NCBI RefSeq assembly: GCF_037479095.1
Contig: NZ_JBBGZW010000001.1
Span: 2,604,001 to 2,668,000, forward strand
Length of the DNA: 64,000 nt
Direction: 5' to 3'
DNA from: Pantoea nemavictus
GTDB lineage: Bacteria; Pseudomonadota; Gammaproteobacteria; Enterobacterales; Enterobacteriaceae
The position numbers and the translations under genes are program-made. The stretch's first letter is position 1; each line of letters opens with the position of its first letter. The notes beneath the pieces were generated by a model. That model was not told the DNA's origin, did not search any database, and worked only from the letters and a program-made list of their open reading frames with translations. Shown here piece by piece: positions 1-64,000 of the stretch.

Positions 1-419
1 TTACGGCTGATGTTCATCTTTTCATACAGCGGTAACAATGCCGGAACGGTTACCAGCAGGGTTGCGTACGCATTACCATCGAGGCTACAGACTGAGGCTA
101 TAACCAATGTCGCAAGTAGAACAGAAAAGGTCGATTGTGTGACGAAACGCAGGATGAAACGCACAATCACGTCAAACACACCGGCTTCTTTCATCAGGGT
201 AAAAAACATGGCGCTAAATGCGACTAGCGTAGCGGTGCCAACTACCGATTTCAGTCCTGAAGCGACATATTCGCCCAGTTCTTTAAAGCCAAATCCACAG
301 ACTAAAGCAGCTACCGTAGGTAAGATAATAAACAGCACACTGGGAGGGAACTTATTTTTCAATAAGCACCATGTCAGAATAACAAACATGACAATCCCGG
401 TGATAAGCATCAAAGGCAT
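1..419 (-). CDS. CitMHS-type carboxylate transporter, N-terminal part (runs off left edge)
   Basis: Reading leftward from an ATG at 417-419 gives about 139 residues of a very hydrophobic protein. It begins MPLMLITGIVMFVILTW and contains a conserved SVCSLDGNA segment, which matches the SLDGDGS segment of the complete CitMHS transporter at 13481-14818. The two are therefore paralogues of the citrate/metal:H+ symporter type, inner-membrane secondary carriers for di- or tricarboxylates. It lies 82 bases downstream of the otnC-like gene on the same strand and probably forms the last visible gene of an otnK-otnC-transporter operon, so it may import the operon's substrate. The stop codon lies outside the window. 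Family assignment rests on similarity to the second copy; substrate is unknown. Confidence 0.75.
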   Translation of the reverse strand, partial: MPLMLITGIVMFVILTWCLLKNKFPPSVLFIILPTVAALVCGFGFKELGEYVASGLKSVVGTATLVAFSAMFFTLMKEAGVFDVIVRFILRFVTQSTFSVLLATLVIASVCSLDGNAYATLLVTVPALLPLYEKMNISR

Positions 420-501
420 GACTTATCCTTTTAATTTTCAGAGTAGAAGATGTAAAAAAACGCTGCGCAGATAAATCTGCACAGCTTTACCATGGCAATA
501 T

Positions 502-1140
502 TTATTTCATATTGAAAAGCGTATTGAGCTCATCAATATTTTCATTAGTTAATGTTTTCATGCCATAGGGTTTGAGTACGAAATAGAGTTTTGCCGTTTC
601 CTCTAACTCTTCTGCATTAAAAACCGCTTCACGGATATTTTTACCCGAAATAATGGGGCCATGGTTGGCGAGAAGAATTGAATTATGATCCTTAGCCAGT
701 TTTTCAACATGCACAGCAATTTCTGGCGAGCCCGGCCGAATATAAGGCACCACCGGCAGTTTACCCACACGCATCACGTAGTAAGGAGTTATCGCCGGCA
801 GTGCATTTTCATAGTCGAGATCGGGTAAGCAAGATAATGCGGTCAGCCAGGGGGAGTGCAAATGTACGATGCCGCCACAAGCAGGACGCTGACGGTACAT
901 TGCCAGGTGCATCAGCACTTCTTTAGACGCCTTATGACCCGAAACCAGCTCACCGGTCATCGTGACTTTACTCAATTCATCAGCATCCAGGTCGCCAAAA
1001 CTGGAGTTCGTCGGTGTGGCGAGGATATGGCCATCAGGCAGTTTCAGGCTGATATTTCCAGCGCCACCACTGCTGTAACCACGTTCAAACAGGGAGCGTG
1101 CGTAGCGCACTAAATCCTGACGATATTGGACTTCGCTCAT
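502..1140 (-). CDS. otnC: Class II aldolase-type 3-oxo-tetronate 4-phosphate decarboxylase (OtnC-like)
   Basis: A 212-residue class II aldolase/adducin-domain protein. The family pattern is clear: GGAGNISLKLPDG near residues 25-38, the metal-binding IVHLHSPW near 90-97 and LLANHGPI near 155-162. It resembles OtnC (E. coli YgbL), which decarboxylates 3-oxo-tetronate 4-phosphate to dihydroxyacetone phosphate in four-carbon acid-sugar catabolism. The upstream kinase-like gene ends in an ATGA overlap (stop 1137-1139, start 1138-1140), which implies translational coupling and supports the kinase/decarboxylase pairing known for OtnK/OtnC. No LtnD-type dehydrogenase or OtnI isomerase is visible, so the route into 3-oxotetronate may differ here. 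Other class II sugar-acid aldolases are possible. Function inferred from family and context. Confidence 0.8.
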   Translation of the reverse strand: MSEVQYRQDLVRYARSLFERGYSSGGAGNISLKLPDGHILATPTNSSFGDLDADELSKVTMTGELVSGHKASKEVLMHLAMYRQRPACGGIVHLHSPWLTALSCLPDLDYENALPAITPYYVMRVGKLPVVPYIRPGSPEIAVHVEKLAKDHNSILLANHGPIISGKNIREAVFNAEELEETAKLYFVLKPYGMKTLTNENIDELNTLFNMK

Positions 1141-2393
1141 TTCACACTCTCCTGCGCTTTTAAGAAGAAATCACTGTTACCAAAGTTGCCTGACTTGAGG
1201 ATTACCCACTTTTCTTCATCTAATACCTGTGTCCAGGGTACACCAGGCGCGACAGCATCGCCGATCACCATGCCTTTGATATTGAGGCCCTGTGATACCG
1301 CACCCGACGTTTCACCGCCAGCGACGATAAATTTGTTGAAACCTTCCTTGCTTAAATTGTGGGCAAGTGTGGCGAAGAAGCTTTCAATCTTCTCACTGAC
1401 AAATTCTGCACCGTAGTTCTTCTGAATAATCTCGATAATCTGAGGCGGTTGCGTGGCATAGACCATCGGAGCCAACGCATCATTCTTTTGGGTCACCACC
1501 CAGCCCGTCACCGTCTGCAGGTACGTTGGTTCGTGAAGGATTTTTTCCACATCCAGTGCCAGTGAGGAGGCGCGCTGCTGATAAAAGTTCACCTGCTGGT
1601 TGGTCATGGAAGAGCAGCTGCCTGACAGGACAATGCTTGCCCCCTCTTTGCTGATAGCAAACGCAGGCTTATCAGCAGATTTATGCATCGTATCCAGTGC
1701 CGCAATGGCATAACCAATACCTGCTGCACCGGTGATAAGGACATAATCTGCGGTTTCACGCGCGACGGTTAACAGATCGTTGTTATCCAGTACGTCACAG
1801 ATAACATATTTGATCTTTTCCTCTGCCAGTTTGGCTAGGGCATCAGGAATGTCTTCTACATGATTTTTGATGGTGTCGAGATCGATGACTTCACAGCGGC
1901 CGGTGGATTGCGCCTCCATCAATTTTTTTAGTGAAGACTCTCTCATCGGTGTGACTGGATGATGTTCCATCCCGCTTTGATTCAATAACTGCCCTTTCAC
2001 AAACAGATGGCCTTGCAAAATGGTCCGTCCATTATCAGGTACTGCCGGGCAAATCAACGTGATTGGCGCATCCAGATTCTTCATCAGGGCATCGGTAACC
2101 GGACCAATATTCCCCTCTTTTGTCGAGTCAAAGGTTGAGCAATATTTGAATAGCTGACGCTTACAGCCCTGTGACTTAAGCCAGTTTGATGCAGACAATG
2201 ATTGTTCCACCGCCGTCTTGGTCAGAATCGAACGGCTTTTAAGGGCGATAACCACCGCATCGATGCCTTCCTGATCAAATGCCTCAGCAGGAACGCCATT
2301 GAACAGCACCACTTTCCAGCCCGCATTCACCATGAAACTTGCAATGTCGGTGGCACCCGTAAAGTCATCCGCGATGACGCCCAACTTAATCAT
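1137..2393 (-). CDS. otnK: DUF1537-family four-carbon acid sugar kinase (OtnK-like)
   Basis: A 418-residue protein starting MIKLGVIADDFTGATD, the hallmark N-terminus of the DUF1537 acid-sugar kinase family (OtnK/DtnK, E. coli YgbK). The C-terminal nucleotide-binding region holds VAGGETSGAVSQ. The family phosphorylates 3-oxotetronate, D-threonate or erythronate at C4. Start chosen at 2391-2393 because AGAGGAA precedes it at good spacing; a longer in-frame reading upstream lacks this support. It is the first gene of a leftward operon with the otnC-like gene and the CitMHS transporter. A 24-bp operator (2432-2455) lies 38 bases upstream of the start and a CRP-like site lies just beyond it, so GntR control with catabolite control is likely. 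Exact substrate is inferred. Confidence 0.82.
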   Translation of the reverse strand: MIKLGVIADDFTGATDIASFMVNAGWKVVLFNGVPAEAFDQEGIDAVVIALKSRSILTKTAVEQSLSASNWLKSQGCKRQLFKYCSTFDSTKEGNIGPVTDALMKNLDAPITLICPAVPDNGRTILQGHLFVKGQLLNQSGMEHHPVTPMRESSLKKLMEAQSTGRCEVIDLDTIKNHVEDIPDALAKLAEEKIKYVICDVLDNNDLLTVARETADYVLITGAAGIGYAIAALDTMHKSADKPAFAISKEGASIVLSGSCSSMTNQQVNFYQQRASSLALDVEKILHEPTYLQTVTGWVVTQKNDALAPMVYATQPPQIIEIIQKNYGAEFVSEKIESFFATLAHNLSKEGFNKFIVAGGETSGAVSQGLNIKGMVIGDAVAPGVPWTQVLDEEKWVILKSGNFGNSDFFLKAQESVK

Positions 2394-2431
2394 ATGTGTT
2401 CCTCTAAAGCGGTAACAAATTGAGCTCATAT

Positions 2432-2455
2432 TGCTTTTATGTAAATACAAGTGCA
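2432..2455. promoter_or_regulatory. Operator copy A (24-bp inverted repeat) upstream of otnK
   Basis: TGCTTTT, ten bases, then AAGTGCA. It matches the consensus TGCATTT-N10-AAATGCA with imperfect arms. It sits 38 bases upstream of the otnK-like start codon. Probably bound by the GntR/FCD protein encoded at 14857-15744. Confidence 0.6.
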
Positions 2456-2474
2456 ATCGGGCTTGATGTTAATT

Positions 2475-2490
2475 TGTGCTTTAGATCACA
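2475..2490. promoter_or_regulatory. CRP-like site (leftward operon)
   Basis: TGTGC, six bases, TCACA: nine of ten half-site positions match the TGTGA-N6-TCACA consensus. It lies 81 bases upstream of the otnK-like start, a usual distance for an activator. Binding is inferred. Confidence 0.5.
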
Positions 2491-2639
2491 AAATAAGGGA
2501 TTATGGTTAACAAATGGGTGTGAGTGGAATCTTTGAAGCGGCTGTTACAACGGGTAATAATCCTAAAGCTCGCAGGGCTTAGCCATAACTTACTGAAAAG
2601 ACGGAGGAATGTTGTAATGTGTTTTTTTTGTATCAGAAA

Positions 2640-2655
2640 TGTGATCTCAATCACC
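2640..2655. promoter_or_regulatory. CRP-like site (rightward operon)
   Basis: TGTGA, six bases, TCACC: nine of ten half-site positions match the CRP consensus. It lies 65 bases upstream of the dehydrogenase start codon and just upstream of operator copy B. Confidence 0.5.
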
Positions 2656-2665
2656 TTGCCTTCAG

Positions 2666-2689
2666 TGCATTTATTGGTATAAAAATGCA
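2666..2689. promoter_or_regulatory. Operator copy B (24-bp inverted repeat) upstream of dehydrogenase operon
   Basis: TGCATTT, ten bases, AAATGCA: perfect 7-bp arms. Its end is 31 bases upstream of the ATG at 2721, so it probably overlaps the promoter or transcription start, as expected of a repressor site. Confidence 0.65.
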
Positions 2690-2720
2690 ATCGAAAACTG
2701 ACCAACCATCTGGAGTATTT

Positions 2721-3791
2721 ATGCGTATTTTGGTTCTGCCTTGTGACGGTATCGGCCCTGAGATCACTTCTGCTGCGGTAACTGTGCTGGAGTCACTGGA
2801 TAAAGCGTATGGCCTGAACTTTGAGTTCGACTACGAAGACGTAGGTTTTAAAAGCCTGGAGTTACACGGCACTACGCTGCGCCAGGAATCACTCGACCGT
2901 GCCAAAACGTATGACGGCATTATTCTGGGTACCCAGTCCCACGCGGATTATCCAGCACCGGAAAAAGGCGGCCGTAACGTTTCTGCTGGCTTCCGCATTG
3001 GTCTGGATCTCTATGCTAACGTCCGTCCTGCGCGCACTCGTCCTTTCCTGACGTCTAATATGAAGGAAGGCAAATCCATGGATTTGGTGATCATGCGTGA
3101 AGCGACGGAAGGGTTCTATCCAGACCGCAACATGACTCGCGGCTGGGGTGAAGTGATGCCAAGCCCGGATATGGCGCTGTCTACCCGTAAAATTACCCGT
3201 CATTGCTCTGAGCGTATTGCTCGCAAAGCCTTCGAGCTGGCGATGCAGCGTCGTAAAAAAGTGACCGCAATTCATAAAGCTAACAGCTTCCATATGACGG
3301 ATGGCCTGTTCCTTGAAGCCGTGCGTCACGTGGCAAAAGAGTTCCCTGAAGTTGAGCTGGACGATCTGTTAGTTGATGCGTCAACCGCTCACCTGGTGCG
3401 TAACCCAGAGCGTTTCGACGTACTGGTTGCCACTAACTTCTATGGTGACATCATCAGCGACCTGGCGAGTGAATTGTCAGGCAGCCTTGGCCTGGCCGGT
3501 TCAATTATGGCCAGTGATACTCATTGCTGCGCGCAGGCTCAGCATGGATCAGCTCCGGATATTCAGAATCAGGACAAGGCGAACCCGGTGTCGATGATTC
3601 TGTCGGTTGCCATGATGCTGCAATGGTACGCAGAGAAGCACAACCAGCCAAAATTCCTGAAAGCGGCGGAAGAGATCAGCCGTGCCGTTGATGAAGTGCT
3701 GGAAAATCCAGAAACCCGTACGCCGGACCTGGGTGGCAAATGTGGTACTAAAGCCTTTGCTGACAAAGTGGCTGCTTCTATTCGCGCCTGA
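2721..3791 (+). CDS. Isocitrate/isopropylmalate-type NAD(P) dehydrogenase of unknown substrate
   Basis: A 356-residue beta-decarboxylating dehydrogenase-fold protein. Features are the N-terminal LPCDGIGPEIT, LYANVRPAR near residues 99-107 (carboxylate-binding arginines), the metal-binding region around LVATNFYGDIISDLASEL and the C-terminal HGSAPDI nucleotide-binding motif. The usual VREN(T/S)EG substrate loop is replaced by MREATEGFYPDRN, so it is not ordinary leuB, icd or dmlA. Relatives oxidise malate-type 2-hydroxy acids such as tartrate, D-malate, isopropylmalate and isocitrate. Start chosen at 2721, preceded by TGGAG; the longer reading from 2619 would overlap both regulatory sites. First gene of a rightward operon running through the racemase-like, amidohydrolase and MFS genes. 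Class is secure; substrate is not. Confidence 0.82.
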   Translation: MRILVLPCDGIGPEITSAAVTVLESLDKAYGLNFEFDYEDVGFKSLELHGTTLRQESLDRAKTYDGIILGTQSHADYPAPEKGGRNVSAGFRIGLDLYANVRPARTRPFLTSNMKEGKSMDLVIMREATEGFYPDRNMTRGWGEVMPSPDMALSTRKITRHCSERIARKAFELAMQRRKKVTAIHKANSFHMTDGLFLEAVRHVAKEFPEVELDDLLVDASTAHLVRNPERFDVLVATNFYGDIISDLASELSGSLGLAGSIMASDTHCCAQAQHGSAPDIQNQDKANPVSMILSVAMMLQWYAEKHNQPKFLKAAEEISRAVDEVLENPETRTPDLGGKCGTKAFADKVAASIRA

Positions 3792-3847
3792 TTAAACGTC
3801 ATGAGGTTGCCGCACTTCAGCGGCAGCCTGCTTTCATGGAGCCGAAG

Positions 3848-4504
3848 ATGAATCAACGTATTGTTTTAATCCACGCGACTCCACTGGCGGTTGAGCCGAT
3901 AAACCAGGCTTTTGCCGATCAGTGGCCAGAGGCTGAAATCAGTAACTTGCTGGATGACGCGTTAAGTGTGGATCGTCGTAAGGTGACGATTTTGACCGAT
4001 CGTCTGTTTCAGCGGATCGATTCACTGGTGAACTATGCTGCCAACATTGATGCTGGTGCAGTGTTGTTTACCTGCTCTGCATTTGGTGAAGCGATTGACG
4101 CCAGCGCAGCGAAAAATACCATGCCGGTGCTTAAGCCAAACGAAGCCATGTTTGAAGCGGCTTTAGCTAAGGGTAAACATATCGTCATGCTGGCAACGTT
4201 TGCTCCCGCCGTCGCCGGGATGGAAGCGGAATTTCATGAACTGGTACGTAAAGGTTATCGTGACGCCACGTTAACCAGCGTTCTGGTTGAAGGGGCGCGT
4301 GATGCTCTCGAGCAAGGTGATGCCGAGCGCCACAACCAGCTCATTGTTCAGGCTGCACGTGAACATACTGAGGCTGATGCCATCCTTCTTGCGCACTTCT
4401 CGATGGCCATTGCCTGGGAGCAGGCTCAGTCAGCAGTGAACTGTCCGGTACTGAGCAGTCCGCATGCAGCCGTTTCAAAACTGAAAACATTAATGGCTCA
4501 TTAA
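3848..4504 (+). CDS. Asp/Glu racemase-superfamily protein lacking the second catalytic cysteine
   Basis: A 218-residue protein of the aspartate/glutamate racemase superfamily. The N-terminal catalytic cysteine is present (VLFTCSAFG, Cys76). The position where racemases carry the second cysteine (normally GC-T/S) reads LLAHFSMA near residues 180-187, so two-base racemisation is unlikely. Superfamily members with one cysteine include decarboxylases and isomerases acting on malonate- or maleate-like acids. The start at 3848 is preferred over the ATG at 3836 because GGAG at 3838-3841 gives an ideal spacing. Its neighbours (dehydrogenase before, amidohydrolase after) suggest an isomerase or decarboxylase step on a carboxylic-acid intermediate. 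Reaction unknown. Confidence 0.7.
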   Translation: MNQRIVLIHATPLAVEPINQAFADQWPEAEISNLLDDALSVDRRKVTILTDRLFQRIDSLVNYAANIDAGAVLFTCSAFGEAIDASAAKNTMPVLKPNEAMFEAALAKGKHIVMLATFAPAVAGMEAEFHELVRKGYRDATLTSVLVEGARDALEQGDAERHNQLIVQAAREHTEADAILLAHFSMAIAWEQAQSAVNCPVLSSPHAAVSKLKTLMAH

Positions 4505-4539
4505 TTTAGTCAGTCGATTTCTTTTAAAAAGGCATCAAC

Positions 4540-5415
4540 GTGGAAAGCCGAGATATATTGGCGGATGTGAAATATAGCCATATTTCACACTCGCCTGAGA
4601 TCGTATTGCCTGAACATAGCTGTGACTGTCATCATCATATTTTTGACAGGCGTTATCCCTATGCTGCGGATGATACGCGTAATTTACCAAACGCGACCGT
4701 CAACGATTACAACCAGTTTAAAAAATGGTTGGGACACTCTCGTCATATTCTGGTGCAGCCCTCTTCTTATGGAACGGATAATCGTTGTCTGACAGATGCA
4801 TTACGTGCTTTTGGCACTCATGCACGTGGTGAAGCCGTGGTGGACGACACTGTTAGTGATGCCGAAATGGATACGCTGCAGCAAGCTGGCGTAACGGGGG
4901 TTCGATTCAATCTTGGTGCGGGCAATGCAACGACACCTGAAATGCTGCTTCCCGTAGCGCAACGCGTGGCGGAACGTGGCTGGCATGTGCAGGTCCACGC
5001 CACTGCGGATCAATTGTGGCAGTTGCGATCAACGCTACTTCAGATACCGGGAAATCTGGTCATCGACCACTACTTTCGTTTACCGCAGCCTGAGCCGATG
5101 GCCCATCCAGTTTGGAAGCTGGCTTGGGAGCTGATTGAAAAGGGTCAATGTTGGGTAAAGCTCTCCGCGCTTTATCATCAGTCACAATGTGATGATGTGT
5201 CTGATATGGCAGCTCTGGTTACCCGCTTTCTTCACGATGCAACTGAACGTGTTTTATGGGGAAGTGACTGGCCACATCCCAATTTAATAAGTGCCAATAA
5301 AAATATGCCAGATGATGCATTGATACTATCGAAAATATACCACTGGGCGCATAACGATCAGGTTAGACACAAATTATTTGTGGAAAACCCGGCTGAACTT
5401 TACCGATTTAATTAA
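4540..5415 (+). CDS. LigI-like amidohydrolase (lactone hydrolase/isomerase family)
   Basis: A 291-residue TIM-barrel amidohydrolase. The N-terminal metal/substrate motif is CDCHHHIFD near residues 28-36, HVQVHAT and LVIDHYFR lie mid-barrel, and RVLWGSDWPHP is the terminal strand motif with the catalytic Asp. This pattern is typical of the family of 2-pyrone-4,6-dicarboxylate lactonase (LigI) and D-galactarolactone isomerase, which act on lactones of di- and tricarboxylic acids and often need no metal. Translation starts at a GTG (4540-4542) with AAGG upstream. It is the third gene of the dehydrogenase operon, so a lactone intermediate or lactone substrate is plausible. Exact reaction unknown. 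Confidence 0.75.
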   Translation: MESRDILADVKYSHISHSPEIVLPEHSCDCHHHIFDRRYPYAADDTRNLPNATVNDYNQFKKWLGHSRHILVQPSSYGTDNRCLTDALRAFGTHARGEAVVDDTVSDAEMDTLQQAGVTGVRFNLGAGNATTPEMLLPVAQRVAERGWHVQVHATADQLWQLRSTLLQIPGNLVIDHYFRLPQPEPMAHPVWKLAWELIEKGQCWVKLSALYHQSQCDDVSDMAALVTRFLHDATERVLWGSDWPHPNLISANKNMPDDALILSKIYHWAHNDQVRHKLFVENPAELYRFN

Positions 5416-5441
5416 TCGTATGCCAGACAAGGCCGAATATT

Positions 5442-6827
5442 ATGATTACTCTGAACTCCACTGCTAAAAAGAACAGACCTACGCATTATCGTTATATGAT
5501 TTTGCTGATGGTATTTCTCAGTATTGCTTTAAATCATGGTGATAGAGCGACCTTCTCAATTGCCGGTACGGATATGGTGAAATCTGCCGGGCTGGATATT
5601 GTGGCGCTCGGTTATCTGATCTCAACCTTCACCTGGGCCTATGTTCTGGGGCAATATCCGGGTGGTTGGTTACTGGATCGTTACGGCTCAAAAAAAGTGT
5701 TGGTAACCGGGGTTTTCACCTGGTCACTGTTCGTCTTTTTGGTGGGTTTCAGCACCTCTTTTGACAATATTTGGGTGACACGCGTATTGATGTTTGGCTT
5801 CATCTTTATGATGGGGTTGATTGAAGCACCAACGCTACCCGCTAACTCTCGATTCCTTGCGGCATGGTTCCCGGCGAAAGAGCGTGGTAAAGCTTCCGGA
5901 TTCACTACTGCAGCACAGTATTTTGCATTAGTGGTCTTCTTACCGTTGATGGGCTGGTTCTCCTATTCGTTTGGTTGGGAGTCGGTGTTCTGGTTTATGG
6001 GCGCAGTCGGTATTCTGGTCTCGCTGTTGATGACGCGGGTACTCACCGATACGCCTAAAGTTCACCCGTTGGTCAACGATGCTGAGCTTGAATATATCCA
6101 GTCCGGCGGCGGTCTGACCAACATGAAAGCCAGTAAAAAAGGCGATAACGTCGGCAAAGGATATACCCGTAAATTACTGACCAGCCGATTGGCGCTGGGT
6201 GTCTATATGGGGCAGTTCTTCTTTACGGTGCTTTCCTACTTTTTCCTGACGTGGTTCCCGGTTTATCTGGTGCACGATCGTGGTATGACCATTCTCAAGG
6301 CGGGATTTATCGCGTCACTGCCGGCGTTATGTGGATGTGCCGGCGCGTTGCTGGGCGGCGTGTTATCCGATTACATGCTGGCGCGTGGTTTCAGTCTGTC
6401 AGCCGCACGTAAAACACCGATCGTTATCGGCATGCTGTTAGCCGTGAGTATGGTTATTTGCAATTACGTCGATTCCGCATGGGTTGTGGTGGCTATTATG
6501 TCGCTGGCCTTCTTTGGCAAGGGATTTGGTGCGATGGGATGGTGCGTAGTCTCAGACTTCTCACCGAAAGAGGCGGTCGGCCTGAGTGGCGGATTGTTCA
6601 ATATGATTGGCAATATTTCGGGAATCTTTACGCCAATTATTATTGCCTACATCATAAAAGATACCGGTTCATTCAATGGTGCTTTGATTTTTGTCGGCGT
6701 CTGCGCTTTCCTCAATCTGTGCTGTTATCTGTTTGTGGCTGGAAAAATTCAACGTCTGAATTTTGAAACGCCGAAACAGGATCACGATGATGACTTTTCT
6801 GGAGAGCCGCATGTCAGCCACCGATAA
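5442..6827 (+). CDS. MFS carrier of the ACS family (hexuronate/galactonate/glucarate type)
   Basis: A 461-residue 12-TM major facilitator. NHGDRATFSIAGTDM after TM1 and LGQYPGGWLLDRYGSKKV in TM2/loop 2-3 closely follow the anion:cation symporter subfamily (GudP, GarP, DgoT), which import sugar acids with protons. The downstream gene begins inside its last codons (ATG at 6811, stop 6825-6827), indicating a polycistronic message. Together with the acid-sugar enzymes it suggests that a polyhydroxy acid is the imported nutrient. The block encodes three further carriers (the two CitMHS proteins and the DHA2 carrier), so more than one compound may be handled. Family is secure; substrate inferred. 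Confidence 0.85.
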   Translation: MITLNSTAKKNRPTHYRYMILLMVFLSIALNHGDRATFSIAGTDMVKSAGLDIVALGYLISTFTWAYVLGQYPGGWLLDRYGSKKVLVTGVFTWSLFVFLVGFSTSFDNIWVTRVLMFGFIFMMGLIEAPTLPANSRFLAAWFPAKERGKASGFTTAAQYFALVVFLPLMGWFSYSFGWESVFWFMGAVGILVSLLMTRVLTDTPKVHPLVNDAELEYIQSGGGLTNMKASKKGDNVGKGYTRKLLTSRLALGVYMGQFFFTVLSYFFLTWFPVYLVHDRGMTILKAGFIASLPALCGCAGALLGGVLSDYMLARGFSLSAARKTPIVIGMLLAVSMVICNYVDSAWVVVAIMSLAFFGKGFGAMGWCVVSDFSPKEAVGLSGGLFNMIGNISGIFTPIIIAYIIKDTGSFNGALIFVGVCAFLNLCCYLFVAGKIQRLNFETPKQDHDDDFSGEPHVSHR

Positions 6828-7497
6828 CGCAACCCCACTACGTTTTGCTATCAATTTAGGTAACGCCGTATTGGCCAAAACGCTGCCCGATGGGCAGCCG
6901 GGCGGGATTACTGTGGAGATCGCCCAAAAAATTGCGGCTGAACAGGGAAGAGTCGCGCAATTTATTATGTATCCCACAGCAGGCAAGGTGGTCGATGATG
7001 CCACTCACGATCGCTGGGACGTCGCCTTTTTGGCGATAGACCCGAAGCGTGAAGAGGTGCTGCGATTTACGCAGTCTTATATCACTATCGAAGGTACCGT
7101 GATGGTGAGAGAGAGCAGCAACTGGCAAAGCGTGACCGAGATGGATAAACCTGATGTGGTCATCAATGTCGGTAAAGGAGCAGCCTACGATCTGTTTCTG
7201 AGCCGCGAATTAAAACATGCTGCGCTCAATCGACTCGCTTCATCACAGGCCGCGATCGATGCGTTTCTCGATGGAGAAGGCGACATGGCAGCAGGAATCC
7301 GTCAACCTTTAGAAAGTGCAGTCAGTAACAATCGCGGTTTTCGCGTTCTGCCCGATAATTTCGGTCAGATTTTCCAGGCTATTTGTTTGCCGCATGCGCA
7401 GGACCAGCTTTATGGTGAAATTAGTCATTACCTGAATAAATGGCAGGAAAATGGCGCTATCAGCGAGATTATTAATCGGAATCTTGCCGAGTCTTAA
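6811..7497 (+). CDS. Solute-binding-protein-like (SBP family 3) protein without signal peptide
   Basis: A 228-residue protein resembling periplasmic amino-acid-type solute-binding proteins: LRFAINLGNAVLA at the start, GGITVEIAQKIA, WDVAFLAIDPKREEVLRFTQSY and DAFLDGEGDMAAG in order. The preferred start (6811, preceded by GGAG at good spacing) gives MSATDNATPLRF with no signal peptide. An upstream in-frame start (6763, MKRRNRITMMTF...) also lacks a hydrophobic core. No ABC permease or ATPase is nearby. It may be a cytoplasmic ligand-binding protein or a repurposed enzyme of the SBP fold. Overlaps the MFS gene by 17 bases and is followed by a strong hairpin, so it is likely the end of this operon. 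Confidence 0.7.
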   Translation: MSATDNATPLRFAINLGNAVLAKTLPDGQPGGITVEIAQKIAAEQGRVAQFIMYPTAGKVVDDATHDRWDVAFLAIDPKREEVLRFTQSYITIEGTVMVRESSNWQSVTEMDKPDVVINVGKGAAYDLFLSRELKHAALNRLASSQAAIDAFLDGEGDMAAGIRQPLESAVSNNRGFRVLPDNFGQIFQAICLPHAQDQLYGEISHYLNKWQENGAISEIINRNLAES

Positions 7498-7501
7498 ACT
7501 T

Positions 7502-7534
7502 AATGCAGCGTTCTCATTTGGAGAACGCTGCATT
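7502..7534 (+). terminator. Strong hairpin after the SBP-like gene
   Basis: A perfect 14-bp stem (AATGCAGCGTTCTC with its complement, loop of five) directly follows the stop codon at 7497. There is no clear T run behind it, so it may be a 3' mRNA-stabilising hairpin or a weak terminator rather than a classical one. Confidence 0.5.
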
Positions 7535-7620
7535 GGCTAATGTTCAATTTTCATTCATTAATGGGCATGAGACGTTATCCAGCGACGAACATAACAAGAT
7601 TGCTGTGACGGAAGGTTTTT

Positions 7621-10269
7621 ATGACATCGCCCTTAACGCTGGAACGCTCGCCGCTGGTTATTCATAACCGCCTGTATCATTTTATTGACCTCACCCAGAT
7701 CGTCCCGCTGGAGCAACTGCAGACATTGCCTTACAGCATTCGCATTCTGCTAGAGAACGTTGCGCGATGCTCACCGCAAACGCTGCCTAAATTTCTCAAC
7801 TATCTGTCTGCAAAGTCCTCCCCTGGTGAGGTTGAGTTTTATCCCGACCGCCTCATGTTCCATGACACCACCTGTTTACCGGCTTTGGCTGACTTTGCTG
7901 CCATGCGCGATCTTACTGCTGAGTTAGGTGGCGATCCGCGCGCTATCAATCCACACATTCCTGCTGTGCTAACCATCGATCATTCGGTCATTGTTGAAAG
8001 TTACGCGAATGCCGATGCGCTGGAAGATAACCTCAAGTTTGATTTTCGCCGTAACGCTGAACGCTATCGCTTCATTCGCTGGGCAGAAAAAAGCCTGGAT
8101 AACTTCCGCGTCATTCCACCCGGCACCGGCATTATTCATTTAATGAACCTTGAAACCATTGCTGAAGTGGTCACGGTAGATGAGCGTGAAGCCATACCGT
8201 TGCTGCACGCCGATTGCATGATTGCAACCGACAGCCATACGCCGATGATAAATGCACTTGGTGTGTTGGGGTGGGGCGTAGGTGGTCTGGAAGGTCAGGC
8301 CGCATTGGTTGGCGAGCCAGTCACGTTACGCTTCCCGGACGTGGTCGGAATTTGTGTTTCCGGTGAACTGCCGCCGGATGTTAGCGACAGCGATCTGGCT
8401 CTGCACATCACGCGCCTGTTGCGTGAAAGCGGTGTGGTCGGCAAATTTGTAGAGTTCACCGGTCCTGCACTCCACAGCATGCCGCTCGAATCGCGCGCCA
8501 CCATTGCCAATATGGCCCCGGAATACGGTGCCACCGTGGTGTTCTTCCCGTTTGATCAGCGCAGCGCAGAGTACGTCAACCTGACCGGGCGCAGTGAAGA
8601 GAAACAGGAAATTATTCGCAGTTATATGCAACATCAGCACCTTTGGCGTCATCCGGAGGATCGTCAGCCTGACTTCACACAACGCATTGAGCTGGATTTA
8701 AGTAGCATCGAACCCAGCGTGGCGGGGCCTTATAATCCTCATCAACAAATTCCGCTCAGTGATTCGCCGAAAAGTTTTATGGAGACATTGAAAGCCGGCG
8801 AGCGCGCTATGAAATGGCAGCATGATGATTACCCACAACCGATTCAACAAGGCGCCGTGGCTATCGCGGCCATAACCAGCTGCACCACAACCGCCAACCC
8901 CTGGCTGGTAATTCAGGCGGCATTGTTTGCCAGGAATGCGGCAAAGTACGGACTGCAACCCAAGCCTTGGGTTAAAACCTCCTTTTCACCCGGATCTCGG
9001 GCGGTTACCGATTATCTTGGAGAATCAGGCCTGCTTAGCGAATTGGAAAAGGTGGGGTTCGATGTGGCAGGTTATGGCTGTATGACCTGCATTGGCAGTT
9101 CGGGCGCATTACAACCGGCCATGGAAAGTCTGGTGAGTGATGGCCTTCAGGCCGTGTGTGTGCTTTCCGGTAACCGTAACTTTCCCCGTCGCGTTAATCC
9201 CAGCCTCGGTCATGGTTATCTCACCTCGCCAGCATTGGTGATTGCCTGGGCTATTGCCGGAAATATGCAGCATGACATGTTGAACGACCCGCTTGGCTAC
9301 GATGAGCATCTACAGCCGGTTTTCATGCGCGACTTAATGCCAGCGCGTGAAGAAGTTGAACGCTGGGTAACAAGAGTGATGAAGCGTGAACATTACATCC
9401 AGCGTCGCGATCTTATCTGGCAGGGAACCCCACACTGGCAGCAAATTGAAGCTCCGGGTAGCGTGCATTATCCATGGGAATCGACCTCAACCTATCTGCG
9501 TCGGCCGGGCTATCTGGAACGTTTACCTCGAGACCCTGCCGAACCGCTGTCGCTCAATAACGCCCGACCTTTCCTCTGGTTTGGCGATGACGTCACCACC
9601 GATCATATTTCGCCTGCAGGTGCGATTTCCGCAGGCAGCCTTGCCGGTCAATGGTTGCTGGAACATCATGAAGATCCGCAGGACCTGAATCTCTACTCTA
9701 CGCGACGCAGTAATCATGAGGTGATGGTACGCGGTGCTTTTACGAATAAAGCGCTATCCAACCGTTTGTTACCGGCGGATAAGCGCGGAGGTGGCGGTTA
9801 TGCCTGGGATGCGTCTCATCAGCAAATTCTTCCGGCTTTTGAGGCAGCGCAAACATGGCATGCAACAGATACGCCGCTGGTAGTGCTGGCGGGCGAGCGC
9901 TATGGCGCGGGATCGAGTCGTGACTGGGCTGCTAAAGCGCAGGCACTGATGGGGGTTAAAGCCGTCATTGCTAATAGTTTCGAACGTATCCACCGCACGA
10001 ATTTGATCGGAATGGGCATTCTTCCGCTGCATTTCATTGCCGATGAAGCGGACAGATTACCTGAGATGGATGGAAGCGAGGTCCTGGATATTACAGGCCT
10101 GGAAATGATCGCGCCGGGTACGACGCCGCTGATGCTCTTCATCCGCCGTGGAGGCAGGCAGATTGCTGCACTGAATCTTGAGGCAGTGATAGACTCCCAG
10201 CAAGAACTACGCTATCTGCGCTATGGCGGTATTTTGCCCTTTGTTATTCAGCAAACACTTAAAGAGTAG
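7621..10269 (+). CDS. Aconitase-family hydro-lyase (AcnA-like paralogue)
   Basis: An 882-residue protein of AcnA architecture and size. The three [4Fe-4S] ligands are present in ITSCTTTANP and YGCMTCIGSSG, and substrate/catalytic motifs include ATDSHTPM, GDDVTTDHISPAG, RRSNHEVMVRG and YGAGSSRDWAAK. It should therefore be an active hydratase/isomerase of a tricarboxylic acid. It diverges from housekeeping AcnA at conserved places (TTTAN instead of TNTSN; AKAQALMG instead of AKGPRLLG). Its position, followed 8 bases later by a LysR-type gene and within the catabolic block, suggests a dedicated substrate such as a citrate analogue or aconitate isomer. It could also be an ordinary second aconitase. 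Family certain, role inferred. Confidence 0.85.
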   Translation: MTSPLTLERSPLVIHNRLYHFIDLTQIVPLEQLQTLPYSIRILLENVARCSPQTLPKFLNYLSAKSSPGEVEFYPDRLMFHDTTCLPALADFAAMRDLTAELGGDPRAINPHIPAVLTIDHSVIVESYANADALEDNLKFDFRRNAERYRFIRWAEKSLDNFRVIPPGTGIIHLMNLETIAEVVTVDEREAIPLLHADCMIATDSHTPMINALGVLGWGVGGLEGQAALVGEPVTLRFPDVVGICVSGELPPDVSDSDLALHITRLLRESGVVGKFVEFTGPALHSMPLESRATIANMAPEYGATVVFFPFDQRSAEYVNLTGRSEEKQEIIRSYMQHQHLWRHPEDRQPDFTQRIELDLSSIEPSVAGPYNPHQQIPLSDSPKSFMETLKAGERAMKWQHDDYPQPIQQGAVAIAAITSCTTTANPWLVIQAALFARNAAKYGLQPKPWVKTSFSPGSRAVTDYLGESGLLSELEKVGFDVAGYGCMTCIGSSGALQPAMESLVSDGLQAVCVLSGNRNFPRRVNPSLGHGYLTSPALVIAWAIAGNMQHDMLNDPLGYDEHLQPVFMRDLMPAREEVERWVTRVMKREHYIQRRDLIWQGTPHWQQIEAPGSVHYPWESTSTYLRRPGYLERLPRDPAEPLSLNNARPFLWFGDDVTTDHISPAGAISAGSLAGQWLLEHHEDPQDLNLYSTRRSNHEVMVRGAFTNKALSNRLLPADKRGGGGYAWDASHQQILPAFEAAQTWHATDTPLVVLAGERYGAGSSRDWAAKAQALMGVKAVIANSFERIHRTNLIGMGILPLHFIADEADRLPEMDGSEVLDITGLEMIAPGTTPLMLFIRRGGRQIAALNLEAVIDSQQELRYLRYGGILPFVIQQTLKE

Positions 10270-10277
10270 GGAAGTTC

Positions 10278-11231
10278 ATGCGCTACGACCTGGTCTCACT
10301 TTCGCTGTTTGTCGCTGTGGCTGAAGAGCAGAATCTTACGCGTGCCGCACGCCGTAAGCATCTGGCCGTCTCAGCCGTGAGTAAGCGCATAACAGAACTA
10401 GAACAGCAAATTGGCACGCCACTGATGCTACGCTTGCCGCGCGGCATCGAGTTGACGCCTGCGGGGCACTCGCTGCTGTTTCACGCGCGCCAGGTGTTCC
10501 GCAATCTCGACCAAATGGAAGAGGAGCTCAGTGATTACGTGGCTGGCGTACGAGGCCACATTCGCATTTTTACGATCTCTGCGGCGTTGATGCATTATTT
10601 GCCGCGTGCCATTAGTCAGTTCCTAACTCATTACCCGCAGACAGATATCGATATTGAAGAACACACCGGCATTGGCGTCGTGCAGGGCTTGCTGCAGGGG
10701 GACGCGGATGTCGGTTTCTTTTCCAGTTGGACACCTGCTTCCGGCATTGAGGTCTGGCCATGGCAGCAAGACCAGTTGTCCGTTTTGGTGTGGCAGGGGC
10801 ATCCGTTGGCGGAGCGCGCGACCTTGCAATTAGTGGATTGCATCGATGAGAAAATGATTGGGCCACATCGGGAAAGCGCAGTGAGCCACATTCTGGAGCG
10901 TGAAGCGAGAAAGCTGGGTACAACGCTGAATATAGGCTTACGGGTCAGCAGTTTCGTCTCTATGGCCGAACTGGTTGCGCAACAGTTGGGAATAGCCATC
11001 TTGCCAGTTAATGAAATCGCTCAGGTGGCTAATCATGATGCTGTGCGCTGTATTCCCCTCGTCGAGCCATGGGCGAAACGTGAATTGTATGTTGGCGTGA
11101 AGGGATATGCCCTATCTTCACCCTCGGTGAAAGCGTTTATCGAAAATGTCACGCCATTGAAACGTGCAACGGGTGCTGAAGAGGGGGCGCTGCTTGAGGC
11201 CAGTCTCATTAATGCTGACCTCAAGCGCTGA
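10278..11231 (+). CDS. LysR-type transcriptional regulator
   Basis: A 317-residue LysR-family protein. The N-terminal winged helix (residues about 1-60, YDLVSLSLFVAVAEEQNLTRAARR with TPAGHSLL after it) is followed by a periplasmic-binding-fold effector domain (about 90-300). Eight bases separate it from the aconitase-like gene, with GGGAAG as ribosome-binding site, so the two are co-transcribed. Unlike most LysR genes it lies downstream of, not divergent from, its likely target. It probably regulates the aconitase-like gene or other genes of the block in response to a carboxylic acid. Convergent with the lactonase gene, whose stop lies one base away. Confidence 0.85.
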   Translation: MRYDLVSLSLFVAVAEEQNLTRAARRKHLAVSAVSKRITELEQQIGTPLMLRLPRGIELTPAGHSLLFHARQVFRNLDQMEEELSDYVAGVRGHIRIFTISAALMHYLPRAISQFLTHYPQTDIDIEEHTGIGVVQGLLQGDADVGFFSSWTPASGIEVWPWQQDQLSVLVWQGHPLAERATLQLVDCIDEKMIGPHRESAVSHILEREARKLGTTLNIGLRVSSFVSMAELVAQQLGIAILPVNEIAQVANHDAVRCIPLVEPWAKRELYVGVKGYALSSPSVKAFIENVTPLKRATGAEEGALLEASLINADLKR

Positions 11232-11232
11232 G

Positions 11233-12339
11233 TTAATCGGAAAATACAATGCAGGTAGGGCTGGCAGTGAATACCTCTTTACCTGTGTCTTTAAGCATAC
11301 CCGAGTCCTGATCAACGCTGAAAATGCGAATAGAATCTGAGTCCTCGTTAGCGCTGTAAAAATAGAGCCCATCTGCAGAGAGCGTTGTAAAACGCGGCGT
11401 CTTACCACCGCAAAACACCCATCCCACAGGCTTTAAGCAGCCATCATCAGGATTTATGCGCATAACCGCAATACTGTTATGACCACGATTGGCGGCATAT
11501 AAGAAGCGCCCAGACGGATGCACTTCGATTTCACTGGCGTCGTTACGTGTTTCAAATCCTTCCGGTAGGCTGCTCAGCGTTTGCTTGAGCGCAATGTTTC
11601 CCGTCTCTTGTTCAAAATCGTAAACGGTAATCGTATTCCCGAGCTCACTCAGGCCATAAAGCCACTGGCCCTGTGGATGGAAATCAACATGACGCGGCCA
11701 GCTCCCAGACGGCAACAGCACTTCATCATTGAGTAGTGATTGTCCATCTCGCCAGTGATAAATACGCACCATATCAATGCCGTTTCCGGCCTGTCTGCCC
11801 TGGATGGGCAGAGCGTAGTAATCGCTATCTGGTGCAAAAATAATTTCATGCGGACGTGACAAGCTGGCCGCAGCGCCATCCTCATCAGCGTGGCCTTCCA
11901 CCATCGCCAGGTGGTGAGGAGGCAGTAGCGCGTCATCATCAGCGAACGCTAATGCTGCTACGTTGCCGCCTTCATGGTTAGCAATCAGCAGATGGCGGCC
12001 ATCAGGTGAGAGAGCAGCATGCACCGGGTTATTGCGCCGCAGTGGATCAAGATCGGGATGTGGATTCTGTGGGCCCGTTGTTTGTTCAGATAACAAAGTC
12101 AGCATGCCAGAGATAGGATCACGCGCAAAAATAGCTACCTGATTGCCATCCCCATGCAGCACGTACAGCCGATTTCTTTTTTCATCCAGTGTGAGCCAGG
12201 ACGGATTTTCCTGAACAGAGGTAACACGTTGTACGTGATGCCAGTTCCCTGACTCATCAATGCGAAATACTTCAATTCCTTTTCCACGTGCGCCACGCCA
12301 CTCGGACGTACGGCAACCCACATAGGCAAACTTATTCAT
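11233..12339 (-). CDS. Beta-propeller lactonase (6-phosphogluconolactonase/YbhE family)
   Basis: A 368-residue seven-bladed beta-propeller of the lactonase family. Repeating blades each carry motifs of the type SPDGRHLLIANH, FHPQGQWLYGLSE, VHPSGRFLYAANRGHNSI and LSADGLYFYSANE. Family members hydrolyse sugar lactones (Pgl) or cyclise carboxymuconate. The first residues (MNKFAYVGCRTSEW) show no signal peptide, so it is cytoplasmic. Operator copy C begins 22 bases upstream of the start codon, tying it to the same regulon. It is transcribed divergently from the SDR. A role in opening an aldonolactone or similar lactone fits the acid-sugar context; the substrate is unknown. Confidence 0.8.
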   Translation of the reverse strand: MNKFAYVGCRTSEWRGARGKGIEVFRIDESGNWHHVQRVTSVQENPSWLTLDEKRNRLYVLHGDGNQVAIFARDPISGMLTLLSEQTTGPQNPHPDLDPLRRNNPVHAALSPDGRHLLIANHEGGNVAALAFADDDALLPPHHLAMVEGHADEDGAAASLSRPHEIIFAPDSDYYALPIQGRQAGNGIDMVRIYHWRDGQSLLNDEVLLPSGSWPRHVDFHPQGQWLYGLSELGNTITVYDFEQETGNIALKQTLSSLPEGFETRNDASEIEVHPSGRFLYAANRGHNSIAVMRINPDDGCLKPVGWVFCGGKTPRFTTLSADGLYFYSANEDSDSIRIFSVDQDSGMLKDTGKEVFTASPTCIVFSD

Positions 12340-12361
12340 TTACAACCCCGCCATACCAATA

Positions 12362-12385
12362 TGCATTTATTTAAACACAAGTGCA
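12362..12385. promoter_or_regulatory. Operator copy C upstream of the lactonase gene
   Basis: TGCATTT, ten bases, AAGTGCA. One arm is perfect and the other has one mismatch. It begins 22 bases before the lactonase start codon (leftward gene). Confidence 0.62.
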
Positions 12386-12395
12386 TATATTGACT

Positions 12396-12411
12396 TGTGA
12401 CTGATATCACG
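12396..12411. promoter_or_regulatory. CRP-like site
   Basis: TGTGA, six bases, TCACG: nine of ten half-site bases match the CRP consensus. It lies between the two operators of the region, 56 bases from the lactonase start. Confidence 0.55.
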
Positions 12412-12512
12412 CTTTTGTGGTTACCAATCTTTGAAACTAACTAATAAGGGGTTTTTACGTTATGCGTCGGTGTTTTTAGGCTGCTTAAAACTGCACTGCA
12501 ATTTTATGCTAT

Positions 12513-12536
12513 TGCATTTGAGTGGGTTTAAATGCA
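12513..12536. promoter_or_regulatory. Operator copy D upstream of the SDR gene
   Basis: TGCATTT, ten bases, AAATGCA with perfect arms. It ends 118 bases upstream of the chosen SDR start at 12655, further than in the other copies. This leaves room for a longer 5' leader. Confidence 0.63.
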
Positions 12537-12654
12537 GAAAATTGACGATCGTGGTCACAATTTCAACGGCTCGCGATTGCTAAAAAAAACCGCAGATAGC
12601 TTACTGTTAACAAGTCGTGAAAACTGTTACATAAATGCATCTGGGAGAAGGGTT

Positions 12655-13398
12655 ATGACCCAACGTATTGCGTATGTTACATCCGGGATGGGAAGCCTCG
12701 GAACCGCTATTTGCCGTCGACTGGCGAAGGATGGTTTTAAAGTGATTGCAGGATGCGGCCCCAATTCTCAACGTAAAACCGCCTGGCTTGATGACAATAA
12801 AAAGATGGGATTTGATTTTATCGCATCAGAAGGAAACGTGGCTGATTGGGAATCAACGGTTAAAGCGTTTGCCAAAATAAAAGCTGAAATCGGTGAGATA
12901 GACGTGCTGGTTAATAATGCCGGTACGGCACGGAATGTATTATTTCGTGATATGCAGCCACAGGAGTGGCAGGCCGTTATTAACACCAATATGAACTCAT
13001 TATTCAACGTCACTAAACAAGTCGTGGATGGCATGATGTCGCGTGGATGGGGACGTATTATCAATATTTCTTCAGTCAACGCGCAAATTGGTCAAACAGG
13101 TCAGGTTAACTACTCTACGGCAAAATCTGCCGTGCGGGGTTTTACTCGCGCCCTGGCACGTGAAGTTTCGGCACGCGGAGTAACAGTTAACACGGTATCG
13201 CCGGGCTATCTGGCTACGTCAAAACTGAAAACAGTCACGCCGGTGCAGGTTATTGATAAGATTGTTCAGGAAATTCCAGTGCGTCGTCTGGGCTCTCCGC
13301 AGGAAATCGCCTCTATATGCTCATGGCTGGCATCTGACGAATCAGGATTTGCCACGGGTGCTGATTTCTCTGTTAACGGCGGCCTGCATATGGGCTAA
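12655..13398 (+). CDS. Short-chain dehydrogenase/reductase (PhaB/FabG-like)
   Basis: A 247-residue classical SDR. It has the cofactor motif TSGMGSLGTAI near residues 8-18, NNAG near 86-89, catalytic Ser (NISSVNAQ), the YSTAK pair near residues 150-154 and VNTVSPGYLAT. The family oxidises or reduces hydroxyl/keto groups with NAD(P). The start at 12655 is preferred over the upstream reading from 12532 because of the strong GGGAGAAGGG ahead of it and because it gives the normal length of about 246 residues. It precedes the CitMHS transporter gene by 82 bases and both follow operator D, so they are probably co-transcribed. It resembles acetoacetyl-CoA reductase, but here a sugar-acid dehydrogenase role is more likely. 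Confidence 0.82.
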   Translation: MTQRIAYVTSGMGSLGTAICRRLAKDGFKVIAGCGPNSQRKTAWLDDNKKMGFDFIASEGNVADWESTVKAFAKIKAEIGEIDVLVNNAGTARNVLFRDMQPQEWQAVINTNMNSLFNVTKQVVDGMMSRGWGRIINISSVNAQIGQTGQVNYSTAKSAVRGFTRALAREVSARGVTVNTVSPGYLATSKLKTVTPVQVIDKIVQEIPVRRLGSPQEIASICSWLASDESGFATGADFSVNGGLHMG

Positions 13399-13446
13399 TA
13401 AATTAACAGAACGTCCTGCTCAAAATTTCCGTCAAATTAATTATCG

Positions 13447-13468
13447 CGCATATTAGAAATAATATGCG
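13447..13468 (+). repeat. Perfect hairpin with GAAA loop just before the transporter start
   Basis: CGCATATTA, loop GAAA, TAATATGCG: a perfect 9-bp stem with a GNRA-type tetraloop, ending two bases before the GGAGG ribosome-binding site of the CitMHS gene. It could be an intercistronic processing or stability element or modulate translation. Confidence 0.45.
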
Positions 13469-13480
13469 TTGGAGGCTCTT

Positions 13481-14818
13481 ATGCTCTCGCTTCTGGGATA
13501 TGGCATGATTGTGGTCTTTATGATCCTAATCATGACCAAAAAACTTTCTGCACTCGTCGCACTGATCATTATTCCAATAATATTTGCTCTGATTGCCGGA
13601 TTCGGCGGAGAGATGGGCGAGATGATGATTGAGGGGCTTAAAAAAGTCGCTCCGACTGCCATCATGGTTATTTTTGCCATTCTCTACTTCAGCACCATGT
13701 TTGATACCGGTTTATTTGATCCGATTATTCGCTTCTTTTTACGGATTATTAATGGTGACCCGGTTAAAGCGGTTATGTGCAGCGCGATTCTGGCGGCGAT
13801 GGTGTCACTTGATGGTGATGGATCAACGACCTATATGATCTGCGTAACGGCAATGCTGCCATTGTTTAAACGTATTCGTCTGGATCCACTGGCGCTGACT
13901 TGCGTAGTCTTCCTCTCCGGAAGTATTACTAACTTGCTGCCATGGGGCGGTCCACTGGCTCGCGTTGCGGCATCCTTGAAAGTTGAATCCAGCGATCTGT
14001 TTATTCCGCTGATTCCAACTATGGTTTGCGGTTTTGTCGGAGTATTGGTGCTGTCCTGGTATATCGGTATTCGTGAACGCCGTCGTTTAGGCAAGCTAAG
14101 TATCAATACCAATGGTTATGGATCAGTCACTGAAGACGATGCAGAAAGCTATCTGCCGGCAATCAATGAAGTCAATGAAGAGCTGCGTCGTCCAAAACTG
14201 TTCTGGCTTAACGCGGGTCTGACCTTGTTACTGATGGGATCGCTGGTGATGGAGTTGCTGCCACTATCGGTGCTGTTCATGGTGGCATTTGCTCTGGCGT
14301 TGCTGATCAACTATCCGCACATTGATGCCCAGCGTCAGCGTATTGCAGCGCATGCACCTGCTGCGCTGAACCAGACATCTATCTTCCTGGCTGCGGGTAT
14401 TTTCGCCGGTATTCTATCGGGTACTGGAATGGTCACCGCAATGTCGGCATCTCTGCTGGATGTGTTACCCGATTCATGGGGCCCTTATCTGGCACCGATT
14501 ACGGCACTGATCAGCTTGCCTGGCACCTTCTTTATGTCGAATGATGCCTTCTATTATGGTGTACTGCCGGTTCTGGCAGAAGCAGCGAAAGTGTATGGCA
14601 TTGATCCGGTCGAAATTGGTCGTGCATCATTGGTTGGGCAGCCAATCCACTTACTGAGTCCGTTAGTGGCATCAACCTATCTGTTGGTGGGATTAGCCGG
14701 AGTTGAATTCAGCGACCATCAGAAATACACCTTCAAATGGGCTTTCCTGCTCTGCATGATCTTCCTGGCATCGGGTTTGCTATTGGGTCTTTATCCCCTC
14801 TACTCGCCTGGCGGTTAA
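13481..14818 (+). CDS. CitMHS-family carboxylate:H+ symporter
   Basis: A 445-residue inner-membrane transporter with about 11-12 hydrophobic segments. SLDGDGSTTYMICVTAMLPL, SGSITNLLPWGGPLARV and SLPGTFFMSNDAFYYGVLPV are typical of the citrate-Mg2+:H+/citrate-Ca2+:H+ symporter (CitMHS) family. The ATG at 13481 follows GGAGG at ideal spacing; a TTG twelve bases earlier is less likely. It lies downstream of the SDR, probably in the same operon, and is a paralogue of the partial transporter at the left edge. It likely imports a citrate-like, possibly metal-complexed, acid. Followed by a bidirectional terminator shared with the GntR gene. Confidence 0.85.
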   Translation: MLSLLGYGMIVVFMILIMTKKLSALVALIIIPIIFALIAGFGGEMGEMMIEGLKKVAPTAIMVIFAILYFSTMFDTGLFDPIIRFFLRIINGDPVKAVMCSAILAAMVSLDGDGSTTYMICVTAMLPLFKRIRLDPLALTCVVFLSGSITNLLPWGGPLARVAASLKVESSDLFIPLIPTMVCGFVGVLVLSWYIGIRERRRLGKLSINTNGYGSVTEDDAESYLPAINEVNEELRRPKLFWLNAGLTLLLMGSLVMELLPLSVLFMVAFALALLINYPHIDAQRQRIAAHAPAALNQTSIFLAAGIFAGILSGTGMVTAMSASLLDVLPDSWGPYLAPITALISLPGTFFMSNDAFYYGVLPVLAEAAKVYGIDPVEIGRASLVGQPIHLLSPLVASTYLLVGLAGVEFSDHQKYTFKWAFLLCMIFLASGLLLGLYPLYSPGG

Positions 14819-14830
14819 AGGCGGTGATGA

Positions 14831-14857
14831 AAAAATGGCCCATTTGGGCCATTTTTT
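14831..14857. terminator. Bidirectional intrinsic terminator
   Basis: ATGGCCC, loop ATTT, GGGCCAT, flanked by an A run on one side and a T run on the other. It lies between the convergent CitMHS and GntR genes and can serve both. Confidence 0.85.
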
Positions 14858-15744
14858 TATACTCCGATACTACGTTGTTTTTTGTTATCTAGCGCGACAG
14901 CGAGGTGCTGCTTCATCATGTATGATGCTTCGATCAGCTGCCCTGCCTCAATTAATGACAGCAAGTGCATATGATCTTTAACTTCAGCGTAGTAGCGGCT
15001 GCGGTCATCCATAATGCGGTAATCCATTAAACGGCGCATGCGGTTGACGTTGCGCAGTGATATCTCAAAAAACGGGTTGTTTGAAAAACTGATGACAGTC
15101 TCATGAAAGCGGTAACCCGCTAACTGGAGCTGAGTAGGCGATAAACGCTGAATGCCACTCTCTAGAAGCATCTCCAGCTCGCGCTTAATCTCATCAATTT
15201 TGCTCTGTGGGGCTTTGAAGGTGGATTCCAAAATTGCCATTGGTTCAATAACCATGCGGAAGCTGAAAATATGCTCAAGCGCGGCTTTGGTCTTGGCAAC
15301 GGGCAGAAAACGCCAGCCATAACCTTGTTTACGTTCAACCCATCCCTCACTGATACCGCGCGCCAGAATGGTCGTGAGCTGAGTCTTCGAAAGGTTATAA
15401 CGCTTGAGTAAATAAAGTTCGTTAACTTCAGATTCGATTTTGTCCTGCAGCCAGTCTTCCGCTAATTGATAGTATTCAGGAAGATCGTTATCCACTTCAC
15501 TTTCATGTGAGCTCTGAGTCTGAGGCGCATAATCCTGCTTAACAAAGAAACCACGGTTGTGCTGCTGCTGTAGAATGCCTTTGTGTTCAAGGTAAACCAG
15601 GGCCTCACGCACGGGGGAACGTGAAACATCAAATGATTCTGCCAACTTAGGTACACTTAGGTGTGCACCCGGCGACAATCCTCCACTGTCGATCATCGTG
15701 ATTATTTTTTGCGAAAGCCTTTCCGTAAGAGCGCTTATTTTCAT
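14857..15744 (-). CDS. GntR/FCD-family regulator with an apparent second winged helix
   Basis: A 295-residue regulator. Residues about 1-70 form a GntR winged helix (ending KLAESFDVSRSPVREALVYL then GILQQQHNRGFFV). Residues about 88-148 look like a second winged helix (LYLLKRYNLSKTQLTTILARG, EGWVERKQGYGWRF). Residues about 155-290 are an all-helical FCD effector domain with candidate metal-binding histidines at about 214, 259/261 and 280. Most FCD regulators are 220-250 residues with one winged helix. ATG at 15742-15744 chosen; the TTG at 15787-15789 would add a poorly conserved tail. Operator E lies 51 bases upstream, so it is probably autoregulated and the best candidate for binding all six operators. 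Effector unknown. Confidence 0.82.
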   Translation of the reverse strand: MKISALTERLSQKIITMIDSGGLSPGAHLSVPKLAESFDVSRSPVREALVYLEHKGILQQQHNRGFFVKQDYAPQTQSSHESEVDNDLPEYYQLAEDWLQDKIESEVNELYLLKRYNLSKTQLTTILARGISEGWVERKQGYGWRFLPVAKTKAALEHIFSFRMVIEPMAILESTFKAPQSKIDEIKRELEMLLESGIQRLSPTQLQLAGYRFHETVISFSNNPFFEISLRNVNRMRRLMDYRIMDDRSRYYAEVKDHMHLLSLIEAGQLIEASYMMKQHLAVALDNKKQRSIGV

Positions 15745-15795
15745 GAAGAAAGCCCTAAAAAATGCAGGAATAAGTACAAAATTTAACAATATTAT

Positions 15796-15819
15796 TGCAT
15801 TTTAATTGTATGAAATGCA
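15796..15819. promoter_or_regulatory. Operator copy E upstream of the GntR gene
   Basis: TGCATTT, ten bases, AAATGCA with perfect arms, extended by one further matching base on each side (T and A). It lies 51 bases upstream of the regulator start, suggesting autoregulation. Confidence 0.66.
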
Positions 15820-16053
15820 ATTATAAAATGCAGTTTTAAGCTCGGTTAACCACATGTTTATATTGATGATTTTCTATCATTTTATATTTTATCAATCCAC
15901 GCGGCTTAAAGGCCACCCGCCAAAAGCTGCATGATTAATTGATTCCTCTCATTTTCACGCCTTCATCTGCAAAAGCTCCCTTCTACACCTTCAAATTCGT
16001 TAAATCGTAGTTAAACCACTTTTACAATTACATACATAAAAAAACTACTAATC

Positions 16054-16077
16054 TGCATTTGAGTAAACAAAAATGCA
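16054..16077. promoter_or_regulatory. Operator copy F upstream of the dehydrogenase-complex operon
   Basis: TGCATTT, ten bases, AAATGCA with perfect arms, ending 57 bases upstream of the ATG at 16135. Confidence 0.66.
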
Positions 16078-16134
16078 AACATTCCAGCCTCACCATTTAT
16101 TTTTACTTCATCACTGAGATGTGAGATTCATTCA

Positions 16135-16878
16135 ATGTCAGATCAAAAAAAAGGACTGAGCAGAAGACGTTTCCTCGGCGCAGGATCGCTTATTGCACTC
16201 AGTTCCCCCCTAGCTACAGCAGCAACGATCAGCGGTGGTACAGGTACACCATGGACAGCGGATGAGGCATCGCCACCGCCAAAAATAGACCCGCTACAGT
16301 GGGAGTTTTTTACGCCAAAAGAGAGGGTTATTGTTGATGCGTTGGTCGAAACGCTGATCCCAGCCGATGAGCTGAGTCCAAGCGGTAAAGAGGCGGGATG
16401 TACGCTGTTTATTGACCGCCAAATGGCAGGGCGATTTGGTCAGGGTTCTCGTCTTTATATGAATGGACCTTATGGTGCATCACCTCTTGCATCTCAAGGC
16501 AGGCAATCGCCTCTAACGCCCGCTGAGGAGTTTCGCCGCGGTCTGACAGCATTCAATAACTTTTGCATTAAAGAATACAAAAAAGCATTCAACGAGCTGA
16601 CTGAAGATGCACGTGAGGCTGCTCTTCATTTGCTTGAGGCTGGAAAGATCGTTCTGCTGGGCGAAGTCAGTAGCAAAGATTTCTTCAAAACCTTGCTGGC
16701 ACGCACCATGGAAGGCTTTTTTGCCGATCCCGTCTATGGCGGCAACCGCGACATGGTGGGATGGAAAATGATTGGTTATCCCGGCGCGAAATACGACTAC
16801 CTCGATTGGATCGAACGCCATAACGAAACCTATCCACATCCTCCCGTTAGCATCTACGGTTACACGCCCGAGTCCTAA
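16135..16878 (+). CDS. Gluconate 2-dehydrogenase-type small (gamma, subunit 3) subunit with Tat signal
   Basis: A 247-residue protein starting with a twin-arginine signal (SRRRFLGAGSLIALSS), followed by a gluconate 2-dehydrogenase subunit 3 domain (FFTPKERVIVDALVETLIPAD near residues 61-82, DPVYGGNRDMVGWKMIGYPG near 199-218). In the three-subunit membrane complex this subunit helps export the folded flavoprotein by the Tat pathway. The flavoprotein gene starts immediately after its stop codon and the cytochrome gene follows, the standard gamma-alpha-cytochrome order. Operator F precedes it. Such complexes oxidise gluconate, 2-ketogluconate, sorbitol or related compounds in the periplasm. Confidence 0.87.
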   Translation: MSDQKKGLSRRRFLGAGSLIALSSPLATAATISGGTGTPWTADEASPPPKIDPLQWEFFTPKERVIVDALVETLIPADELSPSGKEAGCTLFIDRQMAGRFGQGSRLYMNGPYGASPLASQGRQSPLTPAEEFRRGLTAFNNFCIKEYKKAFNELTEDAREAALHLLEAGKIVLLGEVSSKDFFKTLLARTMEGFFADPVYGGNRDMVGWKMIGYPGAKYDYLDWIERHNETYPHPPVSIYGYTPES

Positions 16879-18654
16879 ATGAATACTGAAATCAAAAAGC
16901 TACCTAAAAAAGATATTGCCATTGTAGGTCTTGGCTGGGCGGGTTCGATCATGGCAATCGAACTTGCCAAAACAGGATTGGATGTCATTGCGTTTGAACG
17001 TGGTCCCTGGCGTGATACCGCTGATGACTTTAACGTTGGCTACGTACAGGACGAACTGCGTTATGTAGTGCAGCAAGAGCTGATGATCACTGCTGCAGAA
17101 GATACTTATACCTTCCGCAATGCGTCTCACCAGACTGCGCTCCCCATACGCGAATATGGCTCCTTCTTGCTGGGCACAGGTCTAGGTGGCTCGGGAGCGC
17201 ACTGGAGCGGTTTGACCTGGCGCTATAACCCGACTGACTTTGAATTACGATCTCATTTAACCCGTCGTTATGGTGAAAAGGCGATTCCAGATGACCTTTT
17301 GATTAAGGATTGGGGTATTACCTATGACGAATTGGAACCTTACTACACCAAATTTGAGCGCATGGCTGGCATTGGTGGTAAAGGCGGCGTCATAAACGGA
17401 CAGGTTCAGGAAGGTGGGAACCCTTTTGAAGGTAATCGCTCAGAAGATTTTCCTTTACCGCCAATGAAGATGACCTTTGCGGCAAAGCTGTTTGCTGAGT
17501 CAGCCAGAAAAATAGGTATGAAGCCTTTCCCGACGCCAAGCGCGAATGCGTCGGGTGTTTACACCAATACCTATGGTGTAACGATGGCACCTTGCACTTA
17601 CTGTGGATACTGCTCGCGTTGCGGATGTGCCAATTACTCCAAATCAACCCCGCAAACCAATATCATCCCTGCGCTTATGCGTTACTCCAACTTTACGGCT
17701 CAGGTTCAATCTGAAGTTCTGCATGTTGTGATGGATGAAAGCGGAAAAGTTGCTACTGGCGTGGTTTATATTGATGCCAGTGGGCAACGCTACGAGCAGC
17801 CAGCTGACCTGGTGATTCTGACCGCGTTTACCATACCAAATGTACGCTTGCTGTTTGCCTCTGGGATTGGCGAACCTTACGATCCAAAAACCGGTAAAGG
17901 GCTGATTGGTAAAAATTACGCCTACCAAACCAACTCCAGTATTCAGCTATTTTTTGAAGATAAAAACTTCAATCCGTTTATTTCCGGTGGTGGTGTTGGT
18001 CAGGGTGTCGATGAATACAACGGTGACAACTTTGACCATAAGGAATTGGGCTTTTTTGGTGGCGCTTGCATCATGTCGAATGTCACCAGTGGATGGCCAA
18101 TTACCAATCGTATGACGCCGCCAGGTACGCCCAAATGGGGCCGTGAATGGAAAAAAGCGACCAAACAACACTACCTGAGTACGACGGTGGTCAGGACGCA
18201 GGGAAGTTCTTACCCCACGCGGTCAAACTACCTCGATCTCGATCCTACTTATAAAGACCGTCATGGCCGTAGCATGATGCGCCTGACGTTCGACTTCCCA
18301 GAAAATGACTTGAAGATGTCTGCTTACGTTACCAATAAGGCGCTGGATGTCGCGAAAGCCATGGGTGCCAGCCAAACCGTTATGCACGTGCCACAAGGGC
18401 CTTACAATATTGTTCCTTTCCAAAGTACGCATAATACGGGCGGAGCGATTATGGGAGAGTCGCCCAAAGACAGCGTCGTGAATAAATACCTGCAATCCTG
18501 GGATGTGCCCAATTTGTTTGTCATTGGTGGATCAGCGTTTCCGCAAAACGCGGGATATAACCCAACCGCAACTGTTGGCGCACTGGCCTATTGGGCCGCA
18601 GATGCCATCGTCAAACAGTATCTCAAGCAACCCGGTCCATTGGTGCAGGCATAA
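16879..18654 (+). CDS. GMC-family flavoprotein subunit of a gluconate-dehydrogenase-type complex
   Basis: A 591-residue GMC oxidoreductase. The FAD-binding Rossmann motif is IVGLGWAGSIMAIELAKTG near residues 15-33. LGGSGAHWSGLTWR follows, then the cysteine cluster PCTYCGYCSRCGC near residues 237-249 (binds an Fe-S cluster in related FAD-dependent dehydrogenases), and near the C-terminus FQSTHNTGGAIMG and NPTATVGALAYWAAD. It oxidises a sugar or sugar acid in the periplasm and passes electrons to the cytochrome subunit and quinone. It has no signal peptide of its own, consistent with Tat co-export with the small subunit. The next gene overlaps its stop (TAATG). The substrate cannot be read from the sequence; gluconate is one possibility. 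Confidence 0.88.
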   Translation: MNTEIKKLPKKDIAIVGLGWAGSIMAIELAKTGLDVIAFERGPWRDTADDFNVGYVQDELRYVVQQELMITAAEDTYTFRNASHQTALPIREYGSFLLGTGLGGSGAHWSGLTWRYNPTDFELRSHLTRRYGEKAIPDDLLIKDWGITYDELEPYYTKFERMAGIGGKGGVINGQVQEGGNPFEGNRSEDFPLPPMKMTFAAKLFAESARKIGMKPFPTPSANASGVYTNTYGVTMAPCTYCGYCSRCGCANYSKSTPQTNIIPALMRYSNFTAQVQSEVLHVVMDESGKVATGVVYIDASGQRYEQPADLVILTAFTIPNVRLLFASGIGEPYDPKTGKGLIGKNYAYQTNSSIQLFFEDKNFNPFISGGGVGQGVDEYNGDNFDHKELGFFGGACIMSNVTSGWPITNRMTPPGTPKWGREWKKATKQHYLSTTVVRTQGSSYPTRSNYLDLDPTYKDRHGRSMMRLTFDFPENDLKMSAYVTNKALDVAKAMGASQTVMHVPQGPYNIVPFQSTHNTGGAIMGESPKDSVVNKYLQSWDVPNLFVIGGSAFPQNAGYNPTATVGALAYWAADAIVKQYLKQPGPLVQA

Positions 18655-19886
18655 TGAAAACCGTTAAACCGATAATAACTGCCACTCTACTTGCTGTTTT
18701 GAGTGGGATGAACGTCAGCTATGCGGCCAATACCTTCTTCCCAGACATTGAAAAGGGGCGCTATCTCGCCACGGTTGGCGATTGTACGGCGTGTCATACG
18801 CCAGAAGGGGCTAAACCGATGTCAGGGGGAAAGGCGATTGAAACCCCATTTGGCAATCTCATTGCACCCAATCTAACGCCAGATCGTGAAACCGGCATTG
18901 GCGCCTGGACAGATGACCAGTTCCTGCGTGCGATGCAGGAAGGGATTGGGCATAACGGTGAATACCTTTACGGTGCATTTCCTTACACGGCCTACACCAA
19001 AGTTTCAAAGCCCGACCTGCTGGCAATCAGAGCGTATCTCAATACTTTAGAACCGGTGCACAACAAGGTTGAGTCAAATCAGCTGCCATTCCCGTTCAAT
19101 ATTCGGGAAAGCCTGATGGGCTGGAACTTGCTCTTCTTCAAGAAAGGAGAGTTTAAACCGGATCCAACTCAGAGTGCGGAATGGAATCGTGGAGCGTATC
19201 TAGCTGAAGGTCTGGCGCACTGCTCGACATGCCATAACAGCAAGAACTTCCTGGGTGGAGATACCAGTGATGGACATCTTCGGGGTTACACCCTTCAGGG
19301 ATGGGTTGCGCCAACCATCACAGGCGATAAATATCAGGGCCTCGGCAACTGGAAGGCGGAAGACATCGTCGAATATCTCAGAACCGGCAGGAACCAGTTT
19401 GCAGCAGCGTCAGGTCCTATGGCCGAAGTAATAACTAATTCAACGCAGCATATGCAAAGCGATGATTTACGTGCGATAGCCATCTATTTGCTCAGTCAAA
19501 AAGCCGATATCAAACCGCCTAAGCCGGTGAGTCCAGATGATGAAGCGATGAAGCTTGGCCAGCAGGTATACGCCGTCAACTGCTCAGCGTGTCACATGGC
19601 AAATGGTGAAGGTGTAGCAAAAATGTTCCCTTCATTAAAGGGCAGCGGTTCTGTTCTGGCCGATGATCCTGCCACATTGACGCGCGTTATTTTACGCGGC
19701 GCGAAAGCTGTCTCAACCGATGCGGCACCTACAGGCCCAGCAATGCCTGCATTTGCCTGGCGTTTAAGTGACAAAGATGCGGCTGCAGTAATGACATTCG
19801 TCCGCAACAGTTGGGGAAATGCCGCTCCGCCAGTGTCATCCAGCGTGGTGACTAAAGCGCGTCAAGAGGCTCAGGCCAATCCGTAA
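18654..19886 (+). CDS. Triheme cytochrome c subunit of the dehydrogenase complex
   Basis: A 410-residue exported cytochrome with signal peptide (MKTVKPIITATLLAVLSGMN, cleavage after about residue 25) and three c-type heme motifs: CTACH (44-48), CSTCH (189-193) and CSACH (309-313). It carries electrons from the flavoprotein to ubiquinone. The ATG at 18654 overlaps the flavoprotein stop codon by one base; the longer in-frame reading from 18591 would lie inside the flavoprotein gene. Length and heme spacing match the cytochrome subunits of gluconate, 2-ketogluconate and alcohol dehydrogenases of acetic-acid and enteric bacteria. Confidence 0.9.
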   Translation: MKTVKPIITATLLAVLSGMNVSYAANTFFPDIEKGRYLATVGDCTACHTPEGAKPMSGGKAIETPFGNLIAPNLTPDRETGIGAWTDDQFLRAMQEGIGHNGEYLYGAFPYTAYTKVSKPDLLAIRAYLNTLEPVHNKVESNQLPFPFNIRESLMGWNLLFFKKGEFKPDPTQSAEWNRGAYLAEGLAHCSTCHNSKNFLGGDTSDGHLRGYTLQGWVAPTITGDKYQGLGNWKAEDIVEYLRTGRNQFAAASGPMAEVITNSTQHMQSDDLRAIAIYLLSQKADIKPPKPVSPDDEAMKLGQQVYAVNCSACHMANGEGVAKMFPSLKGSGSVLADDPATLTRVILRGAKAVSTDAAPTGPAMPAFAWRLSDKDAAAVMTFVRNSWGNAAPPVSSSVVTKARQEAQANP

Positions 19887-19917
19887 TAATTTGAGAGACT
19901 GAAAGGAACTCACCGTA

Positions 19918-21321
19918 ATGAATCACAGCTGCCATAGCGGCAACCCAACTTCTGGTAATGGCGTCTGGCTGGCGTTATTGGTGGCTGTCACATTTTTTAT
20001 GGAGAATCTCGACGCCACGGTTATTGCAACCGCGATCCCCCAAATGGCCAAAGATTTTAGCGTTAGCCCGGTTGAACTGAATATCGGCATTAGCGCCTAT
20101 CTTCTCGCCGTGGCCATCTTTATCCCCATCAGTGGTTGGCTGGCTGGTCGCATTGGTGCCCGATACGTTTTCGCTGGTGCGATTCTGCTATTTACGCTTG
20201 CTTCAATAATGTGTGGTCTGAGTAACGATTTAGCGATGTTCACTTTAAGCCGGGTGCTGCAAGGTGTTGGTGGCGCGCTAATGGTACCGGTTGGTCGAAT
20301 GGTGGTACTCAGGATGACGGCCAAAAAAGACATGGTGAAAACCATCGCGTTTATATCATGGCCTGGATTGATTGCTCCTGTGCTGGGACCGCCGTTTGGT
20401 GGCCTAATCGTGACTTACAGCCATTGGTCATGGATATTCTGGCTGAATATCCCTTTAGGTCTTATCGCCCTCGTCGCGACATTTTTCCTCGTGCCGCAAA
20501 CCAAAGATGTTATCAAGCGTCACTTTGACGTGAAGGGCTTTATTTACACGGCAGCGGCGTGCGTGATGCTGATCGTTGGATTGGAGTTTCTTGGTCACAG
20601 CAAAGTTGAAAGCGGCTTTATGTTGATCGCTGGCGGCATCTTATTTGGTCTACTTACTTTCCGTCACAGCCTGAACCATAGACATCCGCTATTGCCTTTT
20701 AATGTCATGACGATTACCACATTCAGAAGCGCAGTAATAGGCGGTTCATTCTTCCGGGCATCCATTAATGCCATTCCGTTTTTGTTACCCTTGTTGTTTC
20801 AGATCAGTTTTGGCTGGAGCGCGGTAGAGGCAGGCTCAATGGTGCTATGGGTCTTTGCGGGGAATCTTGCAATGAAGCCTGCGACTACCTGGCTAATGAA
20901 ACGGTGGGGCTTTAGACGCTTACTGTTAGGGAATGGAGTTATAAGTCTATTCGCTATTTTGAGTTGCGCGATGCTGGATCCGGGCATGGGCTATTTCACT
21001 ATTGCTTTAATATTATTTGTCGGGGGACTTACGCGCTCCCTCCAGTTCAGTTGCTATAACAGTCTTGGCTTCGCGGATATACCTCAGGAAAAGATGAGTG
21101 ATGCATCCGTAATTTTTAGTATTTTCTTCCAGTTCGCAATGAGCGCAGGCATAGCTATCTCAGCACTGGCGCTGCGAATGTCGATGCTGTGGAATCACCA
21201 TCACTCACCACTGCAAGCGGATGTTAAGTTGGCTTTTATCGGGGTATCACTCCTGGTGATATTTTCCATGATTGATGTCTATCGGCTTGAGAGAAACGCA
21301 GGTGAGCAGGTGCTTAATTAA
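19918..21321 (+). CDS. MFS transporter of the DHA2 (EmrB/QacA-like) group
   Basis: A 467-residue integral membrane protein with about 13-14 hydrophobic segments. It has NLDATVIATAIPQMAKDF in TM1, SAYLLAVAIFIPISGWLAGR in TM2/loop 2-3 and a typical motif-C region (GLIAPVLGPPFGG). This is the DHA2 drug:H+ antiporter group. It follows the cytochrome gene by 31 bases with an AGGA ribosome-binding site and is probably the last gene of the operon. That suggests a metabolic export or import role, for example movement of the keto-acid product, rather than drug resistance. Substrate inferred. Confidence 0.83.
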   Translation: MNHSCHSGNPTSGNGVWLALLVAVTFFMENLDATVIATAIPQMAKDFSVSPVELNIGISAYLLAVAIFIPISGWLAGRIGARYVFAGAILLFTLASIMCGLSNDLAMFTLSRVLQGVGGALMVPVGRMVVLRMTAKKDMVKTIAFISWPGLIAPVLGPPFGGLIVTYSHWSWIFWLNIPLGLIALVATFFLVPQTKDVIKRHFDVKGFIYTAAACVMLIVGLEFLGHSKVESGFMLIAGGILFGLLTFRHSLNHRHPLLPFNVMTITTFRSAVIGGSFFRASINAIPFLLPLLFQISFGWSAVEAGSMVLWVFAGNLAMKPATTWLMKRWGFRRLLLGNGVISLFAILSCAMLDPGMGYFTIALILFVGGLTRSLQFSCYNSLGFADIPQEKMSDASVIFSIFFQFAMSAGIAISALALRMSMLWNHHHSPLQADVKLAFIGVSLLVIFSMIDVYRLERNAGEQVLN

Positions 21322-21343
21322 TTGAGAACGGAGAGGGAGTTGA

Positions 21344-21415
21344 ATGGCCATTGCAAAAAAACACGTATTCATTGCTCATTCGAGCAGAAGCGAAACAGCA
21401 ATCACCGAAGTTTGA
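21344..21415 (+). CDS. Possible 23-residue small ORF after the DHA2 gene
   Basis: ATG at 21344 with a GAGAGGGAG ribosome-binding sequence upstream and a stop at 21413-21415 encodes a 23-residue basic peptide (MAIAKKHVFIAHSSRSETAI...). It has no recognisable family. The good ribosome-binding site is the only support, so this may be chance. Confidence 0.2.
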   Translation: MAIAKKHVFIAHSSRSETAITEV

Positions 21416-21475
21416 CAAAACCTGAGGTTTGGTTGACAGATGTCATAATGATTGCAATTATTTACGCCAACGAGA

Positions 21476-21505
21476 AAAGGGCATCAGCGCTAACTGATAC
21501 CCTTT
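21476..21505 (+). terminator. Terminator-like hairpin
   Basis: AAAGGGCATCAG, six-base loop, CTGATACCCTTT: a 12-bp stem with one mismatch followed by a short pyrimidine stretch. Probably ends the DHA2 operon transcript or a short local transcript. Confidence 0.6.
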
Positions 21506-21629
21506 CTTGAAGATTTTTATGTTCAATCTTGGATGTTGCATCTACACATGCAGCCATCGTTGCTTTGAACACCATCTTCGTTTAGACACCCGTTAGAGAT
21601 CTCACTTCTAACCAGTGTGCTTCGATGTA

Positions 21630-21705
21630 TGGTGCCCGGACGCGGAATCGAACCACGGACACGGGGATTTTCAATCCCCTGCTCTACCGACTGAGCTATC
21701 CGGGC
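21630..21705 (-). tRNA. tRNA-Phe (GAA)
   Basis: A 76-base tRNA on the minus strand: acceptor GCCCGGA pairing with TCCGGGC, D-arm TAGCTCAGTCGGTAGAGCA, anticodon loop TTGAAAA with anticodon GAA, T-arm with GGTTCGATTCC, and an encoded 3' CCA. It corresponds to pheU/pheV of E. coli. E. coli pheU lies next to yjdC-dsbD exactly as here. Its 3' end points left, toward the accessory catabolic block; tRNA-Phe 3' ends are common integration sites. Confidence 0.97.
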
Positions 21706-21813
21706 AACGGGGCGCATTAAACCTTAATGGCTCTCAGTCGTCAACGGCTTTCGTCAAAAAAGCGTAGCAATCGTGATTGATTGCTTGCTTTTCAGACAAG
21801 ATGGATAAAAAGG

Positions 21814-22392
21814 CTACGCCAGTGCGCCGTTCTGACGACACAGCGCAATGCCGAGCACATCTTCCGCTAAGCGGCGCGCCGTTTCCACATCCTGTACATT
21901 GCGTTTCACCAGCAGCTTGCTCAGACAACCTTCCAGAATCAGCTCCATCTGATCGGCCACCATGGTGGGATTATCCAGCGCTAAATCGACCAGGATTTCG
22001 TGGGTAAACTGCCATGAGCTGCGTTTTTGCTGTTCAGCTAACTGATGCACAGGGTGATCGGGCTGGGGATAGAAGCTGCACGCGGCGATGAACAGGCAGC
22101 CGGGAAAGCGGCTTTTGCTAACGTATTCACTTAATACCTGGTAGCGTGCCAGCAGCTTTTGTTCGGCGCTGAGATGTTCATTAAGCTGCACCTGGCGGCG
22201 CCAGCTATCGATTTGCTGGCCATGATAGCGCAGCGCATCGTACAGCAGGGCATCACGATCGGGCCAGAAGCGCGTTAACTGCTCTGCTTCCAGACCGCTT
22301 TCACCCGCCAGCTGCGTTAAAGACGTGGTGGCGGCCAGGCCGCTCTGTTCGAGCACATTCAGCGCATGCTCGAGTATTTGTTCACGTTGCAA
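21814..22392 (-). CDS. yjdC: TetR-family regulator YjdC
   Basis: A 192-residue TetR-type protein. The N-terminal helix-turn-helix (residues about 1-47) contains [16 protein letters not shown] and [20 protein letters not shown], followed by an all-helical ligand/dimerisation domain. It lies 66 bases downstream of dsbD on the same strand and next to tRNA-Phe, the same position as yjdC in E. coli. Probably co-transcribed with dsbD. Its ligand and targets are not known from sequence. Confidence 0.85.
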
Positions 22393-22458
22393 GTGACTCT
22401 CCTCTGGAATGCGGGCCCGCTCGCGGACAAACGGGCAGTGTCCTGCAGACAGTGTCGT

Positions 22459-24156
22459 TTAACGCGACACATTGTGCAAATGCGCGCGGAAATCGGCGGC
22501 GTTGAGGAAGCCGGTGACACGCGAATCGGGAATCTCTTTGCCTTGCGCATCGAAGAACAGAATGGTCGGCAAGCCTAAAACCTGCAGATGCTGCAACAGC
22601 GCGTTATCCTGCGCGTTGTTGGCGGTAACGTTGGCTTGTAGCAGCTGCACCTGGCTCAACGCGCTGCGCACGCCATCATCGCTGAAGGTATATTTCTCGA
22701 ACTCTTTGCAGGCGACGCACCAGTCGGCATACAAATCGACCATGGTGATACGGCCTTGCGCCTGCTGCAGCGCGTTATCGAGCTGCTCGCTGCTGGTAAT
22801 GGTCTGGAACGGCAAATGCGCCACGGTTTGCACACTGCTGCTGCCGAATGCCCAATCCTGTAAGGGGCGAGCACTCACCAGCGCGGCGGCCAGCATGATG
22901 ATTTGCAGCACGCGCCATTTGCCGGTCGCCCGCAGGCTGAGGCTGAATGCCCAGGCAAAAAACGCCACGCCGAGCAGACTCCACAGACGCAAGCCCCAAA
23001 CGTCGCCAATCACCCGCTCCAGCAGGAACACCGGCAGCGCCAGAATCACAAAGCCAAAGCCCTCTTTGACCGTTTGCATCCACGGCCCGCTTTTCGGCAG
23101 CAGCTTATTACCAAACATCGTCACGGCAATCAGCGGCAGGCCCATCCCGAAGGCATACAGCCACAGCGTGCCGGCCCCGGCCCATAGATTTCCGCTCTGT
23201 GCGATATACAGCAGAATGGCGCTGAGCGGTGCGGTGGTGCAGGGGGAACAAATCAGCCCAGCCAGCGCGCCCATCATAAAGACGCCCGGCAGCGATCCGC
23301 CTTGCTGACGATTGCTCCACAAGGTGAGGCGGGTTTGCAGGCCAGAGGGCAACTGCAGCGAGAACAAGCCAAACATCGACAGCGCCAGCACGATGAACAG
23401 CGCCGATAGGCCAATCAGCACGTAAGGATGCTGTAGCGCCGCCTGGAAGCGTAGTCCTGCTGCCGCAACGACCATGCCGAGCACGGTGTAAGTCAGCGCC
23501 ATGCCCTGCACATAGACCATTGCCAGCGCGAACAGACGGCCCATCGAATAGCGGCGCGGGCCACCCAAAATGATGCTGGAGATCAGCGGATACATCGGCA
23601 GTACGCACGGCGTGAAGGCCACGCCGATACCAATCAGCAGTGCCCACAGCGGAGAAAACGGCAGCGGCGTACTTTGATGGGTTGGCTGCGCGCGGGCAGC
23701 GGGCGCATCCTGATTGGCGGCCACCGCGCTGAGCGGCACACTGCGGGTTTCGGGCGGATAGCAGAATCCGGCGGCGGCGCAGCCCTGATACGTCACGGTG
23801 ACGGTCGCGCCGGCATCGGCCTGGCGTAGGGTGACCGGCAGCTGCAGATCCTGCGGATAGATTTCACTTTTCCCGTAAAACTCATCTTCATGCGGCTGGC
23901 CCGGCGGCAAGCTCAGCGGAGCAATCTGCGCTTTTTGCGGCGTGACGTGAATTTGCTGGCGATAGAGATAGTAGCCATCTTTCACTTTCCAGCTCAGCGT
24001 CAGCTGATTTCCCTGCTGGCTGAAATCGAAGCCAAATGCCTGATCAACCGGCACAAAGCGGCTGTTGTTATTGGGAGAGAAAAGTGAGGCTTGTGCCGAA
24101 AGGCAAAAGGTCAGTGCCAGGCAAAAGCCGGCAAGGCGTAAAAGTCGAGCAGCCAT
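22459..24156 (-). CDS. dsbD: Thiol:disulfide interchange protein DsbD
   Basis: A 565-residue inner-membrane protein that moves reducing power from cytoplasmic thioredoxin to periplasmic DsbC, DsbG and CcmG. It has a signal peptide ([23 protein letters not shown]). The N-terminal alpha domain has the redox cysteines GCAAAGFC; the eight-TM beta domain has [11 protein letters not shown] and [11 protein letters not shown]; the C-terminal thioredoxin-like gamma domain has WCVACK. ATG at 24154-24156 chosen because it gives the signal peptide and exactly the E. coli length; a GTG 60 bases upstream does not. Upstream neighbour is dcuA; E. coli has cutA between them, absent here. Confidence 0.96.
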
Positions 24157-24239
24157 AACGAATGAATTAGCTCCGGTGGCGAATAGGCCGCGATGATAGC
24201 ACGGCCGCCTCGCCACGAGGTTTTCAGGATGTAACGGCG

Positions 24240-25541
24240 CTACAAAATCAGGCTACCAAACAGGAAACCAAACGCCACCGAGAAGGCAATCGCCAACACG
24301 CCGGGGATAATAAAGGAGTGGTTAAACACAAACTTACCGATACGGGTTGAGCCGGTATCATCCATTTCCACCGCAGCCAGCAGCGTTGGATAGGTTGGCA
24401 GCACGAACAGCGCGGAAACGGCGGCAAAAGATGCTACCGCCGCCAGCGGCGATACACCGAGCATCAGCGCGGCGGGCATTAGCGCTTTGGTGGTAGCGGC
24501 CTGCGAATAGAGCAGCGTGGCGGCGAAGAACAGCACCAGCGCTAGCATCCATGGATAACCTTGCAGCATGTCACCAGCCAGGTTTTGAATATCGGCCAGG
24601 TGCGCTTTGACGAAGGTATCACCCAGCCAGGCTACGCCCATCACGCAGATACAGGCGCTCATGCCTGATTTGAAGGTACTGGCGCTGAGAATCTCACCGG
24701 TATCGACTTTGCAGGTCAGGCAAATCAGCGTGGCAACGGTTAGCATAAACACCACGATGGCTTCGTTGCGCGGCAGCACCGGATTGCTGATGAGGCCCAC
24801 GCTGTCGCTGATGGCGGTGGCGTAGAGCACCACGGCGGCGATACCGATCAGGAACAGCAGCACCGCGCGTTTCGCGCCCGGTTTGATGTCATACACCTGC
24901 TCGCCGCGCAGTTTCACTTCGCCTTTGGCTACACGCGCCTGGTAAACCTCATCATCCTTTAACTCCTTGCCGAGGAAACTGGTGATGATGGCAGCACAGA
25001 AGATCGCCGCCATGGTGGAGGGCAGCGCCACGCCGAGCAGCGCCAGATAACTCACCCCGTGCGGCTCGAGAATCGAGGCGAAGAACACCACCGCTGCCGA
25101 GAGCGGCGAAGCGGTGATGGCGATCTGCGAGGCGACAACTGCTATCGACAGCGGGCGCGAAGGGCGCACGCCTTGCTCTTTCGCCACTTCGGCAATCACC
25201 GGCAAGGTAGAGAATGCGGTGTGACCGGTACCGGCCAGCAGCGTCATGACGTAAGTGACCAGCGGTGCGAGGAAGGTGACGTAGCGGGGATGGCGGCGCA
25301 GCAGGCGCTCTGCTAATCCCACCAGATAATCAAGACCGCCGGCGATCTGCATCGCGGCAATCGCGGCAATCACCGCCATGATAATTTCGATCACATCGAA
25401 AGGAATGGCACCGGGCTTTAAACCGCAAAACAGCGTCAGCGCCAGCACACCTAAACCGCCCGCGAAACCAATGCCGATGCCGCCAAGACGTGCACCGAGC
25501 CAGATCGCCAGCAGGACAATAACCAACTCCACTACTACCAT
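24240..25541 (-). CDS. dcuA: Anaerobic C4-dicarboxylate transporter DcuA
   Basis: A 433-residue Dcu-family inner-membrane carrier with about ten TM segments. It starts [20 protein letters not shown] and contains [42 protein letters not shown] and [21 protein letters not shown], and ends with [10 protein letters not shown]. It exchanges fumarate, malate or aspartate for succinate. ATG at 25539-25541 chosen, with GGAG eight bases upstream; a GTG three codons earlier is less likely. It lies 117 bases downstream of aspA on the same strand, with a terminator-like hairpin between. Aspartase and DcuA together convert imported aspartate to fumarate and exchange the products. Confidence 0.95.
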
Positions 25542-25601
25542 TCGTTCCACTCCCTGAGCCGTGGAAAAATCCCGACTCTTAAAGTTGTAGCCGCCAAAAT
25601 G

Positions 25602-25637
25602 AAAAAAGCACGCCGCATTGTATCGGGGCGTGCTTTT
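25602..25637 (-). terminator. Terminator between aspA and dcuA
   Basis: Read on the minus strand: AAAGCACGCC, an eleven- to twelve-base loop, GGCGTGCTTT followed by T residues. It lies between the aspA stop and the dcuA start, so it probably attenuates readthrough into dcuA. Confidence 0.75.
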
Positions 25638-25658
25638 GGCAACTTGATCCGGAGCGGA

Positions 25659-27095
25659 TTACTGTTCGTTTTCGTCGGTATAGCGTTTGGCTTTGTAGGT
25701 TGGATGCATCAGGTTTTGGATGGAGAAGATATCGTCCAGCTCGGCTTCCGTCAGTAAACCGCGCTCCAGCACCACTTCACGCACGCTCTTGCCGGTTTCA
25801 GCACAAATCTTACCGACGATATCGCCGTTGTGATGGCCAATATACGGGTTGAGGTAAGTGACGATACCAATCGAGTTAAACACGTAGGCTTCACACACCG
25901 CTTTGTTGGCGGTAATGCCGTTGACGCATTTTTCCAGCAGATTAAAGCAGGCGTTTGTCAGAATGCTGATTGACTCAAACAGCGCCTGGCCAATCACCGG
26001 CTCCATCACGTTAAGCTGCAACTGGCCCGCTTCAGACGCCATGGTGACGGTGATGTCGTTGCCGATCACTTTGAAGCACACCTGATTCACCACTTCCGGC
26101 ACCACCGGGTTCACTTTGGCCGGCATGATAGATGAACCGGCCTGCAGTTCTGGCAGGTTGATTTCATTCAGGCCAGCGCGTGGACCGGAGGAGAGCAGGC
26201 GCAAATCGTTACAGATTTTCGACAGTTTCACCGCCAGACGTTTCAGCGCGGAGTGCACCATCACGTAGGCACCGCAGTCGGAGGTGGCTTCAATCAGATC
26301 TTCTGCTGGCACCACCGGCAGATTACTCACTTCTGCCAGACGCTGTACCGCCAGCTGTTGATAGCCATCAGGTGTGTTAAGACGCGTACCGATGGCCGTG
26401 GCGCCGAGGTTCACTTCCAGCAGCAGTTCGGCGGTGCGCAGAATACTGCGGGTCTCTTCATTCAGCAGCACGTTAAACGCGTGGAACTCCTGGCCAAGCG
26501 TCATTGGCACCGCATCCTGCAACTGGGTACGGCCCATTTTCAGGATATTTTCGAACTCGACGGCTTTGCGCTGGAAGCCTTCGCTGAGCTGGCTGATGCC
26601 GTCTAGCAGTTTCAGGATTGAGGCATAAACCGCGATGCGGAAACCGGTTGGATAAGCATCGTTGGTCGACTGACACTTATTCACGTGATCGTTGGGATTG
26701 AGGTACTGGTATTCCCCTTTCTGGTGGCCCATCAGCTCCAGGCCGATGTTTGCCAGCACTTCATTGGTGTTCATGTTGACCGAGGTGCCCGCGCCGCCCT
26801 GATAGACGTCCACCGGGAACTGATCCATGCATTTGCCGTTATTGAGCACCTCATCACAGGCCTGAATAATGGTGTTTGCGATGTTGCGGGGAATGGTTTG
26901 CAGCTCTTTGTTGGCGAGCGCGGCTGCTTTCTTCACCATCACCATACCGCGGACAAACTCAGGTATGTCACTGATTTTGTTATTACTAATATAGAAGTTT
27001 TCAATCGCACGCAGAGTATGAACACCGTAATAAGCATCTGCTGGAACTTCGCGCATGCCTAAAAGGTCTTCTTCGATACGAATGTTGTTCGCCAT
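25659..27095 (-). CDS. aspA: Aspartate ammonia-lyase (aspartase)
   Basis: A 478-residue member of the fumarase/aspartase superfamily. It catalyses L-aspartate to fumarate plus ammonia. The superfamily signature [11 protein letters not shown] is present, as are [23 protein letters not shown] and [10 protein letters not shown]. It starts [18 protein letters not shown], as in E. coli AspA, at the same length. It precedes dcuA; the divergent upstream region separates it from fxsA. A TATAAT at 27175-27180 on the minus strand may be its -10 element. Confidence 0.97.
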
Positions 27096-27470
27096 GATTA
27101 CCTTCTTATTATTGCTGCCTTGTTACTACCGGGCGTCCGAAGGGACGGGCGGCAATTAACGTGCAGGTGAAGCGATTATATTGTCGTGGAATGTCAGCGC
27201 CGACATATTATCCATCTTCACGCTGACGGGCACGATCATATTCTGATGTTACAGAATTGTTTGTGCACAGATCACTTTACGGGCATTTGCAGGCCCAGCG
27301 GTAATAACGATATGTGATGTACTTCGCAATTTTAAGTCAGTGGGAAAAAAATGGCAGGATCGGTTGAAATCGGCGCCGCAAATGCCCATCTCTATCAGTA
27401 CGGTCATGCAGACCCTCCCTTTCTGCTGTCTGGCAATTTGCGAGGCAGCTCCAACTCACAGGAGAATTCG
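27096..27470. promoter_or_regulatory. Intergenic region between aspA and fxsA
   Basis: About 375 bases between divergent genes. A TATAAT (27175-27180, minus strand) without a good -35 is a candidate activator-dependent aspA promoter. A TTGTGCACAGATCAC segment near 27269-27283 looks like a degenerate CRP/FNR-type site but its half-site spacing is off. In-frame extension of fxsA upstream to 27351 is open but not supported by homology. Confidence 0.4.
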
Positions 27471-27923
27471 GTGCGCTGGTTACCGTTAGTGATTTTTTTT
27501 GTATTGGCCTGGATTGAAATCTCAATCTTCATCCAGGTTGCGCATGCGCTGGGCGTGCTGCTCACCATGCTGTTGGTGATCTTCACCTCATGTATTGGTG
27601 TGTCGCTGGTGAAAAATCAGGGCATGAAGAACTTCCGACTGATGCAGGAGAAGCTGGCGCGCAATGAGAGCCCGGCGGCAGAGATGACCAAGAGCGTTTC
27701 GCTGATCATCTCCGGTTTCCTGCTGCTGTTGCCGGGTTTCTTTACCGACTTCCTCGGCCTGCTGCTGCTATTGCCGCCGGTGCAGAAGCATTTGACGCTA
27801 AAGCTGATGCCGCATCTGCGCGTGTGGCGCGGACCGGGCGCGGGCCCCGACGCGGGCTTCACCATGGACGGTGAGTATGAGCGCAAGGATCAGGACAAGA
27901 TTGGCCACGATAAAGACCAATAA
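27471..27923 (+). CDS. fxsA: FxsA membrane protein (phage T7 exclusion suppressor)
   Basis: A 150-residue inner-membrane protein starting at GTG 27471 with AGGAG six bases upstream. It begins VRWLPLVIFFVLAWIEISIFI, followed by GVSLVKNQGMKNF and SGFLLLLPGFFTDFLGLLLL. The C-terminal tail is charged and cytoplasmic. This matches E. coli FxsA, whose overexpression relieves exclusion of phage T7 by the F plasmid PifA protein. The 120-base in-frame upstream extension is not used because it has no homology or ribosome-binding site. Gene position between aspA and groS is as in E. coli (yjeH absent). Confidence 0.92.
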   Translation: MRWLPLVIFFVLAWIEISIFIQVAHALGVLLTMLLVIFTSCIGVSLVKNQGMKNFRLMQEKLARNESPAAEMTKSVSLIISGFLLLLPGFFTDFLGLLLLLPPVQKHLTLKLMPHLRVWRGPGAGPDAGFTMDGEYERKDQDKIGHDKDQ

Positions 27924-27930
27924 ACATGAC

Positions 27931-27954
27931 AAGGCGGCGCAAGCCGCCTTTTTG
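27931..27954 (+). terminator. Terminator after fxsA
   Basis: AAGGCGGC, loop GCAA, GCCGCCTT followed by TTT. It lies just after the fxsA stop. Confidence 0.85.
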
Positions 27955-28003
27955 CTGCATTTTTCGCCATCTGTTGCAGAAACGAAAATATTTATATTTT
28001 TTA

Positions 28004-28031
28004 CCCTTGAAAGCCCACTTATTGCCCCTAT
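28004..28031 (+). promoter_or_regulatory. Sigma-32 heat-shock promoter of groSL
   Basis: CCCTTGAA at 28004-28011, 13 bases, then CCCCTAT at 28025-28031. Both boxes and the spacing match the RpoH consensus. The promoter lies about 85 bases upstream of the groS start. Confidence 0.85.
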
Positions 28032-28116
28032 CTCTTCCAGCACGAGGCCGGAAGCCATGCAGTCCGGTTCTAACCCAAAAAATGAATGATTGGACTTCTC
28101 AAAGGAGAGCTATCAA

Positions 28117-28410
28117 ATGAAAATTCGTCCATTGCACGATCGCGTCATCGTCAAGCGTAAAGAAGTTGAAGCTAAATCAGCGGGCGGCATCGTGCTGACC
28201 GGTTCAGCTGCCGGTAAATCTACCCGCGGTGAAGTCCTGGCTGTTGGCAAAGGCCGCATCCTGGAAAACGGTGAAGTTAAGCCACTGGACGTAAAAGTGG
28301 GTGATCTGGTGATTTTCAGCGAAGGCTACGGTGCTAAGACCGAGAAAATCGACAACGAAGAAGTTCTGATCATCTCCGAAAGCGACATCCTTGCAGTTGT
28401 TGAAGCGTAA
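28117..28410 (+). CDS. groS: Co-chaperonin GroES
   Basis: A 97-residue GroES starting [18 protein letters not shown], with the mobile loop [20 protein letters not shown]. It caps GroEL during ATP-driven protein folding. ATG at 28117 with AGGAG upstream; an upstream in-frame TTG is not used. It is followed by groL 46 bases later in the usual heat-shock operon. Confidence 0.98.
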
Positions 28411-28444
28411 TTTACGCGTAATTCACTGAACGAAACGAATTTAA

Positions 28445-30109
<1,665 letters not shown>

Positions 30110-30136
30110 TTGCCCCTGACTGCTTAAGTCATCTGG

Positions 30137-30171
30137 AAAACCCTCGATCGGAAACGGTCGGGGGTTTTTCT
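30137..30171 (+). terminator. Terminator of groSL
   Basis: AACCCTCGATCG, loop GAAA, CGGTCGGGGGTT followed by T residues; the stem includes G-U pairs. Confidence 0.85.
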
Positions 30172-30306
30172 TTTGCGGGGGAACAAGGTATAAGTAAGGG
30201 CGCAATACTTCGGCTTTACGGGTTTAGGGCAATGAATGTTCAGAAAAAAAGTGCGCTTTTCTGCTACGCTGCCGCCCGACACTGATGATAATAAATGGGG
30301 ATTACA

Positions 30307-30654
30307 ATGCGGATTAACCTCTTGCTCGGACTGGCAGTGGGAACTTTACTGCTGGCGGGCTGTAGCAGCTCCAATCAACTGAGTGCTGGCGGCGAACGTG
30401 TGACCTTCGTCGACCAACAACCAGCCAGTCAATGTCAGCTGCTGGGAACGCTTACCGGCTCACAGAGCAACTGGCTAACCGGTTCAGGCGGTGAAGGCAG
30501 TTCACTGCGTGGCGCGGCTAACGACCTGCGCAACCGCGCGGCAGAGATGGGCGGCAACGTGATTTATGGTGCCACCAGCCCGACGCAGAATCTGCTGTCT
30601 GCTTTTGCCCCGCTGGACAGCAAAATGTCTGGCCAGGTGTATAAGTGCCCGTAA
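30307..30654 (+). CDS. yjeI: DUF4156 lipoprotein YjeI
   Basis: A 115-residue lipoprotein: signal MRINLLLGLAVGTLLLAGC with lipobox LLAGC, then a short DUF4156 domain (QCQLLGTLTGSQSNW, NDLRNRAAEMGGNVIYG) ending QVYKCP. Start at 30307 chosen because GGGGA precedes it at normal spacing; the ATG at 30295 would put the ribosome-binding site inside the gene. It sits between groL and epmB as in E. coli. Function unknown; the Ser residues after Cys suggest outer-membrane sorting. Confidence 0.87.
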   Translation: MRINLLLGLAVGTLLLAGCSSSNQLSAGGERVTFVDQQPASQCQLLGTLTGSQSNWLTGSGGEGSSLRGAANDLRNRAAEMGGNVIYGATSPTQNLLSAFAPLDSKMSGQVYKCP

Positions 30655-30665
30655 GCTGTCGTCGT

Positions 30666-30694
30666 AAAAAAAAGCCGCTGATGCGGCTTTTTTT
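30666..30694. terminator. Bidirectional terminator between yjeI and epmB
   Basis: AAAAGCCGC, loop TGAT, GCGGCTTTT, flanked by A and T runs; serves convergent yjeI and epmB. Confidence 0.85.
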
Positions 30695-31721
30695 ATTCCT
30701 GGCGCAACTGTAAATCCAGCGGCGTCTTGCTTGGCTCTCCACCAATCTCACGTGCCAGTTTAGGCACCATGTAGCCTGAAACCATTGCCAGCAGCTGACG
30801 CATCAGTCCGCGCGCTTCTTCATCCGCAACATAGAAGTGCGCCGCGCCTTGCACCTTATCCAGCACGTGCAGGTAGTAGGGCAGAATGCCGGCATCAAAC
30901 AGCGCATTGCTCAAGTTTGCCAGCGCCTGCGCATCGTCATTCACACCACGCAGCAGCACGCTCTGGTTGAGTAATGTTACGCCCGCACGCTTTAGCATCT
31001 GCATGCCGTAACGCAGTTCGTCGTCAATCTCTTGCGCATGGTTAATGTGGCTTACCATCAACACCTGCAGACGTGTGTCTGCCAGAATCTGACACAAACC
31101 TTCGGTGATACGTGCCGGAATCACCACCGGTAAGCGGCTGTGAATGCGCAGGCGTTTGAGGTGGGGGATTTTTTCCAGCGCGGCAACCAGCCAGGCCAGC
31201 TCATGATCTTTTGCCATCAGCGGGTCGCCGCCGGAGAAAATTATCTCATCCAGTTCAGGATGGGTGGCGATGTAATCAATCGCGGCTTGCCAGTTACGCT
31301 TGTTGCCCTGGTTATCCTGGTAGGGGAAATGCCGGCGGAAACAGTAGCGGCAATTGACGGCGCAACCGCCTTTTACCAGCAGCAGCGCACGATTTCTATA
31401 CTTATGCAGTAAACCAGGTACCACGCTGCTTTGTTCATCGAGCGGATCGGTGCTATAACCTGGCGCATCAATAAATTCCTGACGGCTGGTGATGACTTGC
31501 AGTAGCAACGGGTCCATTGCATCGCCTTTTTTCATGCGTGCGATGAAGGCGCGCGGTACGCGCAGGGCGAAAAGCTTGCGTGCATCAGCGCCTGCAGCCA
31601 GATCTGTATGTTGATCCAGAGCTAAAAGTTGCAGTAATTCAGCAGGTTCGGTCACAACATCAGCGAGTTGCTGCAACCAATCTTCTCTGACGGGGGGATT
31701 TAGGGTTACAATGTGTGCCAT
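30693..31721 (-). CDS. epmB: EF-P lysine 2,3-aminomutase EpmB
   Basis: A 342-residue radical SAM enzyme with the cluster motif [16 protein letters not shown] near residues 119-134 and [10 protein letters not shown] for SAM binding. It converts (S)-alpha-lysine to (R)-beta-lysine, which EpmA attaches to elongation factor P. It is divergent from efp with only 42 bases between their start codons, the same pairing as in E. coli. EpmA is also encoded in this window at 33473. Confidence 0.95.
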
Positions 31722-31763
31722 TTTTTTGGCTATTTACCAGTTCAATATTTACAGAGGGCCTTT

Positions 31764-32330
31764 ATGGCGACTTATCTTAGCAACGATTTCCGTCCCGGTC
31801 TTAAAATCATGTTCGAAGGCGAACCTTATGCCATCGAAGCCAGTGAGTTTGTTAAGCCGGGTAAAGGCCAGGCATTTGCACGCGTAAAAATGCGTCGTCT
31901 GCTGACCGGTTCTCGCGTTGAGAAAACCTTCAAATCTACTGACTCTGCCGAAGGCGCAGACGTTCGTGATATGACGCTGCAATACTCTTACAACGACGGC
32001 GACTTCTACTACTTCATGCACCCGGAATCTTTCGAGCAGTATCAGATCGAATCTAAAGTGCTGGATGATGTGACCAAGTGGCTGCAGGACAACGCTGATT
32101 GTATCGTTACCCTGTGGAACGATAAAGCGATCGCCGTTCAGCCGCCGAACTTCATCGAAGCTGAAGTGGTCGAAACCGATCCAGGCCTGAAAGGTGACAC
32201 CGCGGGTACTGGCGGTAAGCCAGCAACGCTGTCTACCGGCGCGGTTATCAAAGTGCCACTGTTTGTGCAGATTGGCGAAGTAGTAAAAGTAGATACCCGT
32301 TCTGGCGAATACGTTTCACGCGTAAAATAA
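31764..32330 (+). CDS. efp: Elongation factor P
   Basis: A 188-residue EF-P starting [19 protein letters not shown]. The modified lysine is Lys34 in [11 protein letters not shown]; the C-terminal signature [14 protein letters not shown] is present. It relieves ribosome stalling at polyproline stretches after beta-lysylation by EpmA/EpmB. ATG at 31764 chosen; the upstream in-frame reading covers the epmB promoter area. A terminator follows. Confidence 0.98.
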
Positions 32331-32340
32331 TCGTCAAATC

Positions 32341-32366
32341 AGGCGCATCGGTGATGCGCCTTTTTT
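32341..32366 (+). terminator. Terminator of efp
   Basis: AGGCGCATC, loop GGT, GATGCGCCT followed by T residues. Confidence 0.85.
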
Positions 32367-32386
32367 CTCTCTCAGAGTTCAGAAAA

Positions 32387-32521
32387 ATGAAAAAGATGGC
32401 AAAGTTTGCTGTTTTTGCGTTGCTGGTCGCCTCCGCTTTGAGCGCCTGCAACACTTTTCATGGCTTTGGTGAAGATGTCTCGCATTTAGGCGGCGCCATC
32501 TCACACGCAGCTGAGAAATAA
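32387..32521 (+). CDS. ecnA: Entericidin A lipoprotein
   Basis: A 44-residue small lipoprotein: signal MKKMAKFAVFALLVASALSAC with lipobox LSAC, then a short tail NTFHGFGEDVSHLGGAI. The GEDVS...GG motif is shared with EcnB just downstream. In E. coli EcnA is the antidote of the EcnA/EcnB bacteriolytic lipoprotein pair. The gene lies between efp and ecnB as in E. coli. An internal ATG three codons on is possible. Confidence 0.85.
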   Translation: MKKMAKFAVFALLVASALSACNTFHGFGEDVSHLGGAISHAAEK

Positions 32522-32623
32522 TTCGCTGCCACTTCTCTTTTTTACTCCGCCCATCCGCAGTTTTACAGATCGAGACTATGCTTTAAGAGCTGTACTTTTA
32601 CTGCAACCAAAAAGGATATGGCT

Positions 32624-32758
32624 ATGTTAAAGAAAAGTATTGTTGCGATTTTTTCCGTGCTGGTGCTCTCATCCGTTCTGACCGCTTGCAACACCACACG
32701 TGGTGTTGGCGAAGATGTTTCGGCGGGCGGCAAGGCAATTCAGCGCAGCGCACAGTAA
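32624..32758 (+). CDS. ecnB: Entericidin B lipoprotein
   Basis: A 44-residue lipoprotein: signal [22 protein letters not shown] with lipobox LTAC, then [18 protein letters not shown]. In E. coli EcnB is a sigma-S-dependent bacteriolytic toxin lipoprotein antagonised by EcnA. The ATG at 32624 has AAAGGA at proper spacing; the ATG at 32618 is too close. Its own promoter probably lies at about 32570-32590 (CTATGCTTTA resembles a sigma-S -10). A strong hairpin follows. Confidence 0.87.
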
Positions 32759-32764
32759 GATATT

Positions 32765-32791
32765 CCGGTGCGAAAGCTGCTTTCGCACCGG
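32765..32791 (+). terminator. Hairpin after ecnB
   Basis: CCGGTGCGAAAG, loop CTG, CTTTCGCACCGG: a perfect 12-bp stem between convergent ecnB and blc, followed by a pyrimidine-rich but not pure T stretch. Confidence 0.7.
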
Positions 32792-32800
32792 TTCTCATCT

Positions 32801-33325
32801 CTATTTCTGCTCAACCCAAATCAGCTCATCAACCGGGAATCCGGCACTTCTGGCCTGTTCAACCAAACGCTGTTTAATGCTTTCATCCAATTGAGGCGTG
32901 CGCGACAGAATCCATAGGTAACTGCGATTGGGTCCACAGACCAGTGCATAGCGATAGTCTGGATCTAGCGCAATCACGTTGTAACCGCCGTAGAACGGAC
33001 CAAAGAATGACACTTTAAGCGAGGCGCGCTGTTTATCGCCGGTGAAATAGGCTTTGCCGACGCTCTCCTGCCAGCGTTGCTTGGGTTGATTGAAGCCGCG
33101 GTTTACCACTTTTAAGCCGCCATCTTCGCGCGGGCTATAATTGGCCGTGACCTGCTGTAAACCGCGTTCAAAGCGGTGATCAAGGCGGGCGATTTCATAC
33201 CATTGACCGAGATAACGTTGGCTATCAAAGCCCTCTACCACCGTGACGCCCTTGGGCGGTGTGGTCGAGCAGGCCACAGAGAGAAAAGCGCTGAGGCTGG
33301 CGAGCAGGGTTTTCCATGGGGACAT
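32801..33325 (-). CDS. blc: Outer-membrane lipocalin Blc
   Basis: A 174-residue bacterial lipocalin lipoprotein. The signal ends at LSVACSTTPP; the lipocalin signature GFDSQRYLGQWYEIARLDHRFERG lies near residues 32-55 and the second conserved region YRYALVCGPNRSYLWILSRTP further on. Lipocalins bind fatty acids or lysophospholipids; in E. coli Blc is anchored in the outer membrane. It is divergent from epmA. E. coli has sugE before and ampC/frd after blc; those genes are absent here. Confidence 0.94.
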   Translation of the reverse strand: MSPWKTLLASLSAFLSVACSTTPPKGVTVVEGFDSQRYLGQWYEIARLDHRFERGLQQVTANYSPREDGGLKVVNRGFNQPKQRWQESVGKAYFTGDKQRASLKVSFFGPFYGGYNVIALDPDYRYALVCGPNRSYLWILSRTPQLDESIKQRLVEQARSAGFPVDELIWVEQK

Positions 33326-33472
33326 TGTGGGATTCCTTTACGATTTTAATGAGTTAAGTATAGCCGCCCGTGACCAAAATGTTGGCTGTGCCAGCCGCCT
33401 TTGCTGCGTCGTTGTTTGCCATCGTCAATGCGGGTAGACTTCCACCCCTTATCTGTATGAGGAGTCATCAAC

Positions 33473-34450
33473 ATGAGCGAAACGGCAAGCTGGCAGCCGA
33501 GCGCATCTATTGCCAATTTGTTGAAACGCGCCGCTATTATGGCGGAAATACGGCGTTTCTTTGCCGATCGCGGCGTGCTGGAGGTCGATACCCCGGCGAT
33601 GAGTCAGGCGACCATTACGGACATTCATCTGGTACCCTTCCAGACGCGTTTCGTTGGGCCGGGCGCTGCTGAAGGGCGCGATCTCTGGCTGATGACCAGT
33701 CCGGAATACCACATGAAGCGCCTGCTGGCAGCGGGTAGCGGACCGATTTATCAAATGGGCCGTAGCTTCCGTAATGAAGAAGCGGGGCGTCACCACAACC
33801 CAGAGTTCACTATGCTGGAGTGGTATCGTCCGCATTACGATATGTACCGCCTGATGAACGAGGTGGACGATCTCATGCAGCAGGTGCTGGAGTGTGACAG
33901 CGCCGAATCCCTGTCGTATCAACAGGCGTTTATTCGTCATCTGGAGATCGATCCGCTGTCTGCTGATAAAGCGCAGCTGCGCGAAGTGGCGGAGAAGCTG
34001 GGCGAGGGCGAGTTAGCGAACCGTGAAGAAGACCGCGATACGCTGCTGCAGCTACTATTTATGCTGGGCGTTGAGCCAAAAATCGGGATTGATAAGCCGT
34101 GCTTCGTCTATCACTTCCCGGCCACGCAGGCGGCGCTGGCTGAGATCAGTACTGAAGATCACCGCGTCGCTGAGCGCTTTGAGGTTTACTACAAAGGTAT
34201 TGAGCTGGCGAACGGTTTCCGTGAGTTAACTGATAGCCGTGAACAGCGTCAGCGCTTTGAGCAGGACAATCGTCGTCGTGCCACGCGGGGCCTGCCGCAA
34301 CATCCTATCGATACCAACTTGCTGGATGCACTGGCGCACGGTATGCCGGCTTGTTCCGGCGTGGCGTTGGGGGTCGATCGTTTGATTATGCTGGCGCTGA
34401 AAGCCAGTTCATTAAGCGAAGTGATCGCCTTCCCGGTCGATCGCAGTTAA
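33473..34450 (+). CDS. epmA: EF-P--(R)-beta-lysine ligase EpmA
   Basis: A 325-residue LysRS-like class II aminoacyl-tRNA synthetase paralogue without the anticodon-binding domain. Motif 2 is [24 protein letters not shown] and motif 3 is [12 protein letters not shown]. It activates beta-lysine and transfers it to Lys34 of EF-P. Works with epmB and efp, encoded about 2-3 kb upstream. It ends 23 bases before the degS stop codon, where gene order departs from E. coli. Confidence 0.96.
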
Positions 34451-34455
34451 ACCCT

Positions 34456-34473
34456 ATGGGCGCGTAAGCGCCC
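34456..34473. terminator. Short hairpin between convergent epmA and degS
   Basis: GGGCGC, loop GTAA, GCGCCC at 34458-34473. Only a 6-bp stem and little T run, so a weak terminator at most. It lies at the synteny breakpoint. Confidence 0.4.
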
Positions 34474-35553
34474 TTATGGTGTCGTGGTGGTGGGCGCGGT
34501 TACTTCCGGGAACTCCTGAATGGTTACCGGCAACGTCATTTTCTTTTCATTGCGCAATATCTGCACGTCAATCACCGAACCTGGGCGAATTTCTGCCACC
34601 TGATCCATGGTTTCCTGCGCTGAGAGCGCGGTTTTGCCATTCACCTCAAGCAGCACGTCATTAGCCTGAATCCCGGCGCTATCGGCGGGGCCACCTGGCG
34701 TAACATCGCTGACAATGATGCCCTGAACGCGATCGAGGTTATTCCCCTGGCCGTGCAGCGGCGGCAGTTCGCGACCGGTGATGCCAATGTATCCGCGAAT
34801 CACCCGACCATCACGAATCAGCTTATCCATGATTTTGCTCGCCAACGCGGTAGGAATGGCGAAACCAATCCCTTCTGGCGTCTCGCCATCGCTGCTTTTA
34901 TCAAACGTCAGCGTGTTAATGCCCATCAATTCGCCGAGCGAGTTAATCAACGCGCCGCCTGAATTGCCTTGATTGATGGAAGCATCGGTTTGCAGGAAGT
35001 TTTGTCGGCCAGATGAGCTCAGGCCAACGCGTCCGGTGGCACTGATAATGCCTTGCGTCACGGTTTGGCCGAGATTGTACGGATTGCCGATGGCCATCAC
35101 CACGTCGCCGATGTGTGCGATACGTTTGGCGTTAATTGGGATCACCGGCAGGTTTGACGCGCTGATTTTCAGCACCGCTAAATCGGTCATGGCATCAGAG
35201 CCCACTAACGTGGCTTCGAAGAAACGGCCATCCTGCAGCGCGACGATGATCTGATCGGCGTTGTTAATGACGTGTTTGTTGGTCAGGATATAACCTTTGC
35301 CGTTCATGATCACGCCAGAACCGAGCGTGGTGATACCGCGATTGTTGTTGCCGTGGGCGCTGCGGTTATAGACATTGACGACCGCGGGCACGGCACGTCG
35401 CACACCCTGATTGAAACTGACGGGTGCTTCATCATCGCTATTGTCATGCTCAAAGGTGATATTGCTGCCCATACGCAGCGCAGGGATCGCGACGAGCAGT
35501 AAGCCAGCCACGATCAGGCCCATCACCACAGAACGCAAAAGTTTAAGAAACAT
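34474..35553 (-). CDS. degS: Sigma-E stress protease DegS
   Basis: A 359-residue HtrA-family protease anchored by one N-terminal TM segment (LLRSVVMGLIVAGLLLVAIPAL). The catalytic triad is His in LTNKHVINNAD, Asp in AMTDLAVLK and Ser in INQGNSGGAL, followed by one PDZ domain (about 255-345). It senses misfolded outer-membrane porins through its PDZ domain and cleaves RseA to release sigma-E. It lies 86 bases downstream of degQ. Confidence 0.96.
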   Translation of the reverse strand: MFLKLLRSVVMGLIVAGLLLVAIPALRMGSNITFEHDNSDDEAPVSFNQGVRRAVPAVVNVYNRSAHGNNNRGITTLGSGVIMNGKGYILTNKHVINNADQIIVALQDGRFFEATLVGSDAMTDLAVLKISASNLPVIPINAKRIAHIGDVVMAIGNPYNLGQTVTQGIISATGRVGLSSSGRQNFLQTDASINQGNSGGALINSLGELMGINTLTFDKSSDGETPEGIGFAIPTALASKIMDKLIRDGRVIRGYIGITGRELPPLHGQGNNLDRVQGIIVSDVTPGGPADSAGIQANDVLLEVNGKTALSAQETMDQVAEIRPGSVIDVQILRNEKKMTLPVTIQEFPEVTAPTTTTP

Positions 35554-35601
35554 GGTGTTATTTCAAGCCAGGTGAGATCGCAGGGCAGAATAGCATGAGA
35601 A

Positions 35602-35629
35602 AGGCGGACAAACACCTGCTTGTCCGCCT
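35602..35629 (-). terminator. Terminator-like hairpin after degQ
   Basis: On the minus strand: AGGCGGACAA, eight-base loop, TTGTCCGCCT, then TTCTC. It separates degQ from degS and may limit readthrough. Confidence 0.65.
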
Positions 35630-35639
35630 GATGCGAGGA

Positions 35640-37010
35640 TTATCGCAGAAGCAGGTAAATACTTTCGTCGCCGCGCACCACGTTCAGTGCCAGCACCGGT
35701 GGTTTGCCTTCCAGCACTTTGCGCATTTCGGCAATCGATGCCACGCGATTGCGGTTCACACCGATGATCACATCGTCTTTCTGCAAACCAACTTGCTCCG
35801 CTGGCGTGCCTTTTTCGATGGCATCGACTTTCACGCCTTTATCACCGGTTTTAGTCGCGCCGTCGCTCAGCGTTGCGCCTTGCAGTGCTGGAGACATCAG
35901 CTGCGCGCTGGCGGTAGTCTGCGCGCTTTGTTCCAGCGTGACGGTGACATTTACCGGTTTGCCTTCACGCAGCAGGCCGATCTTCACGTCCTGGCCCGGC
36001 GGTGTTGTACCCACTTTGACACGCAGCTCGGCAAAGCTGGTAATCGGCTTATCATTGATGGAGGTAATAATATCGCCGGCTTTAATGCCCGCTTTCTCGG
36101 CGGCAGATTTCGGCAGCACTTCCGAAACAAAGGCACCGCGTTGCGCATCAACGTTAAACGCTTTGGCGATATCGGCGGTCATTTCCGTGCCTTTAATGCC
36201 CAGCTGGCCGCGCTTCACTTCGCCGAACTGGATAAGTTGCTGCGCGAGATTCATCGCCATATTGGCTGGGATCGCGAAGCCAATACCGATGTTGCCGCCG
36301 CTGGAAGCCAGAATCGCGGTGTTAATACCAATCAGCTCGCCATTCAGGTTAACCAATGCACCGCCGGAGTTGCCGCGGTTAATTGCGGCATCGGTCTGGA
36401 TAAAGTTCTCCAGCCCTTCCAGATTCAGGCCGCTACGACCCAGCGCAGAGATGATGCCGGAGGTGGCCGTCTGACCAAGGCCAAAGGGATTACCGATAGC
36501 CACCGCAAAATCACCCACTTTCAGCGAGTCTGAATCGGCGATTTTCACCTGGGTAAGGTTTTTTGCGCCCTCAATTTGAATCAAAGCGATATCGGTCTGC
36601 TCATCATGACCAATCAGCTTGGCATCGTATTCGTTGCCGTCGCTCAACTGCACATTGATTTTGTCTGCGCCGTTCACCACGTGATTGTTGGTAAGGACGT
36701 AACCTTTCGCGGCATCGATAATCACACCGGAACCCAGCCCTTCAAACGGCTGCGGTTGGGATTGTCCCGGCGCCTGGCCAAAGAAGCGTTTCAGCGGCTC
36801 GGGGATATCTTGCGCCTGCTGGCCGGAATCGGTGCCCTCAACATGCACACTGACTACCGCAGGCAGAACTTTCTCCAGCATCGGTGCCAGGCTTGGCAAT
36901 GCTTGTCCCTGAATCTGGGCGGGTAGCGTGGCCAGCGCGCTCGGTGCCGCGGCCAGACTCATGCCAATGCTCAAGGCTAATGCGCTCAACAGTCGTGCTT
37001 GTTTTTTCAT
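35640..37010 (-). CDS. degQ: Periplasmic serine endoprotease DegQ
   Basis: A 456-residue HtrA-family protease with a signal peptide (MKKQARLLSALALSIGMSLAAAPSALA). Catalytic His in LTNNHVVNGAD, Asp in EQTDIALIQ, Ser in INRGNSGGALV; two PDZ domains follow. It degrades misfolded periplasmic proteins and has chaperone activity. DegQ rather than DegP, from the sequence, length and position next to degS. ATG at 37008-37010 chosen for the signal peptide; the longer reading from 37085 has no ribosome-binding site. Confidence 0.95.
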   Translation of the reverse strand: MKKQARLLSALALSIGMSLAAAPSALATLPAQIQGQALPSLAPMLEKVLPAVVSVHVEGTDSGQQAQDIPEPLKRFFGQAPGQSQPQPFEGLGSGVIIDAAKGYVLTNNHVVNGADKINVQLSDGNEYDAKLIGHDEQTDIALIQIEGAKNLTQVKIADSDSLKVGDFAVAIGNPFGLGQTATSGIISALGRSGLNLEGLENFIQTDAAINRGNSGGALVNLNGELIGINTAILASSGGNIGIGFAIPANMAMNLAQQLIQFGEVKRGQLGIKGTEMTADIAKAFNVDAQRGAFVSEVLPKSAAEKAGIKAGDIITSINDKPITSFAELRVKVGTTPPGQDVKIGLLREGKPVNVTVTLEQSAQTTASAQLMSPALQGATLSDGATKTGDKGVKVDAIEKGTPAEQVGLQKDDVIIGVNRNRVASIAEMRKVLEGKPPVLALNVVRGDESIYLLLR

Positions 37011-37088
37011 TGCTACAACGCTCTCGCTGCGAAAAGAAAAGGGGATAAAAAAGTGTGACAGTCTTTTGGGGCAAGGGTTCGACAAACA

Positions 37089-37113
37089 AAAAGGGCACAG
37101 CCAAGCTGTGCCC
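37089..37113 (-). terminator. Terminator of zapG
   Basis: On the minus strand: GGGCACAGC, loop TTG, GCTGTGCCC, then TTTTTG. It lies between the zapG stop and degQ start. Confidence 0.8.
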
Positions 37114-37121
37114 CAAAAGGA

Positions 37122-37526
37122 TTAATTACGCGGTGTGCGATCGCTACCCCGTAACAGGCCGGATGCGCCTTCAGAGTAATCGCGCGGCATTTGTACCGGC
37201 GCCTGATCGTTATCCGCTTCGGCTTCCGTTAACTGGTAGGCAAACGGATTTTTCTCGCCTGGCAGATTTGGCAGCAGGTCGTTTGACCCTTTCGCCATGT
37301 GCTGATACAGCTGGCGATAATCATGCGCCATGTTGTCCAGCAGCTCGGCACTGCGTGCAAAGTGGTTGGTGAGCTCCTCGCGGTAATCCGCCAGCTCAGC
37401 CTTCGATTTTTCCAGCTCATACTGCATGCTACGCTGCTCACGCAGCTTCTTGTTGCCAAAACGCATCACTACCGCGCCGACAATAATGCCAATCACTAAA
37501 CCAATCAGCCCGTATTCCCAGGTCAT
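37122..37526 (-). CDS. zapG: Z-ring-associated protein ZapG (YhcB, DUF1043)
   Basis: A 134-residue inner-membrane protein with an N-terminal TM helix (YGLIGLVIGIIVGAVVMRFG), a coiled coil (about 25-85, KLREQRSMQYELEKSKAELA) and an acidic, proline-containing tail. This is the DUF1043/YhcB family, involved in coordinating cell-envelope growth and division. Divergent from zapE as in E. coli. Confidence 0.92.
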   Translation of the reverse strand: MTWEYGLIGLVIGIIVGAVVMRFGNKKLREQRSMQYELEKSKAELADYREELTNHFARSAELLDNMAHDYRQLYQHMAKGSNDLLPNLPGEKNPFAYQLTEAEADNDQAPVQMPRDYSEGASGLLRGSDRTPRN

Positions 37527-37716
37527 AATGACTCCCGTGTAATTTCCGTTGTTTCGTAGGGCATTGCTTCTGCTGCAACATCAACTTCAATAGCAGCCAC
37601 TATACCCAATAATCTATTGGAAGTGGAACTATCGGGCTGCATAGCATAGTGTAGAGCGGCCTAATTTTCGTCAACCGACCCGTGAATCGGACTTTTTCAG
37701 GGATTCTGAGAGAACC

Positions 37717-38844
37717 ATGCAAACCTCATCTCCGCTTGCCCGCTATGAGCAGGCGCTGTCGCAGGGCGAATTCCGCCCGGATGACGTACAACGAGAAGCG
37801 ATTACCCGCTTAGATGCCATCCAGCAAGGATTGATTGCCCGTCAGCAACACGTTGAACCGGAAGCAAAAGGTCTGTTTGGCCGCTTATCTAAGATGATCA
37901 ATAAAGAGAAAAGCACCCGCGATGCGCCGGTGCGCGGCCTCTATATGTGGGGTGGCGTTGGGCGCGGTAAAACCTGGGTGATGGACCTGTTTTTTCAGTC
38001 AATTCCTGGCGATCGTAAGCTGCGTCTGCATTTCCACCGCTTTATGCTGCGTGTCCATCAGGAGCTGACGCAACTGCAAGGCCACAGCGATCCGCTGCTG
38101 ATTGTCGCCGATCGCTTTAAAGCGGAAACCGACATTCTCTGTTTTGATGAATTTTTTGTCTCGGACATCACCGATGCCATGCTGCTCGGCACGCTAATGG
38201 AAGCGCTGTTTGCGCGCGGTATTTCGCTGGTCGCGACCTCAAATATTCCGCCGGATGAACTCTACCGCAACGGCTTGCAGCGTGCGCGTTTCCTGCCTGC
38301 CATCGAACAAATCAAACGTCATTGCGAAGTGATGAACGTTGACGCCGGTATCGACTACCGCTTACGTACCTTAACGTCGGCACATTTGTGGAATTTCCCG
38401 CTGAACGATGCCACGCATAGCGAAATGGAGCGCATGTTCCGCGCGCTGTCAGGCAAAGCACGTGAAGATGCGCCGGTGCTGGAAATTAACCATCGGCAGA
38501 TGCCGACGCTCGGCGTGCATGAAGGCGTGTTGGCGATTGATTTCCTGACGCTATGCGGCGAAGGGCGCAGCCAGCATGACTATATTGAGCTATCACGCCG
38601 TTTTCATAGCGTCTTGCTGTATGATGTGCCGGTGATGATTTATAAGACCGAAGATCAGGCGCGTCGCTTCCTTGCGCTGGTCGATGAATTCTACGAACGC
38701 CACGTGAAACTGGTGGTGGCGGCAGAAACGTCACTGTTTGAAATTTATCAGGGCACACGCTTGAAGTTTGAGTATCAACGCTGCTTGTCGCGTTTGCAGG
38801 AGATGCAAAGCGAAGAGTATTTGCGTCTGCCGCATCTGCCCTGA
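37717..38844 (+). CDS. zapE: Cell-division ATPase ZapE
   Basis: A 375-residue AFG1-like AAA-type ATPase: Walker A GVGRGKTWVMDLF near residues 73-85, Walker B LCFDEFFVSD near 141-150, and sensor region LVATSNIPPDELY. It associates with the constricted FtsZ ring under low oxygen or high temperature. Located between zapG and rplM, as in E. coli. Confidence 0.94.
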   Translation: MQTSSPLARYEQALSQGEFRPDDVQREAITRLDAIQQGLIARQQHVEPEAKGLFGRLSKMINKEKSTRDAPVRGLYMWGGVGRGKTWVMDLFFQSIPGDRKLRLHFHRFMLRVHQELTQLQGHSDPLLIVADRFKAETDILCFDEFFVSDITDAMLLGTLMEALFARGISLVATSNIPPDELYRNGLQRARFLPAIEQIKRHCEVMNVDAGIDYRLRTLTSAHLWNFPLNDATHSEMERMFRALSGKAREDAPVLEINHRQMPTLGVHEGVLAIDFLTLCGEGRSQHDYIELSRRFHSVLLYDVPVMIYKTEDQARRFLALVDEFYERHVKLVVAAETSLFEIYQGTRLKFEYQRCLSRLQEMQSEEYLRLPHLP

Positions 38845-39511
<667 letters not shown>

Positions 39512-39523
39512 TCGGGATTATAG

Positions 39524-39919
<396 letters not shown>

Positions 39920-39951
39920 TTGTATGCTGCTTCGGCAGCGGCAGTTGGCTC

Positions 39952-39977
39952 AAAAAACCCGCTTCGGCGGGTTTTTT
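39952..39977 (+). terminator. Terminator of rplM-rpsI
   Basis: AAAAAACCCGC, loop TTCG, GCGGGTTTTTT: an ideal intrinsic terminator. Confidence 0.93.
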
Positions 39978-40248
39978 ATTATCTGTATTTATGATTTTTT
40001 CCCACGAAAAACGCGAGCTTTACCCGCATTTTGCCCGCAAATCATCATGCCCGCCCCACAAGCTGCTTAAAATCTGGTAAACTCACTGTCACTTTGCGCC
40101 TGCGAGACGCAGCGTTGTGCTTGTCGTTCCTGTCCGGAAGACCGGGCGATGCTTCTAACGCTGACGGTAGGCGAATCTGATGAGCCGGTGAGTCGCCGCG
40201 TGGTTGGCTATTCGCAGTATCTTTTTGTGAACAAACTTGGAGGTTTTC
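39978..40248 (+). promoter_or_regulatory. Upstream region of sspA
   Basis: About 270 bases without a gene, expected to contain the sspAB promoter. An extended -10-like TGGTAAACT at 40055-40063 is the best candidate, without a clear -35. Nothing else recognised. Confidence 0.35.
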
Positions 40249-40890
40249 ATGGCTGTCGCTGCCAACAAACGTTCGGTAATGACGCTGTTTTCTGGTCCGA
40301 CTGACATTTTCAGCCATCAGGTACGTATTGTACTGGCTGAGAAGGGCGTCAGCGTGGAGATCGAGCAGGTTGAAACGGATAACCTGCCGCAGGATCTGAT
40401 TGACCTCAACCCGTATCGCACCGTACCTACGCTGGTCGACCGTGAACTGACGCTGTACGAATCACGCATCATCATGGAATACCTCGATGAGCGTTTCCCG
40501 CATCCTCCGCTGATGCCGGTTTACCCGGTGGCACGTGGTGAAAGCCGTCTGATGATGCATCGCATCGAGCAGGATTGGTATAGCCTGATGCGCACCATCG
40601 AAACCACCAACGGTGCAGAAGCCGATGCAGCGCGTAAGCAACTGCGTGAAGAGCTGCTGGCCATTGCGCCACTGTTCGCACGCACGCCGTTCTTCATGAG
40701 TGAAGAGTTCAGTCTGGTGGATTGCTATCTGGCACCGCTGTTATGGCGTCTGCCGCAGATGGGTGTTGATCTGTCTGGCGCGGGTTCTAAAGAGCTGAAA
40801 GGCTACATGACACGTGTGTTTGAGCGTGACTCTTTCCTTGCGTCACTGACGGAAGCAGAACGTGAAATGCGCCTGCAAGCTCGGGGCTAA
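40249..40890 (+). CDS. sspA: Stringent starvation protein A
   Basis: A 213-residue glutathione-S-transferase-fold protein that binds RNA polymerase and modulates transcription in stationary phase and acid stress. The N-terminal thioredoxin-like domain has SVMTLFSGPTDIFSHQVRIV; the conserved surface pocket region includes HPPLMPVYPVARGESRLMMHR. ATG at 40249 with GGAGG upstream; the TTG at 40237 is part of the ribosome-binding region. Followed three bases later by sspB. Confidence 0.96.
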   Translation: MAVAANKRSVMTLFSGPTDIFSHQVRIVLAEKGVSVEIEQVETDNLPQDLIDLNPYRTVPTLVDRELTLYESRIIMEYLDERFPHPPLMPVYPVARGESRLMMHRIEQDWYSLMRTIETTNGAEADAARKQLREELLAIAPLFARTPFFMSEEFSLVDCYLAPLLWRLPQMGVDLSGAGSKELKGYMTRVFERDSFLASLTEAEREMRLQARG

Positions 40891-40893
40891 CGT

Positions 40894-41382
40894 ATGGAAA
40901 TGTCGCAACTAACGGCGCGTCGTCCCTATCTGCTGCGAGCGTTCTATGACTGGTTGCTTGATAACCAGCTGACGCCGCACCTGGTGGTCGACATCAATCT
41001 GCCTGGTGTGCAGGTGCCGCTGGAGTATGCGCGTGATGGACAGATCGTTTTGAACATCGCGCCGCGTGCGGTTGGCAATCTTGACCTCGCCAATGATGAA
41101 GTGCGTTTTAATGCGCGTTTCGGCGGTGTACCGCGTCAGGTTTCTGTGCCGATGGCTGCGGTTCTGGCCATTTATGCCCGTGAAAACGGCGCTGGTACCA
41201 TGTTTGAACCGGAACCGGCCTATGAGCTGGCGACGGACGAACAAGAAGCTGGCGGTCAGGAAGAGACGATGATGTCTGTGATTGATGGCGATCGTCCGGA
41301 CGATGCGACTGACGACGATCACTCGCCAGATGATGAGCCGCCACCGCGTGGCGGACGACCTTCACTACGTGTAGTGAAGTAA
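40894..41382 (+). CDS. sspB: ClpXP specificity adaptor SspB
   Basis: A 162-residue adaptor. The N-terminal ssrA-tag and RseA-binding domain (about 1-112) contains RRPYLLRAFYDWLLDNQLTP and VEYARDGQIVLNIAPRAVGNL-type sequence. An acidic flexible linker follows, ending in the ClpX-tethering tail GGRPSLRVVK. It delivers ssrA-tagged proteins and RseA fragments to ClpXP. Co-transcribed with sspA. Confidence 0.96.
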   Translation: MEMSQLTARRPYLLRAFYDWLLDNQLTPHLVVDINLPGVQVPLEYARDGQIVLNIAPRAVGNLDLANDEVRFNARFGGVPRQVSVPMAAVLAIYARENGAGTMFEPEPAYELATDEQEAGGQEETMMSVIDGDRPDDATDDDHSPDDEPPPRGGRPSLRVVK

Positions 41383-41402
41383 TACGTCTGAGAGTGAGAA
41401 AT

Positions 41403-41430
41403 AAAAAACGGGCCGATTGGCCCGTTTTTT
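41403..41430. terminator. Bidirectional terminator between sspB and the diflavin reductase gene
   Basis: AAAAAACGGGCC, loop GATT, GGCCCGTTTTTT: perfect stem usable from both sides between convergent genes. Confidence 0.92.
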
Positions 41431-41444
41431 TATGTCTGCGCGTC

Positions 41445-43193
41445 TTAGTAGACGTCGCGCAGATAGCGTTTATCTTTCTTGAGTTGATCGATGTAAGCCG
41501 CAGCACGTTCGCTGGACAAGCCACCGAACTGACGAACCACTTCATACAGCGCAGCATCCACATCTTTCGCCATACGCGAGGCATCGCCACATACGTAGAA
41601 GTAGGCGCCATCCTGAAGCCAGGCATACAGCTCCGCGCCTTTCTCTAGCATGCGGTTCTGCACGTAAATCTTCTCTTCCTGATCGCGCGAGAAGGCCAGA
41701 TCGAGATTAGTCAGCAGACCTTTCTCCTGCCATGCCTGCAACTCATCTTCATAGATATAATCATGTGCCTGATGCTGGTCACCGAAGAACAGCCAGTTTT
41801 TGCCTTCAGCACCGGTTGCCTGGCGCTCCTGCAGGAAGGCGCGGAACGGAGCGATACCCGTTCCCGGGCCAACCATGATGAGCGGCGCATTGCCGTTTGC
41901 TGGCACGCGGAACGCTTTGTTAGGCGAAATGAAGATCGCTGGCTTTTCGCCACGACGTACACGTTCAGCCAGGTAGGTTGAACACACGCCTTTACGCTCG
42001 CGGCCGCCGCTGTGATAGCGCACGGAAGCGATGGTCAGATGCACCTGATTAGGGTGCGCTTTCGAGCTCGACGAGATGGAGTACGCGCGGTGCTGCAATG
42101 GACGCAGCATGGCAACCAATTCCGGCACTGACAGGCTGCGCGTCAGCTCAAGCTGCAGCAGATCCAGCGTATCTTTGCCCCACAGCCAAACGGCAAGGGT
42201 ATCTTTATCGTCGTGCTGCAATACGTGACGCAGTTCCTGGTTGGTGGTGTGCTGTCCAACCCACTCAATCAGTTTGCGTGATGGCTCAGAGATTTCGAAC
42301 TGATACGTCAGCAGATCGCCGAGGTTACGGTCAAAGCCTGGCACCGGCGTCTCATAGTCCGCTTTCAGTTCGGCCAGCAGCAGTGACACCAACGCTGCGT
42401 CATTCACGGGGATCACACCCAGCGCGTCGCCCGCTTCATATTTCAGACCGCTGTCGCTGAGATCGAATTCAAAGTGGCGAATATCTTTTGCCGACTCTTC
42501 TGCTGAGAGACGCTTGTTCGTTGCCAGCGCAGCTGCATAGGGATTTTGCTTATTGCTGCCCGGAATCACCGGCGCTTCTGGCGCACTTTCCAGCGCGGTA
42601 CCGCTGCTGCCAGCGCTGGCAGCAAACTGTGGCATTGCCGTGCCGATCCACTCGCTGGATGGCTCTTCAAAGTCGATATCGCAGTCGATACGATCGGCAA
42701 CACGTTTCGCGCCGAGCTGCTCGAGACGCATATCAATGAATTTACCTGCCTGGCAGAAACCGTCGTAGCCGGTGTCGCCAATTGCCAGGACCGCAAAGTG
42801 CATCTGCTCCAGACGTGGCGCGGTGCTGGCTGAAATCGCCTGCCAAAACAGCTGGGCGTTATCCGGCATTTCGCCTTCGCCGTAGGTTGAGGTAACGATC
42901 AGCACGTGACGCATAGTGGCGAACACATCCAGATCCACCTCACCCAGCGCCTGTACCACCGGCACCAGACCTTTGGCACGAGCGGCTTTGGCAGCCGTTT
43001 GTGACAGCGCTTCAGCATTACCGGTCTGTGAACCGAACAGGATATGCAGTTGCGTATTGGCACCTGCGGCCGGCGCGCTCTGCTTGTCTTCTAATACCAG
43101 CAGGCGCGAATGGAGACCGGCGAGAAAGCCCGCCAGCCAGTATTTCTGCTCACCGTTAAACGGTGCATCTTCAGGAATGTAAGGAATTTTCAT
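41445..43193 (-). CDS. CysJ-like NADPH diflavin reductase, next to the GltB-like gene
   Basis: A 582-residue diflavin reductase. The flavodoxin-like FMN domain (about 50-190) has ILFGSQTGNAEALSQ, TSTYGEGEMPDNAQ and AIGDTGYDGFCQAGK. The FAD/NADPH part has RAYSISSS, GVCSTYLAERV, GPGTGIAPFRAFLQER, YVCGDASRMAKDV and the C-terminal RYLRDVY. This is the domain order of sulfite reductase flavoprotein CysJ, but no cysI or cysH is nearby and the N-terminus differs from E. coli CysJ. It occupies the place where gltD is expected, 189 bases after the GltB-like gene on the same strand. It may be the electron donor for that protein. ATG at 43191-43193 has only a weak ribosome-binding site. Catalytic class secure, partner inferred. 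Confidence 0.82.
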   Translation of the reverse strand: MKIPYIPEDAPFNGEQKYWLAGFLAGLHSRLLVLEDKQSAPAAGANTQLHILFGSQTGNAEALSQTAAKAARAKGLVPVVQALGEVDLDVFATMRHVLIVTSTYGEGEMPDNAQLFWQAISASTAPRLEQMHFAVLAIGDTGYDGFCQAGKFIDMRLEQLGAKRVADRIDCDIDFEEPSSEWIGTAMPQFAASAGSSGTALESAPEAPVIPGSNKQNPYAAALATNKRLSAEESAKDIRHFEFDLSDSGLKYEAGDALGVIPVNDAALVSLLLAELKADYETPVPGFDRNLGDLLTYQFEISEPSRKLIEWVGQHTTNQELRHVLQHDDKDTLAVWLWGKDTLDLLQLELTRSLSVPELVAMLRPLQHRAYSISSSSKAHPNQVHLTIASVRYHSGGRERKGVCSTYLAERVRRGEKPAIFISPNKAFRVPANGNAPLIMVGPGTGIAPFRAFLQERQATGAEGKNWLFFGDQHQAHDYIYEDELQAWQEKGLLTNLDLAFSRDQEEKIYVQNRMLEKGAELYAWLQDGAYFYVCGDASRMAKDVDAALYEVVRQFGGLSSERAAAYIDQLKKDKRYLRDVY

Positions 43194-43231
43194 CGGTAAG
43201 GCACTCAATCCTGTTCAAAATTTTTTCCCCG

Positions 43232-43337
<106 letters not shown>

Positions 43338-43382
43338 TATTTAGGGGAGGGTCTAAATTACACATGTTCAGTAGTGCTGTAA

Positions 43383-46300
43383 TCAGGAAAGTTTCCCGAC
43401 CGCAGCAGCGATTTCTGGCAATGCAGCACGGGCAAACAGCTCTTCAAAATCAGGGAGATGGCCAAGGACTTCACGGTTGCAGGCATCCTGATAAATGATC
43501 CAGCCGTAAGTCGCCAGGCTATCCATGGAGCGAATGTTACGTTGCGTCAATGCCGCTTTGTAATCTGCCATACGTTTCGCGGCGATCAGGCTGGCCAGCT
43601 CGTCATCGCTGTAGCTCTCAATCGCGGAGCGCGCGTGACGTTGCAGCTTGCTAATCAGCGTAAAATCTTCGGTCATCAGCAGATTACGTACCGCTTTCTC
43701 GACTGCCGCATCCTCCACCGCGGTGCCTTTCGGCAGCTTGCCCAGCGCCAGCTGCTGCGCAAGGCTGAGAACGGTGTAGTTGTTCAGCAGCACAAACATC
43801 TCCAGCGTGTCGGTCGCGCCGTAAGCCGGTACTGCGCCGTTGGCAATGGTTTTACCGTCACGCCAGGCGGATTTGAACTTCGCTACCTGATGCGCAGCCA
43901 GCGACGTCGACAGCTCTTCGAGCAGATCTTTGCGCGATTTGGCCTTCAGAATCTCGGTGCCATCCTGATACAGCAACAGCGAACGCGGCATCACGTAAAC
44001 AAAGTGGTGGCACTCGGTTTCCCAGTTATCCAGCAGCCATGCGGCACGTGGGGATTGGGTCGCTTCCAGATGCCAGTTCAGCATGGTCAGCACCGCTTGT
44101 TTATGCACCTGCGCCATTTCATCTTCATCGGCGATGGATCCAAACAGTACTGAATCACCCGCTGCGTGTGCCGCCAGCGATCCATACGGGTCGTACTGGT
44201 AAGCGAAACCGCCGCTCATGCCGTTGCCGAAGCCTTTACCGAAGGTGCCAAGGTTGAGGATGGCGCCGTTGGTCATGTATTCGCAGCAGAAGTCGCCGAC
44301 GCCTTCCACTACCGCGGTTGCGCCAGAGTTACGCACCGCGAAGCGGTCACCCGCCTGGCCCTGAACAAACAAACGACCACCGGTAGCACCAAACAGGGCG
44401 AAGTTACCGATCAGCACGTTGCCGTCGCTATCCTGTGCGCCGCCGCCCGGTGACATCACCACCAGCTCGCCGCCGCATTGGCCTTTACCGACGCCATCGT
44501 TACAGGTGCCGTAATGTTTCATCTGCATGCCGTCGTTGCAGAATGCGCCGAACGACTGGCCGGCAGAACCGCTGGTGTTGATCAGCACGGTGGCTGGCGC
44601 CAGATAGTGACGACCGCGATCGTCTTTCAGCACCGCTGGCAATGCTGCCAGTTGCTCTTTCGAGAGTTCATGGTTCAGCATGCGTTCGATATCGATCGCC
44701 AACTGGCCACCCACGCTCTTGTTACGGTTGTTCAGCGTGATGCCGGCGCCCAGCGCGATTTCACGGCTTGCCTCGCCAACCAGCTGGGTTTTCAGTTCGT
44801 TGACCCAGCCATCATCCAGTTCAAAGTCTTTTTCCAGATAGACCGGCTTAGCAATTTTCTGCTCTGGCACCACGGTTAACATCGCGCGCAGATCCAGTTT
44901 GCCGACTTCCAGCGGGTGATCCATCAAGTGCAGCAGATCCGAACGGCCACGCGCTTCACGCAGTGAACGCAGACCAAGGCGGGCAAGAAACTCACGCACT
45001 TCCTGCGCCACGTTGATGAAGTACTGCGCCAGCTGACGTGGATCGCCATCAAAGGCTTCGGCGTTAGTGGTTAAACCGGCCGGGCATTTGACGTTACAGT
45101 TTTTCGCCATCACGCACTTCAACATCATCAGCGCGGTGGTGCCGAATTCGAAGCTGTCGCCACCGAGCAGGGCAGATTTGATGACATCGCTGCCGGTCTG
45201 CTGCGCGCCGGAGCAGCGCAGCTGTACTTTGTCGCGCAGGCCATTGGCACACAGCGCCTGGTGTACTTCGGCGATACCGATTTCTGCCACGCGGCCGGTA
45301 TATTTCAGGCTGGTAACCGATGCTGCACCGGTACCGCCGGTGTTACCCGCGACGTTAATCACATCGGCGCCGGCTTTTGCCACGCCGACGGCGATGGTGC
45401 CGATGCCTTCAGATGAAACCAGTTTTACAATGACGCGTACGCGCGCGGCTTTGCAATCGTGGATCAACTGAGCCAAATCTTCGATCGAATAAGTATCATG
45501 GTGCGGTGGCGGTGAAACCAGCTCAACGCCCGGCGTACCGCCACGCGCTGCCGCAATCTCAACGGTCACTTTCGGTGCCGGCAGCTGACCGCCTTCACCT
45601 GGCTTCGCGCCCTGACCGATTTTGATCTCCAGCTCTTCCAGCATTGGGTCAGCCAGATAAGCCGCCCACACGCCAAAGCGACCTGATGCCAGCTGTTTAA
45701 TACGTGACGCGCGGATGGTGCCGTGACGTGAATAGTGCTCGCCACCTTCACCACAGTTACTCATGCCGCCAACCATGTTAGTGCCGTGTGCAACCGCTTC
45801 GTGCGCAGGCGCCACCAGCGCACCGTGGCTCATCGCGCCCGACGCAAAGGTCCGGGTGATTTCATGTGCCGGTTGAATCTCTTCCAGCGGCAGCGATGGC
45901 AGCGCGGTGAAGATCAGTGATAGATAATCCGCGGCTTTGCCGTAAGCGGTGATGTGCAGTACACCATCAGCCACATTGCTGCTTTCGATATCATCGATAA
46001 AGCGGGTTTTCAGTGCACGTGACAGCGCTTCCAGACGCTCATTCTCTGGCTTCAGGCCAGCAATCGCATCAATCAGGCGCAGCTCAAACTGGTTCAGGCT
46101 GCCATTCACCGCTTCGCATTGCAGACCACGCGTAGCGAAGCCGTTGTTGACCAGCGAGTAGCGGCCCAGCTTGCGACCGAATTCGGCTTCGCTATCCACG
46201 TGCGTTAAATCGCACGGCAGCGCGAGGATGTCACGCAGCGCCGCAGGACGACGTTTACGTTCAGCGTGCATCAGGCCGGAGAACTGACGGTAATCTGGTG

Positions 46301-48914
46301 TGATGGCAAAGGTGTCGATCACATCATTCGGGATGCGCTCGAAGCTGCTGTCTTTAAAGGCTTCCGCTTTGATATTGAAAGCGTTATCCAGCTTGGCCAG
46401 CGTCATCAAACGAATAAAGTTGTCCTCTTCGCGCTCTTTGTTAGCAAAGCGAATCGGTTGTTCCGTCATATCAATGAAGGTACGTACCGCAATGGTGCCG
46501 TACGAGTGGCCAGCACCTTCTGCGCGCTCTTTGAACAGGCCGAGCAGCGGGACTTCCGCTTCGCCCTGAATTTTTAACGAACTCTGATGCCAATCAACCG
46601 CCATCTGGGCGATAGCCGGGAAGCCTGCGCCGCCGACCGGCGTTTTGATATTCGGGAAGTATTTCTTCAATACCGGATCTTCAGTATCGAGGAAATTCGG
46701 CTCAAAGAACTCGCCGCAGCTGTAGCTCTCAACCGTACACAGGCCCACTTTGCCCATGGTTTTCATCAGCGCTTTTTCAGCGGCTTTGGCATAGCGTTTA
46801 AACGCTTTATTGCCCTCTACACCTTCACCGAACTTCTCTTCCGCACGCATCTGCACGCCGAGTGGGTAAACGGCAGAAGCACCGAAGCCCAACGTGGCGG
46901 CGATATGGTGTGAAGAGATGCTCTGACCGCTTTCTACTACCAGCGAAACATCCAGACGCAAACCTTCCTGCACCAGACGCTGGTTGATCGCCGACACCAT
47001 CAACAGCATCGGGATCGCTGCATGGGTTGAGGAGATATGGCGGTCGGTAATCACGGCGATGCCGCCTTGCTGGCGTGCGAAATCCACCACCTGCTGCGCT
47101 AAGTCATCGATGGCTTTTTCCAGCGCGTTGGCGTTGGCTGCACGGCTGACGATATCTTTACCGACTACCGGCTCATACAGCATCTCGAAGCGCGCGTAAG
47201 GAGCGACGGTTTGCTCGCGCAGGCGCAGCATGTCGAGGTGCGTCAAAATCGGTGTTGGCACAATGATCTGCTGGCCCTTGCTGCGGCCAAGGTGCGGCTT
47301 AGCGCCGAGGGCAACACGCAGCGTCATGCCGTCCGCTTCACGGATGGAGTCGAGCGGTGGGTTAGTCACCTGCGCAAAGCGTTGCGAGAAGTAGTGCGCC
47401 ATGCCGCCTTCATGGTCGGACAGGCCGTTGATGGCGTTGCCGTAACCCATCGCCGAGATCTTCTCAGCGCCGGTTTGCAGCATCGGGTCCATCATGAATT
47501 TGAAGCTTTCCTGGTTGTAGTAGTAAGCGACAAAACGCTGATAGGTTTGCAGGTCACCACGATAACGCAGCGGAGAACCTAACTGTTCAGCCTGGATTTC
47601 TGGCAGATCTTCCAGATCGACGCGTGCTTTGCTCAGCAGGGAGAGGTAATCCTTCTCTGCTGCCAGTTTTTCCAGCGCTTCCACGGTGGTGTAAGAGCGC
47701 TTCTCTTGGTGATCGTAATAAAGCATGCCGCCGGCTTCGATACGGCCACGACGCAGCACGCTTTCTGGTGGGAAGGCGATCTGGCCCGCTTCAGACATGG
47801 CACCGATATACTCCGCCGTTTCAACGGAACGCAGCGGACGCAGGCCAAGGCGGTCCAGACGGGCGCCAATCACTTCTCCGTTACCAAAGATTAGCGCGGC
47901 AGGGCCATCGTTCTTCTCTTCATATAATGAGAAGTACTCGAGCATGGCGCGTACTTCATTAGAGAGCGAGGTATCGTTCTCCCAGGCCGGAGGCATCATG
48001 GACACCACCGCGGTGATCAGGTCGAGATTATCTTCCATCAAACGGCTGTGGATGCTTTGGTCCAGACGCGAGCTGTCGGACTGACCTTTAGGACGGACAA
48101 TTTTCTTACCGCGCGCCAGCATCAGTGCCGCTTCGGCGATACGGTTTTTACGATCGGTGTTCAGCTCGCCGTTGTGCGCCATCAGGCGGAACGGCTGAGC
48201 CATGGTGGTATGTGGATCGGTGTTGGTGGAGAAGCGGGTATGGAAGAACAGCCCGCGCACCTGATGGTCCGCATCGGTTAAATCTTTGAAGTACGGAATC
48301 ACTTCGTTGGAGTTCAGGCGGGCTTTAAACACCTGCGTGCGCGAGGAGAGCGACAGCGGATACAGACCGCCGAATTCGCTTTCGGTAAAGGCACGCGCTT
48401 CGATATCCAGCAGCGCGCGATAAATCTGGCGTTCGAACTCCAGTTGTTCAGTCACTTCCTGCGGCGCAGCAAACACCCACTGCACAATTGGCAGCTGGAA
48501 TGGCAGGGCGGCCGGTCGTGTTACGCTGCCGTCGAGCGGCATATCGCGTTTCACTAATACCGGGAAGTTGTGTGCCGCCAGCGTTTCTTCTACCAGACGC
48601 TCAGCATTGGCTCGCAGTTCAGCGTCTTTAGGCACAAAGAAGTTACCCACGCCAAACCGACCGGCTTCCAGCGCCATGCCCGTAACCTTACGGAAGAAGT
48701 TCAGGGAGAGATCGACGTTAACACCCGCACCATCGCCCACGCCTTCGGCAGACATGCCGCCACGGTGCGGGACCGTGCAAAGCGCGCTATGGGCCATCTG
48801 CAGGATCTCATGGGTCTGCTCGCCGTCCTTACGGGTAATGAAACCTACTCCACAGCTGTCACTTCCGGCTGATGGATCATACAAACCATAGGGATTCGGT
48901 TTTTGCGTGGACAT
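43383..48914 (-). CDS. gltB: Unusually long glutamate-synthase-type protein (GltB-like, 1843 residues)
   Basis: Glutamate synthase large-subunit architecture: N-terminal glutamine amidotransferase domain with candidate nucleophile Cys21 (SDSCGVGF) after a short propeptide, then HTRFSTNT and MAHNGELNT. The FMN synthase domain contains GEGGEHYSRHGT and KPGEGGQLP near residue 1100, and the cluster motif KCVMAKNCNVKC is near 1265. The GXGXG beta-helix is near 1400-1600 (GATGGRLFVQGQAGDRFAVRNSGA). E. coli GltB has about 1490-1520 residues; here a segment of roughly 140 extra residues lies between about 805 and 1020, and about 175 are added at the C-terminus. Fe-S cysteine spacing is C-X5-C-X3-C instead of C-X5-C-X4-C. 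No gltD follows; a diflavin reductase gene does. It may make glutamate, or act on a related amide. Confidence 0.85.
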   Translation of the reverse strand: MSTQKPNPYGLYDPSAGSDSCGVGFITRKDGEQTHEILQMAHSALCTVPHRGGMSAEGVGDGAGVNVDLSLNFFRKVTGMALEAGRFGVGNFFVPKDAELRANAERLVEETLAAHNFPVLVKRDMPLDGSVTRPAALPFQLPIVQWVFAAPQEVTEQLEFERQIYRALLDIEARAFTESEFGGLYPLSLSSRTQVFKARLNSNEVIPYFKDLTDADHQVRGLFFHTRFSTNTDPHTTMAQPFRLMAHNGELNTDRKNRIAEAALMLARGKKIVRPKGQSDSSRLDQSIHSRLMEDNLDLITAVVSMMPPAWENDTSLSNEVRAMLEYFSLYEEKNDGPAALIFGNGEVIGARLDRLGLRPLRSVETAEYIGAMSEAGQIAFPPESVLRRGRIEAGGMLYYDHQEKRSYTTVEALEKLAAEKDYLSLLSKARVDLEDLPEIQAEQLGSPLRYRGDLQTYQRFVAYYYNQESFKFMMDPMLQTGAEKISAMGYGNAINGLSDHEGGMAHYFSQRFAQVTNPPLDSIREADGMTLRVALGAKPHLGRSKGQQIIVPTPILTHLDMLRLREQTVAPYARFEMLYEPVVGKDIVSRAANANALEKAIDDLAQQVVDFARQQGGIAVITDRHISSTHAAIPMLLMVSAINQRLVQEGLRLDVSLVVESGQSISSHHIAATLGFGASAVYPLGVQMRAEEKFGEGVEGNKAFKRYAKAAEKALMKTMGKVGLCTVESYSCGEFFEPNFLDTEDPVLKKYFPNIKTPVGGAGFPAIAQMAVDWHQSSLKIQGEAEVPLLGLFKERAEGAGHSYGTIAVRTFIDMTEQPIRFANKEREEDNFIRLMTLAKLDNAFNIKAEAFKDSSFERIPNDVIDTFAITPDYRQFSGLMHAERKRRPAALRDILALPCDLTHVDSEAEFGRKLGRYSLVNNGFATRGLQCEAVNGSLNQFELRLIDAIAGLKPENERLEALSRALKTRFIDDIESSNVADGVLHITAYGKAADYLSLIFTALPSLPLEEIQPAHEITRTFASGAMSHGALVAPAHEAVAHGTNMVGGMSNCGEGGEHYSRHGTIRASRIKQLASGRFGVWAAYLADPMLEELEIKIGQGAKPGEGGQLPAPKVTVEIAAARGGTPGVELVSPPPHHDTYSIEDLAQLIHDCKAARVRVIVKLVSSEGIGTIAVGVAKAGADVINVAGNTGGTGAASVTSLKYTGRVAEIGIAEVHQALCANGLRDKVQLRCSGAQQTGSDVIKSALLGGDSFEFGTTALMMLKCVMAKNCNVKCPAGLTTNAEAFDGDPRQLAQYFINVAQEVREFLARLGLRSLREARGRSDLLHLMDHPLEVGKLDLRAMLTVVPEQKIAKPVYLEKDFELDDGWVNELKTQLVGEASREIALGAGITLNNRNKSVGGQLAIDIERMLNHELSKEQLAALPAVLKDDRGRHYLAPATVLINTSGSAGQSFGAFCNDGMQMKHYGTCNDGVGKGQCGGELVVMSPGGGAQDSDGNVLIGNFALFGATGGRLFVQGQAGDRFAVRNSGATAVVEGVGDFCCEYMTNGAILNLGTFGKGFGNGMSGGFAYQYDPYGSLAAHAAGDSVLFGSIADEDEMAQVHKQAVLTMLNWHLEATQSPRAAWLLDNWETECHHFVYVMPRSLLLYQDGTEILKAKSRKDLLEELSTSLAAHQVAKFKSAWRDGKTIANGAVPAYGATDTLEMFVLLNNYTVLSLAQQLALGKLPKGTAVEDAAVEKAVRNLLMTEDFTLISKLQRHARSAIESYSDDELASLIAAKRMADYKAALTQRNIRSMDSLATYGWIIYQDACNREVLGHLPDFEELFARAALPEIAAAVGKLS

Positions 48915-49656
48915 TGAGAGTCTCCTTAAACTTCTTTTGACATTACCTGCATTATTTCGCGCACTGCCGCGTTACTGAGTCAGACAACGTGGCGGTATCA
49001 ATTCTTGTGCCGCTCATAAAGAGCAGGCGTCGCAACACCGAGCAAGGGCTCTCCAGACACTGTTGTCACGTCCTTAATGAGCTGCTCTTTAATCCGGTCT
49101 CTTTCGGGAGATAGCTTGCATCTAGAGGGAGTCTTCTTGCTGCATAGATATGCCGAGACACAGGCCCACAAGGAAAGCTCCCAGTGGAATTCCAACTTAT
49201 CGGGAAAGCGAACTCAGGTCAAATAGCCAGCTTTGTTGAGGGTAATTGGCTTTTATGTCACTTAACTAAATGATTAAAAAGACTTTATTGCGTAAATATA
49301 TGTCAATCTCCCGCTGCGCATTCCCCCAGGAAGTGTGAGCCGTCTCACTGTGACCCAGCCCTCTGATATCTAAACAATGCTGGCAGGTATGCTTATAACA
49401 GCATTTAATTCTGCTGAGGGGGGTTCACACACAGCATGTATCTGTTTTTCTTATGGCGTCATATTTGAATCAAAATGGGGCTGCCATTAGTAAAATTAAT
49501 CATGCGGGGCGTGATTAAAAAATCATTTAAGTTGAATGGGTATGCAATAAAGGCGCGCAACCATTACGACGAATGGCTGCCAGAGTGCTGATTAGCACAG
49601 GATGTTGAGAAAAGGCCCGCAAAAGCGCGGCCCTCCAGATTATTCAGTTGGCAGAA
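48915..49656. promoter_or_regulatory. Long gene-free region upstream of the GltB-like gene
   Basis: About 740 bases without a convincing gene. It is AT-rich at 49240-49310. A CRP-like palindrome, TGTGA-GCCGTC-TCACT, lies at 49334-49349. The stretch 48998-49200 is open on the minus strand (65 codons), but it lies where the gltB leader is expected and has no recognisable family. The long leader-sized distance is reminiscent of E. coli gltB, which has an extended upstream control region. yhcC, which lies here in E. coli, is absent. Confidence 0.45.
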
Positions 49657-49785
49657 TTAGTCAAGCGCTTTGCGCATATAGAAGGGAACGTCGGCGAAAT
49701 GCCGCTGTGGTGCACCATTACAGGGCATAACCCGCGCGATATGGCAAGGTGAAGCGGCGCGGCGCGGCGATAAATACGCTATCAT
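49657..49785 (-). CDS. Possible 42-residue small ORF opposite the arcB leader
   Basis: ATG at 49783-49785 (minus strand) runs 42 codons to TAA at 49657-49659, giving an Arg/Pro-rich peptide ending DVPFYMRKALD. A terminator-like hairpin (GGCCGCGC, TTTT, GCGGGCC, then TTTTCTC on the minus strand, about 49612-49640) lies downstream, so the minus strand may be transcribed. No good ribosome-binding site; the opposite strand is also open for part of this length. It may instead be a small RNA or a gene remnant. Confidence 0.27.
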   Translation of the reverse strand: MIAYLSPRRAASPCHIARVMPCNGAPQRHFADVPFYMRKALD

Positions 49786-49813
49786 GAGCCAGATTTCGTT
49801 CAGGGAGCTCGTA

Positions 49814-52168
49814 ATGAAACAGATTCGTCTTTTAGCGCAGTATTACGTTGATTTGATGGTCAAACTCGGCCTGGTGCGCTTTTCACTGCTATTGGCATCG
49901 GCGCTGGTGGTACTGGCGATGGTGGTACAGATGGCGGTCACCATGGTGTTGCGCGGCCATGTTGAGAGCATCGACGTGGTGCGTTCGATCTTTTTCGGTC
50001 TGTTGATAACGCCTTGGGCAGTCTATTTTCTTTCGGTGGTGGTCGATCAATTGGAGGAGTCACGCCAGCGCCTGTCAAAACTGGTGGATAAGCTGGAAGA
50101 GATGCGCACGCGCGATCTTGAGTTGAATCAGCAGATGAAAGAGACCATCACCCAGCTTAATCAGGAAATTAACGACCGTATTAAAGCCGAACAAGCGCGT
50201 GAGCAGGTGATGGACAAGCTGCGCGAAGAGATGGCGCGGCGCGAGCAGGCACAAATCGAGCTGGAACAGCAATCCTCCTTCCTGCGCTCCTTCCTGGATG
50301 CATCGCCGGACCTGGTGTTCTACCGCAATATTGATAAGCAGTTCTCCGGCTGTAACCGCGCCATGGAACTGTTAACCGGCATGAGCGAAAAGCAGCTGAT
50401 CGGCCTGACGCCGCGCGATATTTACGATGATGAAGCCGCCACCAAAGTGCTGGAAACCGATGAGAAGGTGTTCCGTCACAATGTGTCGCTGACGTACGAA
50501 CAGTGGCTGGAATATCCCGATGGGCGCAAAGCCTGCTTCGAGATCCGTAAAGTGCCCTATTACGACCGCGTGGGAAAACGCAGTGGCCTGATGGGCTTTG
50601 GTCGCGATATTACCGAGCGTAAGCGCTATCAGGACGCGCTGGAGAATGCCAGCCGCGAGAAGACCACCTTCATCTCTACTATTAGCCACGAGCTGCGTAC
50701 GCCGCTTAATGGCATCGTTGGGCTGAGCCGCATCCTGCTGGATACCGATCTCAATCAGGAGCAGCTCAAGTACCTCAAAACCATTCATGTTTCGGCTATC
50801 ACGCTGGGCAACATCTTTAATGATGTCATCGAAGTGGACAAAATCGAACGCCGCAAAGTGCAGCTGGATAATCAGCCGCTGGATTTCACCGGCTTCCTCG
50901 CCGATTTGGAAAACCTCTCCGGTCTGCTGGCGCAGCCCAAAGGACTGAAGTTTGTCATGGCGCCAGAGTTGCCGTTGCCGCATAAAATCTCGGCGGATGG
51001 CACTCGCTTGCGTCAGATTCTATGGAACCTGATTGGTAACGCGGTGAAATTTACCCAGCAGGGCGAAATCGTGGTGCGTGTTGCTTATCGTCAGGACGAA
51101 ACGCTGCACTTTGAAGTGCAGGATTCTGGCATGGGCATTCCGCAGGAAGAGCAGGATAAGATCTTCGCGATGTATTACCAGGTGAAGGATCAGCATGGCG
51201 GCAAACCGGCGACGGGCACCGGTATTGGTCTGGCGGTATCGCGTCGGCTGGCACAGGCAATGGGCGGCGATATCAGCGTGAGTAGCGTTGCGGGGCAGGG
51301 TTCCTGCTTCACCGTCGAGATCAACGCGCCACGCGTCGCTGAGGAGGTTGAGGACGACAATCTGGATGACAGCATGCCATTGCCGGCGCTGCACGTACTG
51401 CTGGTGGAAGATATTGAACTCAACGTCATTGTGGCGCGTTCGGTTCTGGAGAAGCTGGGCTGCAGCGTTGAAGTCGCAATGACCGGTACGGACGCGCTGG
51501 CGATGTTTGATCCGCAGGAGTTCGATCTGGTGTTGTTAGACATCCAGCTGCCGGATATGACCGGGCTCGACGTATCGCGCGCCATTCATCAGCGTCATGC
51601 TGGCACATCCTTGCCGCCGCTGGTGGCCCTGACGGCAAACGTGCTGAAAGACAAAAAAGAGTATCTCGATGCAGGCATGGATGATGTGTTGAGCAAACCG
51701 CTTGCCGTACCGGCGTTGACGGCGATGATCAAAAAGTTCTGGGATTATCAGCCGGAACAGGAGGCGTTAGTTATTGAGTCCTCAGCCGAGCAATCACGCA
51801 TGCTGTTAGATGTGCCAATGCTGGAGCAATACATTGAACTGGTTGGCCCAGGATTGATTACGCAAAGTCTTACCATGTTTGAGCAGATGATGCCGGGCTA
51901 TCTCGAGGTGCTGGATTCCAACATGATGGCGCGTGACCAAAAAGGCATTGCGGAAGAAGGGCACAAAATCAAAGGCGCGGCGGGTTCGGTTGGTTTACTG
52001 CATTTGCAACAGTTGGCGAAGCAGATTCAGTCGCCGGAGTTGCCAGCGTGGTGGGACAACGTACAGGAGTGGATCGACGAGCTAAAACAGGAGTGGCTGC
52101 AGGACGTGAACGTGTTACGTGAGTGGGTTGCGGAGCGGGAAAAAGTACAGGACGTTAGAAAAAAATGA
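49814..52168 (+). CDS. arcB: Anoxic redox sensor hybrid histidine kinase ArcB
   Basis: A 784-residue tripartite kinase. Two N-terminal TM helices (about 25-77), a coiled coil (about 78-150), a PAS domain with redox cysteines Cys180 (FSGCNR) and Cys241 (KACFEI), HisKA phosphosite His292 (ISHELRTPLNG), HATPase, receiver with Asp576 (LVLLDIQLPDM) and an HPt domain with His717 (EEGHKIKGAAGS). These positions coincide with E. coli ArcB. It phosphorylates ArcA when quinones are reduced. Start at 49814 with GGGAG upstream; the ATG at 49784 would add ten non-conserved residues. The ArcZ sRNA gene converges on its 3' end. Confidence 0.98.
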   Translation: MKQIRLLAQYYVDLMVKLGLVRFSLLLASALVVLAMVVQMAVTMVLRGHVESIDVVRSIFFGLLITPWAVYFLSVVVDQLEESRQRLSKLVDKLEEMRTRDLELNQQMKETITQLNQEINDRIKAEQAREQVMDKLREEMARREQAQIELEQQSSFLRSFLDASPDLVFYRNIDKQFSGCNRAMELLTGMSEKQLIGLTPRDIYDDEAATKVLETDEKVFRHNVSLTYEQWLEYPDGRKACFEIRKVPYYDRVGKRSGLMGFGRDITERKRYQDALENASREKTTFISTISHELRTPLNGIVGLSRILLDTDLNQEQLKYLKTIHVSAITLGNIFNDVIEVDKIERRKVQLDNQPLDFTGFLADLENLSGLLAQPKGLKFVMAPELPLPHKISADGTRLRQILWNLIGNAVKFTQQGEIVVRVAYRQDETLHFEVQDSGMGIPQEEQDKIFAMYYQVKDQHGGKPATGTGIGLAVSRRLAQAMGGDISVSSVAGQGSCFTVEINAPRVAEEVEDDNLDDSMPLPALHVLLVEDIELNVIVARSVLEKLGCSVEVAMTGTDALAMFDPQEFDLVLLDIQLPDMTGLDVSRAIHQRHAGTSLPPLVALTANVLKDKKEYLDAGMDDVLSKPLAVPALTAMIKKFWDYQPEQEALVIESSAEQSRMLLDVPMLEQYIELVGPGLITQSLTMFEQMMPGYLEVLDSNMMARDQKGIAEEGHKIKGAAGSVGLLHLQQLAKQIQSPELPAWWDNVQEWIDELKQEWLQDVNVLREWVAEREKVQDVRKK

Positions 52169-52270
52169 CCCCAGTCGAAACTGGGGTGCGCGAATACTGC
52201 GCCAACACCAGGGAAATCGGTACTGCTGCTATTATTAGAGGTCGAATAAAAAAGCAACAGTTTGGTATTG
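52159..52270 (-). ncRNA. arcZ: ArcZ small regulatory RNA
   Basis: Read on the minus strand from 52218 the sequence begins GATTTCCCTGGTGTTGGCGC and continues AGTATTCGCGCACCCC. This is the conserved 3' half of ArcZ (SraH/RyhA) and includes its seed. It is followed by the terminator stem CACCCCAGTT/CTGGGGT with a run of T. ArcZ is an Hfq-dependent sRNA that activates rpoS and represses many mRNAs; in E. coli it also lies convergent to arcB and is repressed by ArcA. Its terminator overlaps the arcB stop codon (52166-52168). The 5' end is estimated (about 105-120 nt); the 5' half is not conserved by eye. Confidence 0.88.
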
Positions 52271-52279
52271 GTTAACGCT

Positions 52280-53045
52280 TCAAAATCACCTTAACAAATT
52301 CGCCAATGCTTGCGACAAGATTCATTAAATTGTGTGATGTTGAGCAGCGATTAAATACAGAAAACATTAATTTGCTGACACAGTCAAGCAAGGAATTAAT
52401 TTCTTTGCCATATTGCACCTTTTTTGACCAATTAATCTGTTTTTTGCCTGGTTTTGCTTCACTCGACAGCAGGAAAAGGCCGGCAGATGCGGCGAAAAAC
52501 TCAATCGGGCGAAAAATTGAAGTTAAGTAAGATTAACGTGCTGATATTAAATAGTAAATTTCCATTTCCCGCTGGGTTGTCCAAAACGTTTTGGAAACCA
52601 TCAGCAGAAAGTTCCAGTTTCCAGTTTAATGAATTATGTAAACCAAACGTGCGATAAATCGCTTTACCAATACTGCGCCAGAATGTGCACAGGATGGCAC
52701 CAATTCAGCGGTGTTTTTCAGAATGGTCTTGCTCAACAATGAGCATCTTCGAACACTACTAAAAATTATAGTTAAGCTTTGTGAAAGATTTTACGTGAGC
52801 GATATCACATTTAGTTAAGTGTGCAAGCCTGCAGCATCTGCCCGGTGTAACGCGATGGAACCGATTCCTTTTTAATGGAAGTGCTTGATGTGATTGGCTC
52901 TAATAGAGGAACGTTGGTTGCGTAGGCAACAATTAACCCTCATGGCATTGGGTGTATGTGGATAAATTTTGGTGGTGAGACGCGAGTGTTCGCTATCATG
53001 ACTTGGGTGATTGATTAATACAGGGAACAGGTAAGAGAAAATTGC
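52280..53045. other. Gene-free AT-rich interval between arcZ and mtgA (elbB missing)
   Basis: About 770 bases with no convincing gene; in E. coli elbB occupies this place. Contents seen: a perfect 16-bp palindrome TCCAAAACGTTTTGGA (52580-52595), a small hairpin TGCTCA-ACAA-TGAGCA near 52729-52744, and unassigned AT-rich sequence. Short open frames (for example 52306-52530) have no recognisable family. Confidence 0.5.
52580..52595. promoter_or_regulatory. Perfect 16-bp palindrome, LacI-type operator-like
   Basis: TCCAAAACGTTTTGGA is a perfect inverted repeat with the central CG typical of LacI/PurR-family operators. No nearby gene has an obvious need for one, so the assignment is tentative. 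Confidence 0.3.
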
Positions 53046-53768
53046 ATGAGTAAGAGTAAAGGGACGCTGGGAAAACGAATTAAACTGCTGATTGCAAAAG
53101 TACTGCTCGCCTGGCTTGGCATCTGGCTAGCGGGCATTTTGTTGTTTGCGTTTATACCTGTGCCGTTCTCCGCGGTGATGGTCGAGCGGCAGATTGGTGC
53201 CTGGTTCAATGGGCGCTTTGATTATGTGGCGCACTCGGATTGGATCGGCATGGATGAGATTTCACCGTGGATGGCCCTGGCAGTGATTGCTTCGGAAGAT
53301 CAAAAGTTTCCTGAGCATTGGGGTTTTGACGTCGATGCCATCCAGTCAGTGCTGGATAACGAGGGTAAAGAGCGCATGCGCGGCGCATCAACTTTGTCAC
53401 AGCAGACGGCGAAAAATCTGTTTCTCTGGGATGGGCGTAGCTGGATGCGCAAAGGGCTGGAAGCGGGATTAACGGTGGGAATTGAAACCGTCTGGACTAA
53501 GCGTCGTATCCTGACGGTTTATCTGAATATTGCTGAATTCGGCGACGGCGTGTTTGGAGTCGAAGAGGCTTCCCAGCGCTACTTCCATAAACCCGCCAGC
53601 CGCCTGACGATGTCGGAAGCGGCGTTATTAGCGGCGGTATTGCCCAATCCGATCCGTTTCCGCGCCGATGCGCCCTCAGGCTACACTCGCCAGCGTCAGC
53701 AATGGATTATGCGTCAGATGCGGCAGTTGGGCGGAGAGGGCTTCCTGAATCGTTACAAGCTGCACTAA
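53046..53768 (+). CDS. mtgA: Monofunctional peptidoglycan glycosyltransferase MtgA
   Basis: A 240-residue GT51 enzyme with one N-terminal TM helix ([22 protein letters not shown]). Motifs in order: [16 protein letters not shown] with catalytic Glu near residue 83, [17 protein letters not shown] and [25 protein letters not shown]. It polymerises lipid II into glycan strands. Position next to npr as in E. coli. Confidence 0.96.
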
Positions 53769-53773
53769 AACGC

Positions 53774-54046
53774 TCAGTCTTCGTCGAAGCCCGCTTCAAA
53801 CAGTTCAATAACTGCTGCCAGTGCCTGCACTTCCTGCGGACCACTGGCTTCGATTTCAATATGGCCGCCTTTGGCTGAGTCGAGCATCAGCAGCGCAATC
53901 ACGCTGCTGGCTTCGGCTTCAGTGCCGGACTCATTGCGCAACAGCACTTCCGCATCAAAGCTCTGCACCAGCTCAAACAGCTTCATTGCCGGGCGCGCGT
54001 GCATGCCCAGTTTGTTTCGAATCTCAACGGTTTGCTTCACGCTCAT
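53774..54046 (-). CDS. ptsO: Nitrogen-PTS phosphocarrier NPr
   Basis: A 90-residue HPr-like protein with active-site histidine in [13 protein letters not shown] (His16). It relays phosphate from EI-Ntr to EIIA-Ntr (PtsN). Its ATG overlaps the rapZ stop codon by four bases (ATGA). Last gene of the rpoN cluster. Confidence 0.96.
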
Positions 54047-54897
54047 GATTTACGTTTTTCCAGAGTGCGATGACGAGACTGCACGTTTTTGCCGCGTGAG
54101 CGGAAATAATCTGCTAGTTGTTCAGCGATATACACTGAGCGATGCTTCCCGCCGGTACAACCAATGGCGACGGTCAGATAGCTACGGTTATTGGTTTCCA
54201 GCATCGGCAGCCACAGTTCCAGATAGCTGCGCGTTTGATAGATGAAATTATGCACTTCAGTGTGACGATCTAGGAACGCCGCTACTGGACGATCCAGACC
54301 GGTCATTGGACGTAGTTTGGGATCCCAGTGTGGGTTCGGCAGGAAGCGCACGTCGAAAACATAATCGGCGTCGATCGGAATGCCGTGCTTAAAGCCGAAC
54401 GACTCAAACACCATGGTCAGCTCACGCTCACGTTTGCCTAGCAGGCGCGTGCGCAGCATTTCTGCCAGCTCATGGACTGACATTTCTGATGTATCAATGA
54501 TCAGGTCCGCGCGCGATCGCAGTGGCTCCAGCAGATCGTTCTCTTCATCAATGGCGCTTTCCAGCGACAAATTTTTGCTCGAAAGCGGATGCAAGCGACG
54601 TGTATCGCTGTAGCGACGGATCAGTGTATTGCGATCGGCATCAAGAAAAAGTAGCTGCGGCGAGAAGGTGTCGGGCAAATTATTGAGCGCGGCTTCGAAC
54701 ACTTCCGGCGATTCAGGCATGTTACGCACGTCAATGCTAACCGCCGCAGAGATGTTGCGTTCAGTTAAGGTATTCGCCAACTCTGGCAACAGCACGACCG
54801 GCAGGTTATCAACACAGTAAAAACCCATGTCCTCAAGGGCACGCAGCGCAACTGACTTTCCTGAGCCTGAACGACCGCTAACGATCATCAGCACCAT
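54043..54897 (-). CDS. rapZ: RNase adaptor RapZ
   Basis: A 284-residue protein: Walker [17 protein letters not shown] at the N-terminus and a C-terminal domain with [20 protein letters not shown]. It binds the sRNA GlmZ and recruits RNase E, controlling glucosamine-6-phosphate synthesis. ATG at 54895-54897 gives the E. coli length; a GTG just upstream is not used. Confidence 0.96.
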
Positions 54898-54949
54898 CAC
54901 ATTTCTCCCGTTTTAAACCGGCGAAGACGCCGGTAAAAGTATTTGTCGC

Positions 54950-55435
54950 TTAAGAGTGTGCTTCCTGAGCTTCTGTGATAATGGCGTAGAGCTCTTCGTC
55001 GCTTTGTGCCGCGCGTAAACGACGGCAGACGGTTTTATCCGCCAGACGCTTGGCGACAAGCGAAAGCGTATGCAAGTGGGTTTTGCACTGGTCCGCAGGC
55101 ACCAGCAGAGCAAACAGGAGATCAACCGGCTGGTTATCAACCGCATCAAAAGCGATAGGCTGATCAAGGCTGATAAATACGCCTACAGCGCGTAACGTGT
55201 CCTCCTCCAGCTTGCCGTGTGGAATGGCGATGCCGTTGCCAATGCCGGTACTGCCCATACGTTCGCGGGTGAGGATTGCTTCGAAAAGCGTCTGGTGCGG
55301 CAGATTGAGCTGCTTCGCTGCCAGCTCGCTGATAATTTCCAGCGCGCGTTTTTTACTCTGGCAGTGTACGCCGCTACGGGTACAGTCCAGGGAAAGGACC
55401 GAGCTCAATTCCAGTGTTAGATCGTTGTTCATCAT
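54950..55435 (-). CDS. ptsN: Nitrogen-PTS EIIA component PtsN
   Basis: A 161-residue EIIA-Ntr with active-site histidine in GNGIAIPHGKLEED. It links PTS phosphorylation to potassium transport, nitrogen and envelope control. Start at 55433-55435 (MMNNDLTLELSS) aligns with the E. coli N-terminus MTNNDTTLQLSS; the longer reading from 55486 lies in the spacer after hpf. Confidence 0.94.
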   Translation of the reverse strand: MMNNDLTLELSSVLSLDCTRSGVHCQSKKRALEIISELAAKQLNLPHQTLFEAILTRERMGSTGIGNGIAIPHGKLEEDTLRAVGVFISLDQPIAFDAVDNQPVDLLFALLVPADQCKTHLHTLSLVAKRLADKTVCRRLRAAQSDEELYAIITEAQEAHS

Positions 55436-55592
55436 CGTTTCACTTGCGAGTTCACATAGCCGCGAGGAGCAGACAATGGGTTTCATTGCCCTACGCCCGT
55501 TGGCGCTTGCGCAGATGACAAAACGGGGCGGTTAAATCCGCCCCATCCTGGCTCTAAGTGCCGAATCAGTCAGCACTCTGCAAGCGTGAAGG

Positions 55593-55880
55593 TTAGTGTT
55601 TTTTCAGTTTGTCTTTGTGTTTGGTCAGCTGACGGGAGAGCTTATCGATTAACCCGTCGATGGCCGCGTACATGTCTTCCGCTTCCGATGTGGCGTGCAG
55701 CTCCCCGCCGTTGACGTGCAGTGTTGCATCCGCAATCTGCGTTACCTTCTCTACTTTTAGAACAATATAAACCTGATTGATACGATCAAAATAGTGTTCC
55801 AGTTTGGCAAATTTGCTATTTACAAATTCACGCAGAGGTTCGGTAATTTCAACATTATGTCCGGTAAGGTTTAGCTGCAT
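55593..55880 (-). CDS. hpf: Ribosome hibernation promoting factor HPF
   Basis: A 95-residue short HPF: LTGHNVEITEPLREFVNSKFAKL, DATLHVNGGELHATSEAEDMYAAIDGLIDKL. It promotes 100S ribosome dimers in stationary phase. It lies between rpoN and ptsN. Confidence 0.95.
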   Translation of the reverse strand: MQLNLTGHNVEITEPLREFVNSKFAKLEHYFDRINQVYIVLKVEKVTQIADATLHVNGGELHATSEAEDMYAAIDGLIDKLSRQLTKHKDKLKKH

Positions 55881-55901
55881 AGGTCTTCCTTCTTCGTTCG
55901 G

Positions 55902-57341
55902 TCAAACCAATTGCTTACGCTGGTTTGATGGCGGTATAGATAAAGACTCGCGATATTTAGCAACCGTACGTCGCGCTACCATGATGCCCTGATCGGATAA
56001 CATGGAGGTCAGTTTGCTGTCGCTCAAGGGTTTTGCGGGATTTTCCGCAGAGATCAATTTTTTTACCAGTGCACGAATCGCCGTGGAAGAGGCTTCGCCG
56101 CCGCCTTCGGTGTTGACGTGACTGGAGAAAAAATACTTCAATTCAAAGATGCCACGCGGGCTGTGTAAATACTTCTGCGTGGTGACGCGGGAAATGGTGG
56201 ATTCATGCATATCAACGGCCTGAGCGATATCCGCCAGTACCATCGGACGCATGTGCTCCTCACCTTGCTCAAAAAACGCCTGCTGCTGTTCAACGATACA
56301 GCGTGTCACCTTCAGCAGCGTGTCGTTGCGGCTCTCCAGGCTCTTAATCAGCCACTTGGCTTCCTGTAAGTTGCTGCGAATAAACTGATTGTCACTGTCA
56401 TTACGTCCGGCACCGCCCATCGCAGCGTATTGCTGATTGATCTTCAGGCGCGGCATGCTGTCGGAGTTGAGTTCAACCGTCCAGCGTTTGCTGACTTTGC
56501 GCACCAGCACATCGGGAATCACATATTCCGGCTCGCTGGTATTGATCGACTGGCCTGGACGCGGATCGAGCGACTGAATCAGCAGCATCGCGTCCTTTAG
56601 CACCTCTTCCTTTAGACGCGTGACGCGCATCAGGCTGCGGAAGTCGTGATTAGCCAGTAAATCGAGATGTTCGCTAACAATCAAACGAGCTTCTGTCAGC
56701 ATGGGTGTTGCGGCGGAATATTGCGATAGCTGAACTAACAGGCAATCACGTAAATCGCGCGCACCTACGCCCACCGGATCGAAACGTTGTACGCGTTTCA
56801 GCACGGCTTCGACTTCTTCCAGCGTCAGCTCTTCATCGCCAATACTGTCATAAATGTCTTGTAAGCTGACGGTGAGATAGCCGGTGTCGTCAATGGCATC
56901 GACAATGGAGGTGGCAATGGCGCGATCGGTATCGGTGAAAGGCGTCAACTCAACCTGCCACATAAGGTAATCCTGCAGCGATTGAGTCGTTTCACCCTGA
57001 TAGACCGGCAGTTCGTCGTCCTGATAATCGGTACCTGTGCCGGAAGGGGTGCCAGCGGTATAAATTTCATCCCAGGTCGCGTCGAGCGGCAGCTCCTCGG
57101 GCATATCCTTCTGTTCAAGTGCTTCGCGCGTGTCTAACGAATCGCTTTCCTGATCCTGAAATTCGCGTGCGTCGACTTCTTCATGCAGATCGGTTTGTTC
57201 AAGCAGCGGATTGCTTTCCAGCGCCAGTTGGAGTTCTTGCTGGAGTTCAAGCGTAGAGAGTTGCAGCAAGCGAATTGCTTGCTGCAACTGTGGTGTCATC
57301 GCCAGCTGTTGGCTGAGCCTGAGTTGCAAACCTTGCTTCAT
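55902..57341 (-). CDS. rpoN: Sigma factor 54 RpoN
   Basis: A 479-residue sigma-54. Region I is Q-rich ([29 protein letters not shown]), region II is acidic, the core-binding region is central, and the C-terminal RpoN box [14 protein letters not shown] is intact. It directs transcription of nitrogen-assimilation and other activator-dependent promoters. Confidence 0.98.
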
Positions 57342-57389
57342 AATTCGGTTAGAATTTCCTAAGCAAACGTAGGGTGTTACAACACCTTA

Positions 57390-58115
57390 TCAGAGTCTGA
57401 ACTCTTCGCCCAAATAAACACGCTTAACCTGCTCATCTACAAGAATTTCATCAGGCGTGCCATGGGCAATCAAATGTCCCTGGCTGACGATATAAGCGCG
57501 TTCACAGACTGCGAGGGTTTCACGCACATTGTGGTCGGTAATCAACACGCCAAGGCCACTGTCGCGTAAATGCTCAATGATTTTTTTGATGTCGATAACC
57601 GAAATGGGGTCAACGCCAGCAAATGGTTCATCCAGTAGAATAAATTTCGGATTCGCTGCCAGTGCACGAGCAATTTCCACACGACGACGCTCACCGCCTG
57701 ACAGCGCCTGGCCCATGCTGTCGCGCAAATGTGCAATATGAAACTCTTCCATTAGCTCGTTGGCACGATCCTGGCGCTGCTCTTCCGTTAAGTCATCACG
57801 AATTTGCAGTACAGCCATCAGGTTGTCGTACACGCTCAGGCGGCGGAAAATCGAGGCTTCCTGTGGCAGATAGCCGATGCCGCGACGTGCGCGTGCGTGC
57901 AGCGGCAGAATGCTGATATCTTCATCATCAATCACGATACGCCCCGCATCGCGCGGCACAATACCTACTACCATGTAAAACGTGGTGGTTTTACCCGCAC
58001 CGTTGGGGCCCAGCAGGCCGACAATCTCACCGGATTTTACCTGCAGGCTAACATCTTCCACCACGCGGCGGCCTTTGTAGGCTTTCGCCAGGTTCTCAGC
58101 GATTAGTGTGGCCAT
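57390..58115 (-). CDS. lptB: LPS export ABC ATPase LptB
   Basis: A 241-residue ABC ATPase: Walker [14 protein letters not shown], signature [16 protein letters not shown], Walker [15 protein letters not shown]. It powers LptB2FGC extraction of LPS from the inner membrane. Five bases downstream of lptA. Confidence 0.98.
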
Positions 58116-58120
58116 AGCAA

Positions 58121-58675
58121 TCAGTTACTCTTTTTAGGGCTCGCGGAGGAACCGTTTTTATCCTGCAGCTGCGACGGTACCAGAACGGTGGTCACGCGCT
58201 TGCTCTCACCCTGGCTGAAAGCCTGCATCTTCTGCTCTTTCACCAGGTATGTGATGCGGTCGCCTTTAATATTGCTATCCTGCTGCTGAATAAAGGCATT
58301 TCCCGTCAGCTCAACGAAATCGTTCGCCAACTCATAGTGCAGCTTACTGGCATGGCCTTGCACCGGCTTACCGTTATCCTGCATTTGATAGAAGGTGGCT
58401 GGATTACCGTAGGCATCAACGATAGTTTTCTTACTGTCGCCACCAGGACGTGTTACCACCACTTTATCGGCGGTAATCTTGATTGAACCCTGGGTCACAA
58501 TCACGTTGCCGGTAAAGGTCGCGACGTTGCCTTGTAGGTCCAGCGCCTGATTGACCGAGTCAATATTAACGGGCTTGTCTGAGTCGCCAGTTAACGCCAG
58601 CGCGGGCAAACTGGTTGCCAGCAGGGTACTCACCAGCAATAACTTAAGGCTGTTTTTGTTCATTTTGAATTTCAT
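58121..58675 (-). CDS. lptA: Periplasmic LPS bridge protein LptA
   Basis: A 184-residue periplasmic protein with signal peptide ([20 protein letters not shown]) and a beta-jellyroll OstA domain with [23 protein letters not shown]. It forms the bridge carrying LPS across the periplasm. The ATG at 58673-58675 overlaps the end of lptC by 32 bases, the same arrangement as E. coli. Confidence 0.94.
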
Positions 58676-59222
58676 AGGAAGTTTTGACCTTTTCAAGCAG
58701 CTCAGCATGTTTCGTCCGTAAATTGCCGCGCATTTTCATGCCAGTGGAATTAAAACTGCGGCCAAAAAGGGTGACTTGATCGTCAGACGTCACGTCCTGG
58801 GTGACCAAATTTACCTGAGCATTATCGGTAAGGATGCGCTCAAGCTGTGAATCCTGAGTCAACGTATTGACGACAACGTTGCCATACAGATAAAGCATAC
58901 GATCTTTAGTCAGCTTTGCCTTATCGGCACGCACCGACCACGTCGGCACTTTATTTTCGTCATACGTGGTCATCACCGGATGATCAAACCAACTTACCTC
59001 ATCGGCTGAAAAGTAGGTCACTTTATCCGAGACAAGCTTATAGCCCAGCGCACCCGTAGGGTTATACACCACCGTATTGGATTTCTCGCTGGTGTAAGTT
59101 GGCTCTTGATCGTTGGTCGCCACCGGCGTTTTGTCGTCATCCTGGTTGGTGAGATTCCAGCCGATCAGCACCAAGGCGATCAAGGCTAAAATCAGCGTCA
59201 TCCAACGCCTGCTCTTACTCAT
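58644..59222 (-). CDS. lptC: LPS export bitopic protein LptC
   Basis: A 192-residue protein with one N-terminal TM helix (WMTLILALIALVLIGWNL) and a periplasmic OstA-like domain (DKVTYFSADEVSWFDHPVMTTYD). It accepts LPS from LptB2FG and passes it to LptA. Start overlaps the kdsC stop by four bases. Confidence 0.95.
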   Translation of the reverse strand: MSKSRRWMTLILALIALVLIGWNLTNQDDDKTPVATNDQEPTYTSEKSNTVVYNPTGALGYKLVSDKVTYFSADEVSWFDHPVMTTYDENKVPTWSVRADKAKLTKDRMLYLYGNVVVNTLTQDSQLERILTDNAQVNLVTQDVTSDDQVTLFGRSFNSTGMKMRGNLRTKHAELLEKVKTSYEIQNEQKQP

Positions 59223-59785
59223 ATTGATTGCCCTTTGGCATCCTCAAATTTGTTCTGCGCGATCAAAATCAGATCGCACAACTCACGTACTGCACCGCGT
59301 CCGCCGGCAATGCGGGTAACATAATGCGCGCGCGGCAGTAAAACCGGGTGAGCATCGGCAACGGCAACACTTAACCCCGCCTGCGCCATTACCGGCCAGT
59401 CGATCAGGTCATCGCCAATGTACGCCACCTGCTCGGCCGTTAGTGACAGTTTATCCAGGAGTTCACGCCAGGCCAAAAGCTTATCTGATTGTCCCTGGTA
59501 AAGATGCGTAATGCCGAGCGTCTTGCAGCGATCTTCCAGCAGTTTTGCTTTGCGGCCGGTAATAATAGCCACTTCAACGCCGGAGGTCAGCAGGCAACGC
59601 ACGCCATAACCATCGCGCACGTTAAACGCTTTCAGCTCTTCACCGCTGTTACCCATATAAATCACACCATCGGACATGACGCCATCGACATCACAAATCA
59701 GCAGGCGAATCTGCGCGGCACGCGCCATCACCTCTGCGCTCACCGGACCGTAGCAGGTCTCAACCATCGCCGTTTCAGCACTCAT
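59219..59785 (-). CDS. kdsC: Kdo-8-phosphate phosphatase KdsC
   Basis: A 188-residue HAD phosphatase: LICDVDGVMSDG with catalytic Asp, IITGRKAKLLEDR, and GDDLIDWPVM. It dephosphorylates 3-deoxy-D-manno-octulosonate 8-phosphate in Kdo synthesis. ATG at 59783-59785 with AGGAAGAG upstream. Confidence 0.96.
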   Translation of the reverse strand: MSAETAMVETCYGPVSAEVMARAAQIRLLICDVDGVMSDGVIYMGNSGEELKAFNVRDGYGVRCLLTSGVEVAIITGRKAKLLEDRCKTLGITHLYQGQSDKLLAWRELLDKLSLTAEQVAYIGDDLIDWPVMAQAGLSVAVADAHPVLLPRAHYVTRIAGGRGAVRELCDLILIAQNKFEDAKGQSI

Positions 59786-59798
59786 TATCTCTTCCTGT

Positions 59799-60779
59799 TC
59801 AGACCACGCCAGCGCGCAGCATGTCATGCATATGTACCACACCGAGCAGGCGATCGTCATCGGCCACCAGCAGGGCGGTGATGTTTTTGTTTTGCATCAG
59901 ATTAAGGGCGTCGACCGCCAGCATATTAGGGCGTACGCGAATGCCGCCGCTGGTCATGACATCCTTAATGCTGGCCGTCTGGAAATTGATGCCCATATCG
60001 AACACGCGACGTAAGTCACCATCGGTAAAAATGCCTTCGATTTTCATCAGGTCATCAACAATTACCGTCAGGCCGAGATTCTTACGCGTAATTTCCAGCA
60101 GGGCATCGCGCATGGACGCATCCCGGCTCACGTGCGGGATCTCATCGCCGCTGTGCATAATATCGCTGACGTGCAGCAGCAATTTGCGGCCCAGCGCACC
60201 GCCAGGATGCGAGAGCGCAAAGTCTTCCTGGGTAAAGCCGCGTGCTTCCAGCAGCGCCACGGCCAGCGCATCGCCCATCACCAGCGTTGCCGTAGTGCTG
60301 GTGGTCGGCGCCAGGCCAAGTGGACAAGCTTCCTGCGGTACTTTTACGCACAGATGCACATCTGCAGCGCGGCCCATTGCGCTATCCGGGCGGCCGGTGA
60401 CGCAAATAAGTTGCACCTTCTGGCGCTTTAATACCGGTATCAGCGCCAGAATTTCACCGGATTCACCGCTGTTGGAAATCGCAATGACCACATCGTTAGT
60501 GCTCACCATGCCGAGATCGCCATGGCTGGCTTCACCGGGATGAACAAAAAATGAAGGCGTACCGGTACTGGCAAAGGTCGCGGCCATTTTTTTACCGATA
60601 TGCCCGGATTTACCCATGCCCATCACCACCACTTTGCCGCGGCAGGCAAAGATCATCGCGCAGGCGCGATCGAAATCATCATTGATATATTGATCAAGCT
60701 GCTCCAGCCCTTCGCGTTCGATGCGCAGCACCGCTTTTCCCGCTCGCTGAAAATCGAAATCCGGTTGCTGATATGACAT
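59799..60779 (-). CDS. kdsD: D-arabinose 5-phosphate isomerase KdsD
   Basis: A 326-residue isomerase: N-terminal SIS domain (VVVMGMGKSGHIGKKMAATFASTGTPS-type sequence, ISNSGESGEI) and two C-terminal CBS domains (VSDIMHSGDEIP and IKDVMTSGGIRVRP regions). It makes arabinose 5-phosphate from ribulose 5-phosphate for Kdo. Confidence 0.97.
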   Translation of the reverse strand: MSYQQPDFDFQRAGKAVLRIEREGLEQLDQYINDDFDRACAMIFACRGKVVVMGMGKSGHIGKKMAATFASTGTPSFFVHPGEASHGDLGMVSTNDVVIAISNSGESGEILALIPVLKRQKVQLICVTGRPDSAMGRAADVHLCVKVPQEACPLGLAPTTSTTATLVMGDALAVALLEARGFTQEDFALSHPGGALGRKLLLHVSDIMHSGDEIPHVSRDASMRDALLEITRKNLGLTVIVDDLMKIEGIFTDGDLRRVFDMGINFQTASIKDVMTSGGIRVRPNMLAVDALNLMQNKNITALLVADDDRLLGVVHMHDMLRAGVV

Positions 60780-60791
60780 GCCAGTCCGTCC

Positions 60792-61775
60792 TTAATAGCT
60801 TGTGATAAGCATGGGGCTGAACCACAACCACAGCACCCACGCGACAAATCCACCTAATAATAGCGTGCCTGCGATACGACCAATGCGGCGCTTGCGCAGC
60901 AGACAGAGCAGGGCGAACAGCACGCTAACTGCCAGCATCACCCAGTAATCACGCGCAAAGGCATGCGCATCAATGCTGCCGGGATGAATCAGTGCCGGCA
61001 GACCGAGCACAATCGCCAGATTGAAGATATTGGCGCCGATCAGGTTGCCGATGGCGATATCGTCTTCACCTTTCAGCGCGCCTGCCACGACGGTCGCCAA
61101 TTCAGGCAAGCTGGTGCCAACGGCAATCAACGTCAGGCCCATTACCAGTTCGCTCACACCGAAGTAGTCGGCAAAGACGGTGGCGTTGTCGATTACCATG
61201 CGTGTCGACATCGGCAGAATAATCAGCGCGACCGCCAGCCAAAGAAAAGCCACGGTATTGCCAGCTTCATCGCGCGGCAGTTCGGCCAGCTGTTCGCGGG
61301 TGAGAGTGTCGTTATTATCACGTTCAGCACGGCGGGCGATGCGGATCACCACCAAAAGATAACCCAGCGCAATCAGCAGCAGCGCGACGCCGTCGAGACG
61401 ACTGAGATGATTATCAAACAGCATGATGCCGCTGAGCAGCGAGACGAGCAGCATTAATGGCAGTTCGCGCCGAATCAGATTGGAGTGTACTGTCAATGGG
61501 TGCAGCAGCGCCGCGCCACCCAGAATTAAAAGTATATTTGTGATGTTGGAACCCAGCGCGGTGCCAACCGCTAAATCCATTTGTCCGTGCTGTGCGGCCG
61601 AAAACGAAATAATCAATTCCGGTAATGATGTGCCAATGCTCACCACCGTCATGCCAATAATCAGCGGTGGGATGCCAAAGGATCGACAAAGGATCGCGGC
61701 ACTGAATACCAGACGGTCAGCACCGTAAACCAGTAAAATCAATCCGATAAACAGCAAGGCAGAGGCTACGAACAT
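60792..61775 (-). CDS. yrbG: Calcium/sodium:proton antiporter-family protein YrbG
   Basis: A 327-residue cation/Ca2+ exchanger with about ten TM helices and two internal repeats, each with the signature region GTSLPEL (VSIGTSLPELIISFSAA and IAVGTSLPELATVVAGA) and GSNITN/GANIFN. ATG at 61773-61775 with AAGGAT upstream; the longer reading to 61940 is not conserved. First gene of the kds-lpt cluster, divergent from mlaF. Confidence 0.94.
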   Translation of the reverse strand: MFVASALLFIGLILLVYGADRLVFSAAILCRSFGIPPLIIGMTVVSIGTSLPELIISFSAAQHGQMDLAVGTALGSNITNILLILGGAALLHPLTVHSNLIRRELPLMLLVSLLSGIMLFDNHLSRLDGVALLLIALGYLLVVIRIARRAERDNNDTLTREQLAELPRDEAGNTVAFLWLAVALIILPMSTRMVIDNATVFADYFGVSELVMGLTLIAVGTSLPELATVVAGALKGEDDIAIGNLIGANIFNLAIVLGLPALIHPGSIDAHAFARDYWVMLAVSVLFALLCLLRKRRIGRIAGTLLLGGFVAWVLWLWFSPMLITSY

Positions 61776-62003
61776 TAAAAATCCTTGATGGATGGAGGTG
61801 TCGGCGAACCTTGTCCGACAGGTAAATAGATGCTGCGTGCGGTAATAGGCGCTGATTTTGACTGTCTGAGAGGCAAAAGTAAATTTTAAGGCCGTTTTCG
61901 CCACACCAAGTGGGTAAGTTTCTGTAAAACTATCGTGCATTCGAGGTTAACAGGCTAACATCCACAGCTTTGATAACGCCCGATCCGCATAAAAGAGGTA
62001 AAG

Positions 62004-62819
62004 ATGATCCAGCAGCAAACGAATCTGGTTGAGGTTCGTGGCGTCAGTTTCACGCGCGGAGATCGTACCATCTTCGACGACATCTCTTTAACCGTACCCG
62101 CCGGTAAAGTTACGGCAATTATGGGTCCGTCAGGTATTGGTAAAACCACGCTGTTGCGTCTGATTGGTGGACAATTGCAGCCTGATAAAGGTGAGATTTG
62201 GTTCCGCGATCAGAACATCCCGACGCTCTCACGCACCAAATTGTATGAAGCACGCAAAAAAATGAGCATGCTTTTTCAGTCAGGTGCACTTTTTACCGAT
62301 CTCAACGTGTATGAAAACGTGGCCTGGCCTTTGCGTGAACATACGCGGTTACCGCCGGAATTATTGCATAGCACCGTGCTAATGAAGCTGGAAGCGGTGG
62401 GTTTGCGTGGGGCAGCTAAACTGATGCCAGCAGAACTTTCTGGCGGCATGGCGCGCCGTGCCGCACTGGCGCGCGCAATTGCGCTGGAGCCGGAACTGAT
62501 TATGTTCGATGAACCCTTTGTGGGGCAGGATCCGATCACCATGGGCGTGCTAGTTAAGTTAATTGATGAGCTTAATCATGCATTAGGTTTGACATGCATT
62601 GTGGTTTCACACGATGTGCCTGAGGTCTTGAGCATTGCCGATCATGCCTATATTGTTGCCGGACAAAAAATCATTGCCCAGGGCAGTGCGCCGGAACTGC
62701 GGGAAAATCCTGATCCGCGCGTGCGCCAGTTTATTGAGGGTCATGCGGATGGTCCGGTGCCGTTCCGCTTTGCCGCTGGCGATTATCTCAGCGACTTGAC
62801 CCGCTCAGGGAGAACGTAG
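62004..62819 (+). CDS. mlaF: Phospholipid ABC transporter ATPase MlaF
   Basis: A 271-residue ABC ATPase: Walker [17 protein letters not shown], signature [16 protein letters not shown], Walker [15 protein letters not shown]. With MlaE, MlaD and MlaB it returns mislocalised phospholipids from the outer membrane. Four bases before mlaE. Confidence 0.97.
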
Positions 62820-62823
62820 ACTG

Positions 62824-63606
62824 ATGTTGTTACAGGCGCTAGCGTCATTTGGACGTCAGGGGATTAATACCTGTGCCGCTTTTGGCCGCGCAGGCCTCAT
62901 GCTATTTCATGCGCTGGTGGGTAAGCCGGCGTTTCGTCGACATGCGCCGCTGCTGGTAAAACAGCTATATAGCGTGGGCGTGTTATCGTTGCTGATCATC
63001 GTGGTATCCGGGCTATTTATTGGCATGGTGCTGGGCCTACAGGGCTATCTGGTGCTCACCACCTACAATGCGGAAACCAGCCTTGGCATGTTAGTGGCGC
63101 TTTCGCTGCTGCGTGAACTGGGGCCCGTGGTGACGGCGTTGCTGTTCGCGGGTCGTGCGGGTTCCGCATTGACGGCGGAAATTGGGTTAATGAAAGCGAC
63201 TGAGCAGCTCTCCAGTATGGAGATGATGGCGGTGGATCCGCTGCGTCGCGTTGTCTCTCCACGTTTCTGGGCTGGCTTCATCAGCATGCCGTTGCTGGCG
63301 CTGATTTTTACCGCGGTGGGTATTGCGGGTGGTGCGCTGGTTGGGGTGAGCTGGAAAGGTATCGATCCCGGCTTCTTCTGGTCGGCGATGCAAAACGCAG
63401 TGGATTTCCGCACGGATGTCGTTAACTGCATGATCAAAAGCGCGGTCTTTGCCGTCACGGTAACCTGGATTGCGCTGTTTAATGGCTATGATGCCATCCC
63501 GACCTCGGAAGGGATTAGTCGGGCGACGACGCGTACTGTAGTGCATGCTTCACTGGCGGTACTCGGTTTGGATTTTGTGCTGACAGCACTGATGTTTGGG
63601 AATTGA
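62824..63606 (+). CDS. mlaE: Phospholipid ABC transporter permease MlaE
   Basis: A 260-residue permease with about five or six hydrophobic segments and the family sequence [33 protein letters not shown]. Part of MlaFEDB. Followed four bases later by mlaD. Confidence 0.97.
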
Positions 63607-63610
63607 TGCA

Positions 63611-64000
63611 ATGCAAAGCAAGAAAAGCGAAATCTGGGTAGGCGTCTTCATGCTGGCTGCGCTGTTAGCGCTGTTATTCCTCGGTCTGCGCGTTGCCGAC
63701 CTCAAAACCATCGGCACCGAGCCGACGTGGAAGATGTATGCCACCTTCGATAATATCGGCGGATTAAAAGTTAGCTCGCCGGTAAAAATTGGCGGTGTGC
63801 TCATTGGTCGGGTAGCGGATATTTCATTGGATGAGAAGACGCTTTCGCCGCGTGTGACCATGGATATCAGCGATAAATATGCCAATAAAATTCCGGACAC
63901 CAGCTCATTAGCGATTCGTACTCAAGGTCTGCTCGGCGAGCAGTTCCTGGCGCTTAATTTAGGTTTTGACGATCCCGAACTAGGTTCGGCCATGTTGAAA
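63611..64000 (+). CDS. mlaD: Phospholipid transport protein MlaD, N-terminal part (runs off right edge)
   Basis: 130 codons are visible. It starts MQSKKSEIWVGVFMLAALLA with an N-terminal TM helix, followed by the MCE domain (YATFDNIGGLKVSSPVKIGG, LLGEQFLALNLGF). It forms the hexameric periplasmic lipid-binding ring of the Mla complex. The remainder and mlaC/mlaB lie outside. Confidence 0.96.
   Translation, partial: MQSKKSEIWVGVFMLAALLALLFLGLRVADLKTIGTEPTWKMYATFDNIGGLKVSSPVKIGGVLIGRVADISLDEKTLSPRVTMDISDKYANKIPDTSSLAIRTQGLLGEQFLALNLGFDDPELGSAMLK

Follow-up and report, generated by a model that had tools for sequence, protein, structure and literature searches.

We found six copies of a 24-bp gapped palindrome, TGCATTT-N10-AAATGCA, around a catabolic gene block of Pantoea nemavictus, in the window (the whole 64,000-nucleotide stretch of DNA that was analysed). 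The best explanation, to which we give a probability of about 0.8, is that these palindromes are the operators of the GntR-FCD regulator encoded in the block, acting on gntR itself as well as on the divergent operons beside it; the six probably control a block that digests an unusual organic acid. A pattern search of the window gave matches at all six positions claimed in a preliminary description of this DNA. Four are exact, which agrees with the perfect 7-bp arms reported for four copies, and the others have one and two mismatches (Table 1). The distances between operator and start codon were computed as 22 bases for the lactonase gene, 31 for IDH, 38 for otnK, 51 for gntR, 57 for gdh3 and 118 for SDR, the same range as first described. 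The extended form of the operator is about WT-TGCATTT-N10-AAATGCA-AW.

Table 1. Candidate operators, CRP-like sites and genes of the catabolic block, in positions of the window
Feature	Position	Strand	Remarks
Operator O1, otnK side	2432..2455		2 mismatches; present in 9/9 relatives
Operator O2, IDH operon	2666..2689		exact; present in 9/9 relatives
Operator O3, lactonase	12362..12385		1 mismatch; present in 9/10 enterobacterial loci
Operator O4, SDR-CitMHS	12513..12536		exact; present in 9/10 enterobacterial loci
Operator O5, gntR (autoregulation, predicted)	15796..15819		exact; present in 9/10 enterobacterial loci
Operator O6, gdh3-GMC-cytochrome	16054..16077		exact; no counterpart found in relatives
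CRP-like site TGTGCTTTAGATCACA	2475..2490		centre 39 bp from O1 centre; 9/9 relatives
CRP-like site TGTGATCTCAATCACC	2640..2655		centre 30 bp upstream of O2 centre; 9/9 relatives
CRP-like site TGTGACTGATATCACG	12396..12411		centre 30 bp from O3 centre; 9/9 loci scanned
otnC, 3-oxo-tetronate 4-phosphate decarboxylase family	502..1140	-	NF043034, 301.5 bits (equivalog cut-off 250)
otnK, 3-oxo-tetronate kinase family	1137..2393	-	NF043035, 522.3 bits (equivalog cut-off 350)
Isocitrate/isopropylmalate-type dehydrogenase (IDH)	2721..3791	+	below all NCBIfam cut-offs
Asp/Glu/hydantoin racemase family protein	3836..4504	+	
Amidohydrolase 2 family	4540..5415	+	
MFS transporter, nearest D-galactonate type	5442..6827	+	382.5 bits, below cut-off 395
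SBP_bac_3 protein (start uncertain)	6763..7497	+	
AcnA-type aconitase family	7621..10269	+	
LysR-type regulator	10278..11231	+	last gene of presumed IDH operon
PF10282 lactonase	11233..12339	-	
SDR dehydrogenase	12655..13398	+	
CitMHS citrate-type transporter (start uncertain)	13469..14818	+	
GntR regulator, 295 aa	14857..15744	-	Pfam matches and predicted structure
Gluconate-2-dehydrogenase-type complex: subunit 3, GMC subunit, cytochrome c	16135..19886	+	
MFS transporter, after dehydrogenase complex	19918..21321	+	

With up to three mismatches allowed, the window holds 9 sites against a shuffle mean of 6.9, and 27 of 100 shuffles reach 9, so the signal rests on the near-exact sites. A genome-wide scan had been proposed; run as a pattern with up to two mismatches over 5.19 Mb, it yielded 27 sites (13 for the reversed control). 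Five of the six sites with at most one mismatch lie in the block, among them every one of the four exact sites. The sole such site outside the block, C1:3636461, sits within an ABC-transporter ATPase gene. Two further two-mismatch matches in the window, at 16564 and 31871, are both within reading frames, in keeping with the earlier remark that no full copy was seen elsewhere in the window. The count at three mismatches would suit a reading of the repeats as chance occurrences, or as terminators or structural repeats, yet in this genome every exact site belongs to the block, and these sites keep their places in relatives and go together with gntR; we consider such a reading vanishingly improbable.

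Co-occurrence with the regulator was surveyed in 198 genomes of the family, starting from the pattern, with the reversed pattern as control, and in an equal number of family genomes starting from the protein. Eight genomes contain exact operators, 15 in total (reversed pattern, 1), and only three genomes (G000, G325 and G479) have at least three. GntR matches at E ≤1e-20 were found in 18 genomes, and those of at least 63% identity in the same three (100% in G000, 80% in G479 and 63% in G325 over residues 49-230). The G325 match contains two in-frame stops, in a genome with a completeness rating of 49%. None of the remaining 15 GntR-matched genomes (25-30% identity) has an exact operator. Each of the 195 family genomes lacking a GntR of at least 63% identity has at most one; the five with a single exact site are outside the 18 with a GntR match, and four of these five sites lie within open frames longer than 600 bases. 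A search starting from IDH matched two of 295 genomes of the order, the window's own and G150, both also with GntR; no near match to 14857-16077 was found in E. coli genomes. By this comparison the operator set is tied to the presence of this GntR.

Relatives were collected through an alignment (A1) of 19 sequences, namely the window's GntR and 18 of the 120 listed out of 547 relatives. A profile scan with the GntR alignment gave 169 confirmed stretches, the best 80 of which were kept as loci. Among these best 80 of 169, nine of the ten enterobacterial loci have an operator 61-76 bp upstream of gntR and two between the lactonase and SDR genes, and all nine of these genomes also have the otnK and IDH operators. 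Five operators are thus in place across nine genomes, and are therefore old in the enterobacterial group. Two additional IDH paralogues in the nine relatives have no operator. In the tenth locus, L031, the GntR match is restricted to residues 44-295 and looks decayed; a 53-residue CitMHS match is kept, and the gntR and lactonase-SDR operators are all missing.

The sixth operator may differ in history. No counterpart of O6 appeared in the ten enterobacterial loci scanned. Five of the nine relative genomes gave 15 GMC matches at 45-57% identity, two of them fragments of a single gene, and other family genomes gave a further 15 at 56-58%; none of these has an O6-like site within 1.5 kb, and the searches found no GMC relative above 58% identity. 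Membership of O6 in an ancestral regulon is accordingly not supported in the relatives searched; our reading is that the dehydrogenase complex may have joined the regulon later.

Outside the enterobacteria, looser arms around a 10-bp gap are seen again in Rhizobiales and Rhodobacteraceae, and weakly in Pseudomonas. With the 80 loci assigned to groups by hand, the relaxed motif TGnnTTT-N10-AAAnnCA outnumbered its reversed control by 35 to 3 in Enterobacterales, 90 to 2 in the Rhizobiales group, 33 to 4 in the Rhodobacteraceae group, 16 to 5 in Pseudomonas and 15 to 1 in the others; some of these matches fall inside genes. It lies within 400 bp upstream of gntR in 9 of 10 Enterobacterales loci, 16 of 28 Rhizobiales, 12 of 21 Rhodobacteraceae, two of nine others and none of 12 Pseudomonas (reversed control 0/80). 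Gaps of 0-18 between perfect 7-bp inverted arms were then compared with shuffles in intergenic DNA, where the background is high and nearly all gaps exceed the shuffles. Gap 10 is highest in Enterobacterales including the window (30, next 24) and Rhizobiales (45, next 35), ties with gap 8 in Rhodobacteraceae, and is not the peak in Pseudomonas or the mixed group; a scan of just the 300 bp before gntR is weak, gap 10 being one of several that stand out. Position weights come from sites selected on the T, G and TTT positions; the unforced position 0 is T in 69% of Enterobacterales, 91% of Rhizobiales and 66% of the remaining sites, and the unforced position -1 is mostly A or T.

Other genes of the block accompany these regulators. 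Among the 70 non-enterobacterial loci of the best 80 of 169, the fetched stretch includes IDH in 62, otnK in 57, the racemase family in 55, otnC in 52 and the aconitase family in 43. In G150/L106, GntR is 30% identical yet IDH is 77-78% identical, and a perfect TGTATTT-N10-AAATACA is accompanied by a second imperfect copy 182 bp off; L106 has TctABC in place of CitMHS. The pairing of GntR and operator recurs in very different bacteria.

The same loci bear on whether another factor, such as the LysR regulator of the block, reads the palindrome. LysR-type sites can be gapped palindromes, and nine of the 10 enterobacterial loci and nine of the 12 Pseudomonas loci (best 80 of 169) include a LysR relative. 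Outside those groups, however, just two of 58 loci have a LysR match, of 25-26% identity (stretches of up to 10 kb on each side), and it is in the Rhizobiales among those 58 that the motif is strongest. We reject LysR as the reader, a very improbable one, since loci that gave no LysR match still carry the motif. Control by the GntR protein is favoured by the alphaproteobacterial stretches that keep the motif with no LysR relative or only one of 25-26%, as it is by the co-occurrence in three of 198 family genomes, the five operators in place in nine enterobacterial relatives, the absence of operators alongside a decayed-looking gntR in L031, and the two IDH paralogues lacking an operator. As far as sequence can tell, a single regulon under the gntR gene, whose product is predicted to bind these sites, is strongly supported. 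The preliminary description had held that the pattern shows shared control directly; the regulon stands on comparative genomics, and the claim of direct proof from the pattern alone does not. That description mentions neither the CRP-like sites nor the second winged helix.

The GntR protein is predicted to carry two DNA-reading heads, unusual in its family. In the structure model, winged helix 1 spans residues 5-68, winged helix 2 residues 89-146 and the FCD domain residues 153-289, with a low-confidence linker at 76-87, giving two winged helices per chain where the FCD subfamily usually has one. Pfam models PF00392 (73.3 bits, cut-off 27) and PF07729 (FCD; 49.3 bits, cut-off 24.3) match in 19/19 sequences of A1. 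The second winged helix has no Pfam match above cut-off of its own; at E ≤1 PF00392 gives two stretches in GntR and in seven of eight relatives scanned, and one only in the Pseudomonas relative L084. Profiles of the two winged helices resemble each other weakly: 39 columns align in register at P 8e-4, against 1.5e-2 for an FCD control. H214, H258 and H280 are invariant in 19/19 and would form a putative three-histidine metal site, judged from sequence only. The Pfam matches of GntR include no RCK_C domain, but FCD in its place. The notion that two heads always imply N10 is not supported: four loci of other clades (L102-L105), whose GntR proteins are 24-30% identical with two PF00392 stretches each, have no such operator near gntR. 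None of the open-access titles listed describes a GntR-FCD protein with two winged helices, and passages of PMC5882156 make no mention of two heads in GntR proteins.

The palindrome might instead be read by two ordinary GntR-FCD dimers, as a tetramer on neighbouring short sites, with winged helix 2 structural or serving dimerisation. The FCD regulator Atu1419 forms a tetramer and has two palindromes, 190 bp apart (PMC7797058, excerpt), and additional AAATGCA half-sites lie at 15760-15766 and 15826-15832. The 24-bp unit, however, has a single two-fold symmetry; its centre varies and it contains no GT/AC core, and winged helix 2 with its wing (KQGYGWR) is among the most conserved stretches of GntR in A1; we hold the tetramer to be unlikely.

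Sites scored against TGTGA-N6-TCACA, with up to two mismatches allowed, flank three of the operators. Their centres keep fixed distances from the operator centres in the window and 9/9 relatives, 30 bp at the IDH operon and lactonase and 39 bp at otnK, while the six bases between the CRP half-sites vary among the relatives. No CRP-like site lies within 100 bp of the window's gntR or gdh3 operators, and the one nearest to the SDR operator is 99 bp away with two mismatches; L027 has a perfect site 46 bp from its gntR operator. Sigma-70 promoter predictions were at chance level. CRP usually acts at -41.5 or -61.5. At the centre-to-centre spacings seen here (30 or 39 bp), a bound regulator would in either case cover the core promoter, which makes repression most likely.

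We propose that the GntR-FCD protein encoded mid-block would bind all six palindromes, at its own gene and the surrounding divergent operons. Its dimer, with two winged helices per chain, would use four on one long operator, which would account for an operator longer than FadR-type sites and for the kept 10-bp gap. Sitting on the core promoter, the bound regulator would block CRP-activated transcription at three promoters until released by its ligand, most likely an organic acid or acid sugar that binds a metal within the FCD pocket. The protein is thus most likely a putative organic-acid-sensing repressor of CRP-activated promoters.

The paired operators of each divergent region could in addition be looped by a higher oligomer into one complex switch, which would add to the proposed repression by GntR. 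Pair distances are near constant, at 140-152 bp and 224-236 bp, with two outliers that differ by about one helical turn, and Atu1419 forms such loops (PMC7797058, excerpt). Helical phases over 11 pair distances cluster (R 0.65, random P 0.008), in a post hoc test on related loci, yet the seven Rhodobacteraceae pairs alone give R 0.54; we regard looping as possible, if somewhat doubtful.

GntR is a large family whose operators are mostly of a single compact palindromic pattern. A two-headed FCD regulator with a long, rigidly gapped operator would explain a class of sites missed by compact-palindrome models. The conserved operator offers a handle on the regulon, and hence on the pathway, in several bacterial groups, and the conserved 30-bp distance between CRP site and operator renders the repression model directly testable. 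Four things are new here: a regulator predicted to have two heads, a long gapped operator shared by different bacterial classes, the constant spacing of CRP-like sites, and a sixth operator for which relatives gave no counterpart. At even odds, the regulator represents an unrecognised GntR subfamily (two winged helices and FCD) in which the four heads of the dimer would read a 26-28 bp operator with a strict 10-bp gap, governing a polycarboxylate or acid-sugar pathway common to enterobacteria, rhizobia, Rhodobacteraceae and Pseudomonas.

The pathway resembles the OtnK/OtnC four-carbon acid-sugar pathway in its kinase and decarboxylase, which pass NCBIfam cut-offs, and differs in being joined to IDH-type dehydrogenase, racemase-family, aconitase-family, lactonase and CitMHS proteins; the open-access titles listed gave no substrate specific to this gene set. 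As in the FadR/FCD subfamily (DgoR, LldR, PdhR, TM0439, Ps5454), a GntR winged helix is combined with FCD, divergent operons often have two sites, and the ligands are carboxylic acids, as would be the case here; the spacing of the three FCD histidines is that of Ps5454 (PMC7674646, excerpt). The typical FadR-type operator, TKGT/ACMA, has a conserved centre, with GT and AC separated by 2-3 nt (PMC4494728, excerpt), whereas the arms of TGCATTT-N10-AAATGCA are 10 bp apart around a variable centre, with no GT/AC boxes at that spacing, and the block's GntR has a predicted second winged helix before FCD. Atu1419 (VanR, FCD) is a metal-binding repressor with two operators per promoter region and DNA looping (PMC7797058, excerpt). 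Paired operators and a predicted metal site are shared with the block's regulator, but the Atu1419 operator is a 10-bp palindrome, ATGTATACAT, and its structure aligns with residues 88-295 of the GntR model, that is, the part without winged helix 1. BusR (GntR family, RCK_C) reads a bipartite site at a fixed distance as a 'molecular ruler' (PMC8517857, excerpt). It is likewise a GntR-type regulator with a bipartite site of fixed separation; unlike the block's GntR, it is a coiled-coil tetramer with RCK_C and a 22-bp separation, whereas the extra reach here would come from the second winged helix predicted in the same chain.

The block of the G150 genome includes a tricarboxylate transporter, TctCBA, flanked by the isocitrate/isopropylmalate-type dehydrogenase (IDH) and otnK genes, which points to a polycarboxylate as the substrate of the block. 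Between IDH and the racemase gene, the rhizobial locus L036 carries the solute-binding protein, permease and ATPase of an ABC transporter.

A second IDH paralogue (75–76%) occurs in two of the nine enterobacterial genomes that have five operators in place; scanning these paralogue loci (L133 and L134) found no operator. The tenth enterobacterial locus, L031, has the look of a decayed copy: its GntR match starts only at residue 44, its CitMHS transporter match covers 53 residues, and a scan of the locus found none of the block's operators.

Additional AAATGCA half-sites adjoin two operators of the window. Upstream of gntR in L020 and L021, relatives from other clades whose GntR proteins have two PF00392 stretches, we noted AAACACA and TGTGTTT arms, with an apparent spacing, judged by eye, of about 22–23 bp.

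Coordinates of transporters and additional half-sites
Feature	Sequence	Position
TctCBA	L106 (G150)	12621-15699
ABC transporter	L036 (rhizobial)	12080-16232
Half-site, gntR operator	window	15760-15766
Half-site, gntR operator	window	15826-15832
Half-site, SDR operator	window	12633-12639
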